This document shows, piece after piece, positions 1 to 64,000 of a DNA stretch of 64,000 bases (positions are counted from its first letter, which is position 1; each line of letters opens with the position of its first letter). Below the pieces are notes generated by a model. That model saw only the letters and a list, made by a program, of their open reading frames with translations. It ran no database searches and had not been told where the DNA came from. The DNA comes from Medicago truncatula (lineage: Eukaryota; Streptophyta; Magnoliopsida; Fabales; Fabaceae). The stretch covers positions 45,285,762-45,349,761 of the forward strand of contig NC_053042.1 of NCBI RefSeq assembly GCF_003473485.1, in the 5' to 3' direction. A program made the position numbers and the translations under genes.

Positions 1-1324
1 TATCGTTGCATTGATATTTAACCAAATAACGTAAAAATAATGAAGCTAATAGTCAAGAATAGACTGTTTAGGTTTTAGTTAATGAACTCACTGAGACATG
101 ATCTCACCCTGTTAGTTTAATGTTTATTTAAGTTAAGCATGTAACCAAAGGAAAAGTGAAGGCAGCCTATGTTGATGATTATCATTGATATATGATGTCC
201 TATAAAATTTCATGTTGATTGGTTAAGTTACCACATAGGTCCCATTGTATTATATCATGTTCTTATTCTTAGTACGTGTATTAGTTATATGTGATGATGA
301 ACCTTAGTTTATTCTGGTTTATGTATCTTGAACTTATTTAATTAAGACAACTATATATTTTGATGTTAAGTGACGACTGAATAATGTGGATTTACCAATT
401 TAGTAAAACATATCCATTGTCGTTCTATAACATCTCATGTAATATTCTAGAAAATTATTTAGGATGTTACATTTTGGTATCCGAACATAATTTCAATCAA
501 AAAAATTGTAAATTGTGAGTTAGGTTTATGCCCCTAATATTTTATAACCTCTTGGATTTTAGTTTATATATTTAAGGTTTTGCATATGCCTCGGTTATCG
601 AAAGCAAATCATCTCATGTCCGTCTCTCATGTCTTGCGTCCTGCTTGTAATTTGAACCATCCATCAGTTAACGTAGTTGATTGAAATAAACGGTCTAGAT
701 TGCACAAGACCCGCATGTGACAGTAGAGGATCCGGGTCCCTCAGCCATCTGCATTGCATTTGCTTGAAAAAAAATATCAACCATAACATTTGCTTTAAAT
801 TTGAAGATATAAATAGTAGTGCATAATTGATTTGATTAAGAAAATATTTTAATTTTTCATACAATGCAATTATTAATTTTTCCAATTAATTATTAGTTTT
901 ACATGTTTTTTATTTTATTTATAAATCATTGATATTTTTACAAATACATTAATAATTAATTATAGATAATACTAAAAAAAAATTAGAAATAAAAATAAAG
1001 TTTAACTTCTAGTTCTATCAATATATAAATCACAAATAATGGAAAAAAAAAAAAAAAAAAAAAGAAGTTGTAATTTAGTAATATCTATAGGGTTTGAATA
1101 AAATAGTTTTGTTAGAAAGAAAAAAAAATTGGTGCTTAAAAGTTAGGCAGAGTTGGTTGTCCGCGTAAAAGCTCGGTCGTGAAAAGTGCGTAAAACGTAG
1201 GCAGAGTTGGTAATATGGCGTAGCTATAAATACTCTCACAAACCTCTTTCTTTCTTTCTTCACTTCAATTCAATTCAAACCCTAACCTCTCTCTTTCTCT
1301 GCATTGATCAAGAAGTGAAGAACA
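1..1324. other. Upstream spacer and RAE1 promoter region
   Basis: I see no gene in this stretch. It is AT-rich, with a 20-base A run near 1042-1061. The last 200 bases look like the RAE1 promoter: a TATA-like CTATAAATAC lies at about 1224-1233, roughly 100 bases before the start codon, and pyrimidine-rich CT repeats follow, as is common in plant 5' leaders. A 14-base sequence, TAGGCAGAGTTGGT, occurs twice (about 1144 and 1198) just upstream of the TATA-like box and may be a paired cis element; that is inference. Confidence 0.5.
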
Positions 1325-4161
1325 ATGTCGAGTTTCGGAGCCACGAATACCAATCCTAACAAATCCCATGAGGTTACTTCACCACCTTCTGATTCTGTTT
1401 CCAGTCTTTCTTTCAGTCCCAAAGCCAATTTCCTCATTGCTACTTCTTGGGACAACCAGGTCAGTTTCTCATTCTAGTTGTATCTTTTCTGTTTCTTGCA
1501 TTCATCATTCATCATTATTTCTTCTTAACAGGTTCTGTGTTGGGAGGTTTCAAAGAATGGAAATACTCTTAGTAGTACTCCCAAAGCTTCTATTTCTCAT
1601 GATCAACCTGTAAGTACGTACTATTAATGCATGCATGCATGCTTTTCTATAATCACAAGTAATTCAATGTATCTACATTGTTGTTATTGTTGTACTTAAT
1701 TCAATGTGGCATTGGTTGTAGGTTTTGTGCTCTGCTTGGAAGGATGATGGAACAACTGTTTTTACCGGAAGTTGTGACAAGCAGGTCAAGATGTGGCCAC
1801 TTTTATCTGGAGGGCAACCGACGACTGTTGCCGTGCATGATGGTCCCATCAAAGAGATTGCATGGATACCAGAGATGAATGTTTTGGCCACAGGAAGCTG
1901 GGACAAAACCATTAAGCATGCATATTCATTCTTTTCATTCAGTTACCGTACGTACGTCTAAAGAGTATTGGGTCTTATTTTATGTTTGTTAGGTATTGGG
2001 ATACTAGGCAGCAAAATCCAGTGCATACTCAGCAACTCCCTGATCTCTGCTGTACAATGGATGTGAGACATCCTCTCATGGTTGTAGGAACTGCTGATAG
2101 GAATCTTATTGTCTTCAACTTGCAGAATCCTCAGGTCTTATAAATTTTCATAATGCTGTTGCTTATAGCTTTGTACGGAATAGGTCGGTTTCCAATTAGT
2201 TGCTTATAATTTTTCAACATCATGTGAAATCTGCTTTTTCTCTACGTGAGTAGTTATTGATTTCAATAAATGTCGATTTTTTATTGTTTGTTTTTCTTGT
2301 AACTTTTGTGGAATTTTCAACAGAATGAGTACAAAAGAATAATATCACCTCTGAAATATCAGACAAGATGTGTCGCTGCTTTTCCTGATCAACAAGGTTT
2401 TTTGGTATGTATTCACTCCTCACTTACATTCAAATACAGTTTTGTTTTATTTTATTTAATTCCATCACTGTACTGATGTGGGTCAATTCTACACTTGGAT
2501 TGGAGCTTGTATGTGAAGACTCTAATTAGCTCATTGTAGTGCAGTATTTAGAGAATTGGGTTATCAATGCATTATTTGCTAGAAGACTTTTGCACTGATA
2601 CTATTAAATGATGACATTATTTGTCGAGTTAGAGCCATACAGGAGTGAAACTTGAATATCCTTTGCTGTATTTGTTTTGTACATTACAAACTCAAACTCA
2701 AACTCAAACACCGTCATTTTAATTTAAACAGTTTCGTGTGTTGCTTTTATATTATGCCATTAAAATATTGTTTTTTCTGTAGGTCGGCTCAATAGAAGGA
2801 AGGGTTGGAGTACACCATCTTGATGATGCATTACAAGACAAGAATTTTACTTTTAGATGCCACAGAGAAAATAATGACATATATTCAGTCAACTCGTTAA
2901 ATTTTCATCCTGTAAAATATCAACATTAATTAGTTAAATTTTTTATTTGGAAAGTTGTGGATTCAATATTCTTTTCTAGAAGATCTTATCGATCATGTCT
3001 TTGTCTTCAGGTACATCACACTTTTGCAACTGCTGGATCTGATGGTGCTTTTCATTTCTGGGATAAGAACAGTAAACAGAGACTCAAGGTTCATTATATG
3101 CTTTTCTTATCGATGTCTTCTTTTCACCTTTGCTTATCTTTCTGAAGTTATTTACTGCTATTTCATTTTATAATGTGTTTTGCAGAATATGCAGAGGTGT
3201 AGTCAACCCATACCTTGCGGTACATTCAATAATGACGGTTCCATATATGCTTACGCGGTATGCTTCATATTGCTGTTTTAAAATCCGTAGTTATTTACTT
3301 TGTATTGTATGTAGTTTTTTGTTATATTTTTGTTTCTTCATTTACTATAATCAAATAACCAAGTAAAGAGAAATCATATGTATTGCTGGGTTCACAGTTT
3401 CTAGCTTTATAGTCGGATCATCCAAGTAATTTCAAACCCTTCATAATTTCGCAGAAACATCATGTTTAGACAGTTAATTATATATAATTTGTCGCTTGGA
3501 TTAGATATTTGAGCCTTGAGGGTTAAACTGTCAATTTTATGCATATCAAATAGATGTTTTAAAAACAATAAAAATAATTTGCTTGCTATTTTATATATGG
3601 ACCTGTTGATATGTGCCTTCAATTAAGTTACCATAATTTGACTCTGAAACAACTTTTACACATTGTCTACAGGTTTGTTATGATTGGAGCAAAGGTGCAG
3701 AAACTCACAATCCAACTACTGCAAAGAACTACATTTATTTGCACATACCACAGGTACAATTGTGCATGTGTGCGCGCACACACATGTGCGTACTTGTGTT
3801 TAAATTGTTGATGGATCTTCCAATGCACAAATTTAAACTAGTTAGATGGATGAAAATGAATATAAAAGAATGAAACAAAATGGGAAGAATGAAACTAGTT
3901 TGGTGTATCTTAATTAATTAGGAACAATGATATGCCTGCTTTTATTAGATTTTTAAGAGGGTTATCCTCCCTGCCCTTAGTTTTCACTTGTCTTTATTTA
4001 TCATAATAAATTGAACGGTCGAGTTTATTCTTGTATAGTTTCCTTTCTATTTTTCTGATTGAAAAAGCCATACAGTTTAGGAGTAACTGTTTTTCTCATG
4101 TGAGCAGGACACTGACGTTAAAGGAAGGTCACAAACTGCATCAACGGGTGGTAGAAGATGA
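1325..4161 (+). CDS. RAE1: RAE1-like WD40 mRNA export factor (10 exons)
   Basis: This gene encodes a 347-residue beta-propeller of the RAE1/Gle2 family, which docks at the nuclear pore, takes part in poly(A) RNA export and, in plants, also serves as a DCAF-type partner of DDB1-CUL4 ligases (family knowledge). Exons are 1325-1459, 1532-1609, 1722-1915, 1993-2134, 2324-2404, 2783-2911, 3011-3088, 3186-3257, 3673-3753 and 4108-4161. They sum to 1044 nt. WD-type blades are visible as ATSWDNQVLCW, TGSCDKQVKMW, TGSWDKTIKYWDTR and TAGSDGAFHFWD. The stretch QTRCVAAFPDQQGFLVGSIE and the C-terminal VCYDWSKGAE are RAE1 hallmarks. Length matches the plant family (about 350). Nine introns are GT-AG except the third, which appears to use a GC donor at 1916. 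The start is the first ATG after a CT-rich leader and gives the conserved N-terminus. No break is seen. Confidence 0.95.
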
Positions 4162-4679
4162 AGTTTGGTGTTAATGGTTCCGCGGTTCGATGCATTCATG
4201 GCATGGATTTGAAACTAGAAGCAAAATATCAGTTGTTTAGTGTTTTGTTGCAACAACCAAAATGATTATGCTCGTTTTTTGGTTCTCATATCTAAATTTT
4301 TTTTCTTAGGCTTGCCCATTTTCCTAATTTGTGGGTGTATTTTTATCACGATTTAGGGTTAGGCTATCGTGATTTAATTTTGTCAAACATAGAGAATTCA
4401 TGTAAATGCTTTCCTCGTCATTTCTTTCTATGATGTCATCATCGTTCAATGATATATTTTTCTCACCATGTTTATATTTTGGGTATCCTGATTTGAGTCT
4501 AGCATGGTTTATACATATTCATTTGTAGCAAATCCAACCACCTTTATAACTTTGCTTGTAGGTGCATGTCTGATCATGAGAGAAAACAGTTGAAAATATA
4601 AGGTAGAAAATTAGTCAAGACATCAACAAATGAAATTAGTTTTAAAACTTGCCAAGAGATTAAAAAAACCACTTTTATT
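4162..4679. other. RAE1 3' flank, no gene seen
   Basis: This is the probable 3' UTR of RAE1 followed by AT-rich spacer. Several T-rich and AATATA-type stretches could serve polyadenylation, but none can be assigned. No coding sequence is recognised. Confidence 0.4.
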
Positions 4680-5250
4680 CAACTTGTTTTTATCATTTGA
4701 CAGTGTAGATTCAATTCCCAGCCTGTGTATCCAAACATTTGAGAATCTAAAACATTAAAAAAAAATGTGAACTACTACTTTTAACAGCCACAAACTCACT
4801 AGTTCATGTCTTGTGGAATAGCTCCCCTTCTCTCTAGATTGTCTATGTAACCTGTTTTGGAATAACTTCCACACCATCACCAGATATTTTTGGAACAAGT
4901 TTGATGATTACTTGTTCAAAAAGGGTTATGGTTGTGTGATTCCCCCTGTTAACACCTTATATGGTTGTGCTTCTCTCACAGAATATATATACTCCATAAC
5001 CATTCAAGTTCCAAATGTCACTTTGATCCCCCTTGAAACCCTCTTAAGTTCCAATTCCAACTTTCCCCACAGACAGACATCCACCTACTTTTAAAGAAAT
5101 GCACAAAAATCCAATGCAACCTAAATGAGCTGTGCATGTGGAGATTGACAAGCTGTAGCAAATCTAAAGGAAAAGTTAATAGAAACAAAGGAAGAGAAAG
5201 AACTTTTGCTGAAGGAACGATTGAGAACAGAGATACCTCTTCCAAGGGTA
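4680..5250 (-). mobile_element. Degenerate LINE fragment (zinc-binding RT domain region), copy 1
   Basis: The minus strand carries short coding islands of the kind found between the reverse transcriptase and RNase H of plant non-LTR retrotransposons, for example RWMSVCGESWNWNLRGF and DNLERRG. The reading frame is not continuous. The same islands occur in the same order at 9700-10205, where they are easier to recognise. Shared DNA includes a block around 4936-4965 matching 9935-9965 and one around 4690-4720 matching 9697-9727. The fragment is old and inactive. A diverged domesticated gene is possible but unlikely given the broken frame. Confidence 0.55.
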
Positions 5251-5519
5251 TCTATCCCCTTATATAAAAGACTACACCACCTTTCACACAAAAAATAAAA
5301 AATTTATGCATGGTATCCCCCTCAAAAAGCCTAAACTATCCTCTTACTAACTGTTTAATTTTCCCTAACCAATTTCCCATCTCTATAAACCGCCAACGTT
5401 ATTTGTGTGCTATTTAATTTATTCCAACCACTCAGCAGCTAGTATGAAAGGATTATCCAGATCCAGAAGTCCAGACCTAACTTTGACCTTATTGTATGCA
5501 AGTTAGGCATGTTTGGAAT

Positions 5520-7610
5520 CCATCAATTAAATGTCACCAACCAACCATACATAACATATAAGTTTCTCAGATCACAGCAGAAGTAGAAACATATCATATC
5601 ACATATCGATCACATTTAACGTACTTAGAAAGACAACCACATCGCAGTCAACCATAGTTCAAAACTGAGCACGGTAACAGAAATTGCTAGTTCTAAGGCC
5701 TCTGCAATTAGGGTTATGGAATATCAATTAGAAAATTGCGTTCAAATATTTTCGATAAAGAGAAAACAAAGTGCAACTATAATTTTAATTACTTGCTCTT
5801 GTTGTTTCGATTTAATTTAAGTCAATTCCCACAATCATCTCGATATAAGATATAGGATCAACTGCGAGATTTCTTGGCATGGTAAAACCAAGATAGTTAC
5901 AATGAATCATAAAACATGTCATTGATCAATAGATTGTTTGAAAACATTACATTACTGAAGAAGTTGTCCCATTCATTATGATGAAAATGAAAACAAATTA
6001 GAATCTAATATAGCATAGCTTCGCCACATTCAACATAAAAAATAACTTAGATATTAATATAGTCAAACTAACACTAAATTTTGAGTTCACCTTTGTAAGT
6101 GGTTATTATTGGTTACTTTCTATGTCAACGGCTTGAGCAAGAAAATTTAAACTCAACGTGAGAATATGCATATTTTAGATCAAACCAATCTATGTTTTCT
6201 TTTACTCTATGAAACTATGTATTTCACTGAATCAGAATATATTAATCAATAATAAGAACCTTAAAAAAGTGTGACAAACTTAATTTTTTATCACCTTGAA
6301 TGGAGAGAATAAAAATTAAGCTTTCAATTTACCGCTCTATGATTTGCACAATAAAATAAAATGCCAAAAGTATTTAATCTAACATCATACGTTTTTCTGT
6401 CAAGAAAAAGCATCATATGCTTCAGAATTTCCTACAAATAATGACTCGGTTCAATTGTCAACAGTGTCCGGTTCTATTTTTAAGGATGTTGAACTTGAAG
6501 TTTTCAAGAAAAAAGCACCCCCCCTAGATTAAAGTAAATCCAAATGGATAGACTACACTAAAGACTTGACGTAGTTTAGTACAACCAAATTGGCACACTA
6601 ACCTAATTTCTGAATCTACTAACCTTTTGTGTACTCATGGAGAAGTTACGAGACAATCCCTAAACTGACTCCGTCAATTAAAATGTCACCATACATATTA
6701 ATATAAGTATCACAGATCAAAGCAGAAGTAGAAATATATCATATCACATATCAATCATATTTTACATACATTGAAAGACAACCACAACATCCCAACTATA
6801 GTTCTAGATTAAGATCTGCAGACTGCAGTCAACCATAATTCAGAGCTGAGGTATGTAGCAGAAATTGCTAGGTCTAAGGCCTCTGCGATTGGGGCCATGG
6901 AATATCAATTACTGCTGTGCAATATCAAAGATCACAACATAATAGTAGCAACTACAACCACACAAGTCAGAATCTCAAAAGAACATAACATATACCACCA
7001 TGCTAGCTATTATAGCGGCATTAAGGAAGATCATATATGCTTACGTCTATCAAAACTTGACACAGCTACCAAAATATTATAAAACTGTCTATAGATCCTT
7101 ATCCCAATAGATATAAAGGATTAATAGTTTCATAAAAGTTTAGATTTTGCCAAAGTGCTTGATTGAAGTCTACTGCATTTTGTGTCAATCAGCTACAAAA
7201 TTGAGCATCTTCTTTTGCTTCCTTCGGCGACAATTCTTTACTCTAGATCATTAATACTTGATTCACTCTCCTTCAATCAATAGTTTTCTGCATCACTGCA
7301 TCTAAACCAGCAATCATGAAAACAGATTAGTAAATTGCGTTCAAATACTTTCAATGAAGAGAAAACAGAGTGCAACTATAGTTTTAATTACTTGTTCTTG
7401 TTGTTTCAATTTAAATATTTAAGTCATTTCTCACAAGATTCTCAATATAAGATATAGGGCCAAATGTGAGATTTATTGGCATAATAAAACCAAGATAGTT
7501 ACAAATGAATCATAAAACCAAATGGATAGACTACACTAAAGACAAAGTAGTTTAGTAAAACCAAATTGGTACACTAACCTAAATTCTAAAACTACTAACC
7601 TTTTCAGTGT
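5520..7610. repeat. Diverged tandem (direct) duplication of about 1 kb
   Basis: Three blocks occur twice in the same order and orientation: 5560-5735 resembles 6700-6910, 5740-5925 resembles 7325-7515, and 6537-6625 resembles 7514-7603. By eye identity is about 80-90 percent. Changing offsets imply later insertions inside each copy, about 400 bases in 6910-7320 of the second and about 600 in 5930-6540 of the first. No open frame is preserved in both copies, so this is probably repeat or spacer DNA, not a gene pair. Confidence 0.65.
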
Positions 7611-9239
7611 TCATGGATTTCTTGAAGTCTATGTATTATTTTACTTGAATATGAAGTAAAAATAACCAAGATTCAATAATAATCTCGCATAATCAAATAT
7701 TTGGAAAATCATGAAAACAAGAAGCGGGAAAAGTTGAGAAGAACAAAAGAATTCAATAAACATGGCCATAAATCTCTCAAGTCTGAAGGTGAAAACTACA
7801 GAGTATAGATGTAGAAATGATATAGCCTACTATTGTCATAATAGCACAGTGATTATCCCTATCAAGACTGGATACTTGTGTTACAATGTTGAACTAATCA
7901 CTATAAAAAGGTCTAAGGCTTTAAGGTGTTAAAGACTAATAAAGAGTTCAACTTCAAAAATCAAAATTATCACACTCACTCTTTCAAAGGAATTTCTAAA
8001 TTTCAAAGTCTAGCTGAAATAAAACCTACCTTATGACTTGATATGCTCTAAGATACGCTTGTAAAATAGTCAGATTTAGCGGTTTTCTTAGGAAAAATAA
8101 AAGAGAACATTGTCATGGGTCAAAAACCTAACAATCTTCCAAGGGTTTCCCCATTTGTATAAATAATTCAAAACCGCCTAATATCAATTTGATCTTACTA
8201 TTGTGGCATTGATTTAGACATTGATTTTAGTAAGTAGTGTGGCATTGACTTTACTAATTAGCCAACTTCAATCAAGCTTGTTTTTCCTTTCTGCGCCCCT
8301 TTTTGGTCTTTCCTGGAAAACATGCTTATTTGTTGTTTCCGTAAAATGCCTTGAAGCTATCTGGGGATTACTATTTTGGACTGTTTCAAAATTGTTGTCC
8401 TGCTGTTGTTGAATTGATGATATAGGAGATATGTTTCTTTGTTGGTGAGTGATGACTCTAGCGTGCAACTATGTCTTTATATCCAACCATGATTTAACAG
8501 ACTAAACTACCAATTAATGTGCAAAAGATGAATGGATAAATTTGTTAGGAATATCCATCTGAAAGACCAAAATATTTGGATCATTGATTGGAGATAATAA
8601 GATAGGAACATAGCTTAGAAACTTGAAGGTATTACGGGAAGTGTTTAAAATCAAAAGCATTCCTATGCTATGACAGGAAGCAGTGCAATCTATGTATAGA
8701 ACACACAAATTGAAATGAAAGATGATAGAAGAATAAAAAAAATAGAACTTTATTATTAAACCTTTACAAGATATGGACAAAAGATTTCTGCACAAAGGAT
8801 CCCTCTTTTTGAAAAGGCAAAAAAGAATTTTAGTCATATACAGTAATCCAACCACAATATATATACTTCTTAACTCATTATTGGAAGGTGAATATACTTC
8901 TTATTCAGGATAGCTTCTATTGACAGTATTGCCAACATACACACAACAACACTAGTTATTTTCATGTAGAAACTGTGTAAAATGTGCAAGTTCATTGTTC
9001 ATCAATCAAAGGTTACACAAGACAACATCTTGTGAAAGTTTTTTTTTTTTTTTAATTGGGTAGTGTACTACATGCATTTGAACAATCAACATTTTCAGGT
9101 CCACCAAAACATGTGTTGCCACATCAGTACAGTTCACAGGTCACACCCTCCTGAACTCCTCCATTTATATAAATCTAGCTTAGTCCCTTCTCACCGTTGT
9201 ACTACACGTCGATAAATCTCTTAACCCCTGCCATTCTTT
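7611..9239. other. Spacer without recognised genes
   Basis: This is AT-rich DNA with short open frames only. None has a recognisable domain, and flanking splice sites do not join them into a convincing protein. A pyrimidine-rich segment lies near 9100-9240, just before the second LINE remnant. Confidence 0.4.
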
Positions 9240-10205
9240 AATGAAACCTCGTATTCCGATGCCACTGCTCCTTCATGACAGGTCTGCATATTGCCACTCC
9301 ACTGCCCTCTATTCACCTGCGTTCATACTTAATATGCACCTTCTTTTCTTTATTTCCTTTTCCAAACAGCTCTTACATATGTGCTTCTTCTCTATGCCAC
9401 AGCTGTTCAAGCTCAACATCTAAACACCCAAATATTATCCTTGCATGTGAAACCTAAATCAAAGTGAATGCTCGTGCCTTCTTTCACCTCTGTCTTATAT
9501 CATATCATATTCAAATCGCTAAATTTTGACATTGAACAATCACCACACCATCAGCTTTACCTTTTACACAAGCCTCTCAACGTCCGCCTCTTGATTTCTA
9601 AAAATCACATTATTTCTTGCCTTGCATATTGTCCATGCACTTGCAAATCACAAATTCATCAACTATTGCGCGCCATTTACCAATCCTACAAACTATTTTA
9701 TCATTTGACAGTGCAGACTCAATTCCCAGCCAATGCAGTAGCTCCATCCAAACTGTTGAGAATTTAGAACATTAAAAAAATAGATGTGCATTACTTTCAA
9801 CATCCGCACTCCTACAAACACACAAGTTCATTGCTCACAGAATGGACCCCTCTTTGCTAGATTGTCTTTTGTTGGTAACCTGTTTTGAAACAACAAGTCT
9901 GTTCCAAACATACTTCATTCCAAAATGGTTGTGGTTGTGTGGTTCCCCCTGTTAACACCTTATACGCTACTCTCACAGATTATACTCCTCCACCAACATC
10001 ATTCCAGCTCCATTTATCACATCTAGCCCCCTTGAAACCGTCTTTTATCACTCTCTGGCATGAAACTATGAACTCATTCTCCGAATGAAAAAGTTCCTTT
10101 CTCCAGTTCCAATTACAACTTCTTTCCACCCTACCCTCTCTTTCCCAACACATATCCACTACTTTGACCTCTTCTTCAGATGTGATGATAAATAATCTCA
10201 TACAT
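9240..10205 (-). mobile_element. Degenerate LINE fragment, copy 2
   Basis: Read from 10205 downwards, the minus strand gives pieces typical of the zinc-binding RT domain (zf-RVT) of plant LINEs: ELFHSENEF, DKWSWNDVGGGVYSVR-like sequence, AYKVLTGG, LPTKDNLAKRGPF and, further on, ARNNVIFRNQEADVERLV. In intact relatives these precede the RNase H domain. The frame shifts and stops repeatedly, so it is a dead 3' portion. No target-site duplication could be assigned. It is the same family and segment as 4680-5250. Confidence 0.65.
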
Positions 10206-10384
10206 ATCTTTTAGTACTACACCCTCACCAACCCATGGATCTCTCCAAAACAATGTGTCCCACCCGTGTGTGAACTGCTGCAATTAGGGATAAACCGAGG
10301 CTCATGTTTTGTAATGTTAATCTTTGATACTTTAGATTACGTATAATCCTTTATTAACTATAAATACAATACTATTTCATTTAA

Positions 10385-10620
10385 GAATTGAGCACATAGC
10401 TTCTTACAAGATGGATCAATTTGGGAATGAAGTCATAGACAAATAAAAATAGAAATAGGCAAGCAAATACTAGATTATTTAAGGAATAGTTTTCGATGAC
10501 CATTAAATCAGAATTTAACATACAACAACTCACAAAATGGATCAACGTGGTTATGAAGTCATACAAAAATGAAAATAAAAATAGGTAAGCAGGTACTCGA
10601 TCATTTAAGGAACCATTTTC
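10385..10620. repeat. Two-copy tandem repeat, period about 126 bp
   Basis: The segment starting at 10385 is repeated starting at 10511. Shared words include ATGGATCAA, ATGAAGTCATA, AAATAGG and ATCATTTAAGG/ATTATTTAAGG, at about 75-80 percent identity by eye. Both copies lie downstream of the F-box/FBD fragment and do not encode a recognised domain. Confidence 0.6.
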
Positions 10621-10759
10621 TTCAACTTATGCACCAAAGACAATGTTAATGACCAAAAAAGTTGTAGTTCAAACCACCAAATCTAGCAATTGTATGGTAG
10701 AGGCTAATTAACTAATTGAATGACAGCAACAATAGAGTAACTACTACTCACATGGATCA

Positions 10760-11417
10760 TTAATCGTTATAAACCATAAGTTTACACACTGAAGAGGCCT
10801 TTGGGGCTGAGAATAATATTCTTTTTATTTCAAGCTGTCCATTGTTCCAGATTTTCATGGTTTGTAAAACTCTTGCATTCTTCAAAACATACCTTGCTAG
10901 CATAAGCTCGTCTTGTAGGCCCGATAACTTGAAAAGATTGCAAGTTCTAAGGTGTAATGAAAGACATTCTGGAACAACATCTGAGTCTACCCAATCTTCT
11001 ATGTCATCATCTTCTCTAATATCCTTGGGTACGTCATCCTGTTAATAATGCACATAAAATAAAATTAGAAACGTAAAGGTGTATGTTAAAAGTCCCACAC
11101 TGGATGAGACAAGGAAATTTGTCAGCTCACGCGGCGGATTTTGTAGGGTGGAAAGTAACTTCAAGGTGGAAAGTCTTAATGGGCAATGCAGGATCTCGGG
11201 AGAGTAAAACAGAGTATACGAAGTCGATAAAGTCATGATTGGAGTTATGGTCTGTTACTTGAGTGATGAAGCGTAGAGTATGAACTGAACGCCAGAGATG
11301 GTTCCATCTCTTTGAAAGAACGGATGTGGCATCGGCATAATTGGTTTCGAGGAAAGAGAGAATGTGACAGAGAATTGCATCCGGTAAAGTGCTGATTATA
11401 TCTTCCTCTTCCGCCAT
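10760..11417 (-). pseudogene. F-box / FBD gene fragment lacking the LRR middle
   Basis: Plant F-box/LRR/FBD proteins are substrate receptors of SCF ubiquitin ligases. The first part (ATG at 11417) has the F-box consensus [13 protein letters not shown] followed by [14 protein letters not shown] and then the family's [17 protein letters not shown]. It meets a stop near 11127. After only about 100 bases comes an exon (11038-10760, preceded by a good TTAACAG acceptor) encoding an FBD-like C-terminus: VPECLSLHLRTCNLFKLSGL, ARYVLKNARVLQTMKIW and a stop at 10760. About 200 residues of leucine-rich repeats normally sit between these two parts. The obvious donor (GTGAGC, about 11130) does not join the two in frame. 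I judge it an internally deleted, probably non-functional copy. A short F-box-only protein of 96 residues remains possible. Confidence 0.7.
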
Positions 11418-12140
11418 TGCTTAATTTGCTAAAGACAGCAAAGGAGTTGAAATGTGAGTAAATGATCCTGTTTGTCACTGGATTCACATTTTCTGCATAA
11501 AAAAGATGTAAAGCATCATATAGACATAGATAGATTGATAGATAATGTTGTTCCTACTGACTTGGATTGCTACAAACCAATATATCCTGATCCTAAAGGT
11601 GCATCATTCAAATATACATTAACAGAGTATTGAAAGTCCAATTAAAACTACTGACTTTAGTAAGATATTAGTAGCTAACAATGTAGCACCGATGCTTCAC
11701 AAAGAAGACATGTCTAGTGTCCGATATGTGTTGCTATCCAACACCGCGATGACACTGACAGCACTTAGGACAATTATCAAACACCTTAAGTGCAAAAGTT
11801 CATCTTAAGTCAATACATCAAATCTAGGCTTTTTAACAGAAAGAGAAATCACATGAACAACAACATTGACTCAAAGACAAGGTTCATCAACAAAAATAGC
11901 ATATGAGCAAAGATCCCAACAAAAAAAAAAAATCTTTAAAATGAGGGTTCCACCATCAGAGTGATTCAAAGATCGAAACTTCCATAAGCCATCAAACCAT
12001 AAGCATAAACAGTAGCTGTACAAAGCAAATTTGAAGAGTGAAAGAGAAAAAATTGATTGATGAGCTTACTTGATTGGAAGAAGAAAACGTGAGTGACGAT
12101 GGTTGGGCAGCAGTGATGTAACAAGAGCCAAGTGACACGT
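11418..12140. other. Spacer between F-box fragment and SINE
   Basis: No gene is recognised. The part next to 11417 would be the promoter and leader of the F-box fragment; the rest is AT-rich with short, unsupported frames. Confidence 0.4.
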
Positions 12141-12151
12141 TGGGATTTTCT

Positions 12152-12338
12152 TTTTTTTTTTTTTTTTTTTTTTGGCTTTCGCACCGGTTTCCGACCCACC
12201 AATGGTGGACGACTAATCCAGCTCATGCGTAGAGGCATGCGCACTGACCAAGTGTTGTTCCCCCTGGGAATCGAACCCGGTATTCCCCGGATACGTCCTT
12301 AGAAGGAGCTCCTTGCCACTGGAGCCCAAACAACTTGG
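12152..12338 (-). mobile_element. tRNA-derived SINE (family B), minus strand, with TSD
   Basis: A T run at 12152-12174 is the A tail of an element on the minus strand. Read on that strand it contains a B-box-like GGGTTCGATTCCC (about 12268-12280) and an A-box-like region near GGCTCCAGTGGCAAGG. It is flanked by the 11-base direct repeat TGGGATTTTCT at 12141-12151 and 12339-12349, which is the expected target-site duplication of LINE-mobilised SINEs. A second copy lies at 44909-45078. Confidence 0.8.
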
Positions 12339-12349
12339 TGGGATTTTCT

Positions 12350-13670
12350 CTTCCCACCACTAATACTTCTCATGCACTCCGCATTTATCATTTTTGAATT
12401 ATATAATCTGAAATAATAAAAACACATTATAGATTAAATAATTCGAAATATGTCAAATTATAAATATTTTCACACTTTTTTTTTTTGGGTAATTAGACAT
12501 GGACACCATTTCTTTTGTACCACTCCTATGTGGCATGGGCTTTATAGTATTTTCACACCTTTTTTTTTCTCTTTCTCATTTACCCTCTCTACGCGTTTTC
12601 CCCTCTCTAAGGAACCACCACCGGTTCTCTCACTTCCTTTGAAAACAATCTTCACCTCCCTTCCACTTTTTCAAACTCTAATCCACCGGTTCTTCTCCTT
12701 TCTCTTTTCATCCTCTTTCCTTCATATCACACCTCTGGGTAATGGGTTTGATAACTATAGTAAATCATACAAAAGTGGTGAAACAATCTTCTTCGTCATT
12801 TATTCTCCTCCAAATAAATCAATGAAATATTGAAGTTGCTTCTATGGGGAACACACTGACTTACACAAACTCAAACTAAACACGGTATGTAATTTTTATA
12901 AGAAAAATTGGAATATGCAGTTTTCATAAAAAAATTCAAATCTACAATCATTTAACCACGCATAGTTTGATTGAAAAATAAAGAAAATTTGAGGCTTTAA
13001 GAGGGATTGTGCTTCATTACAATTCTCTAAATTTCACCATAAACCAAAAAAAAAAAAAAAAAAAAAAACTTAAAATTTAACTTGAAACACCAAAATTATG
13101 TATAAAACTAATGACCCATACCCTTTCAAAAAAACAAAAAGAACTAATGACCCATATGATGCATGTCAAGGTCCCTGTGATTATCAAGGTATGTCATTAT
13201 GGGCAAGACATTCATCGAAACTCCACCATCCTCTACAATCAGCTTCAAAGAGTTCCTCCATCCTCTAAAATCAGTTCCACACCAAGCCAGGGGTGGCGGG
13301 GGTGAGTAGGAGAAGAAAGAGAGAGTTGAGTTGTTGAAATCGGAGCTGGGGCGGAGGGGTGGTCGGAGTTTGCGGCAGTGGCAGTGGATGGCGGTGGGGA
13401 GAGAAAGAGAGATCTGTTTTTAGAGAAGCGGAGGGTTAGGACTTAATTTTTTATTTTTTTTTGTCTTCTTTTATGAGCTGACACTTTCATAAGATTATTT
13501 TATATTTTTTTTTAGACATGTGGAAGGTGTACAAAGAGTGGTAGCCACATAGGATGGTTCATGTATAACCACTCATTTATCTTCTTTTAGTATCGGTTCT
13601 TTTCAGATTTTATAATTTGAAATGCTTTGTTCAACATTTCAGTTTATAATGTCCAAAATATGTTTAGGGA
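12350..13670. other. Repeat-like spacer with pyrimidine- and purine-rich blocks
   Basis: No supported gene. A pyrimidine-rich block (about 12560-12730) and a purine/GC-rich block (about 13270-13440) give this stretch uneven composition. The 127-residue open frame in the first block (12450-12833) is low complexity and resembles nothing I know. Words such as CCTATGTGGC near 12526 and the inverted GCCACATAGGA near 13545 hint at a MITE of about 1 kb, but no clean terminal repeat was found. Confidence 0.35.
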
Positions 13671-14384
13671 CAGGGCCGACCCTAGGCATAGGTTGAAGGT
13701 GCGATGGCCTAGGGCCCATGCCGGTAGGCGGTCCAAAAAATTTTATGGAGGGGTGTATATATAAATATTTGGTTTATGGGGGATGTATATAACAAAGTTC
13801 ATTAGAAAGTTCGAAACATTGACATGATAAATAGTTGTGCTGACGTCTGTTAAAGTTTTTGTCCTTTTGGCGCGATTTGCTATACACCCTCCATATAATT
13901 TTTCTTTTTGTTAATAATGTGCCTCACTAATACTAAAAAATTGATGATATTTATTATCTAAGAAATTGGAAAAACTTTCCTAACAAAGTAAATTATATTT
14001 TAGTTGAAAATGTGTCTACTAGATAAATTAGTTTTAATCTTGTCTTTCGAATGTTCTAAAAATAAATAATTATATCAATGTAAATGTCAACTTTCTTGAA
14101 CTAACTGAAAGAGTTGCATAATCGAATTTGATAACGTAAGATCATGCGAGACACATACGTGATCATGAAACCGATGTGAGACACATTTAGGATCATATGG
14201 CCCACTCAACTTTTTTTGTTTTGTTGTTCTTTTTTATCAATAGCTGCATTTGACATACGATGTTTTGGGGTGTCAGCATGGTTGAGATATGAAGTATCAT
14301 CCGTTAAAATTAACGTGTTTAATCACTTTCAATGAGGTAGTTTTTTTTTATCATAAGCGTGATAAAATTATTGATATAAGTTAG

Positions 14385-14735
14385 ACTTAATTGCAGCTTT
14401 AATCCCCTTTTTTTTTTATCTTTTTGTGGAATTGGTCCACCTGTTTTAAAATTTGATAGATTTGGTCCCTCCGTTATATTTTTAACTAAAAAAAAGGTGA
14501 TGTGATAGGTTTTGAATGTCGTGGTATATGATATGAAAATGAGAAAATATCATCGTCGGCGAAAACGTAAGAAAATTTTCTTGAAAACTTCATTTAAAAC
14601 ATGTTATGTCATCATATTTTAGATAAAATATTATGTAATGGGACCAAAACTGTCGAATTTTAAAATAGGGGAATCAATTTTATAAAATGATGAAAATAGA
14701 AGGACCAAAAATGCAATTAAACTCATAAGTTATTA
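14385..14735. mobile_element. MITE-like element
   Basis: The left end contains CTTAATTGCAGCTTTAATCC and the right end GGACCAAAAATGCAATTAAA, which are inverted versions of one another with a few differences. The phrases TTTGGTCCCTCCG and GGGACCAAAA lie in mirrored positions inside. There is no coding capacity. This is typical of the very abundant short non-autonomous elements of legumes. Confidence 0.55.
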
Positions 14736-15496
14736 AGAGTGCTAAAATTCACCATTGAATTGAAGGTACACTTGATTAATTGTATATAAGGTGTTGACAA
14801 TGTTATGTTATGATTAAATTGGTTTTTAAAAAGAATGTGATAATGGGACTTACGCACACTTAGAAGAAAAAATAATAATCAAGAAATAGTAAACCATAAG
14901 AAATTGGTTTTTAAAAAAGAATGTGATAATGGCAACGCACGCTTAGGAAAAAAAAAATCAAGAAATAGTAAACCATAAGATTAGATGTATCTCATAGATT
15001 GAACTACAAACAGCATCAATCTTTGAGAACAAGACAATCTTACATTTCATCACTTCATTTTTTTTCTAACTTATATCACACGCTAATATTTTTTTTTTTT
15101 AGGGAATCACACGCTAATATATAAAGACTCCAACTATTAGAAATGTGTCCCATGTGAGACTTATCTTTTAAAATATGAAACACAACATAGTTTACCCTTT
15201 GTTAATTAAACGAGTCGTTGCAATGTTTTAATTTAAAATCATGTAGAACTTAGTGTTTGTTTGGTGTAGTGGATGAGTTGATATTAATTTACTCTTTTTT
15301 ACTAACGGTACATTTTTAAAGTCAGGGGACCCAATACAAAGAGCATAATTTGATTGAAAGAATAATTGTTTAAATATAAAAGGTATATAATAAACCCTAA
15401 ACTAATATTTTCTTGCTTGTTAAGGAAATTTATAATTACATTTAGTATGAGAGACATTACCCGGTAAATATATTTTTGTCAAAAAAATAATAATTA

Positions 15497-15740
15497 ATTG
15501 GTAAATATATTTCAGTCCCTACAAAAATCATACATTTTAAAGTTTAGTCTCTAAAAAAAATTTGTTCAATTTTAGTCCTTATTATTTATATGGACTATTT
15601 TGAGGACTAAAAATAATTCGTTTGACTATTCTTATGAAGTTCAATATTATGAAGGATTAAACTTACACTTAAAAGTTAATAGAGACTAAACTTAAAAGCT
15701 CATGATTTTGTAAAAACTAAAAACATATTTAACTATATAT
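15497..15740. mobile_element. MITE-like element of the 'GGGACTAAA' type
   Basis: The left part reads AAATATATTTCAGTCCCTAC and the right part carries AGAGACTAAAC and AAAACATATTTAACTA, an imperfect inverted arrangement. Internal TTTAGTCTCTA and TAGTCCTTA motifs are shared with 24965-25220. Non-coding. Confidence 0.45.
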
Positions 15741-16592
15741 TTTGTATGTAACTTTGAAATTTATTTCAAAAAGAGAATTTGGAAATGAAAAGTATATTCC
15801 TATGGACACACTAAAAACGACAATCAACTGATCGAACAAATGAGCTCAAGTGGTTAACGAGTTACATCAAAGGATAAATTGTTGGAAAATCTAAGTTTGA
15901 TTTTTGAGTGGAACAAATATTGTCCTGTCTTTACTTACTTCCTGATTGGACACTAGATTACCATGACCCATTTATCATGAGAACTGGAGGTTAACACAAA
16001 AAATAAATGAGTTATATCATTGTGATTAATTTTATTTAAAATGTGTTGCGGAAATGACTGTATCGATATATTTTACGAAATATGAGATAATTTAAAATAA
16101 TATCAAGTGTAAAACTAATGATATTAGTTGCAGATTAATAATCTATTACATGGTAAAAAAAATATAACATTTTTTTGACAAAAAAAAAAATAAACATTTA
16201 AATTAGATTAATTGGGGGACCATAACCAAATTATATATACTTTATGAAACATTTTAATACAAGTTGTAGTGTATAAATTTTTTTATTGAAAATGTGGGGG
16301 GGACCATGGCCTCAATAGGCCCCCCAATACCTCCGCCACTGCACTTAAGCAACAATGGCCATGCTTGCTTCCTCTTCATCTACCCTGCTCTTCTCTGCAA
16401 CCTCATATTCGTTCAAATGTGGAAGGAGGACGAGGTGTTGATGCAGCCTCTATAGTCATATCCTGGTGGGCTAGTGAACATGTCAGTCCTATGCTTGTAT
16501 GAGCCACCCGACAAGATATGGATGCGAGGTATTTGTAAGAATCATTTTTCCCATTAATTTTTTAATTACTGTATATGTTTTATTATATTTTG

Positions 16593-16875
16593 GCTTAAAT
16601 ATGTAAATCGTCTCTGTAATTTGGCGTGTTTTTGGTTTTCGTCTCTGTATATTTTTTTGTTCTAAAACAACCTCTGTAAGTTAATAACTTTTTGCTTTTC
16701 GTCTCTCCCGTCAAACTCTGTTACAAAAACACCTTGCTGGCTAACGGTGAGTGATGTGGCAGGTGCTGACTTGGCCAAACACGCTTATGTGGACTGACAG
16801 ATGATCCCTGACTATATTACAGGGACCAAAACCAAAAACGAAAAGGTACAGAGGGACGAAATTAAAAACACCTAA
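16593..16875. mobile_element. MITE-like element with inverted GTCTCTGTA/TACAGAGGGACGA ends
   Basis: The left end GGCTTAAATATGTAAATCGT is mirrored at the right end by AAAACACCTAAATATG, and TTTTCGTCTCTG on the left by CAGAGGGACGAAA on the right. The right end (16804-16868) is repeated directly at about 16905-16970 with some 90 percent identity, so the element end has been duplicated or a second copy sits next to it. Confidence 0.55.
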
Positions 16876-16984
16876 ATATGAAATTTAGGTGGCCTTCCAG
16901 AAGATCCCTGACTATATTACAGCGACCAAAACCAAAAACGAAATGTTACAGAAGGACGAAATTAAAAATCATAAAGTTACAAAA

Positions 16985-17935
16985 TTTGAAATTAAAATCC
17001 CTTGTTGTTTCCATCTTCTTCGTCACTCTCTGCCATATTCTTCTTATTCTGCACCATTGAATTTGCATGCCCTGCTAACAATGTCTTCATCATCAATTAA
17101 GTCTTTTTCTGCAATTGAATTCCACAGCTTCTAAATCCTCATACAAAACTGAGAACAAACTTTCTTTTTTCATGTATCGATAGATTAAAAACATTATTCT
17201 TTTGTGCAAGCAAAATCCATAAAGCTTAACAATATTTATCTGCTTTATTTTTTATAATATTTTCACTTCAATTCTGAAACTCACATCAAAAGATGACACA
17301 TCTGCTTCATAGTTGTGAAGTTTCTTTAAGGTGGCAAATTTGCCACATGATAATTGAGTCTTGTATACACTTCCATATGCTTATGTCACGATGCAATATC
17401 TAATGTCAAAGTGTTGCTTTAATAATGTCATTTTTCCATCATAATTTCATATGTCAAACAAATTCTCATTCTTTGTTATCGTTGTGTATGCTTTCTTGTT
17501 AGTGGAATTATGACAAAGTTTGAAGCACGTGAGAAATGAGAAGGGTGGGATTACAATTGTAAGGATAAGAAGAACAATGGAAACATCATTCTTGTGCTTT
17601 ACATTATTATTATTATTAATTTTCTTGTTGGGGTGACCAAGGAAGGAATTGGGTATATGAATTGGTACATCCATCTTTGTTCCATATTATCGTAACAAAA
17701 TCAATACAAGTTGGAATGGAATCCATACAGCAGAGAGAAGATGAAGAAGATGGCAGAGATTTTTGACTTCGTGATTTTTAATTTCGTTCCATACGATGAA
17801 GAAGTTCTGAAATTCAATTGAAGAAAAAAACATAATGGATGATGAAGACATTGTTGCCAGGCATGTGATTTCAGAAGCACAAAAGAAGAAGAAGAAGAAT
17901 ATGGCAAAGAGAGGAAGAAGATGGAAACAACATGT
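16985..17935. repeat. Long imperfect inverted repeat (foldback)
   Basis: The arm at about 16985-17135 is the reverse complement, at roughly 75-80 percent identity by eye, of the arm at about 17780-17935. A diagnostic pair is AATGTCTTCATCATC (near 17080) and GATGATGAAGACATT (near 17838). Other pairs are TTGTTTCCATCTTCTTC with GAAGAAGATGGAAACAA, and CTGCAATTGAATTC with its inverted counterpart. The loop is about 640 bases and has no recognised gene. A transcript through it could fold into long dsRNA. Confidence 0.65.
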
Positions 17936-18420
17936 GTTGTTGAGGAGAGAAGAGAAGAAGAAGCTCGATGGAAGAGAAGACGAAAAAGAAAAAGATTTAG
18001 AATTTTTCATTTATCATTAGGGGTATTTAAGGTATTTTGCATTTTCAACATAATTTTAAAAATAAAAAATAAAAAAAATCATGACGTGTCAGTGCCACTT
18101 CATCCATCGTTATCAATCAGCATGCCAAATCATCAAATTTATCCAGTCAGATGCTGACGGTTGGCTGTGGGAGGGGCAAACCAAAGAATCTTTCTTTTAC
18201 AAAGAGAAATCTCCAATTTTTTTTTCCATAGGGGTAAACAAAAAGACCCCTAAATGACAGGGATAAATGTCTATTAACGCTTAAAATTTTGCAAAAAAAA
18301 AAAAGCGTATAAAATTTCATAAACCGGCAAGCCTTCAGCACCAAAATTCAAAACCACCGCCAAAATATTCCGAAAAGAAAATCAAAATTCAAAATTCGAT
18401 GATATCTCTCCAAAAGAAGT
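17936..18420. other. Spacer before the histone gene
   Basis: No gene is seen. The first half continues the purine-rich flank of the foldback repeat; the second half leads into the H2B promoter. Confidence 0.4.
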
Positions 18421-18422
18421 AT

Positions 18423-18488
18423 CCACGTCATCGATCCGCGGACACATCAATTCAACCAATCAGAGACCAGTAACAATTCCTATATAAA
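18423..18488 (+). promoter_or_regulatory. Histone Type I promoter element, CCAAT and TATA boxes
   Basis: CCACGTCATCGATCCGCG at 18423-18440 matches the plant histone Type I element: the hexamer-containing CCACGTCA, one free base, then CGATCCGCG, which holds the reversed octamer (CGCGGATC on the other strand). This element is known to drive S-phase expression of plant histone genes. A CCAAT box (18456-18460) and a TATA box (TATATAAA, 18481-18488) follow at sensible spacing, about 90 bases before the ATG. Confidence 0.9.
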
Positions 18489-18578
18489 CAACCACTATCC
18501 CAAATCAAAACTCATGCACTCTCTCCTCTCTTATTTCTTTCTGTTAAACTCTCTTTTCTCTTTCGATTTCGTTCAACA

Positions 18579-18992
18579 ATGGCACCAAAGGGAGAGAAGA
18601 AACCCGCCGAGAAGAAGCCAGCAGAGAAGGCGCCAGCAGAGAAAACCAAAGCCGAAAAGAAGATCCCAAAGGAAGCATCCTCCACCGACAAGAAGAAGAA
18701 GAGAAACAAGAAGAGCGTTGAAACCTACAAGATCTACATCTTCAAGGTTCTCAAGCAGGTTCATCCTGACATTGGTATCTCAAGCAAGGCTATGGGGATC
18801 ATGAACAGCTTCATCAATGATATCTTTGAGAAGCTCGCTCAGGAATCTTCCAGACTTGCGAGGTACAACAAGAAGCCTACAATCACTTCTCGGGAGATAC
18901 AGACTGCTGTTCGTCTTGTTCTCCCCGGTGAACTTGCTAAGCATGCTGTCTCTGAGGGAACCAAGGCTGTTACCAAATTCACTAGCTCTTGA
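18579..18992 (+). CDS. Histone H2B
   Basis: This intronless gene encodes a 137-residue H2B, which pairs with H2A in the nucleosome core. Residues 1-45 are the lysine-rich plant tail with repeated AEK/PAEK units ([16 protein letters not shown]). The histone fold starts at about residue 47 ([20 protein letters not shown]) and runs through [20 protein letters not shown]. It ends with the conserved [20 protein letters not shown] and [12 protein letters not shown]. The C-terminal lysine in the AVTKFTS context is the family's ubiquitylation site (known). The start is set by the MAPK N-terminus and the promoter spacing. Single copy in this window. The only TATA, CCAAT and Type I elements expected are all present upstream. 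Confidence 0.98.
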
Positions 18993-19430
18993 ATTCGATA
19001 CATTTCTCTAGTTTATATAATTAGGGTTTATGTAAAGTTTATTTTGGATCTACTCGTTTTCATGTGACAATTAATGAAATTTTATTTTTCCCTCAATTCT
19101 CTTTGCAATTTTACTTTGCCCTGCAATCTACTAGTTCTGTACTTCTAATGAAAAATAGAAAACTAATTTAGTGAAGTCACATAAATCTAATGCTATGAAA
19201 CTCATAGTTGTTGTGTTTGTTCTTCTCTTGTGCTCACCCTTGCTGCAATCAGTCATCAAAACTGGTTTATATTTCTTTAATATTGTGATAAGTTAAGATG
19301 ATTTGATGAACTAATTATTTTGTCTATCTTTAAATATGTGTGATCATGTTAAGTTTCTTGAAGTTCATTGGGGCTTCAGATCTGTGGTTTACAAAGCATT
19401 TCTTGTAATACAATAGGATGCACATTTGAA
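18993..19430. other. H2B 3' flank
   Basis: This is the probable 3' UTR and spacer. AATGAAATTTTAT near 19073 is a possible polyadenylation signal. No gene is seen. Confidence 0.4.
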
Positions 19431-21175
19431 TAAGTTGAGACCAGTGAGTGAGTTTCAGGGCATTGCTTTTATGCGGGGAGAGAACATGTACTTAACAGTG
19501 TGGGGAGAAATTTGCACTAAGTGATTTGGTAGTTTGGTTGAACATCGTTTGAGCAAACTACAAGTGCGGTTATGATTTGATTCCTAAGGTTTGGATGGTT
19601 GGTAGTGGAAAAAATGTGAGATTTTGGCTTGATAATTGGTTTCCCCAAATCCCAATTACAATCAGCTTTTGCCGTATGCTCTCACCAATTTTGGCATGGT
19701 ATATGCAAAATGGCGTGGAAAATCACTACACTGCAGCAGGTTCTGCCTGTGACTGTTATTGACAGTATCAAATCCTTGGTACCACCTTATCATGGTTATA
19801 TTGATGATTCTATTGCTTGGAAGTTGACTAGTGATGGTGAATTTGATAATAGATCAGTCTATCCCTTATTGCAAGATCTGGAAATTCACTATCAGCAGCG
19901 CATTTTTCCCCTGTTGTGGTCATGGAAAGGTCCTGCGAGACTATGGGTTTTCCTTTGGACATAGCAACTACATTGATTCCAACTTCTAAACAAATCTGTT
20001 TTTAATTTTTTATACTACTTTTGTTGCATTATGGCGACTATGGTGTACCAACTCTCCAAACATCCTTGTTACGGCGGATCTCATGACCCTAATGTTTGGA
20101 TTTTGCTTACGATGTTCACATCTTAATATGTGGTGCGTACAATTCCACCAATGGGATCCAGATGGATGTTTTCTCGTCTATGGCAAATGTGATTTTGATT
20201 CTAATTTGTTTGCTCACAAAGCTTTCACATATGCAGTTTCATTGTGTGAACTAATGAAAGTGAAAGACACGATTTTTGATATGGGTGGTGTAGAGAAAGT
20301 GGCTGTAGTGCTTTTACTTGGAGTTTACTTTATTAGAAGGCACACTTATTATGACAGTTAATTGCAGTGGCAAAAATGGTTAATTGCGACGGTCATCATA
20401 TGCACAAATATGATGACACTCCAATCCTATGGAGGAAGGAGGATTGGGTGAAAGTTAATTGCGATGGTGCAGTTTCTAATGAAGGCGTACTATTAGTGTT
20501 TGTGGTGGTGCAATTCGTAACTATGACAGGGAGTTTCTGATGGGGTTTGCTGAGAATATTGGAACATAAACTATTACACTAGCTGAGTTATGGGCAATCA
20601 AAAGAGGTTTGAATTTAGCTATCTCAATTCTTACCTCCCCGTATAGTTGCCAATCAAGGCGTACTAGTGCTTGTGGCGGTGCAATTGGTAACTGTGATGG
20701 GGAGTTTCTGTTGGGATTTGCTGAGAATATTGGAACATGCACAATTACATCAGCTGAGTTGTGGGCAATGAAAAGAGGTTTGAATTTAGCTATCTCAAGA
20801 GGGTACCGATTATTGCTATTCAACCCGATTCTTTAGTGGCTGTTAATCTCTTGTGACATGTTGTGAAAGACATTCATCATTCGGCAATGAGTGTTACTAA
20901 AGTCATTTTTTCGTACTCACGGAGCGACGGATCAAGTCGCTGACGCATTTGCAAAGCATGGTTTATCTCAAATTGGATTGTTGCGGATTTTTGAGTTCCC
21001 GCCTAATTTTATTTTTTTTGCTCTTTTAGCGGACAATTCTAGGATTGTTTTCCCTAGAGACTTTTACTTTTGTTTTGCTTTCTGTTGTTTGTTGGTGTTT
21101 TTAAACCCCCTTCTGTTACCAAAAAGAAAAATGGTGCTGCAGCCTATGGTAACTTTAAGTAACAGTGTCAGGATA
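19431..21175 (+). mobile_element. Degenerate LINE 3' region (RT end, zinc-binding domain, RNase H)
   Basis: Coding islands occur in the order expected for the end of a plant LINE ORF2: LRPVSEFQGIAF (about 19437), VGSGKNVRFWLDNWFPQIP (19601), DGEFDNRSVYPLLQDL followed by LLWSWKGPARLWVFLW (19833-19963, zinc-binding RT domain), then RNase H pieces with CGGAIGNCDGEFLLGFAE and TITSAELWAMKRGLNLAIS (about 20672-20800), then ATDQVADAFAKHGLSQIG (20920-20976). The frame is broken several times, so it is inactive. The RNase H part is present twice (see the separate repeat entry). It lies between H2B and the golgin-like gene and has no sign of host use. Confidence 0.8.
20484..20805 (+). repeat. Tandem duplication of the LINE RNase H segment
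   Basis: About 145 bases starting at 20484 are repeated starting at 20658 with about 90 percent identity. Both contain GGTGCAATT, GGGAGTTTCTG, GCTGAGAATATTGGAACAT and AGAGGTTTGAATTTAGCTAT. The first copy is the more damaged one in coding terms; the second keeps the better RNase H reading frame. The duplication most likely arose after insertion. Confidence 0.75.
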
Positions 21176-21876
21176 ACATAGGCTACATTGTTCGATATAT
21201 AACTGTGATTTCTACATTTGGGATTTTGGGTTAATTGTTGACTGGTAGGGTTATCATGTGCATTAAATTATTTTGCTGTGTCGAGCTGTCTGAGGAAGGA
21301 AGTTTTGAAATCCTACGAGGAAGGAAGTTTCAAAATGTTACCTGCAGTCTATATTGAATCAATTATTTAACTTGTCAAAAGAGAATTATTGAGGGTATAT
21401 ACTTCTAACATGATTTCAATATCTATTTAAGAATTTGAATTCACCTGTACTAGAAGTATTGAGATTTGTATTGTGATTACATGTTAAAATAATTTGTGAG
21501 TGCAAATTATCTGTTAGTATATTACCACTCCTTGAGTTACTTCTTACCCCTTGGTTTCACTCAAGTGCTTGAGATTTAGTGATGGATTTAGAATATGGAA
21601 ACATTTAAAGATTACTCACAGAGTGAATCTGCTTGGTTAGGCATCACATGCCTTTCAGCAGAGTATAATGAATATTGCTAATGCATTTGAAGTAAGATAT
21701 TATTACAAGGAACAATCGAACTAACTTTGCCTTTCTTTTTTACAATCAATCAAACGTGAGAATGTTAAACCTTATTTTGTTAAGTCTACGCACAAAGCAA
21801 TCTGAATAACATTTAAATACAAGCCATTAGAAATTGAATAAGCCAAGCTAGTAAACACAACACACACTGTTAGAGA
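21176..21876. other. Spacer, no gene seen
   Basis: This is AT-rich sequence between the LINE remnant and the 3' end of the golgin-like gene. A short direct repeat, GGAAGGAAGTTT, occurs near 21295 and 21323. Nothing coding is recognised. Confidence 0.4.
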
Positions 21877-22937
21877 TTATTGTTTTAGTGACACAGACTC
21901 TATGGTCTTGCATAGCTCCTCCAGTTTCTTCATCCTTATTCTTTCACTCTCAGCCAGCATCTATTAATAAAATAAAAAATTGCAACCACGTAAAGAGATA
22001 AAATATTGTTACCATGGTAATTGGAAACGAAGTCATAACACAAATGTTGAGTACTATACCTCAGTTAGTGTCGCTACCAAATGATTCTTCTCTTTGTTCT
22101 TTTCATTGAAAGCTTCCAAGGCTTCTTTGTACTCTTTCTCCTATTGAGTAAATTTTAAAGGTTAGTTTTCACTCTTAATGTTTAGTCATATATGAACAAA
22201 GTAATCCCAAAATTTACAAGACAAATCAAGGCAGAATAGTAGAAGCTTGATGCTGATCATATTAATGGAGTATTATTCAACAGAAGATAAATATGGTTGT
22301 CATACCTTTTTCTGGTAGTTTTGTCCAAGTTGCTTTACATCTTTGTTGGCCAAGTCAATTTTTTTACGCACCATTGCGACTTCCTTCCTCATAGGATCTT
22401 CCATCACTTCAAGCTCCTAGATTATCATTATACGACAGAATGAATATGACATTAGTAGTTAGCATAGTCAATAAAATTTAATTTCAATAACTGACGCTTT
22501 CTATTCTGAACAACATGGGAATAAGAAGTAATTTTGTTCAAGAAATGATAGTCAGCAAACTAGATTGGATGACTAATATTTTAAGTTCGGTAAATCAAAC
22601 TTAAACGAAGTTAAAAATATACTTCAAATCTAAGTTGTCTGATCTTTATCCCGCAATCAAATTTGTTGACCACGTGACTGCATGGATTTCATCACATATG
22701 TTTTTTCTAAACATGGAACTTACTTCCCAAATGTGAGCCAAACGCCTTGTCTCTTCTTCGGCACGTCCAAGTTGAAGTTCAACTCTCTCTTTCACCTCCA
22801 TCTTTCTCCTCTCAATCTCTTCTTCCTTAGCTTGTAATGTGGAAATGGCCAATTTTGAAACATCCTCATCTTCACATTCTTCTGTTGAAAACCTCCCACT
22901 GCTTCCAATACTCCCAAGGTTCTTCATTTTCTGCATC
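21877..22937 (-). CDS. RAB6-interacting golgin-like (DUF662) coiled-coil protein, 4 exons
   Basis: The minus-strand exons 22937-22734, 22416-22306, 22140-22060 and 21960-21877 join in frame to about 159 residues. The family (also listed as DUF662 or 'transcriptional activator' PF04949) is a plant coiled-coil group annotated as RAB6-interacting golgin by similarity; its role is poorly known. Diagnostic sequences are MQKMKNLGSIGSSGRF, the acidic coiled coil AKEEEIERRKMEVKERVE, DPMRKEVAMVRKKIDLANKD, KEYKEALEAFNEKNKEK and the C-terminal SERIRMKKLEELCKTI. Introns are GT-AG. The ATG at 22937 is the first Met in the family motif, but an acceptor-like TTTGCAG at 22949-22955 suggests that an upstream exon could extend the N-terminus. 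I could not find that exon. Confidence 0.85.
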
Positions 22938-22955
22938 TTCTCTCTCTTTCTGCAA

Positions 22956-24210
22956 ATTAGACACATGAGTTTTCTCAAAGACTTACTCCTATTGTTATCT
23001 TATGCCTATGTGAGTTAGCAGAAGCTTGTTTTGCTTTCACTTCAATATTCTTTCTGTCCATCTCAACAACTTGTTTTCTTTTGTGACTTTTAAAAGCAGT
23101 AAAAGACATTCAAAAGCTCTTTGCCACTTGCCTTTATTATGAGAATCTGTAATAGAAATATTGGATGTATTTGGCTGAAATTATACTATATATCTGGAAT
23201 TAATCTGTTATTGAATCCACAATTAACAACTGTTTTGTGATGAGGTTTTTATTGGTGGCCACTAAGTAGAGACACTATAAAACCTTTGCTTTTCTCAAAA
23301 AGGCAGTTACAATCTTATATTCAAAGTGAGATAATAGGTACCAACTTACATTCCTTCAAGCTAAAGATATGTGTTTAAGGATTTGCTGCAGGCCTGCAGC
23401 CATGGTAGGATCAAAATGGTTTTTAATCAATACTTAAGTTTCTTTGATCAAGATTATAGACAAGAAAATATAATAACCTTTTCATAGTTAGACCAAATTC
23501 TGCCATTTAAGTAATTTTTTATCTATTCAATTGAATTTCAAAGTATTTTTTATTTAGATATTTATATTTTATACATGTGGCCAAACAAAAGATATTTGCT
23601 TACAAATAATTAAATACTTATGTTATTATAGATAAACGTCATTTTTAAAACCTATGTGTATATAGTGTAGCTGAAGCTGAAGGGTTAGACTCTCACAACG
23701 TGACGAACAAAAGTTTGAATATCGATTGAGAAAGATATCCATATTTAACGTCTGTCACATTTTGAATAGGATAAACTCAAGTGGAGTAACCTATGAGAAA
23801 CCAAAATGAAAAAAATGGAGCGGATACAAAAAGTTTACACCCTTAACTAAAAGACAAAATATAAGTGTTTAAGTTATAATAATAATGAAAAGTTTGCACT
23901 GTTACCGTTTTTCATCAAACAAAGTTAAAAAATGTTTAGGTGACCGTTTTAATTCTGAAGTGACAAGTCCAAATCAACAAATTATAATTTTTAATTAATT
24001 TTTATTAAAAACAAAAAATCACAAATAAAAAACCATAGAGTTCTCCATCTTCATCAATTTTCATACACAATATATTTCAAAAAGAGCATCATCAATGTTA
24101 TACTATATCTAAAAGCAACATTGTTAATGTTATACTATATCGATCATATAGTATAACATTATATTCAAAAAAGAACACATCAGTACTCAAGAGTTAAGTT
24201 ATTTTAATTA
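22956..24210. other. Spacer upstream of the golgin-like gene
   Basis: This holds the promoter side of the golgin-like gene and further AT-rich spacer. No supported coding sequence is visible. Confidence 0.4.
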
Positions 24211-24214
24211 ACAT

Positions 24215-24420
24215 TAATTGGGAGTATCGGGGCAGATACCGGTGTAGGATAATGATCGGATACTCTCCTGATAAGTATCGGGAAGTATTGGATAATTATT
24301 TTTTAAAAAAATAAAATTTAATCTTCGGATACTCTTCCAATACATATTAGGAAGTATCGGACAGGTATCGGTGCATGATACGCAGGAGATACGGTACGTC
24401 ATCCATTTTAAAATATCGGG
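24215..24420. repeat. Short imperfect repeats around 'TATCGG'
   Basis: The segment repeats GAAGTATCGG / GGGAGTATCGG / CAGGTATCGG and related words (GATACCGGTG, GATACTCTTCC) in mixed orientation. A related cluster (GATACGTACC, CGATACGCCC, GAGAGTATTC) occurs near 63680-63740, so it is probably a fragment of a dispersed element. Non-coding. Confidence 0.45.
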
Positions 24421-24964
24421 GCTTTGTAGATCATAGACATTATAGGGGAGAGTTTGACACCTATGTTAAAAAGAGCAGCTTTAAACGAAAGTCTCTCATG
24501 CATAATGGACCACATATGGTGAACGTGACTCAGGATGGTCTCGATGTTCCATAGTTTGGACCAAACCTTCCTATCATTTAAACATGTAATTGAGTTCAAA
24601 GGGTTGATGATGTTGAACAAAATAATTTTTTAAGGGTGTGTTTGAATTGAGGGTCTAGGAGAGGAAGGTTTACTTAATTTCTTTTTCTAAAATAAATTAA
24701 GTGTGATTGTAGTATTATATGATCGTTTATCATGTTAATATGTTAATTTAAAAAAAAAAACATTTTATAGTGTCCGTAATTTAAAAATGAAAAGTAAACC
24801 CTCCCCTCTCTTCCTAAACCCTCGATCCAAACACATCCTAAAGGAAAATTTAAGTTCAACTATTAGATACAACAAAAGTTTTTTCTATCATGTGCAAATT
24901 TGCACATGTTAAGAAATTCAAAATAATAATTTTGTATTAAAACTTGTGCATTTTATATCATAGG
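24421..24964. other. Spacer with a perfect 20-bp palindrome
   Basis: No gene is seen. The sequence CATGTGCAAATTTGCACATG at 24889-24908 is a perfect palindrome. Confidence 0.5.
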
Positions 24965-25220
24965 GTTAATTAAGTCAATGCTCTCTATAAATATTCAGAA
25001 TTTTATTTTTAGTCTCTACAAAATAAAATCATATATTTTTTAGTCCTCGTGACATTTTCCTTTACAATTTTAAGGATAAAAAATATTGATGGAAAATTTT
25101 ATAGGGACTAAAAATGCTGACGTAAAATTTTACAAAGTTTAAAAAGTGCGATTTTATTTTATAGAGATTAAAAAGGAAATTCTAAATATTTATATGGACT
25201 ATTTTTTTTTTTTTAATAAT
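24965..25220. mobile_element. MITE-like element of the 'GGGACTAAA' type
   Basis: The left half has TTTTTAGTCTCTACAAAATAAAATC and the right half GATTTTATTTTATAGAGATTAAAA (each contains the inverted counterpart of the other), with TTTTTAGTCC and GGGACTAAAAA mirrored inside. It resembles 15497-15740. Non-coding. Confidence 0.55.
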
Positions 25221-25372
25221 AAGGGCCATTTACTTAATTAATCCATATTATACATATATTTTTTAATAAATAATTGTTGTTTTCAATAGTTAACAATGAC
25301 TTCTTGTCAAAAAAAAAAGAATGATTTGAAAATTTATACACAAATATGAAGGAGTGGAAGTTCCAATCTAAC

Positions 25373-25510
25373 GTCCCCGTGAGCGTAGCTCAGTTGGCAG
25401 AGACATTCATTATTATATGCGGGGGTCGGGGTTCGAACTCCGGACACCCCACTTATTCACCTTGAAAAAGGTGAATTCTAGCCACTAGGCTACCTGAAAA
25501 AAGAAAAAAA
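25373..25510 (+). mobile_element. tRNA-derived SINE (family A), plus strand, 15-bp TSD
   Basis: The element begins GTCCCCGTGAGCGTAGCTCA, where TAGCTCAGTTGG is a tRNA-like A box; GGGGTTCGAACTCC (about 25428) is the B box, and it ends in an A-rich tail. A perfect 15-base target-site duplication AAGTTCCAATCTAAC flanks it at 25358-25372 and 25511-25525. Three further members of the family occur at 25872-25977, 41777-41838 and 63771-63908. Confidence 0.9.
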
Positions 25511-25541
25511 AAGTTCCAATCTAACCACTACCATAAAAAAA

Positions 25542-25715
25542 AGAGTTGTGTTATTTGAACATCCATATATGTGACAACTAAAATTTTATAAATAAAATGA
25601 GGTAGTTGCACAAAAACCAAAACAATAGAGAGATAAAATAAAAATATAATGTGAGTATGAAAGAGACAGTTGTCACAGAAATTATAAAAAATGATTGTTC
25701 AAATATCATTTCTCT
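25542..25715. mobile_element. MITE with about 25-bp terminal inverted repeats
   Basis: The left end AGAGTTGTGTTATTTGAACA and the right end (read inwards) AGAGAAATGATATTTGAACA are inverted repeats. Inside them TGTGACAACT and AGTTGTCACA are also mirrored. The element is 174 bases, non-coding and AT-rich. It lies directly next to the second copy of the SINE target-site duplication. Confidence 0.7.
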
Positions 25716-25871
25716 AAAAAAAAGTTCCAATCTAAGTCACGCTTTCAATCTAACAATTTAGCTCGATGGACTAGGACTTGTGGGCCAAAATCAAAATATT
25801 TATCATGCATTTTAAAAATTAAGGTAAATCATTTAGATAACTTAATTAAATCAAACTCTTAAAACATTTGA

Positions 25872-25977
25872 GTTTTTTTTTTTTTTTTTTTTTTTTTTTG
25901 TGGTAGTCAGGATTCGAACCCCGGATCTTACATATATTATGTATTGTCCTTACCAACTGAGCTAAGCTCACGGGGAT
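25872..25977 (-). mobile_element. tRNA-derived SINE (family A), minus strand
   Basis: The T run at 25873-25900 is its tail. The minus strand reads CCCCGTGAGCTTAGCTCAGT at the 5' end and has the B box GGGGTTCGAATCC. The flanks AAACATTTGA (about 25862) and AAACATCTGA (25978-25987) look like a target-site duplication with one change. It is shorter than the copy at 25373 because it lacks the region between B box and tail. Confidence 0.8.
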
Positions 25978-25987
25978 AAACATCTGA

Positions 25988-26726
25988 ATATCTAGCAAAC
26001 TCACAATACTCCATAAATATATACCGATGTCGATAGATATACAATAATGAGATATTCTTGCATGAACTCTCACTCAATACATCATTCTTACACCCACCAA
26101 TAAGAAAAATGATACATGTTATTAACTTTAAAAAATATATGATTTTAATTAAGGAAATGGAAACATAAATGGTGGTGGGTGGTTATTGTCGGTTAAAGAA
26201 AATGGGAAAAGGAGAGAGAAATATTAAAAATAATGAGAAAATATTCAGACATTAATTCTTTTTATTATTCTAATGAAGTGTTAGATTTTAATTTCTCTTT
26301 TTAGCATTTTTGGACAAAATTACAATAATTAGCTAAATAATTGATTAATACAAGTGGAGTTGTATTATTATACTACTATTCCATAAAAAGAAAAGTACAA
26401 AAAAGAGTATATATCGCATAAACGAGAAAACAATGAATCTAAACAAAACGATCTTGTGAATTCCATTTTCAGTTACTCTCATTCACTTCATACTTTGACT
26501 CAAACTCTCACCATTCCTATTACATCGATCATGCAACTTCGCGTTTTTCATCAAAAGGTTTGATCAATTGCATCTTCATTTCTATCTTAATCCCCTTTCC
26601 TAGGGTTAGGTTTTCAAGATCACTAGGGTTTTTCCCTTTTACAAAATTTCCTTTTTTTCTCGATTTATTCCTAAATTCAACCAAAAGGGTATTTAGGGTT
26701 TACTTTTGTTTACTCAATTAACAACT
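25988..26726. other. Promoter and leader region of the XS-domain gene
   Basis: No coding sequence is seen. The last 250 bases are pyrimidine-rich and carry AGGGTTAGG- and AGGGTTT-type motifs (near 26600-26700), which are common in leaders of plant housekeeping genes. Confidence 0.4.
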
Positions 26727-29700
26727 ATGCAGTTCAGACAGCGCGAAGAAGATCATGTTTCAGTTTCTCTTTCTCCAAAGCTGCGTACCCAGCAAAGGGT
26801 TGATTCGGGTCCTGACCCGTTTAGGAGAAACCGTCGTGATGGGTTGGATCCGTCGCCGGTGAAATTGACTCCCCTGAAGGTGGATGGAGTGAGAAGAGTT
26901 GCTAGTGGTGGTGGTGGTAGCAAAAGGGGCGGTGGTGATGGATTTGAAGGGAGGGATTCTGATTGGCATTTGAATGGTAGGAGAAGTGGTAGGGTTCAAT
27001 CTAGGTCTCCTCCTGTTGATCAAATGAGGAAAAGGTCACTTTTTAATGACGGGGTTGGTTGTAGAAGTACTTCACCATCAACTTCAGGGTTGAGACCTAG
27101 ATATGGGTATTCAAAAACCGTGGATTACGGTGGTGTTGATGACGAAAATTTGGATATGAAACGGGTTTATCTAGATAGAGATAAGGATTTGATTGAAAGC
27201 AGATTAGGTGGTGGAAAGAGTATTGTGAATCAGAGGTTTTTGAGAAGTGAAAATGAAGTTGGAAGTTCATATAGGTCTATTCCGGATATCGGTGGAAGTG
27301 TAACATCAGGGTATGAGGAGGAAGATAGTGGGCGCTTGCCTCCACCGTCAAGGAGTGTGCCAGCTGGGAGATTTGAGCATGAGAGGCTGCATCACCAAGA
27401 GCATTTGCCTGTGGATAAAATACCCATTACAGAATCCCATGGTGGGGGAACAGGAAGGTTTGAGCATGAAAGGCTGCATCATCGAGAGAATTTGCATGTG
27501 GATAAGATACCCATTACAGAATTCCACGGTGGAGGAACAGGGAGATTTGAGCATGAAAGGCTGCATCACCGAGAGCATTTGCCTGTGGATAGGAAACCCG
27601 TTACAGAATCCCACGGTGAAGGAACAGGGATATTTGAGCATGAAAGACTGCATCACCGAGAGCATTTGCCTGTGGATAGGAAACCCATCACAGAATCCCA
27701 CAGTGGGGCTGATAAAACAATCTTTTATGCAAGAGATAGGGATGCTTCCTATTCCACATTATCTCCCTCTTACGCAAAGGATTTTAAAGGTACTTCTCAC
27801 TTAAGGGATTATGGAAACTGCTCCATGGAAACGAGGAGGAGTGATTTTCTATGCTCGCATGGTGATGTTGTCTGTTCACTTTCATCTTATGATCAGCCTA
27901 GGAGCAGCGGAAAACTTGCAGAAGGTGCAGGGTTTAGTGGACATGGCCAAAGGCCACCCATAGACACTAGTAGAGGTCCTGAAATTGGGCAGAGGAATAT
28001 TAGGTGCGACCATCGATGTGAGTTTAGTCCTTCCAGGTCTGAGCATGCAGATTATTTTAACTACAGATCTCATTCCAGAGCAGTACAAGATGAATATATA
28101 TACCAGTATGATGATATTCCTAGAAGGGTAGCTCCTAATGGTCGATTGGACTATGAGCAAGCTGTAATGGAGTATGATAACAGGGAGTTGTCCAGACATT
28201 ACATCTCACATCCAGATTTAGATAGAACTGGTAAGAGTGAAGATTATTATGGAAATCCAAGAAGGGGTATTATGCATGAGCATAACCACCCTGCATCACA
28301 GGATCCAACATATGTAGACTATCATGATATGAGAAGAACATCAATTGCATCAAAACAGGGTGATGGCTATTTGCGTTCTGGATATAATCATACTGAAATT
28401 AGGAAAAGAATGCCAAATGATTATGAAGTTTCATATCTGGATGCACCAGAGGCATATCATCAAATATCAAATTATAGAACAGAATATGAATCTCGAAAAG
28501 ATGGCGCTCCAGGGCATCAGCAAGAAAGGTTTCAGAGTTCACCTCTGTCTAAGCATGATTTAGAAACCTACAGACAAACTGGCAGAGTGCAGGAAATGAA
28601 TCAGCATGTTGGCATTCATAACCATTCAAATAGAATTGTGAAAAGAAAATACTATGCCAATGAAGAAATAGATGTTCGTGATTTGAGAAAAATGAAATCA
28701 AGTAAATGGGGTGCGGCTGAAGAATATCAAGATTATTATGAAAGTGAAGAGTGGGTAGATGATGAAGACATGAATATGGTGTATTCATATAAAAATGTTG
28801 GATCCAACCATAAGATATACAGGCAGCATAAGAATAAATACAATGAGTTGGAGAATGGAGAAGGTTTTCCTTCTGATAAGAGGATATCACCTCAAGTTTC
28901 TATGGGACATGTACAAAGACCATCATTTCGATTTCAGAAGTATTCCAATCAAAATATGAGACATCATCCAAAGTCTAGTTCATCAAACTGGTATAAACCT
29001 CAGCATTTTTCTAGGCGAAATGCAAATCAAAAACAACCTAAAGGTTGGAAAAAGTATCAACATGGATATAATGAGAACAAACATACGATTAATGACGAAT
29101 CATATGAAGATGTGGCAAGTGCTGCAGAACCCGAGCCAACTGAGGGCTCTGAGGAGTTTTTACAAATGGTACATGAGAATTTCTTAACGTACTCCAAGAA
29201 CTTGAATCTGAACCTACCTGTCCAAAGAAGGTACCAGAAACAAGGAAAAGCTGGTTGTTTGTTCTGCATCGTATGCGGTAGAAGGTCTGTTTTCTTCTCT
29301 ATAATGCTCTTTTATCAAATGGAGTACTTCTATAAACATATTGCATCAGGAGGTCCCTATTATTTAACTTGCAGATGGAGTCAATTACATGTAGTATTAT
29401 TCTTGGGATCATGCTTTAGGGCAATTATTCTTGGGATCACGCTTTAGGTTATCAGGCATAGTTGTCGTACTTCATTAAGGGGAATTCATGGACAGTTTGA
29501 TAGCACCAGTCCCATGCCAATAAGATCAAACATATGGTAAATTGCTCTGTGGATGAACATGAGTCGCAAATCTTGCAGAAGTGGTGTACATGCTTTTGAT
29601 GCTGCAAACCAAATATAAGTTTGCTACTGTGCTACTTAGTTTTGGAGTTAGATTTAATGTTTGCTAGAGCTAGCATTTAACTATAGTTTTGTGATAATGT

Positions 29701-31567
29701 ACATGGTTTAAGTAATTATTTTAGCCTCTGGATGCCTTCAAAGTTTTTGACTATTTATTTGGGAAGAAAAGGAACACAGCTAGGATAAATTGGGACCTGA
29801 AAGGTTTATATGGCCTATGATCTTCATAAAAAAGATTGCTTTGACATGCCATGGCATAGTATGATAAGAGAACACAGGTAGGTTATAACTTCTTAGACAA
29901 TTAGGATTGTTGGTCCTATAGATTGAATTTCCTATTAGGATTTAGGAGTACGGCTGTAAGTAACTTTTGGTTTTAGATTTTTAGTGGAACTGGGTGGAGG
30001 TTTACAGTGCTCAAATAGATATGCTGTATATGTATAACAATTAGGATTAATCTGAATCTGGAATTGTCAATATAGGTTTTAAATTATTTTTCCTGCTAGC
30101 ATTATTCTAGTAAGTTGTACTGAATCATTTTTTTCTTTAGTGGGATTTATGGTTGGGAGAACCAGAGTCCCTAATCTCAATTCTTAGCTACTCCACGGAA
30201 GTTGATGACATACAAGTGGTTATGCTCTGTTATTGCTTTAACGGACCAGAAGGCTAATTAGATATGCTGCTATATTCATTGATGCATTATAAAATGATAA
30301 TTTTGAGGGTATCTCTGATAACTGTTGGAGATTATAATATTCTTAATACGATCTATAGTTTTTCTCTCTATTGGCTTCAGTTATTAACTTATTATCATAA
30401 CAAGCACCACCGACTTTTATTTATCAGCAGCACTTGCAATTTTTCTTCTTTAGTTTCAAACTTGAATTTTGTCAAATACATTATAATGAAAATAGTGGAT
30501 TTCTATCTTTTTAAATTGCTCCTGTACGTTTTTTATGCTTGAGAGAAGTTTATGATGTATAGGTTATCAGTAAGTTTCATTTTTTAAGATTAAGTGTATT
30601 ATTTTTATAGACTGCTAACACATTTTTTTGTCCTGTTTATTTTTCTTTATGGTACAGTTCCTCAAAGGAATTCATGGACACTCGAAGCTTAGTTACTCAT
30701 GCTTTTATGTCCCATAAGGCTGGGATGAGAGCTAAACACTTGGGTCTTCACAAAGCAATATGTGTTATGATGGGATGGGATACTGATATTCCTCAAGATA
30801 CAGTAACCTGGGTTCCCCAGGTCTTGCCTCATGCTGAAGCTTTGGCCCAAAAGGAGGATTTGATTCTTTGGCCACCAGTTGTTATCATCCATAATATTTC
30901 GATGTCTGATGACAATCCTCAAAACTGGAAGGTTATAAGTATGGAAACAATTGAGGCGTTTATAAGAGGTGAGTTTTTGTTTGAATGTTAAGATACCGTG
31001 CAATAATAATTATTCAAACTCAATATGATTTTTAATGGACCAAGTATTTCTTAGTTTTATGTTTGATTTTATACATATATACCCCATTTACTATACCAAC
31101 TACACGGAACTGTAATTCGTCCTTGTAATCTTTACTCACCAATTGTTGCCTTATGAAAAATGCACATTTGCAATTTTTTATTTCTTTCCATGCTTGCAGG
31201 TAAAGGTTTTGTGAGGGGACGAATCAAATTATGCTTAGGGAAGCCTGCAGACCAAAGTACTTTTCTGGTGAAGTTCTTGGGCACATTTGTTGGGCTGGGA
31301 GATGCAGAGAGGATTCATAAATATCTTTCTGATAGCAACCGGGGGAGAGCTGATTATGAGAGGGTAAAATCTGGAGGTGTCACAAGCTGTAACATTGAAG
31401 AGACAGACCAGGGAGACAAAGTGGAGAGTTTTCTTTATGGTTACGTGGCAATTGCAGAGGACTTGGAGAAACTAGATTTCAATAGCAAGAATTGGAGTAC
31501 CGTAAAGAGCAGGAAGGATATTGATGATCTGGATAAGGATCCTGTTAAAACCGACGAAAGGCGGTGA
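26727..31567 (+). CDS. XS-domain protein with C2H2-like zinc finger (SGS3-related group), 3 exons
   Basis: Exons 26727-29284, 30658-30968 and 31200-31567 give 1078 residues (3237 nt). Residues 1-840 are hydrophilic, rich in Arg, Tyr, Ser, His and Asp, and probably disordered. Residues 215-330 are four tandem 29-residue repeats (RFEHERLHHREHLPVD type). A C2H2-like finger follows at the exon 1-2 junction: CLFCIVCGRSSSKEF, then LVTHAFMSHKAG with the two histidines. The XS domain occupies about 895-1040 (LILWPPVVIIHN, FVRGRIKLCLGKP, TFLVKFLGTFVGLGDAERI) and ends with YGYVAIAEDLEKLDF. XS domains of SGS3 and IDN2 bind RNA in plant gene silencing; this long N-terminal form lacks the SGS3 coiled-coil layout, so its role is unknown. 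The ATG at 26727 is the first in frame. Confidence 0.9.
27369..27716 (+). repeat. Four tandem 87-bp coding repeats in the XS gene
   Basis: Four consecutive 87-base units encode 29-residue repeats of the type FEHERLHHREHLPVDRKPIT followed by a Gly-rich tail. Units 2-4 are close to one another in DNA sequence; unit 4 has lost the terminal GTG. All remain in frame, which points to expansion by unequal exchange or slippage with coding constraint. Confidence 0.9.
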
Positions 31568-32379
31568 TCATAACATAAGACCGTTTCAAAAAATTCATGG
31601 TTCCCGGTGCTAAAATTCAAGTGTTCGAATTGCATAATTTGTCTTAACCTATGCTTAAGTTAGCAGTTCTTGTATACAGGACAAGAGTCCTTTGTATGAG
31701 TTCTTTTTCTGTTTGCGAATTCTTAGAACTGATTTGACTGAAAGCTGATGCAGAATCATGTGCTTCTGTGATTTAGCAACATAGGCCTTTTATATGACCG
31801 CTCAGGACGAATGTATCTAATATTCTTAAAATGTTATTTCATTTAAATACCAGGGTTAAGGATGATTAGATGGTCACTAAGGCCATCCACAATTGATGAT
31901 ACTTAACCCATGAATACATGTCTGGGAGAGTACCAATTTGTTCCCTCCATAGTTAGCTTATGTATGAACATCTATTTGGAATGAGTGCCTTTTTAGGCAC
32001 CTTCTTTCCTTTGAAATGTGGCGTCAATTTAATTTTGGTGAGTTATAGTGAAATGTGAAGTTATTGGCGTATATTTAGTAAATTTGTGGTGTTTTGGAAA
32101 TGATACTATCGAAGTTTTTGGGAATTATGTAAAATGTATTTATTTTTTTATGATATATTAAATGTGTAAGTTTTACTAAGTTTACTAGATGCTGCACTTT
32201 TTTATTTTATTATTTTTTTAATTTGATTACATCTAAAATCAGTTCATTGGAATAATTCTGTTTGTTACTGTAAAAAACGAATACAAATTAGACACAGGGG
32301 AAGGTTGAAATCCAAAATCTGTGCTTAGTCGTTTGTTGGGTGCCCTCTTTCTTTTTTCCCCTTGAAAGTTGAGACAGTT
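31568..32379. other. XS gene 3' flank and spacer
   Basis: This is the 3' UTR and spacer of the XS gene. No gene is seen. Confidence 0.4.
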
Positions 32380-32384
32380 TCATT

Positions 32385-32811
32385 TAAAGAACATCAGAAA
32401 CAGAAAAACCAGAAACAGCATCCATGGTTGGGATATATGCCCTATCCAAATCCTGGAGCCAACATGCTTGGCAATCCCCACTAATCTATAAGCTTCTACA
32501 TTAGTTTGTCTACTCATAAAACAGAATGATACTTGTCTGAAAGAGCTCATAATAGTTTTACAATCAAGAATTATCAGTTCAATGATTGCAGCAGTATTAC
32601 ATTTTCTGCTCATGATGCGTTCTACTGTTTGGATCGTGATACTCTGCAGGTTCGTTTCCTGGGCAACTTGGATGTGAGATAAAAAAAATTCAATGTACAC
32701 TCTATAAGATATGTCAAATTCTCTGAAATGACTCTTATATTTCAACAATTGATCAGTACACATCTCATATCCACCGATATTATGCAGCAGCATTGAAGGA
32801 AGAATAACCAA
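32385..32811 (-). mobile_element. LINE RNase H 3' fragment
   Basis: A 143-residue minus-strand frame contains IIELIILDCKTIMSSFRQVS, FCFMSRQTNVEAYRLVGIAK and HVGSRIWIGHI. In plant LINE RNase H domains the matching region reads as an acidic 'DCK' strand, then 'SFV.R.AN..AH.LA..A' near the C-terminus. The usual AH pair is EA-Y here, so the catalytic pattern is weakened. It is a solitary 3' fragment between the XS gene and the PDR gene. Confidence 0.55.
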
Positions 32812-33164
32812 TCAATTTCTTCTTCACAAGTCTTAAACTTGTTTGAAAGATGGTTCATATTCTTACAGTAATATCTGCAACTTCTTTTAAATATTTTCAA
32901 TTGCAAAACATTCTTATGAATCATTACCATTTCAAATGGGATAATTTGGAAAACATATTAGTGCCAAGCTGATATAATATGACCATTAATCAATAAGTAG
33001 ATGCAAGCGAAAAATCCCGGACTGCAAATGAAAGAGGTAATGAAAGCCAAAAATATATTTGTTTATTCAAGCTATTTATGATACAGAAATCTTTAAGTTT
33101 AAATATCTCTCTTTCATTTGTTCTTCATTTCTATTGGCTCTTTCTGTTTTTCATTCTGTATTAT

Positions 33165-36100
33165 TTACCTCTTCTGGAAATTAAAGACTTTGATGCCATA
33201 AGCAAATACAAAAAGAAACATAACTACAAAAGCAACGTGAGCCACAGCAACAGCTCCAAGGAAGTCATATTCAAAGCCCATCTCTTTCTTGAGGTATGCT
33301 TTTACTGATATTGTTCCAGCTCCAGGTACCTCAATTAGAGTCTCTTTGTCACCCAACTGTGATGTCAGTAGACCATATACGGTCCAAGCAGTCGGACACG
33401 CCCAATAATACCATCTCCACCATATTGGAATTTGCTGCAAAAGTGTGAGCAGCAGTTACATAATCAATGAATTATGATAAGAGAAAAGGATATTAAGAAC
33501 TATGATATCAACTTCTTTGTGAAGATTCCTAGTTATCAACCTAGAAATATGGAATGGATTGCAGAAAGATTTCAACAATACATGTGCTTAATAATGTGAA
33601 AACTATATTCAGAGCCGGCCCAGGTTAGGGCTTTAGGCCTCAAAATTTTGGGGTTTTAGGCCTCTAAACATGTTGGGCCGGCCTAGACTATATTCCTTAA
33701 CTCATGCATACTAATGTGAAGCTTGTTTTAACACTCATGGACTATAAATATATTTGATCATTTTTTGTTAAACATACCGATTTGGGGATCACGAAACCTG
33801 AGAATATGTTCCAGAACATTAGAAAGAAGGACATAACAATTGCAGCAATTTGGTAGTTCGGTGTCAGAGCCACAGTCATCATTCCATAAAGTGTGAAGTA
33901 GACAAAGGACATGAATATAAAGTAGTAGAACCAGATGAACTTGTCAGCTTGCCAAGGGAACCCCATCATTGAGTAAAGGATAAGGGTATACGCTAGTGTT
34001 TGGATTGCAACGTATATACATTCTATTGCTACCTGCAAGTCAATCCTTGTAGATTTCGTAAGTTTGCTTAGTTATTGGAAATTCAATTAACTGGTGTTTT
34101 TTTTTTCCTTCCTGTTTTCGTGTGTGTGAAAGGATCAGCTTCGTTTACCTGAGCAATTGCATAAGGGAGAGCTGAGTACATTCCGGCGGCTCTTTCACGG
34201 TAGAAGACTGTTCTTTCTACTGCTACGACAGGTTGAACCGAGGAAGTGTTGGTGGCTCCAAGAAATAAAATAGCTGAATACATAGCTCCTGTTAAATTCA
34301 AAAGATCCTGTTCCTTGTGTCTGCAGCCGAAAAAATAATTTGTCATCACCTAATTCACATTTCGTGAGCATGAAATTAATCATCTTTCCCCCTTTTTGAG
34401 GATGTTGATAAATATATTGTTGTCTTTTTCAACAACAAAATAGAGATCAACAAGAGCTCTTCTAGATGGTTCAGCAATTTTATGATAACGTTGGTTAATA
34501 ATTATTTGACAAGATATTGATGACTCCTACTTATTTTTCATTCAATTTATGACCTCAATAGAGAGCGTCATCCTATGTGAACATAGCTTTAAGTTGTTCT
34601 GTTACTGTCCAACTAGGAACATATGCTATTCTTGATCATACTTGATTCATGTGTTTTCATATCAAAGGTTAGAATTTAACAGCTAATTGTATTTTGAAGT
34701 ACAATACGAACTTGGCGAACATGTGGACTTACATTTTATCTCCTTTGTTCCAGAAAACGAGTCCAAAAATGACACCTACAGTTAGTGACATAAAGAACCG
34801 GGTGGCGTTATATTGAGGATTCCTCCAGTAGGACCATCGCTGTTTCCAGAAGCAACCTTTGCATTGAGTAATAAAAGAACGGGAGTGTTTAGTAGCGAAA
34901 TTAATATCTTTTGTTCCTGGTACTGGTGCACTTAGCTCTTTAATAAGTTCTTCATTCGTCCTGAAAAGAGCTTATATCAGAAATGTGTCTAATAAGATTG
35001 AAAAAAGGAACACTGGTGCTTAACAATCTTTTTTTTTGGAACGAAGGTAGTCATATGGGAATGCAACTTCAACTTAAACTTAACTGATACAATTCTGACT
35101 TAATATACAAATCTGCAAAGTCTACACTAAGCTGAGACTCAACTATTGGAGAACTGATCTCCAACATCCATGTGGCAGGATTATGTCCATCTTTAATCCT
35201 AGGTATTCCTGGAATAGCCTGCGAAAGGTTCACATAGTTTATAAATTTATAAAATTTGAGAATTTTTTTATATTTTGCAGTGCCGAAGTCATACTCACCT
35301 CAAAGTACTTAATAAGCTTCTGAGATTGTTGTCCAAGGGGACCACTGTATATTATTTGTCCTCCTCTCTTCATCAAAAGCAGCTGAATGAAAGACGGTGT
35401 TGAGAGAGCGTTATTTTTTTTTCATAACTCGTATAAGTAAAAGCCCATCTCTCAAATTTTGAGAATTTATACCTCATCAAAAGATTCAAATATATCAATG
35501 CTTGGTTGGTGAATTGTGCAGACCACAGTTCTCCCTGTATCCGCTGTATTTCTGACAGTACGCATAACAATTGCTGCAGCTCTGGCATCAAGGCCTGATG
35601 TAGGCTCATCCATAAAGATGATTGAAGGATTGGCAACCAATTCTACAGCAATGGTGAGTCTCTTTCTTTGTTCTGTTGATAAACCATCTATGCCAGGAAG
35701 GCCTACTAAAAAATTCCTCACTGGTTGTAGCTCAACAAGCTTCATAACTTCCTCAACAAACATCTGTAGTAAGAGAGGATGGTTAAGAATTAATCTGTTC
35801 GTAAAGTTACATCGGTGGGGACTATTTGGCTACATATTTTACTGAATAAAGCATGCTGCAAAAAAAGTTCACGAGGGGGTTTAGGTCTGGAGTTAGATAT
35901 ATGTAAGAGTCGATTAAAATACAGCACACCTTCTGTGTTTCTTTGTTGACCTCCTTACTGAGACGTAGCCAAGCTGAAAAAACAATAGATTCATAGACTG
36001 TAAGATTTGGAGAGTGAATATCGTTTTGTTCACAGTATCCACTGATTCGTGCAAAAGTTGCTTGGTTCTTTGGATAACCAGATACGCTAATGCTCCCTTC

Positions 36101-39100
36101 AATATAACCACCAGTTTTTCTTCCAGCAAGAACATCCATTAGTGTGGTTTTTCCAGCACCAGTTACACCAACTAATGCCGTTAGTACTCCAGGCCTGAAA
36201 GCACCACTTACATCTCTTAGTAATTGGAGTCTACCCTCTTCAATTCCTTGTTTTTTCATTTCCTGAAATGAAAACACCATTAAGACATCATAAAGGCAAC
36301 AAGAGGAATAGTGTAAAAGGTGAAAGTGGATAACCAAAAAGATATTTCTCACTAGTAGGAATATAGAGCAGTGAAAAACAATGCTGAAGTGCATTATAAT
36401 TGGAGATGATTAAAATGAAGGTAGAGAGCGCAGAACTTACGGCTGGCATATTGATGTAGTAATTTACGCGATCAAATGCAAGTGATTGTGGCCTGAAAGG
36501 TAACACCATCCCCCTCTTGGTTGTTGCAGTGTCTGCTTTGAGAATTGGACTCTCTAAGGTATTTCTTTCTGCCATTTCAATGCCTGCATATAATCATTTT
36601 ATTTTATTAGTTTGGATTTGAACATGAAGTATATTATGCTAACAGATACTTGGTGTGAATATTAAAAACACCACAAATCCTAGGAGTGCGTGAATAGAAT
36701 AATCATTTCAAACTACGCAGGACAAAAATACGCATTCTTATGAAACCAGCTTGATCGAAGAATGAATCAAGTATTTATCTCGCAGCTTGCTATGATATAT
36801 AATAGTTATATTCCAGGAGTAAGTTAGTTGACATGTTAGTACCTTACCAGAAAGAAGTTCAGGGCTGTTTGGTTTTACAAAACGTTTCTTATTTTACTAC
36901 AAATATGAAACTGTCACTTTGTTTTCCTTATGTTTTCTATATTCAAATATTTGTACATGAAAAGTAAAAAATAAAGAAAAGGCTGTTTTTACCATTCATT
37001 GTTCAAATTTAAGAATATATGAGACAAAATGAAAATACTGTGCCCCTTTTGTAAAAACATCTCTTCCAATCAAACTGACATTTAGTTCCTAAAAACAAAA
37101 ATCTTTTTACACATTTGACAAAAAAGAAAAGGGTAAGGTGTAATTACTTTCCAACAATTTAGATTTTGAAGCATAACTCTCATTTGTTGCTTCCTTTTTC
37201 TCATTTTCCTCTTCTAGAGCAATGGATTTAGAATCTCCAAATGCTGCAATTTAACTTTTAGACCTTGTTAGAGATGGTTTTATAGCAGAAACAGAATCAG
37301 AAATAAGCAGTATGGAGACTTACGATTCAAAAATGTGAGGGCGATGATAAAACAAATGTTGAAGAGCAGTGAAAAGCCTAAGAGAGCACCAATACAAATC
37401 CAGTACCAATAATCTTCTGTAAACATGCTTCTAGCCTTGAGAAGAGCCTTCCCAACTGTAGGTTCAGGAATTCTTGGATCTAAATTTGGCTGTAAAGCAT
37501 CATTGAATATATTTGACTTTAATCATATCTATCTTAAAAGTCAGTATAAAAAGTTTCACACTAATGCATCAAAATTAATATCATATGATGAAATCCTAGA
37601 GTTTTTTTTCATATGTTAAGGATCTTACTGCACTCCATCTTTTGTCAAGGAACTCATTGATGGCAATAGCATTCTGACCATACATCATAGGAGAAGCATA
37701 ATAGCCCCATATCATCCATGGTTCAATGTCATCTGTAAAGGACATTATTAAAGTTGCTTGAGCCATTGTTCTATACCTTGTTTTTTGTCATGCATATTTA
37801 ATTTGACTGATGAAGTTTATTAGGTGCAAAAGAATAAATAATGCTCACCTCTGGCGATAATGAAGCCACCAAGTAAGAAAACAAGTAGCAGCATAAAGGT
37901 GCCAAATGTACTTGCTACAACCATTGTTCTTCCAAGAGCAGCAATGAATCGGAACAGAGATAGACCCATTTGATGAACGCAGAAGAATGCTAATAACTGA
38001 CGAAAAAATCTGTTACAGTTGTACAAAATCAGTCTTGAATCAGATAATTCTCGCTACTGGCAAGTCGACATAAAACAAAGAAACTATAAAAGTGTATCAA
38101 CCAATTCAACAAAAATTGTGAATTTTCATACCTACTTGCAGCTGGAGCAAACCCTATGGTATAATAAGTAAGGACAACCCATAATCCTGACTCCAGAAAA
38201 GAGAGAGGGATTCTAAGGATCCATATGGGAAGTGCAAAAGCCCAAGCAGGATAAAATAACAAATCTCTCTGCTTGAAGAAAACAGGAAGTCTAAAAATAG
38301 TCATTGCAAGCTCAGCCATTCCATTGAACATTATATTAATCAAACTGAAGAATAATGCACCATAAAATTTTCTCCCATCTTCAAGATGACCATATTTCAT
38401 TTCTGTTCTAAAAAACACTGTCATAGCAATCAAAGACATGATCATGATCTGAGTAGTCTTAAATATATATATAAAAGCGCTACGCTTTGTCAGTAGCCAC
38501 TCTCTTGCAAAACATGCCTTGAAGAGTTCTAGTTTTGAGATTCCAAATTTATCCTTAACCAATGCAGCAGGATGAGTTTTCGCACGGTCATAAGGAACAC
38601 CTAGCTCTTCAGAAAGCTGTTGTCCAATGCTATAATTGTTGAAGTGAGTTACAAACTCGGGAACGCTGATATAATGGTATGTTTTGTCCCTTATGAACCA
38701 GTACTGCTCTTGATCCTTTCTAGAAGTAACCTCTTGTAAGAAATCTGCAACTCCTTTCCTTTCCGGGCATTTGAATCCAACGCTCTCAAAAAAATTGAGA
38801 ACGTGTTCGCGAGGACCTTGGTAGACAATCTGACCTTCTGAAAGTAAGATTATGTCATCAAAAAGATCAAATGTTTCTGGTGCAGGTTGTAAAAGAGAGA
38901 TTATCATTGTAACATCCATGATATGAACTAGCTGTCTCAAGAATCTGACTATTTGGAAGGTTGTAGAACTATCTAGACCGGTCGAGATCTCATCCATTAA
39001 GAAAACTTTTGCAGGTCCTACCAGCATCTCACCTGCATTTTACACTGACACTGCTTGAGAAAATTGGACAAAGAAGAGCTTTTGAAAGACTTGTTCATAA

Positions 39101-42100
39101 CCAGTTTTCCACTTATTTCCTTAAATTCTTCAGATTGCTTATGAAAACAACTTACTTGAAAACATTATAGAAATAGCCTATATATAAACACGTATATGAT
39201 AACCTGCGTGCTTAATTAAGCCATTTATACAAACAAGGCCTAAGGTTAAATTAGTTTTTTTAGAAAATGTTTAAATTGACTGTTTTCACTGTATCTTGTA
39301 CAAATCTTTGAAAATATAATTAAACATGGACAATTTACAATTAAAAGTGAAAACAGAAAACGTTTTCTTAAACCAAACAGATCATAACGTTTTGTCGTTA
39401 GTAACATACCCGTAGTTAACCGCTTTTTTTCTCCCCCGGATATTCCCCTTCTCATCTCATCTCCCACCATAGTATCAGCACACATTTCCAATCCAAGAAT
39501 CTGAATCCATTTTCATTCATATCAGACATCAATAAATATTATAATGCTGAATGAAAGTATGGTAATCAAATAGAAACAAAGGCATCAAACCTTAAGAACA
39601 TAATCTGTGATCAAACTTGTTTCTTGACCTCTCATTGCTGTGGCTTTCATGAATGCATCTATATCTGGATCAGGTTTGATTCCTGCTTGCTTTTCTCTCC
39701 TTGTTGTTTCGACAAGTAGGTCATGCCTTGTTCCAACTCCCAAGCATCGTCCCGAAAAATCCAAAGTCTCTCTTACTGTCATCTCTCCATGATGAAGATT
39801 ATGTTGACTAATATATGCACATGTTCTTTGAGGAACAAATTCTGATAACTCATGACCACAGTAAGTGACTCTTCCTGATACCTATTATAGAAGGCCAATC
39901 ACAGTCAATGGTTTACCACATTCCTTAAAATGTGAAGCATTATGTTTTATGATGAATAATTCTTATATCAGCACATTGTTCCTTTTAGTTATATGTTAAT
40001 ACAAACAACTTTAACTTTTTGATTGGTTAATGTGTATAAATAAATGTCCTCAAGCATTATTTAAATCCATGAATCTTAAAATGATATGAAAATATGATTG
40101 CATTGTTTGTAAGAAACTTGAAATGGAGAAACAGAATGCCAACCAACCCTTAAATCTCTGTCCAGTTTAGCAGCAAGTGCCTGCAGCAGTGTAGTTTTTC
40201 CTGATCCAGGAGGTCCCAATAGCAATGTCACTCTGCTCAGTGTTTGAGAAAGATAAATATCAGAAGAAATATAAAAGTAAGCAATGCTATTATATCTTGT
40301 AAATATTGTTTGGTAGTATGGAGAAGAAATTATGAAGAAAGAAAATAAATAGAACCTATTATTTAGGTGTAACAGAAACCAAAGAGAAATAAAAATATTT
40401 TCGTCAACAGATAATTAAAGAAATTAATGTCAAAAAATTATGCATTGACATACACAATCAACTAGATCATCCATTTTAGAGACTTTTATTTTATTTTATT
40501 TATTTATATGATGGTAGAGACTAAAAACCTTAAAAAAACAACATAAATGATTTTTGGACACAAGTTTTTACATCAAACACCATATAAATATGCGGTTTCA
40601 ATTTACTTTGTATGATGATGAACAAAAAAAATGCATTAGCTCGATATGTATTTCATTTTCATACGATGACCACAAATGATAGCTTAATAAGATTCAATCT
40701 CTTATAAAATATTTAAAAAATTATGTCCAACATGCACGTAAAGAAAAAGTGACGTCTGACATACATGTCAACTTGTTTTTTGTCCAAATAACATCTTCCA
40801 AACAACAAAAATATATATGCCCCTTCCAGACAATTTGATTATGATTGAAGTGCTAGGGCTCAAATAGAAATATTCACCCTCAATTTGGACAAAACCCCAA
40901 AAATGTGTGGATCCCATACTAGTTTTATTCTCTCTTTCCACATCTCACATGTCACATACTATTCTTAAGCAACTTCTTTATTTATCAATCAAAAGCTCAA
41001 GGGGTGAAATGAACATTTTTCACATGTCAATCATAGAAAAATACATTATCCAAAAGAAAAAGAAAATAAAATTTTGAAGCTCAAGTGTTCAACCATAGTG
41101 AACAACTGAAATTTTTTATTTGGACTTTGATAGCATTTATATAATCTTTTTTCTTTTATGGTAAGTAAAGTCAACCTCATGTTAGTTTTCTAGTCAACAC
41201 CCAAAAAAAATATATATTGTGTTTAGTTTAGAAAAGTTTTTTTTAATAAAATAACATAAATATCTCAAACAAAATTGAAATGTGGCAAAAATATCGTAAT
41301 AAATAGTCTTTTGCGCACCCTAGTAAGTAAACTACTACTAATACAAACAATATAGACTTCAGTAGTTTTCAAAAATTCACGTGATTCTTTTTTGTCCCTT
41401 TTCATTTTCATCTCAATCAATCAAAATAGACTCTTTCAAGACTTTTCTCATCCAACAAAGTGTTAAGGAACAATTTAGAGAACCGAAGAAAATTCTTTGA
41501 AAGAGGAAGAGAGAAAGTTTCCGGTGAATAACCGGCCACATGATCAATTAAAGTATCACCGTGTAAACTGCAATAACCGAACCGAAAAACAAAAAACCAA
41601 ATAACACCAAAAACTCAAAACCGAAAATCGAAAAAAGAACCGCAATTTTAAGTGGATTTGATTGGTTTTCGGTTTTCATAGTATAAATCGATCAAATCTA
41701 AACCAAAATACTTATACTTGTATATATATATTATTATATGAATTTCTTTATTTATGAATGTTTCTTTAATTTTATTTTTTTTGTGGTGGTCGGGGTTTGA
41801 ACCCTGGACCAACTGAGTTAAACTCACGATGACAAATGTTTCTTTAATTTATGATCACGTAACTATTTTCTAGACTTATTTTTTTAATAGTATTGAATTT
41901 TTTTTCATTCTCTTAAGAAATATTATTAATATACGATTATGTAACTATTTTCGTTAATCTACTATTTTATTTGTTTTTGTTGCTTTTATTTTACATTTAT
42001 TCATCTTTTTTGTAACCTTACCTTTTTATGAATGTCATAAAATAATATATTTTTTAAAAAAAAATGAAAAAAAAAATACAATAATGAAAATAGAAAACCA

Positions 42101-44257
42101 ATCCAAACCAATTTTTTTTAATCAGGTTGGATTTTAAAAAACAAATAACAAAATTGAAAAAATTGAATCAAATTATTTTTCTTTCCAATACAATCCACGA
42201 ACACCCCTAATAAAACCTCGTTTAAAACTATAAGAAGAGCACATTCTAAAATTCAAACTCCACGCCATCAGACAAACTCATATGTCTTAATTAACCAAAA
42301 ACAAACATTCAACATATCAATGTGTATTTTCTGGTTCACCAATTTTGTTAAATTAAAAAGTGTACTGTGTAATGCAACCACATTAATAAATACTATGGAG
42401 TACTATTCACCAAAAAATAAACATTAATAAATATGGCCCCATCAATTACCTTGCTGGCCTGACAATTCCACTAACACCTTTTAGGATTTTGATGACACTT
42501 TTCTTTGAAGGTAGAAGCTTGATTGCTCCAAGTACTCCCTGTTTTTTTTTCCATAAACCATGAACAGAGAAAATATCGTTATGGTACAATACTTTTTTGA
42601 CAATTGCATGGACAACAACTAAGTTAAGGAGAATTATTAAATCTAGTGGTTGGAAAGGTAATGGGATGATACATGACCAATTTAATTTCATTTAATACTT
42701 TTTTGTTTTAATCTTTTGATATTTGATATAAGAATACTTTGTAATATAATATTCAATCAAGAGATAACTAAAATTTAGTTAAAAATAGTTTCAGTTAAGA
42801 TAGTCTTCTGTTACAAAATTAATGTATTTGTTCAAAATTTGGTTCAAATACTTGTTTTTTTTGACTCATTTTTGTTTAAATTTGGAGGGAGTACAAATTA
42901 TATTATTTTGATTTCATAAAATTCATATCTTTGTATAAATTCAAGATTACTGCAATGATAGAAAGTAAAAATATGTCAAGTAATTTCTTTTTCATTATTA
43001 ATTCGTTTCCAATTAGGGAAGATTGTAGAGGAGAGGGATAAGTTTGAGTGTTTGGCTATTATTAGTCCACTGAGCCTGATACATCTGACTTTGCTGCCTC
43101 TTCCACTGTTTATCAGTAATAATTGAATATGAATTGAAACCTATATAAGAATAGCTCCTATGATTTCAGGAAAAATGGTAAGAGAAAAATAAGAAAATAT
43201 TGTAATGAAATTATGATTTCCCCTCATATTTTTTCAATGAAGCCTTGACTATTTTTTTAGTGGATGGCATAAGTAACATAAATCTTAAACTATGCATAAA
43301 TTAATTTTAACTATTTAATCAATAAATTTTACAATATTAAATCTAAATAAAAAATAAAAAAAAAGTAGTAGTATTATTTTTATAGAGAGAGTAGCTAGGA
43401 TGGGTCAAAAAAGACAAACACAGTACTATAATTGGAATGGTGTAAGGTGACCACCTCCCATTGAGTAGTTAGCTGACAAAAAAGAGAGTTAGTAATACCT
43501 CAATCGCATTCATGGTGGAATTTACAAGTGTTGGTAATGCTCTGCTTCCATTAAATGCATCTCCTTCAACAAACAAGTTCTCAAATCTCACTTCAACTTT
43601 TGGTATATCTATATCAACCCTGAATCCAAACTAAAATATTTAAAGATCATATCCGTACACATATATTATACAATCCAAATTAAAATTAAAATTAAATCTT
43701 CTATATTACTACAATACATGATTCATGATTGATATATAAAAAATATATAGTCTTAAACATATGAAAAACATTGAAATTAATCTATATTGTTAATGAACGA
43801 GATAAAATAAAAATTGTTGTTTAGAAGATATATTATAAGAGAAATTAGGAAAGAGAATGAAAAACCTATGAATCCTCTCCCTCATCTTAAGGAGAAACTT
43901 TTCATTATCTTCTTCAATAGTTCTTAGTATACCATCCATGAGTTTATTCTTATCATGAATACCAAGCTTGGATATATCAACCTCTTCATAACTAAATCTC
44001 CCACTATCTATAGCTTGTTTCACAATGCTTTTCCTTAGCCTTTCAAAAGTAGGAAGCCTCTCTATGGCTGCCCACTTGAGCTCTTCTTCATCATCAATAT
44101 CTTCCTTCTTATTCTTCCTCTCAAACACTTGATCACCACTCCATACTTCAGCTGGAACACTTGTTGATGTCCAACTTCTACTACTTGAAGATCCAATGTT
44201 CATCCTTAGGCTGCTTATTGATCTCAAACCATCATCTTTATCTAACCCTTCCTCCAT
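33165..44257 (-). CDS. Full-size PDR-type ABCG transporter (20 exons)
   Basis: Exons (minus): 44257-43866, 43619-43499, 42538-42450, 40232-40148, 39881-39591, 39500-39410, 39032-38132, 38009-37849, 37732-37629, 37489-37324, 37243-37148, 36583-36441, 36262-35930, 35763-35473, 35382-35299, 35218-35085, 34960-34733, 34320-34149, 34032-33778 and 33434-33165. The sum is 4407 nt, 1468 residues, normal for plant PDR pumps. Order is NBD1-TMD1-NBD2-TMD2. NBD1 has Walker [10 protein letters not shown] (about 207), signature GISGGEKKR and Walker [17 protein letters not shown]2 has GVTGAGKTT (about 930), LSTEQRKR and [15 protein letters not shown] motifs [16 protein letters not shown] and [20 protein letters not shown] are intact. 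Such plasma-membrane pumps export terpenoids, phenolics, hormones or monolignols; the substrate cannot be told. All introns are GT-AG; intron 3 is 2.2 kb. No break is seen. Confidence 0.97.
33610..33686. mobile_element. 77-bp hAT-like MITE inside the last PDR intron
   Basis: The short element starts CAGAGCCGGCCCAGG and ends GGGCCGGCCTAG; the ends are inverted repeats sharing GCCGGCCCA. The 8-base direct repeat ACTATATT (33602-33609 and 33687-33694) flanks it, as expected for hAT insertion. It lies in the intron between 33435 and 33777 and does not touch splice sites. Confidence 0.75.
40233..42449 (-). other. PDR intron 3 (2.2 kb)
   Basis: This is the longest intron of the PDR gene, bounded by GTAATT (donor, 42449) and GAGCAG (acceptor, 40233). 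Apart from the SINE fragment it holds AT-rich sequence with no recognised gene. A GC-richer, purine-rich stretch lies at about 41480-41650. Confidence 0.8.
41777..41838 (-). mobile_element. Truncated SINE (family A) in PDR intron 3
   Basis: On the minus strand the segment reads CATCGTGAGTTTAACTCAGT, then jumps to the B box GGGTTCAAACCCCG and an A-rich tail. The region between the A and B boxes is lost compared with 25373-25510. It lies in the 2.2-kb third intron of the PDR gene. Confidence 0.65.
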
Positions 44258-44611
44258 TTTTGCTTGTGTTTGGAGTATTAATGAAAATTCTAATAGGTAG
44301 GTGTTGGTAGGGAAATTTTGATAGTAGTACCACAAAACTTTATGTGTGGAAGTTGGAAGGGTTGAGGTATTTTATTGTCTCCATAATTGGAAAGGATGTG
44401 ATGGATTAGATGAATGATAGTCCAATTGGTGAAGTGTCGTCCTATGTTTAATGTCAATTAAATAGTAATTGGTTTTAAAATAAAAATGACGCTAGACTTG
44501 AAAAAAAAATAAAAAAAATAAATTTACGGAGCCTAAAATTTGAATCTACATCAAACATGATAAGTCTCGACTAACTTAGTCAAACGAGACATCTATAGCT
44601 ATTTTGTTATT
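44258..44611 (-). other. PDR promoter region
   Basis: This is the upstream region of the PDR gene, ended on its far side by a MITE at 44612. No clear TATA box could be assigned with confidence. Confidence 0.35.
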
Positions 44612-44797
44612 GGGTATTGCTATAAAACATTCATGAAGGTGTGATTTAGCACTCAACACCTACGTGATAAAGACAAAAAAATCATTTCACTCTCTTTATT
44701 GATAATAAATACATATTAAAGAGAAATGATTTTTGTCTTTATCATATAGGTGTTTTGTGCTAAATCACACATTCATGGATGTTTTATAGCAATATGC
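44612..44797. mobile_element. Mutator-like MITE with long TIRs and 9-bp TSD
   Basis: The 186-base element is nearly a full hairpin. The left arm, TATTGCTATAAAACATTCATG through AAATCATTTC, is mirrored by GAAATGATTTTTGTCTTTATC through GTTTTATAGCAATA. Arms are about 75 bases with a short AT-rich loop. The 9-base direct repeat TTTGTTATT at 44603-44611 and 44798-44806 flanks it, typical of Mutator-type insertion. It lies about 350 bases upstream of the PDR start codon. Confidence 0.85.
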
Positions 44798-44908
44798 TTT
44801 GTTATTTACTTTAATGCTCACTTCTCAAAACTAAATGAAAAATGCTAGTATCTAACATTTATTTTTTAATTCAATCTCTTCTATTGAATAAAATTCATGT
44901 GACCCATA

Positions 44909-45078
44909 TTTTTTGGCTTTCGCATCAGTTTCCGATCCATCAAAGGTGAGCGACTAATCTGATTCGTGCGTAGAGGCATACACACTGGTCAAGTGTTAAT
45001 CCCCCTGGAAATCGAACCCGTATTCCTCAGATACGTCCTTGGAAGGAGCTCATTGCCACTAGAGTCTAAGCAACTTGG
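44909..45078 (-). mobile_element. SINE (family B), second copy, minus strand
   Basis: This is the same element as 12152-12338, with TTGGCTTTCGCATCAGTTTC at its tail side and CAACTTGG at the far end. The B-box region is slightly damaged (GGGTTCGATTTCC on the minus strand). The T-run tail is short. A clear target-site duplication was not found, so this copy is older than the first. Confidence 0.75.
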
Positions 45079-45539
45079 TTGAATCCATATAAATTTTAAC
45101 AAATGAAGAGAATAGATTATTATCATATTATCTTAATGACAATGCACACATGATTTTAGATAAATCCAAAATTCTTCCTATGTAATCTAACATACGATAT
45201 TTGCTTATCATTTTTAAAAGTTTATTATACGTGCGTGCATTTAAAATTATTTAATAAGTAATAATTTTGGATTAATCTGATAAATAAGAGATTTGATTTC
45301 ACCATTGAATTTCTTCGATCAAACTATTATATTAATGGCGATGTACATAAATTTAGATACATCCGCAACTCATAGCTATATCTAATGGCTATTCGGAAGC
45401 TCGGCTCTGGGAATGAAAAGAGGTCAGTGATAAAATCAAAACGTATTTTTTTTAAAAGAGCGATGTTCTATTTATATTTTTTAAAAGATAAATACAAAGT
45501 ATCGTATATATGCAGTACATCCAGAAGTGAAAATGACTA

Positions 45540-45664
45540 CCGTATACATGAGGAACCCCCACCTAACACCAAAATCAATCATGAGGAACCCCCACTCTTG
45601 ATGCCCATCCTTGAGGGAGGCCCAGCTCGTTTGAGCTGTTTGCACCCCCTCAGGGACGCCCCTG
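45540..45664. mobile_element. hAT-like terminal fragment
   Basis: The segment ends CCCTCAGGGACGCCCCTG, which read inwards begins CAGGGGCGTCCCTGAGGG, a terminus seen in many plant hAT-like elements. The partner end was not found. The words GAGGAACCCCCAC occur twice (about 45550 and 45583). No transposase frame. Confidence 0.4.
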
Positions 45665-46100
45665 GGTCCACGTTTCCTTATATATATATATTTTTAATAA
45701 AGTATTTTAAATAATCTAAATTCTTATTTGAATAACTAACTCAACTCATCAAAGAAAAAACTCAATAAAAAAATAGTACTAAATTTAACTTTATAATTAA
45801 TAAAATTTAAATATTTTTTATTTTGTGGAAACGCAAGATAACAAGCAGGAAAAAAAAAAGGGATAGTAAGTGAGGATACATTTATTTAAAAAAAAAACAC
45901 TACGGAAATGGGTTGGGGTAATTTTAAAAATTGAGTTTGAAGATTTTTCATGGAAGTTTCCTTTGTCAAGAACCGACACTATATTATTAATGGAAAGTCC
46001 AAAAATAGTGAAACTCCAACAAAAGCAGCGATGTTCATGTTTCGTTAGTTTCTCGTGACGCCATTGACACAAATTTATACTCCATCATCTTTAATTATTT
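45665..46100. other. Left flank of the FRS tandem array
   Basis: This is single-copy AT-rich sequence up to the array edge at 46100/46101. No gene is seen. The array starts at ACAGTTGTGCTATATGGTGC. Confidence 0.5.
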
Positions 46101-46228
46101 ACAGTTGTGCTATATGGTGCGACAAGCACCACACGAATTACACGAGAGAATGGCTGACCCCACCATCCAATTTCCTTTTTATATTATTTTTTTGATATTA
46201 ACATTAAAATGAATAAATAAACAAATAT

Positions 46229-46498
46229 ATGGCAGAGACAATCACGGCACACACTTTCTTCTCCATAACCTTATGTTCTGATTTTGTTCAACAACACAAA
46301 CTCACCGTTACCAACATTCACCGCCGTTTTCAAACTTCCTTCTCCATAACCTTGTTGTCTCTGTTCCGCAATTGTTGTCGTCATTCTCGTTGTGGTTGTC
46401 ATCGCACTACTATCTCTGCATATCAACCTGCTACTGCCTCTGTTTATCAGCATTGCTACTCTAGCCTCAACCATCAATTGAAATATGATTTTCCCTAA
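46229..46498 (+). other. 89-codon upstream ORF overlapping the FRS start, unit 1
   Basis: An open frame in the FRS leader begins MAETITAHTFFS and ends 14 bases after the FRS ATG at 46485, in another frame. It resembles no known domain. If the transcript starts upstream of 46229 it would repress translation of the main frame; if transcription starts later it is irrelevant. It is repeated exactly at 51822-52091 and 57416-57685. Confidence 0.45.
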
Positions 46499-49293
46499 TT
46501 TAGCATCCAGTTCAAGAGACAATAGTAAGTCTATGATCTATTTATTTATTGTTTTAGAATTAACTCTGTTGCCTTTACTTTTAATTACGTTGATTAATTT
46601 AAGTTTCTTTTTTTAAAAATTTGTTGTATTAGTGGAGAAAAGATTTACATCTTGTGAAGAAGAAGAAGAGAGTAATCACATAAATGAAAATTGTCAGTTT
46701 AATTTAACAGAAAATGAAGATGATGAACCTAAGGTTGGCATGAAATTTAATTCTACAGAAGAAGTTGACAAATATTACAAGAATTATGCTAGATGTATAG
46801 GTTTTGGAGTTAGCAAAATCAGTACAAAAAATGGAGATGATGGAAAAAAGTATTTTACTCTAGGGTGTAACCGTGCAAGAAGCTATGCGAGTAAGTCCAA
46901 AAATATTTTAAAGCCAAATCCTAGCATGAAAACACACTGTATGGCTAGAATAAATGTATGTGTGTCTTCAGATGGAACAATTGCTATTTCTAAGGTTGCT
47001 CTTGAGCATAATCATGACTTAATAAGTCCAAGCAAATCAAGATATTTTAGATGCAACAAGAATATAGACCCTAGTATAAAAAGGAGATTGGAGGTTAATG
47101 ACCAAGCTGGGATTAATGTAAGTAGAAATTTTCGGTCTATGGTTGTTGAAGCAAGTGGATATGATAACCTTACATTCGGGGAAAAAGATGCTAGAAACTA
47201 CATAGACAAAGTGAGGCGGCTTCGACTTGGGACAGGAGATGCTGAAGCCATTCAAAATTATTTTGTTAGAATGCAAAGAAGAAATAGTGAATTTTATTAT
47301 GTAATGGATGTGGATGACACAAGTCGTTTACGAAATGTTTTTTGGGCAGATGCGAGATGCAGGGCTGCTTATGAGTATTTTGGTGAAGTAATAACCTTTG
47401 ACACCACTTACTTAACAAATAAATATGACATGCCTTTTGCTCCTTTTGTTGGAGTAAATCATCATGGTCAGTCAATTCTGTTAGGTTGCGCCCTATTGTC
47501 GAAGGAGGATTCTATAACTTTTTCTTGGTTGTTCACTACTTGGTTAGAATGTATGCGTGGGCGTGCACCACAAGCCATAATTACTGACCAAGATAGAGCA
47601 ATGAAAAATGCAGTTGAGGACGTCTTCCCAAAAGCTCGCCATCGGTGGTGCTTGTGGCATATAATGAAAAAGGTTCCAGAAAAATTGAGTAGACTCTCTA
47701 ACTATGAGTCTATCAAAATACTTTTGCATGATGCGGTGTATGATTCTTTGAGCATAAGTGATTTCATGGAGAAGTGGGAAAAAATGATTGAATGTTATGA
47801 ACTTCATGATAATGAATGGTTGAAAGGGTTGTTTGATGAGCGTCATCGTTGGGTTCCTGTATATTTGAGAGACACATTTTGGGCTGGAATGTCAACTACA
47901 CAACGAAGTGAAAGTATGAACGCATTTTTTGATGGATATGTGAACTCAAAGACATCATTGAAGCAATTTGTTGAACAATATGATAATGCATTGAAAGATA
48001 AAATTGAAAAGGAAAATATGGCTGATTTTAGTTCATTCAATAGAATTATTGCTTGTATAAGTCATTTTGGATTTGAATCTCAATTTCAAAAGGCATATAC
48101 CAACGCAAAATTCAAAGAGTTTCAAGTAGAAGTGGCTTCTATGATGTACTGCCATGCTTTCTTTGAGAGAATAGAGGCTATGAACTTAACATACTGTGTT
48201 ACAGAAAGTAAAAAGGTATTTGATGAAGTTAAAGACATAATGTTCAAGGTATTCTTCAATGAGAAAGACTTTGAAATACGATGTACATGCTGTTTATTTG
48301 AGTTTAAGGGTATTTTATGTAGACATATCCTTTGTGTTCTTAAGCTCACAGCTAAAACAGAGTCAGTGCCCTCTTGTTATATATTGCCGAGATGGAGGAA
48401 GGATATTAAGCGAAGATACACACTTATTAAAAGTGGTTTTGATCAATTATCCGAAAATGAAGAGTTGCAGCGTGTAGCTAAAGCTTGCGATGCCTTTTAC
48501 GAAGTTGCTTCTTCATGTATCCATACTGAAAAAGATTTATCGAAAGTAATGGATAGAATAGAGAACTTAAAACTGGAGATGACATGTCAAGAAAGTTTTT
48601 CAGAGATCACTGAAGGAGATAACTTAGTTCAGAATCAGATGACTAAAATTCTTGATCCTGCAGTGACTCGAAGTAAAGGGCGTCCTCCTTCAAAAAGGAA
48701 GGCTTCTAAAGTTGATCAAAGTGTGAAAAGGAAGCTTGCTGGAAAGAAAGGACAAAAAAGCAACAAAAAAAATAACACTTATCAAAGTCAAGAAGAGGTA
48801 ATCTTGAAATTTTCAAGTTTATTTTATCTCATTTACAAGTAACAAAATGTATGTCTAATTTATTTATTTTTATGTAGGGGCCTAGTATATCTAAAGTTCA
48901 AGAAAATCAAGAGTTCTCTATATCTCAGACCATTGATCTTGATGTGATCGACACACAAGAGAGCATTCATGTAAAACAAATGTTAGCTCCCTTCAATCCA
49001 AATCAAAAATATCTTGATGTTGATAAGGTGAATATAGATATCAACACTCTTCAATTTTATTTACACATATAAATCTATAATATGAAAATAACTCATTCAA
49101 AATATATTGGTTTTAGGTTCCATATTATTCTCAAAGCATAAACCACGATGTTTCATATTTAGAGCTTTTACAGGTATTGATTTATGATTTGTTTTGGTAA
49201 TATAGTCAAATTTCAACATAAGTCACTAATTATTTCATTCATGTGTGCTTTTTGCAGGCACAACACCATATAAATGATCATCCATCATCATGA
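46485..49293 (+). CDS. FAR1-RELATED SEQUENCE protein, unit 1 (5 exons)
   Basis: Exons 46485-46524, 46633-48797, 48878-49027, 49117-49173 and 49258-49293 sum to 2448 nt, 815 residues. FRS/FHY3-type proteins are transcription factors domesticated from Mutator-like transposases. Order: FAR1 zinc-binding DNA-binding domain (about 60-145, with GFGVSKIST, LGCNRA, MKTHCMARI and LEHNHDL), MULE transposase domain (about 235-385, VITFDTTYLTNKYDMPFAPF with first Asp near 270 and IITDQDRAMKNAV with second Asp near 332, then HRWCLWHI), SWIM zinc finger CTCCLFEFKGILCRHIL, and a basic tail KGRPPSKRKAS like an AT hook. A 13-residue first exon supplies the only in-frame ATG; the big exon itself starts after an acceptor and has no ATG at its head. 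Unit 1 differs from the others at one residue (VYLRD instead of VYVRD). Confidence 0.9.
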
Positions 49294-51693
49294 TGGAGTG
49301 AAAATGGTTATTTTTTTGTGCTTTAAGGTTGTTTGGTGCTGGGACTGTTTGTGCAGAATAGGTTGGAGGAGCAGCGGGTGTGGGAGTTTTGTGCTAGCCT
49401 GGTTGTTGTGTTGCAGAGCCTGATTAAGTGCTGTTGTTGGCTTTTTTTCTTGGTTTTGTCGTAGTGCCATATTTCAGTTTGGTCTAGTTTAGTTTCATTT
49501 TGGCTTTAACGTTGCTTAGCCTTCATTTATCATTTTAAACTTTTTGTAATTTTTCCATCATTGCACTCTTTCTGATTGGTTGAATGTTTTAATATATTTC
49601 AATTTCGGTCCTTTTTATGTAATTGGTTTTGAATCAGAGATTATCAATCATGTTGAAAAATTGAGTTTCTGTTAGCAGCCATATGGAGTTTATGTTAGTA
49701 GGCATATGGAGAAAAATTGAGTTTCTGTTAGCAGGCATATGGTAGCCTCATTTTTCTGTTTTGTTTCTTTGCCCTCTGCTGTTCGCGCATTTGGCTTGCC
49801 TTTTTTCACGTTTTATTTTTGTTGTGTCTGTGTTGTCGGCAGCATGTGGAGGTTCGGGGTTTCTGCTATATCAGAGCCCTTTGTATTTTTCTTATTTGTG
49901 GCCGCAAGTTTTTGTTGTGCTTCTTGCACACACTCGACATGAATAAATTTAGCCGTTTCTAAGAAAAAACATGTTGAATCTTGATTTCGGAAAGTATCAT
50001 TCTTCAATATATTAAATATTCAAATATTACAACAAAGTTATTCTAAAAAACATTACAATTATGTAATTACATTAACAATATAAAGGGCGCCATATATAGG
50101 TGGATCACCCTGAAAATCAAAAAGACAGACAAATGTTTCTGCTCAATAGGAATAATACATCGATCAATCTCAAATAAAGCCGCAGAAGCTGTCAAAAACA
50201 TGAGCAGAACAATGCCTACACAGCAGCCTCTCAGCAAGAAAAAGCCGTGCTGAACATAAACTATATAAACCAAGAAAGCCGTCGGAAACCTCAAACAAAA
50301 CAGCAGCTGCAAACGCACCACTCATAGCAGAAACAACAACAGCAGGTTGAGCAATAAGGTTAAAAACCGACAACAACTGCATCAACATTGGAGCAGCAGA
50401 GACAACACAAACACAAGTATGCACTAGACCATGATACCGTTACATTGTGTTTTTGACAGCACTTTCCCAAACACAAGTACAAGATACCATTCCATATTAG
50501 GCCAACAACACTATCTATTTTATCATTTCTCTTTAGCATCATTGATTCTCTTGTGCTATTCAGCTTCTGCAAACAGCTTTGGGATAACTGATTCTCTTGT
50601 GTTATTCAGCTTCTGCAAACAGAAGAAATAAATAGAAGTATCAATTGAATTTTTAGCAAAGCGTAAGTTGTAATAGTTCTATAATTATCAAAGACAATAC
50701 AGTTTGAGGAGTATGATATAAAATAGAGAAACAAAAATACCAAACAGATGCACAATATAATGACAATTTATTCAAAAACTTTCAATGTACACAATATGTG
50801 CAACAAGCTCTTTCTCTGTGTTATTCTAACAAAATCTAAGTTGTCTCGCTACCTCTACACAACGGCAAAACATGCTTAAAATGTAACCAAGGTTAACTCC
50901 TTCCACACAATTACCCTGTTGCACTATGCAAAGCATCCAATGTTAACACAACTATGTGAAAACCTGCAAAACCCACCATGAAAAATTCAGTTGTCTCAAT
51001 TATGTCTCACTATCTTGATGATTTTTTGCAGTATTTTTTTGTTGTTAAAAATTCAGCTTTTGACCACAAAGTTTGTGAATTAAAACAAAATTAACTACAT
51101 TAGTTAATCCAATTTCCTATACAGGCTAGTTACATTCTAATTTCCTTGATTTTCTTCACTAAGCTCATAAACACAACACCAGTTGAAGTACATAATCCTA
51201 GTAAATCATAAATAGTTTATTCACACTAATTTCATTAAGTTATAGATGAAAATTTTCTAAAAGCCATGGCAATTGCAACAAATATAGCTTGCTTATAAGT
51301 CTTCGATTCACATTTCTAATCTTTTAACAATCAAATGAGCACATCAGAAGAAAATTCACAAAAAGAATAAATTCAAACCTGAAGCTGTTCATGCAACTGT
51401 TTCTGGAACTCCATCTGCAGTCATAGAGCTTCTGTGATCTCAATACCACTGTCAACGATGGAGTTGTAAACTGACCAATTTTATTCGGTGGGTAACATTT
51501 AACTACGGAGAATCGAGTGTAAATCTATAGGATTTGCCCATTTTCCCCTAAACAAATCAAATAGAGAAAGAGAAAGATTATCAGTGTGGAAATTGAAAAT
51601 TGAAACCTAAAAGAAATATGAAGAACAAGGAGAAAGAGGCTGACGGTGGAAATCAAAAATCAAGCTTCTTGTCACAGAAGAACAGAAGCGATA
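49294..51693. other. Non-coding remainder of FRS unit 1
   Basis: This is 2.4 kb of unit 1 downstream of the FRS stop. It has several open frames of 60-90 codons on both strands, none with a recognised domain. A short region repeats GAGTTTCTGTTAGCAGGCATATGG-like words (49660-49740), and CTCTTGTGCTATTCAGCTTCTGCAAACAG-like words occur twice (50548-50580 and 50592-50624). The part from about 51360 to 51693 should act as promoter of the next unit, since it lies directly upstream of unit 2. Confidence 0.5.
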
Positions 51694-52077
51694 ACAGTTG
51701 TGCTATATGGTGCGACAAGCACCACACGAATTACACGAGAGAATGGCTGACCCCACCATCCAATTTCCTTTTTATATTATTTTTTTGATATTAACATTAA
51801 AATGAATAAATAAACAAATATATGGCAGAGACAATCACGGCACACACTTTCTTCTCCATAACCTTATGTTCTGATTTTGTTCAACAACACAAACTCACCG
51901 TTACCAACATTCACCGCCGTTTTCAAACTTCCTTCTCCATAACCTTGTTGTCTCTGTTCCGCAATTGTTGTCGTCATTCTCGTTGTGGTTGTCATCGCAC
52001 TACTATCTCTGCATATCAACCTGCTACTGCCTCTGTTTATCAGCATTGCTACTCTAGCCTCAACCATCAATTGAAAT

Positions 52078-54886
52078 ATGATTTTCCCTAATTTAGCATC
52101 CAGTTCAAGAGACAATAGTAAGTCTATGATCTATTTATTTATTGTTTTAGAATTAACTCTGTTGCCTTTACTTTTAATTACGTTGATTAATTTAAGTTTC
52201 TTTTTTTAAAAATTTGTTGTATTAGTGGAGAAAAGATTTACATCTTGTGAAGAAGAAGAAGAGAGTAATCACATAAATGAAAATTGTCAGTTTAATTTAA
52301 CAGAAAATGAAGATGATGAACCTAAGGTTGGCATGAAATTTAATTCTACAGAAGAAGTTGACAAATATTACAAGAATTATGCTAGATGTATAGGTTTTGG
52401 AGTTAGCAAAATCAGTACAAAAAATGGAGATGATGGAAAAAAGTATTTTACTCTAGGGTGTAACCGTGCAAGAAGCTATGCGAGTAAGTCCAAAAATATT
52501 TTAAAGCCAAATCCTAGCATGAAAACACACTGTATGGCTAGAATAAATGTATGTGTGTCTTCAGATGGAACAATTGCTATTTCTAAGGTTGCTCTTGAGC
52601 ATAATCATGACTTAATAAGTCCAAGCAAATCAAGATATTTTAGATGCAACAAGAATATAGACCCTAGTATAAAAAGGAGATTGGAGGTTAATGACCAAGC
52701 TGGGATTAATGTAAGTAGAAATTTTCGGTCTATGGTTGTTGAAGCAAGTGGATATGATAACCTTACATTCGGGGAAAAAGATGCTAGAAACTACATAGAC
52801 AAAGTGAGGCGGCTTCGACTTGGGACAGGAGATGCTGAAGCCATTCAAAATTATTTTGTTAGAATGCAAAGAAGAAATAGTGAATTTTATTATGTAATGG
52901 ATGTGGATGACACAAGTCGTTTACGAAATGTTTTTTGGGCAGATGCGAGATGCAGGGCTGCTTATGAGTATTTTGGTGAAGTAATAACCTTTGACACCAC
53001 TTACTTAACAAATAAATATGACATGCCTTTTGCTCCTTTTGTTGGAGTAAATCATCATGGTCAGTCAATTCTGTTAGGTTGCGCCCTATTGTCGAAGGAG
53101 GATTCTATAACTTTTTCTTGGTTGTTCACTACTTGGTTAGAATGTATGCGTGGGCGTGCACCACAAGCCATAATTACTGACCAAGATAGAGCAATGAAAA
53201 ATGCAGTTGAGGACGTCTTCCCAAAAGCTCGCCATCGGTGGTGCTTGTGGCATATAATGAAAAAGGTTCCAGAAAAATTGAGTAGACTCTCTAACTATGA
53301 GTCTATCAAAATACTTTTGCATGATGCGGTGTATGATTCTTTGAGCATAAGTGATTTCATGGAGAAGTGGGAAAAAATGATTGAATGTTATGAACTTCAT
53401 GATAATGAATGGTTGAAAGGGTTGTTTGATGAGCGTCATCGTTGGGTTCCTGTGTATGTGAGAGACACATTTTGGGCTGGAATGTCAACTACACAACGAA
53501 GTGAAAGTATGAACGCATTTTTTGATGGATATGTGAACTCAAAGACATCATTGAAGCAATTTGTTGAACAATATGATAATGCATTGAAAGATAAAATTGA
53601 AAAGGAAAATATGGCTGATTTTAGTTCATTCAATAGAATTATTGCTTGTATAAGTCATTTTGGATTTGAATCTCAATTTCAAAAGGCATATACCAACGCA
53701 AAATTCAAAGAGTTTCAAGTAGAAGTGGCTTCTATGATGTACTGCCATGCTTTCTTTGAGAGAATAGAGGCTATGAACTTAACATACTGTGTTACAGAAA
53801 GTAAAAAGGTATTTGATGAAGTTAAAGACATAATGTTCAAGGTATTCTTCAATGAGAAAGACTTTGAAATACGATGTACATGCTGTTTATTTGAGTTTAA
53901 GGGTATTTTATGTAGACATATCCTTTGTGTTCTTAAGCTCACAGCTAAAACAGAGTCAGTGCCCTCTTGTTATATATTGCCGAGATGGAGGAAGGATATT
54001 AAGCGAAGATACACACTTATTAAAAGTGGTTTTGATCAATTATCCGAAAATGAAGAGTTGCAGCGTGTAGCTAAAGCTTGCGATGCCTTTTACGAAGTTG
54101 CTTCTTCATGTATCCATACTGAAAAAGATTTATCGAAAGTAATGGATAGAATAGAGAACTTAAAACTGGAGATGACATGTCAAGAAAGTTTTTCAGAGAT
54201 CACTGAAGGAGATAACTTAGTTCAGAATCAGATGACTAAAATTCTTGATCCTGCAGTGACTCGAAGTAAAGGGCGTCCTCCTTCAAAAAGGAAGGCTTCT
54301 AAAGTTGATCAAAGTGTGAAAAGGAAGCTTGCTGGAAAGAAAGGACAAAAAAGCAACAAAAAAAATAACACTTATCAAAGTCAAGAAGAGGTAATCTTGA
54401 AATTTTCAAGTTTATTTTATCTCATTTACAAGTAACAAAATGTATGTCTAATTTATTTATTTTTATGTAGGGGCCTAGTATATCTAAAGTTCAAGAAAAT
54501 CAAGAGTTCTCTATATCTCAGACCATTGATCTTGATGTGATCGACACACAAGAGAGCATTCATGTAAAACAAATGTTAGCTCCCTTCAATCCAAATCAAA
54601 AATATCTTGATGTTGATAAGGTGAATATAGATATCAACACTCTTCAATTTTATTTACACATATAAATCTATAATATGAAAATAACTCATTCAAAATATAT
54701 TGGTTTTAGGTTCCATATTATTCTCAAAGCATAAACCACGATGTTTCATATTTAGAGCTTTTACAGGTATTGATTTATGATTTGTTTTGGTAATATAGTC
54801 AAATTTCAACATAAGTCACTAATTATTTCATTCATGTGTGCTTTTTGCAGGCACAACACCATATAAATGATCATCCATCATCATGA
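52078..54886 (+). CDS. FAR1-RELATED SEQUENCE protein, unit 2 (5 exons)
   Basis: Exons 52078-52117, 52226-54390, 54471-54620, 54710-54766 and 54851-54886 encode 815 residues, identical to unit 1 except Val for Leu in the VPVYVRDTFW stretch after the transposase domain. Introns match unit 1 base for base as far as I can see. The promoter differs from unit 1: upstream of the shared edge at 51694 lies the end of unit 1, not the single-copy left flank, so the two genes may be expressed differently. Confidence 0.9.
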
Positions 54887-57287
54887 TGGAGTGAAAATGG
54901 TTATTTTTTTGTGCTTTAAGGTTGTTTGGTGCTGGGACTGTTTGTGCAGAATAGGTTGGAGGAGCAGCGGGTGTGGGAGTTTTGTGCTAGCCTGGTTGTT
55001 GTGTTGCAGAGCCTGATTAAGTGCTGTTGTTGGCTTTTTTTCTTGGTTTTGTCGTAGTGCCATATTTCAGTTTGGTCTAGTTTAGTTTCATTTTGGCTTT
55101 AACGTTGCTTAGCCTTCATTTATCATTTTAAACTTTTTGTAATTTTTCCATCATTGCACTCTTTCTGATTGGTTGAATGTTTTAATATATTTCAATTTCG
55201 GTCCTTTTTATGTAATTGGTTTTGAATCAGAGATTATCAATCATGTTGAAAAATTGAGTTTCTGTTAGCAGCCATATGGAGTTTATGTTAGTAGGCATAT
55301 GGAGAAAAATTGAGTTTCTGTTAGCAGGCATATGGTAGCCTCATTTTTCTGTTTTGTTTCTTTGCCCTCTGCTGTTCGCGCATTTGGCTTGCCTTTTTTC
55401 ACGTTTTATTTTTGTTGTGTCTGTGTTGTCGGCAGCATGTGGAGGTTCGGGGTTTCTGCTATATCAGAGCCCTTTGTATTTTTCTTATTTGTGGCCGCAA
55501 GTTTTTGTTGTGCTTCTTGCACACACTCGACATGAATAAATTTAGCCGTTTCTAAGAAAAAACATGTTGAATCTTGATTTCGGAAAGTATCATTCTTCAA
55601 TATATTAAATATTCAAATATTACAACAAAGTTATTCTAAAAAAACATTACAATTATGTAATTACATTAACAATATAAAGGGCGCCATATATAGGTGGATC
55701 ACCCTGAAAATCAAAAAGACAGACAAATGTTTCTGCTCAATAGGAATAATACATCGATCAATCTCAAATAAAGCCGCAGAAGCTGTCAAAAACATGAGCA
55801 GAACAATGCCTACACAGCAGCCTCTCAGCAAGAAAAAGCCGTGCTGAACATAAACTATATAAACCAAGAAAGCCGTCGGAAACCTCAAACAAAACAGCAG
55901 CTGCAAACGCACCACTCATAGCAGAAACAACAACAGCAGGTTGAGCAATAAGGTTAAAAACCGACAACAACTGCATCAACATTGGAGCAGCAGAGACAAC
56001 ACAAACACAAGTATGCACTAGACCATGATACCGTTACATTGTGTTTTTGACAGCACTTTCCCAAACACAAGTACAAGATACCATTCCATATTAGGCCAAC
56101 AACACTATCTATTTTATCATTTCTCTTTAGCATCATTGATTCTCTTGTGCTATTCAGCTTCTGCAAACAGCTTTGGGATAACTGATTCTCTTGTGTTATT
56201 CAGCTTCTGCAAACAGAAGAAATAAATAGAAGTATCAATTGAATTTTTAGCAAAGCGTAAGTTGTAATAGTTCTATAATTATCAAAGACAATACAGTTTG
56301 AGGAGTATGATATAAAATAGAGAAACAAAAATACCAAACAGATGCACAATATAATGACAATTTATTCAAAAACTTTCAATGTACACAATATGTGCAACAA
56401 GCTCTTTCTCTGTGTTATTCTAACAAAATCTAAGTTGTCTCGCTACCTCTACACAACGGCAAAACATGCTTAAAATGTAACCAAGGTTAACTCCTTCCAC
56501 ACAATTACCCTGTTGCACTATGCAAAGCATCCAATGTTAACACAACTATGTGAAAACCTGCAAAACCCACCATGAAAAATTCAGTTGTCTCAATTATGTC
56601 TCACTATCTTGATGATTTTTTGCAGTATTTTTTTGTTGTTAAAAATTCAGCTTTTGACCACAAAGTTTGTGAATTAAAACAAAATTAACTACATTAGTTA
56701 ATCCAATTTCCTATACAGGCTAGTTACATTCTAATTTCCTTGATTTTCTTCACTAAGCTCATAAACACAACACCAGTTGAAGTACATAATCCTAGTAAAT
56801 CATAAATAGTTTATTCACACTAATTTCATTAAGTTATAGATGAAAATTTTCTAAAAGCCATGGCAATTGCAACAAATATAGCTTGCTTATAAGTCTTCGA
56901 TTCACATTTCTAATCTTTTAACAATCAAATGAGCACATCAGAAGAAAATTCACAAAAAGAATAAATTCAAACCTGAAGCTGTTCATGCAACTGTTTCTGG
57001 AACTCCATCTGCAGTCATAGAGCTTCTGTGATCTCAATACCACTGTCAACGATGGAGTTGTAAACTGACCAATTTTATTCGGTGGGTAACATTTAACTAC
57101 GGAGAATCGAGTGTAAATCTATAGGATTTGCCCATTTTCCCCTAAACAAATCAAATAGAGAAAGAGAAAGATTATCAGTGTGGAAATTGAAAATTGAAAC
57201 CTAAAAGAAATATGAAGAACAAGGAGAAAGAGGCTGACGGTGGAAATCAAAAATCAAGCTTCTTGTCACAGAAGAACAGAAGCGATA
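54887..57287. other. Non-coding remainder of FRS unit 2
   Basis: This matches 49294-51693 with one extra A in an A run near 55640. No gene is recognised. Confidence 0.5.
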
Positions 57288-57671
57288 ACAGTTGTGCTAT
57301 ATGGTGCGACAAGCACCACACGAATTACACGAGAGAATGGCTGACCCCACCATCCAATTTCCTTTTTATATTATTTTTTTGATATTAACATTAAAATGAA
57401 TAAATAAACAAATATATGGCAGAGACAATCACGGCACACACTTTCTTCTCCATAACCTTATGTTCTGATTTTGTTCAACAACACAAACTCACCGTTACCA
57501 ACATTCACCGCCGTTTTCAAACTTCCTTCTCCATAACCTTGTTGTCTCTGTTCCGCAATTGTTGTCGTCATTCTCGTTGTGGTTGTCATCGCACTACTAT
57601 CTCTGCATATCAACCTGCTACTGCCTCTGTTTATCAGCATTGCTACTCTAGCCTCAACCATCAATTGAAAT

Positions 57672-59942
57672 ATGATTTTCCCTAATTTAGCATCCAGTTC
57701 AAGAGACAATAGTAAGTCTATGATCTATTTATTTATTGTTTTAGAATTAACTCTGTTGCCTTTACTTTTAATTACGTTGATTAATTTAAGTTTCTTTTTT
57801 TAAAAATTTGTTGTATTAGTGGAGAAAAGATTTACATCTTGTGAAGAAGAAGAAGAGAGTAATCACATAAATGAAAATTGTCAGTTTAATTTAACAGAAA
57901 ATGAAGATGATGAACCTAAGGTTGGCATGAAATTTAATTCTACAGAAGAAGTTGACAAATATTACAAGAATTATGCTAGATGTATAGGTTTTGGAGTTAG
58001 CAAAATCAGTACAAAAAATGGAGATGATGGAAAAAAGTATTTTACTCTAGGGTGTAACCGTGCAAGAAGCTATGCGAGTAAGTCCAAAAATATTTTAAAG
58101 CCAAATCCTAGCATGAAAACACACTGTATGGCTAGAATAAATGTATGTGTGTCTTCAGATGGAACAATTGCTATTTCTAAGGTTGCTCTTGAGCATAATC
58201 ATGACTTAATAAGTCCAAGCAAATCAAGATATTTTAGATGCAACAAGAATATAGACCCTAGTATAAAAAGGAGATTGGAGGTTAATGACCAAGCTGGGAT
58301 TAATGTAAGTAGAAATTTTCGGTCTATGGTTGTTGAAGCAAGTGGATATGATAACCTTACATTCGGGGAAAAAGATGCTAGAAACTACATAGACAAAGTG
58401 AGGCGGCTTCGACTTGGGACAGGAGATGCTGAAGCCATTCAAAATTATTTTGTTAGAATGCAAAGAAGAAATAGTGAATTTTATTATGTAATGGATGTGG
58501 ATGACACAAGTCGTTTACGAAATGTTTTTTGGGCAGATGCGAGATGCAGGGCTGCTTATGAGTATTTTGGTGAAGTAATAACCTTTGACACCACTTACTT
58601 AACAAATAAATATGACATGCCTTTTGCTCCTTTTGTTGGAGTAAATCATCATGGTCAGTCAATTCTGTTAGGTTGCGCCCTATTGTCGAAGGAGGATTCT
58701 ATAACTTTTTCTTGGTTGTTCACTACTTGGTTAGAATGTATGCGTGGGCGTGCACCACAAGCCATAATTACTGACCAAGATAGAGCAATGAAAAATGCAG
58801 TTGAGGACGTCTTCCCAAAAGCTCGCCATCGGTGGTGCTTGTGGCATATAATGAAAAAGGTTCCAGAAAAATTGAGTAGACTCTCTAACTATGAGTCTAT
58901 CAAAATACTTTTGCATGATGCGGTGTATGATTCTTTGAGCATAAGTGATTTCATGGAGAAGTGGGAAAAAATGATTGAATGTTATGAACTTCATGATAAT
59001 GAATGGTTGAAAGGGTTGTTTGATAAGCGTCATCGTTGGGTTCCTGTGTATGTGAGAGACACATTTTGGGCTGGAATGTCAACTACACAACGAAGTGAAA
59101 GTATGAACGCATTTTTTGATGGATATGTGAACTCAAAGACATCATTGAAGCAATTTGTTGAACAATATGATAATGCATTGAAAGATAAAATTGAAAAGGA
59201 AAATATGGCTGATTTTAGTTCATTCAATAGAATTATTGCTTGTATAAGTCATTTTGGATTTGAATCTCAATTTCAAAAGGCATATACCAACGCAAAATTC
59301 AAAGAGTTTCAAGTAGAAGTGGCTTCTATGATGTACTGCCATGCTTTCTTTGAGAGAATAGAGGCTATGAACTTAACATACTGTGTTACAGAAAGTAAAA
59401 AGGTATTTGATGAAGTTAAAGACATAATGTTCAAGGTATTCTTCAATGAGAAAGACTTTGAAATACGATGTACATGCTGTTTATTTGAGTTTAAGGGTAT
59501 TTTATGTAGACATATCCTTTGTGTTCTTAAGCTCACAGCTAAAACAGAGTCAGTGCCCTCTTGTTATATATTGCCGAGATGGAGGAAGGATATTAAGCGA
59601 AGATACACACTTATTAAAAGTGGTTTTGATCAATTATCCGAAAATGAAGAGTTGCAGCGTGTAGCTAAAGCTTGCGATGCCTTTTACGAAGTTGCTTCTT
59701 CATGTATCCATACTGAAAAAGATTTATCGAAAGTAATGGATAGAATAGAGAACTTAAAACTGGAGATGACATGTCAAGAAAGTTTTTCAGAGATCACTGA
59801 AGGAGATAACTTAGTTCAGAATCAGATGACTAAAATTCTTGATCCTGCAGTGACTCGAAGTAAAGGGCGTCCTCCTTCAAAAAGGAAGGCTTCTAAAGTT
59901 GATCAAAGTGTGAAAAGGAAGCTTGCTGGAAAGAAAGTGTAA
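57672..59942 (+). CDS. FAR1-RELATED SEQUENCE protein, unit 3, C-terminally truncated (2 exons)
   Basis: Exons 57672-57711 and 57820-59942 encode about 720 residues. The FAR1, MULE and SWIM domains and the basic KGRPPSKRKAS tail are all kept. The duplicated sequence stops at 59937, inside the large exon; the flank then supplies one new residue and a TAA stop, so about 95 residues (end of exon 2 and exons 3-5) are lost. One further change, Glu to Lys (LFDKRHRW), is private to this copy; it shares the VYVRD variant with unit 2. It has no known 3' UTR or terminator of its own. It may still make a DNA-binding protein, since the missing tail has no recognised domain. Confidence 0.85.
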
Positions 59943-60600
59943 TGAATCACACCATAAAAATTATGCATTGATTACATGATGCTGAAAACAAGTCTACAAC
60001 AAAAGTTTAAAATGAAAATGGTCATCAATGATGATATTCATACATCCTAGTTAATGTATTTAAATACATAAACTTAAGTCTGCATTTAACAACTTAAAAC
60101 TAACATGGGAACAGAGATGCATATGCATCAAAATGTTGTGTTTTGAGAGCAAATAATTGCAGATCCTACAGAAAAAAAACAATTAACAAGGATCTGACCA
60201 AGACAATGAAGGTAAATTTGGTAGTTATGGCAAAGTGTAATTTCAGTGGGAAGTTAAATTTTCTCCAACAGCAAAAGTGTAATGGCAATAATTTGTCATC
60301 ATCTCACCAGAGGAAGAACCATTTCGAGCAACACCCTTTGGCCTTAACAGATAGAGAACTGGTGGTGTGTTTCGTGGGAACCCCTGAAGGAGCATAGCTA
60401 GAAATATTCCCAAGCTCTTGGCCAAAAAACAATTCTACCTGAGCCTACACACAACCATCCATTCATGCACCAATAACCTCTCTCCCTTTGTTTTATTTTA
60501 AAGATGTGATTTTTTTTCTTTTTATTGTTATTAGAGATATAGTAAATTATAGATTACGAATAAGTTTTACTTAACCATTAAAGTTTTATGATTCAAGGTG
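59943..60600. other. Right flank of the array
   Basis: This is single-copy sequence after the break. It has an 84-codon frame (60143-60397) without recognisable features. No gene is supported. Confidence 0.4.
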
Positions 60601-60601
60601 T

Positions 60602-60740
60602 AATTTGCATATAAGTTTTACATTTGGAGAGGATGTTTGCATATAAGTTATAAATTTGAGGGGATATTTGCTGCATAAATTTTAAATTTGAGGGTGGTAT
60701 TTGCACATAAATGTTTAATTTCAGGGGGTATTTGCATGTT
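60602..60740. repeat. Degenerate short tandem repeat, period about 33 bp
   Basis: Four to five copies of a unit like ATTTGCATATAAGTTTTA followed by a (T/A)TTTGAGGGG block lie head to tail, each diverged. The same GGGGGTATTTGCA ending and TTTCAGGGGG words continue to 61015 (GGGGTTTTTTTGACG, TTTCAGGGGGATAATTGAC), suggesting a larger dispersed element, about 60600-61025. Confidence 0.55.
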
Positions 60741-61025
60741 CAGTGGGTGACACAAATGTTATTATGAAAAGAAAAAAAAAATCAGATTTTTTCAAAATAA
60801 AAATAAAAATATAGTCAATTACGCCCTATGACGTGACATGACTTTTCTGACCATGTGTCAGTGCCACGTGGCAGTTAACGGCCACATCAGCATGTTGGAT
60901 GGAGGAAATTAACGGAGGGGGGTAATTGACAGACGCTTGACAATTTCAGGGGGGTTTTTGACGTTTTGCAAAATTCAGGGGTTTTTTTGACGAAAGTTAC
61001 AATTTCAGGGGGATAATTGACTATT

Positions 61026-61530
61026 TACTCATTGTTTTAAGTATCCAATGATCTGTTATCACGTCAATTAATAATTAATGAATATGAAAACATATGAATC
61101 TTCGTTTTAATTAATTGATGTAACAACACAATATAGACATCGAATATAAAATAATTGTAAACTAACAAAGTATACTAATTAAACTCTAAAAATAATTGGA
61201 AGAATAATGGAATCAATTAATGGATCCATTTGTTAAAATGAATATTATTAATCTATCACTAATGTCGGTCTCTCTCATCAACAAAAGATAGATAGATGGA
61301 AGAAATTCAAATCTAAATTGTATTGGCAGTAAAAAATATGAGTTGTATTTAGTATCTGACTCATCTAATAAAAAAAAATTTTTAGGGAACTCTAGAAATA
61401 ATTAAAGGTGTTATAAAAGAAAGTGGACTAGTAAATTTTTAGTAACAAAAAAAAAAAAAATTATTGTAACTCTTGTCTATTAATAAAACTCTTATAAGGG
61501 GCTCTCGAAATGCCCCTTTTAAAATAGTTG
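61026..61530. other. Spacer
   Basis: AT-rich spacer with an A run near 61447. No gene is seen. Confidence 0.4.
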
Positions 61531-61534
61531 TATT

Positions 61535-62260
61535 TTGCTTGGATGTAAGATAATTGGACATTTGGTTAAGAATTGTAAATTTTAGACTCCAGAAGCTTCA
61601 GCTCTATCCCCAAGCACAAAGTGCAGCATATTGCCAAGTCTAATACATCAAGGTCTGAAGTATAAAAGGTTGATGAAGTTTCCACACTTCATACATAATC
61701 AACTCCAAACAACACTAAAAGGTGTAGTAAAGTTGTAGAAGAGGATCCTCTAATCGCTTATATAATTAGTATAAAGAGATTACACTTATTGTGCCTATGA
61801 GAGATGTTGTCTTTCTTGAAGAGTCGTGCGAGAATGTGGTAGCAAACTCACTTTCTTTGAGAGATCTTGGTAAGTCCTACGGACCCTAATTTATCAAATT
61901 TTAATGCAAATGTTTTTCACGATATGCAAGTTTTAGGGATTATCGATGCTTCTACTGCAGCCCAACAAGCTATGGATTTCTTAAGTGATATTTTTTTTTT
62001 TAAGCGAAAAGAAAATATATTAAATAAAAAGAAAAAGACACAAAGATTGGGGGGACATAGAATCTGAACCAGGAAAACCCAAACGGGAATACATCGTGAT
62101 TCTTGGGCTAATATGTCTCGGAATAAAGAGATCGATGATTTGATTGATCATCAATTTCAGTTGGTGATTCCAAGAAAAATGAAATCAAAGCAGGTGACTG
62201 AGTCTAGCAAAGGATTTAAGATTGGTTCTTCCAACAGATCGTCTCACTAGTTTTTAGAGG
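61535..62260 (+). mobile_element. Retroelement ORF1-like remnant with a CCHC-type zinc knuckle
   Basis: A stretch near 61550 reads LGCKIIGHLVKNCK, a zinc-knuckle pattern of ORF1/gag-type retroelement proteins. Further islands are PNLSNFNANVFHDMQVLGII (about 61885) and EIDDLIDHQFQLVIPRKMK (about 62130). The piece is broken and appears to be interrupted by an insert around 61988-62090. LINE ORF1 is my first choice, but an LTR element cannot be excluded. It looks old; no ends were identified. Confidence 0.45.
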
Positions 62261-63770
62261 ATAGCAGTCCCTCTTGTTTTTACTTCGTTATATCTTTTTT
62301 TATCTTTCTTTTATGATATTTCTTGGAGGATTTCGGTTTATGACCCCCTCTTTTTTTATACTTTCATCTTTCTATTAATATGATTAGGGTTGTGCTGGAA
62401 AACCTCTCTACTCCGCATAATTTATGCTTAAAAAAAAAGTCCCTGCAGATTCATAAAAGTGTGTATGATATTAAGATATATGACGTGACAATAAATAGGA
62501 TTTCACGTAGCAAATCAAGTGTTCCACGATAAAATTCTCAATTAAAGTCATTCATTAAGTTGTTGGCTATGTCTTCAAGTAATCAAGCTACCCATCTTTT
62601 CACCATGATTGTTTATCTTTGTTTAAATTTATTCAATAACAATAAATATCAAACTTTATCATAAATTACGCTGCATGCATTATTATTATTATACCTTTCG
62701 AGAGAAACAGAAACCACCTAAAGATTGAGCATGTTCCAACAAAACTATTTGACATTACACTAACCTAACCAATATTTGACATAAATCACTTCACAATGCA
62801 CCTATGTATAACATTTTTCAAACTCGTAGGTTTAGAATAATAATTATATTTGGCGTGCAACAAATACACTGATTGGTTTATTAATTCTAGTATTTCTTAT
62901 AATTCTTTTTGCAGGCGAGTTTTAGAATGGAACAATTGAGAAATTTCCCCATCTTAGGCTTATTTGTTTTTTACCGGCTGTTACCTGTGATTCCAATTGA
63001 AAGAAAATACTCATCCGGCTTATTTGTTTTGGGTTATGTTAATGTCAACAATAAAGAAGGGTCTTTATTTTATTTTAAAAAGGAAAACCTATTTGTCAAT
63101 CTGAACAATTTATTTAACTGTTAAATAATTTACACCAGATTTTGTCAAAGAAGCAAAAGCAAATTTATAGAACAAACAAATTTTAAAAACAATCAACTAC
63201 TATAAAATTATTTAAAATATTATCTACACTATATTCAAGTATTTTTTTTTAAAAAAAAACTCGGTATCAACCCAAGAATAGATTAATTCATAGGATACAT
63301 CCAAGTAATAATATTAGCTAATTTCTTTTAACTTAATTTTAAGTAATATTTTCGTTTTTAATATTTTTTCTACGATTTTATTATTTATGTTATAACATGT
63401 CAATATTGTATCTTTTTTTATGAGATTTTTTTTCAATAAAACTTGGGTTTCTAAGTTTGTATAATGAATCTCCTCAAAAAAAAATGTATGATGAAGATTT
63501 GAGGCTGTTTATGAACTTCAGATGATTTTTTTTTAGTTTTTTTTATATTTTTTGTTAAAAAAAGTAATAAGGATATTGATATTTTATAATATAAATGATT
63601 AAATCGATAAAAAAAAAAAAGACAAAGTATGACCTGCTTTGAAGCATAAATACTTCAAAATTGATGACACACCTGTATGTGATACGTACCATGCATCAAT
63701 ACGTGCTCGATACGCCCAAATACATATTATGAGAGTATTCAATGATTAAATTTTATTAAAAAAAAAACAA
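62261..63770. other. AT-rich spacer
   Basis: No gene is supported. A 71-codon frame at 62909-63124 contains a repeated phrase, GGCTTATTTGTTTT, at 62957 and 63018. The end (63670-63740) has the TATCGG/GATACG-like words shared with 24215-24420. Confidence 0.4.
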
Positions 63771-63908
63771 TTTTTTTTTTATCAAGTAGCCTAGTGGCTA
63801 GAGCTCACACAATTTAATTGCGGAGAAGTGGAGTGTCTGGGGTTCGAACCTTGACCCCTGCATATAACACGCAATATCCCTACCAACTAAGCTAAGCTCA
63901 CGGAGATG
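63771..63908 (-). mobile_element. tRNA-derived SINE (family A), minus strand
   Basis: On the minus strand the element starts CCGTGAGCTTAGCTTAGTTG, has the B box AAGGTTCGAACCCC, then CTAGCCACTAGGCTACTTGA and an A tail. It is full length like the copy at 25373-25510, with the same GCCACTAGGCTAC block before the tail. Confidence 0.85.
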
Positions 63909-64000
63909 AAAAAAAAAAAAAAAGCAATTGCTGATACATTAAAAGTATTACTCTTTCTATTTTAATTTTATAATTTTTTTAATCGGTGTAAAATCATCAA

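Follow-up and report, generated by a model that had tools for sequence, protein, structure and literature searches.

Two whole units and one truncated unit of what is very probably a young Mutator-like DNA transposon (MULE), with the borders described here from sequence comparison, stand in tandem in a stretch of Medicago truncatula DNA of 64,000 nucleotides (hereafter the window; contig NC_053042.1, here C1).

The window was aligned with itself by BLAST, which confirmed the near-identical tandem triplication reported in the initial annotation. Repeats start at 46101, 51694 and 57288, and their spacing of 5593 and 5594 bears out the near-constant unit length given there. Two whole units (46101-51693 and 51694-57287) and a cut one (57288-59937) are thereby delimited. 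The segment 46101-54343 matches 51694-59937 at 99.95%, and 46101-48750 matches 57288-59937 at 99.89%, with 3 mismatches. In total, three substitutions and one 1-base indel separate the units, in agreement with the "about four positions" counted earlier. The features are collected in Table 1, in which the exons come from a splice model with GT-AG borders and the genes are sequence-based predictions.

Table 1. Features of the array and of its borders, in window coordinates.
Feature	Position	Strand	Description
Putative left target site duplication of the original insertion	46093..46101	+	AATTATTTA, 9 bases left of the exact 5' terminus
Unit 1	46102..51693	+	Probable MULE with 5' terminus CAGTTGTGC, lacking the last 115 bp; transposase gene predicted to be intact
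Unit 1 transposase gene (predicted)	46485..49293	+	Exons 46485-46524, 46633-48797, 48878-49027, 49117-49173, 49258-49293; 815 aa
Junction 1	51688..51703	+	GCGATA, A, CAGTTGTGC: end of unit 1 (internal to the 3' part of the element), then 5' terminus of unit 2
Unit 2	51695..57287	+	No private change; predicted intact transposase gene
Unit 2 transposase gene (predicted)		+	Exons 52078-52117, 52226-54390, 54471-54620, 54710-54766, 54851-54886
Junction 2	57282..57297	+	Identical to junction 1
Unit 3	57289..59937	+	Cut inside exon 2
Right joint	59934..59944	+	AAAGTGTAATG, 11-mer recurring at 60274-60284
Neighbouring dispersed repeat	59945..61033	+	Inverted arms of ~540 bp; left arm missing here

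The differences could be assigned to individual units by alignment with a copy located on contig C4. Private to unit 1 are A47861, T47865 and a 1-base deletion (one A fewer in the A run ending at 50044), unit 3 has a single private substitution (A59025), and unit 2 has none. Units 2 and 3 have the bases encoding VYVRD, and so do the C4 copy and the two copies of this stretch in C9; at the two positions concerned, C9 (96% alike) reads as units 2 and 3 do. VYVRD is the ancestral state and the VYLRD of unit 1 the derived one. The initial annotation had used VYVRD to link units 2 and 3, a link that is lost, since a shared ancestral state says nothing on their kinship.

All three substitutions between units fall within 28 bp (window 47838-47865, the 47838 site being that of the unit 3 change at 59025), a clustering with a chance probability of ~2.5e-4. 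A consensus artefact, a mutation of several bases at once or a conversion from an unseen donor could lie behind this cluster, which is left unexplained by the model of insertion and duplication proposed below. Gene conversion was rejected as the source as far as the few aligned relatives go (C4, both C9 copies, C7 41.9 Mb, C6 8.8 Mb and C2 15.1 Mb), none of which was a suitable donor: none carries both unit 1 bases together, or the unit 3 base, and the C2 copy has the A of 47861 alone among the unit 1 changes.

Members of the MULE superfamily generate target site duplications of 8-11 bp, and their terminal inverted repeats are long in most cases and absent in non-TIR MULEs. When the genome to which the window belongs was searched (42 contigs, 430 Mb), one further near-identical copy, of 5708 bp, was recovered at C4:62249586-62255293 on the minus strand. 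It starts with CAGTTGTGC, ends with CATTTTCC and is bordered on both sides by a perfect 9-bp target site duplication, TAATCAAAT. This copy is 99.9% identical to unit 1 across 5593 aligned positions and presents two substitutions relative to unit 2 in the shared 5592. It differs from the array units at element positions 146 and 5152; the former change is on the C4 side according to the C9 copy, and the latter position is outside C9 coverage.

The same 5' terminus is common to the C4, C9, C1:8084075, C5 and C7 copies, whose flanks are unlike, and weaker relatives also have a CAGTTGTGC-type 5' terminus. Perfect 9-bp duplications (TAATCAAAT, ATAAATAAA, TTATTTAAA and ATATTTTAT, each expected by chance at ~1e-5) surround four of the six copies with both ends located, the remaining two having an imperfect one (near C1:48.16 Mb) or none (C1:8084075). 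Among these six, the close copies C4, C5 and C1:8084075 account for two perfect duplications in three, and the other three are weaker relatives whose ends match at 84-89%. The count leaves aside the copies for which a single end was located (C6, C7 at 49.5 Mb, C9, the more distant 5' ends L029-L034 and L036, and the 3' fragments L046-L048), some of which may have ends outside the fetched stretch. Target duplications of the MULE type are thus found in sister copies, the array itself having no right side. Five of the six two-ended copies are short (589, 786, 841, 842 and 1239 bp) and keep both ends, as is typical of non-autonomous derivatives. Long terminal inverted repeats of the kind usual in MULEs did not come out when the outer 80 bases were compared; the only inverted match was subterminal and of 10-11 bp, a length reached by 25/2000 and 5/2000 shuffles. 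Both this and the missing duplication of the close copy C1:8084075 count against the present reading. In the 96% family copy at C9:1063000-1072950 (L011), ~730 bp (element 1602-2332) are duplicated directly inside the element, and internal stretches are missing. As this relative carries such a duplication, rearrangement of this sort recurs in the family; inside the MULE-like element FB4 of Drosophila, too, tandem duplications were reported (PMC8277862).

The five predicted exons encode a protein of the same length in units 1 and 2. The stop-to-stop frame 46617-48842, which holds exon 2, matches the Pfam MULE domain (PF10551) with an E value of 2.6e-37 over positions 1-99 of 99, as well as FAR1 (2e-11), SWIM (1e-6), Transposase_mut (PF00872, E 1.4e-6) and an RNaseH-like domain of ZSWIM proteins. 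A MULE transposase domain is therefore present, in a single open reading frame with FAR1 at its N-terminus and SWIM at its C-terminus. By eye, FDTTY, ITDQD, CxxH and RSESMN presumably stand where MULE transposases have D, D, CH and E. The unit 3 frame takes two bases from the flank and stops at 59940-59942, and its predicted product of 720 aa retains the FAR1, MULE and SWIM domains. The MULE domain is common in this genome, as at least 150 Pfam matches were obtained (the best 150 of 923 candidates). Compared with three relatives from this genome, the exon 2 frame gives dN/dS values of 0.24, 0.22 and 0.19, which fit a working transposase and a host gene equally well.

FRS (FAR1-related) proteins also carry FAR1, MULE and SWIM domains, and these together with the constrained frame would speak for the reading of the initial annotation, in which a domesticated FRS transcription factor gene was triplicated in tandem. 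Such an origin is nevertheless very improbable. A working transposase is likewise expected to show constraint, the 5' edge of the unit is the exact terminus of a dispersed element, the 99.9% copy on C4 has both ends and its 9-bp target duplication, and shorter copies exist with the same or similar ends. FHY3/FAR1/FRS host genes share the same kinds of domains, whereas the gene described here sits in a dispersed element with termini and target duplications. Because sister copies have defined ends and 9-bp target duplications, which is not what a fixed host gene without transposon ends presents, the host-gene part of that description is unsupported, and the repeated unit is the body of a transposon; its MULE origin, on the contrary, is supported.

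By its make-up, with one transposase frame bearing FAR1, MULE and SWIM domains, the element resembles Jittery-like MULEs. These are classified in group 36, with FAR1 in N-terminal and SWIM or CCHC in C-terminal position, include MUMET1 of M. truncatula and comprise some members without terminal inverted repeat (PMC6446971). The target duplication is of 9 bp here, whereas the table of the same paper gives "8 bp", or no indication, for the Jittery group of plants (PMC6446971); another paper counts Jittery among the 9-bp MULEs (PMC9168764). The short subterminal match of 10-11 bp also contrasts with the 181-bp repeats of Jittery (PMC4486113). AutoMuTAnT of M. truncatula, a 4873-bp element, has a single five-exon gene for a Jittery-like transposase of 833 aa, and its family has 9-nt target duplications (PMC4486113). 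The present element is similar in its five predicted exons, its 815 aa and the 5708 bp of its C4 copy, but the ends reported for AutoMuTAnT (search mask GGGGTTTGCTAGAACA) and its TA-microsatellite targets differ from CAGTTGTGC and from the mixed A/T targets found here. The large barley family Hvu_Abermu, with three ORFs and 138-145-bp repeats, is not close (PMC9168764).

The organization of the array is best read from its junctions. Relative to the C4 copy, the complete units lack the last 115 bp and stop at GCGATA. A single A follows, and the next unit then opens exactly at its 5' terminus, CAGTTGTGC. This A is the C1 flank base, the C4 flank having T. With up to three mismatches allowed, a genome search for the junction GCGATA-A-CAGTTG found the two array junctions and no other. 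No two-ended copy is present in the array, which holds two predicted intact transposase genes and a truncated one. A search of the genome with the last 126 bp of the C4 copy gave six matches including itself, the nearest to the array being at C1:48.16 Mb, and no leftover 3' end was found at the array. The putative left target duplication AATTATTTA is composed of A/T only, like the four perfect duplications found elsewhere, and no right partner is left.

On the right side, the 11-mer AAAGTGTAATG comprises the 7 bases between the end of unit 3 and the neighbouring repeat plus the 4 before, and it repeats 340 bases downstream; 0.1 such recurrences are expected in the whole window on both strands, in a comparison made after the joint was seen. 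The joint looks like templated filler, with 4 bases of overlap, at a repaired break. For maize, filler DNA at repaired breaks is quoted as 1-131 bp long in wx and 8 bp long in bz1, in a paper that also gives MULE excision as a proposed way for a tandem gene array to begin (PMC2686159). Position 59945 is where the flank begins to match a dispersed repeat (at least 84 matches with arms counted apart, among the best 40 of 1217 candidates). In copy L050 of this repeat, an inverted arm ends 20 bp before the point matching 59945, and this arm is gone at the array. The left flank contains another dispersed repeat of ~275 bp (window 45391-45665), whose full-length matches are 90-95% alike.

Further upstream, the window harbors a core histone gene (18474-18992, Pfam Histone), H2B-like by eye, and ABC transporter exons on the minus strand (35822-39039, Pfam ABC_tran and ABC2_membrane); the open frame 43790-44371 resembles the start of an ABC transporter gene, by eye. 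Direct repeats with an 87-bp period (27366-27708, 89.7% over 253 bp) lie inside an open frame of 916 aa (26697-29447), for which no Pfam match was found at E 0.001.

We incline slightly towards a local history made of insertion, head-to-tail duplication, unequal exchange and terminal deletion. One MULE would have landed at AATTATTTA on C1. Its 5' terminus, or the position one base further out, would then have been broken and linked to a site lying 115 bp inward from the 3' terminus of a sister copy, forming a head-to-tail dimer. Unequal exchange between units would next have copied the same junction a second time. Finally, most of the last unit would have been lost through a double-strand break, along with the original 3' terminus, the target duplication on the right and an arm of the adjacent repeat. 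The insertion at this site is read from the 5' end alone, because neither a right target duplication nor a 3' end is present there, and we infer the order of the events that followed. The outcome would be a small block of transposase genes, a possible source of enzyme for other family members; the array should not move itself, since it has no 3' terminus. A recent date, as had been proposed, is supported: the distances (unit 2 to C4, 2 in 5592; units 1 to 2, 2 in 5593; units 2 to 3, 1 in 2650) each correspond to ~25-27 thousand years at an assumed rate of 7e-9 per site per year, small counts giving a wide range. Gene conversion could make the array look younger than it is.

Other origins have to be weighed against this local history. 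In favour of an assembly error are the 99.9% likeness of the units and the clustering of their differences in 28 bp, which could be a consensus artefact; the array would then be real but have another number of units, or a false third one. The copy number is indeed that of the assembly only, yet an error of this kind is improbable, given that the junction GCGATA-A-CAGTTG is absent from the C4 copy, requires at least two adjacent copies and occurs twice, and that the array is bordered differently on its two sides and units 1 and 3 each have private changes. It is also rather unlikely that a circular or excised MULE multimer formed off-site and integrated at C1. Circular DNA of VANDAL21, an Arabidopsis MULE, was described in silencing mutants (PMC10462705), and a circle closed near the ends would yield identical junctions; against it, the left border is exactly at the 5' terminus and the junction A is the C1 flank base, not the T of C4, a weak point made on one base. 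Transposition of a second MULE into the 3' part of the first, with the junction then copied by unequal exchange, would account for a junction at the exact 5' terminus. We give this nested event little credit, since the 9 bases before unit 2 (AAGCGATAA) do not agree in their last base with C4, where the sequence is uninterrupted (AAGCGATAC), and contain 3 G/C, whereas the inferred C1 site and the four shown ones have 0-1, and since the inner 3' end is gone. Taken together, the junction A and the G/C-richer, mismatched would-be target speak weakly against both the circle and the nested transposition.

A breakpoint at the terminus plus one flank base is the single feature that points to the transposase. 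The authors describing Muta1 suggest that its transposase cuts outside the inverted repeat (PMC5225508). That the transposase itself built the array, by linking a cut one base outside the 5' end to a break inside the element close to its 3' end, is conceivable but doubtful. If it did, a mobile element would have turned into a fixed, expandable block of transposase genes able to feed or silence the rest of the family. In the tandem EPSPS array of Kochia, which involves a mobile element with an FHY3/FAR1-like gene and for which unequal crossing-over was proposed, a host gene is multiplied between two 16-kb elements, whereas here the element itself is multiplied (PMC6808082). Among the open-licence papers listed for MULE tandem arrays, no array of a whole MULE was found, and nothing in the open-licence library was found to join MULE, transposase, tandem duplication and alternative transposition.

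The array, though clear, is for the most part ordinary transposon biology, and it provides a small, recent case of a cut-and-paste transposon becoming a tandem block that has no mobile ends. In plant genomes, FAR1-domain "genes" that are nearly identical to one another can be young transposons, and FRS gene counts may thus be inflated.
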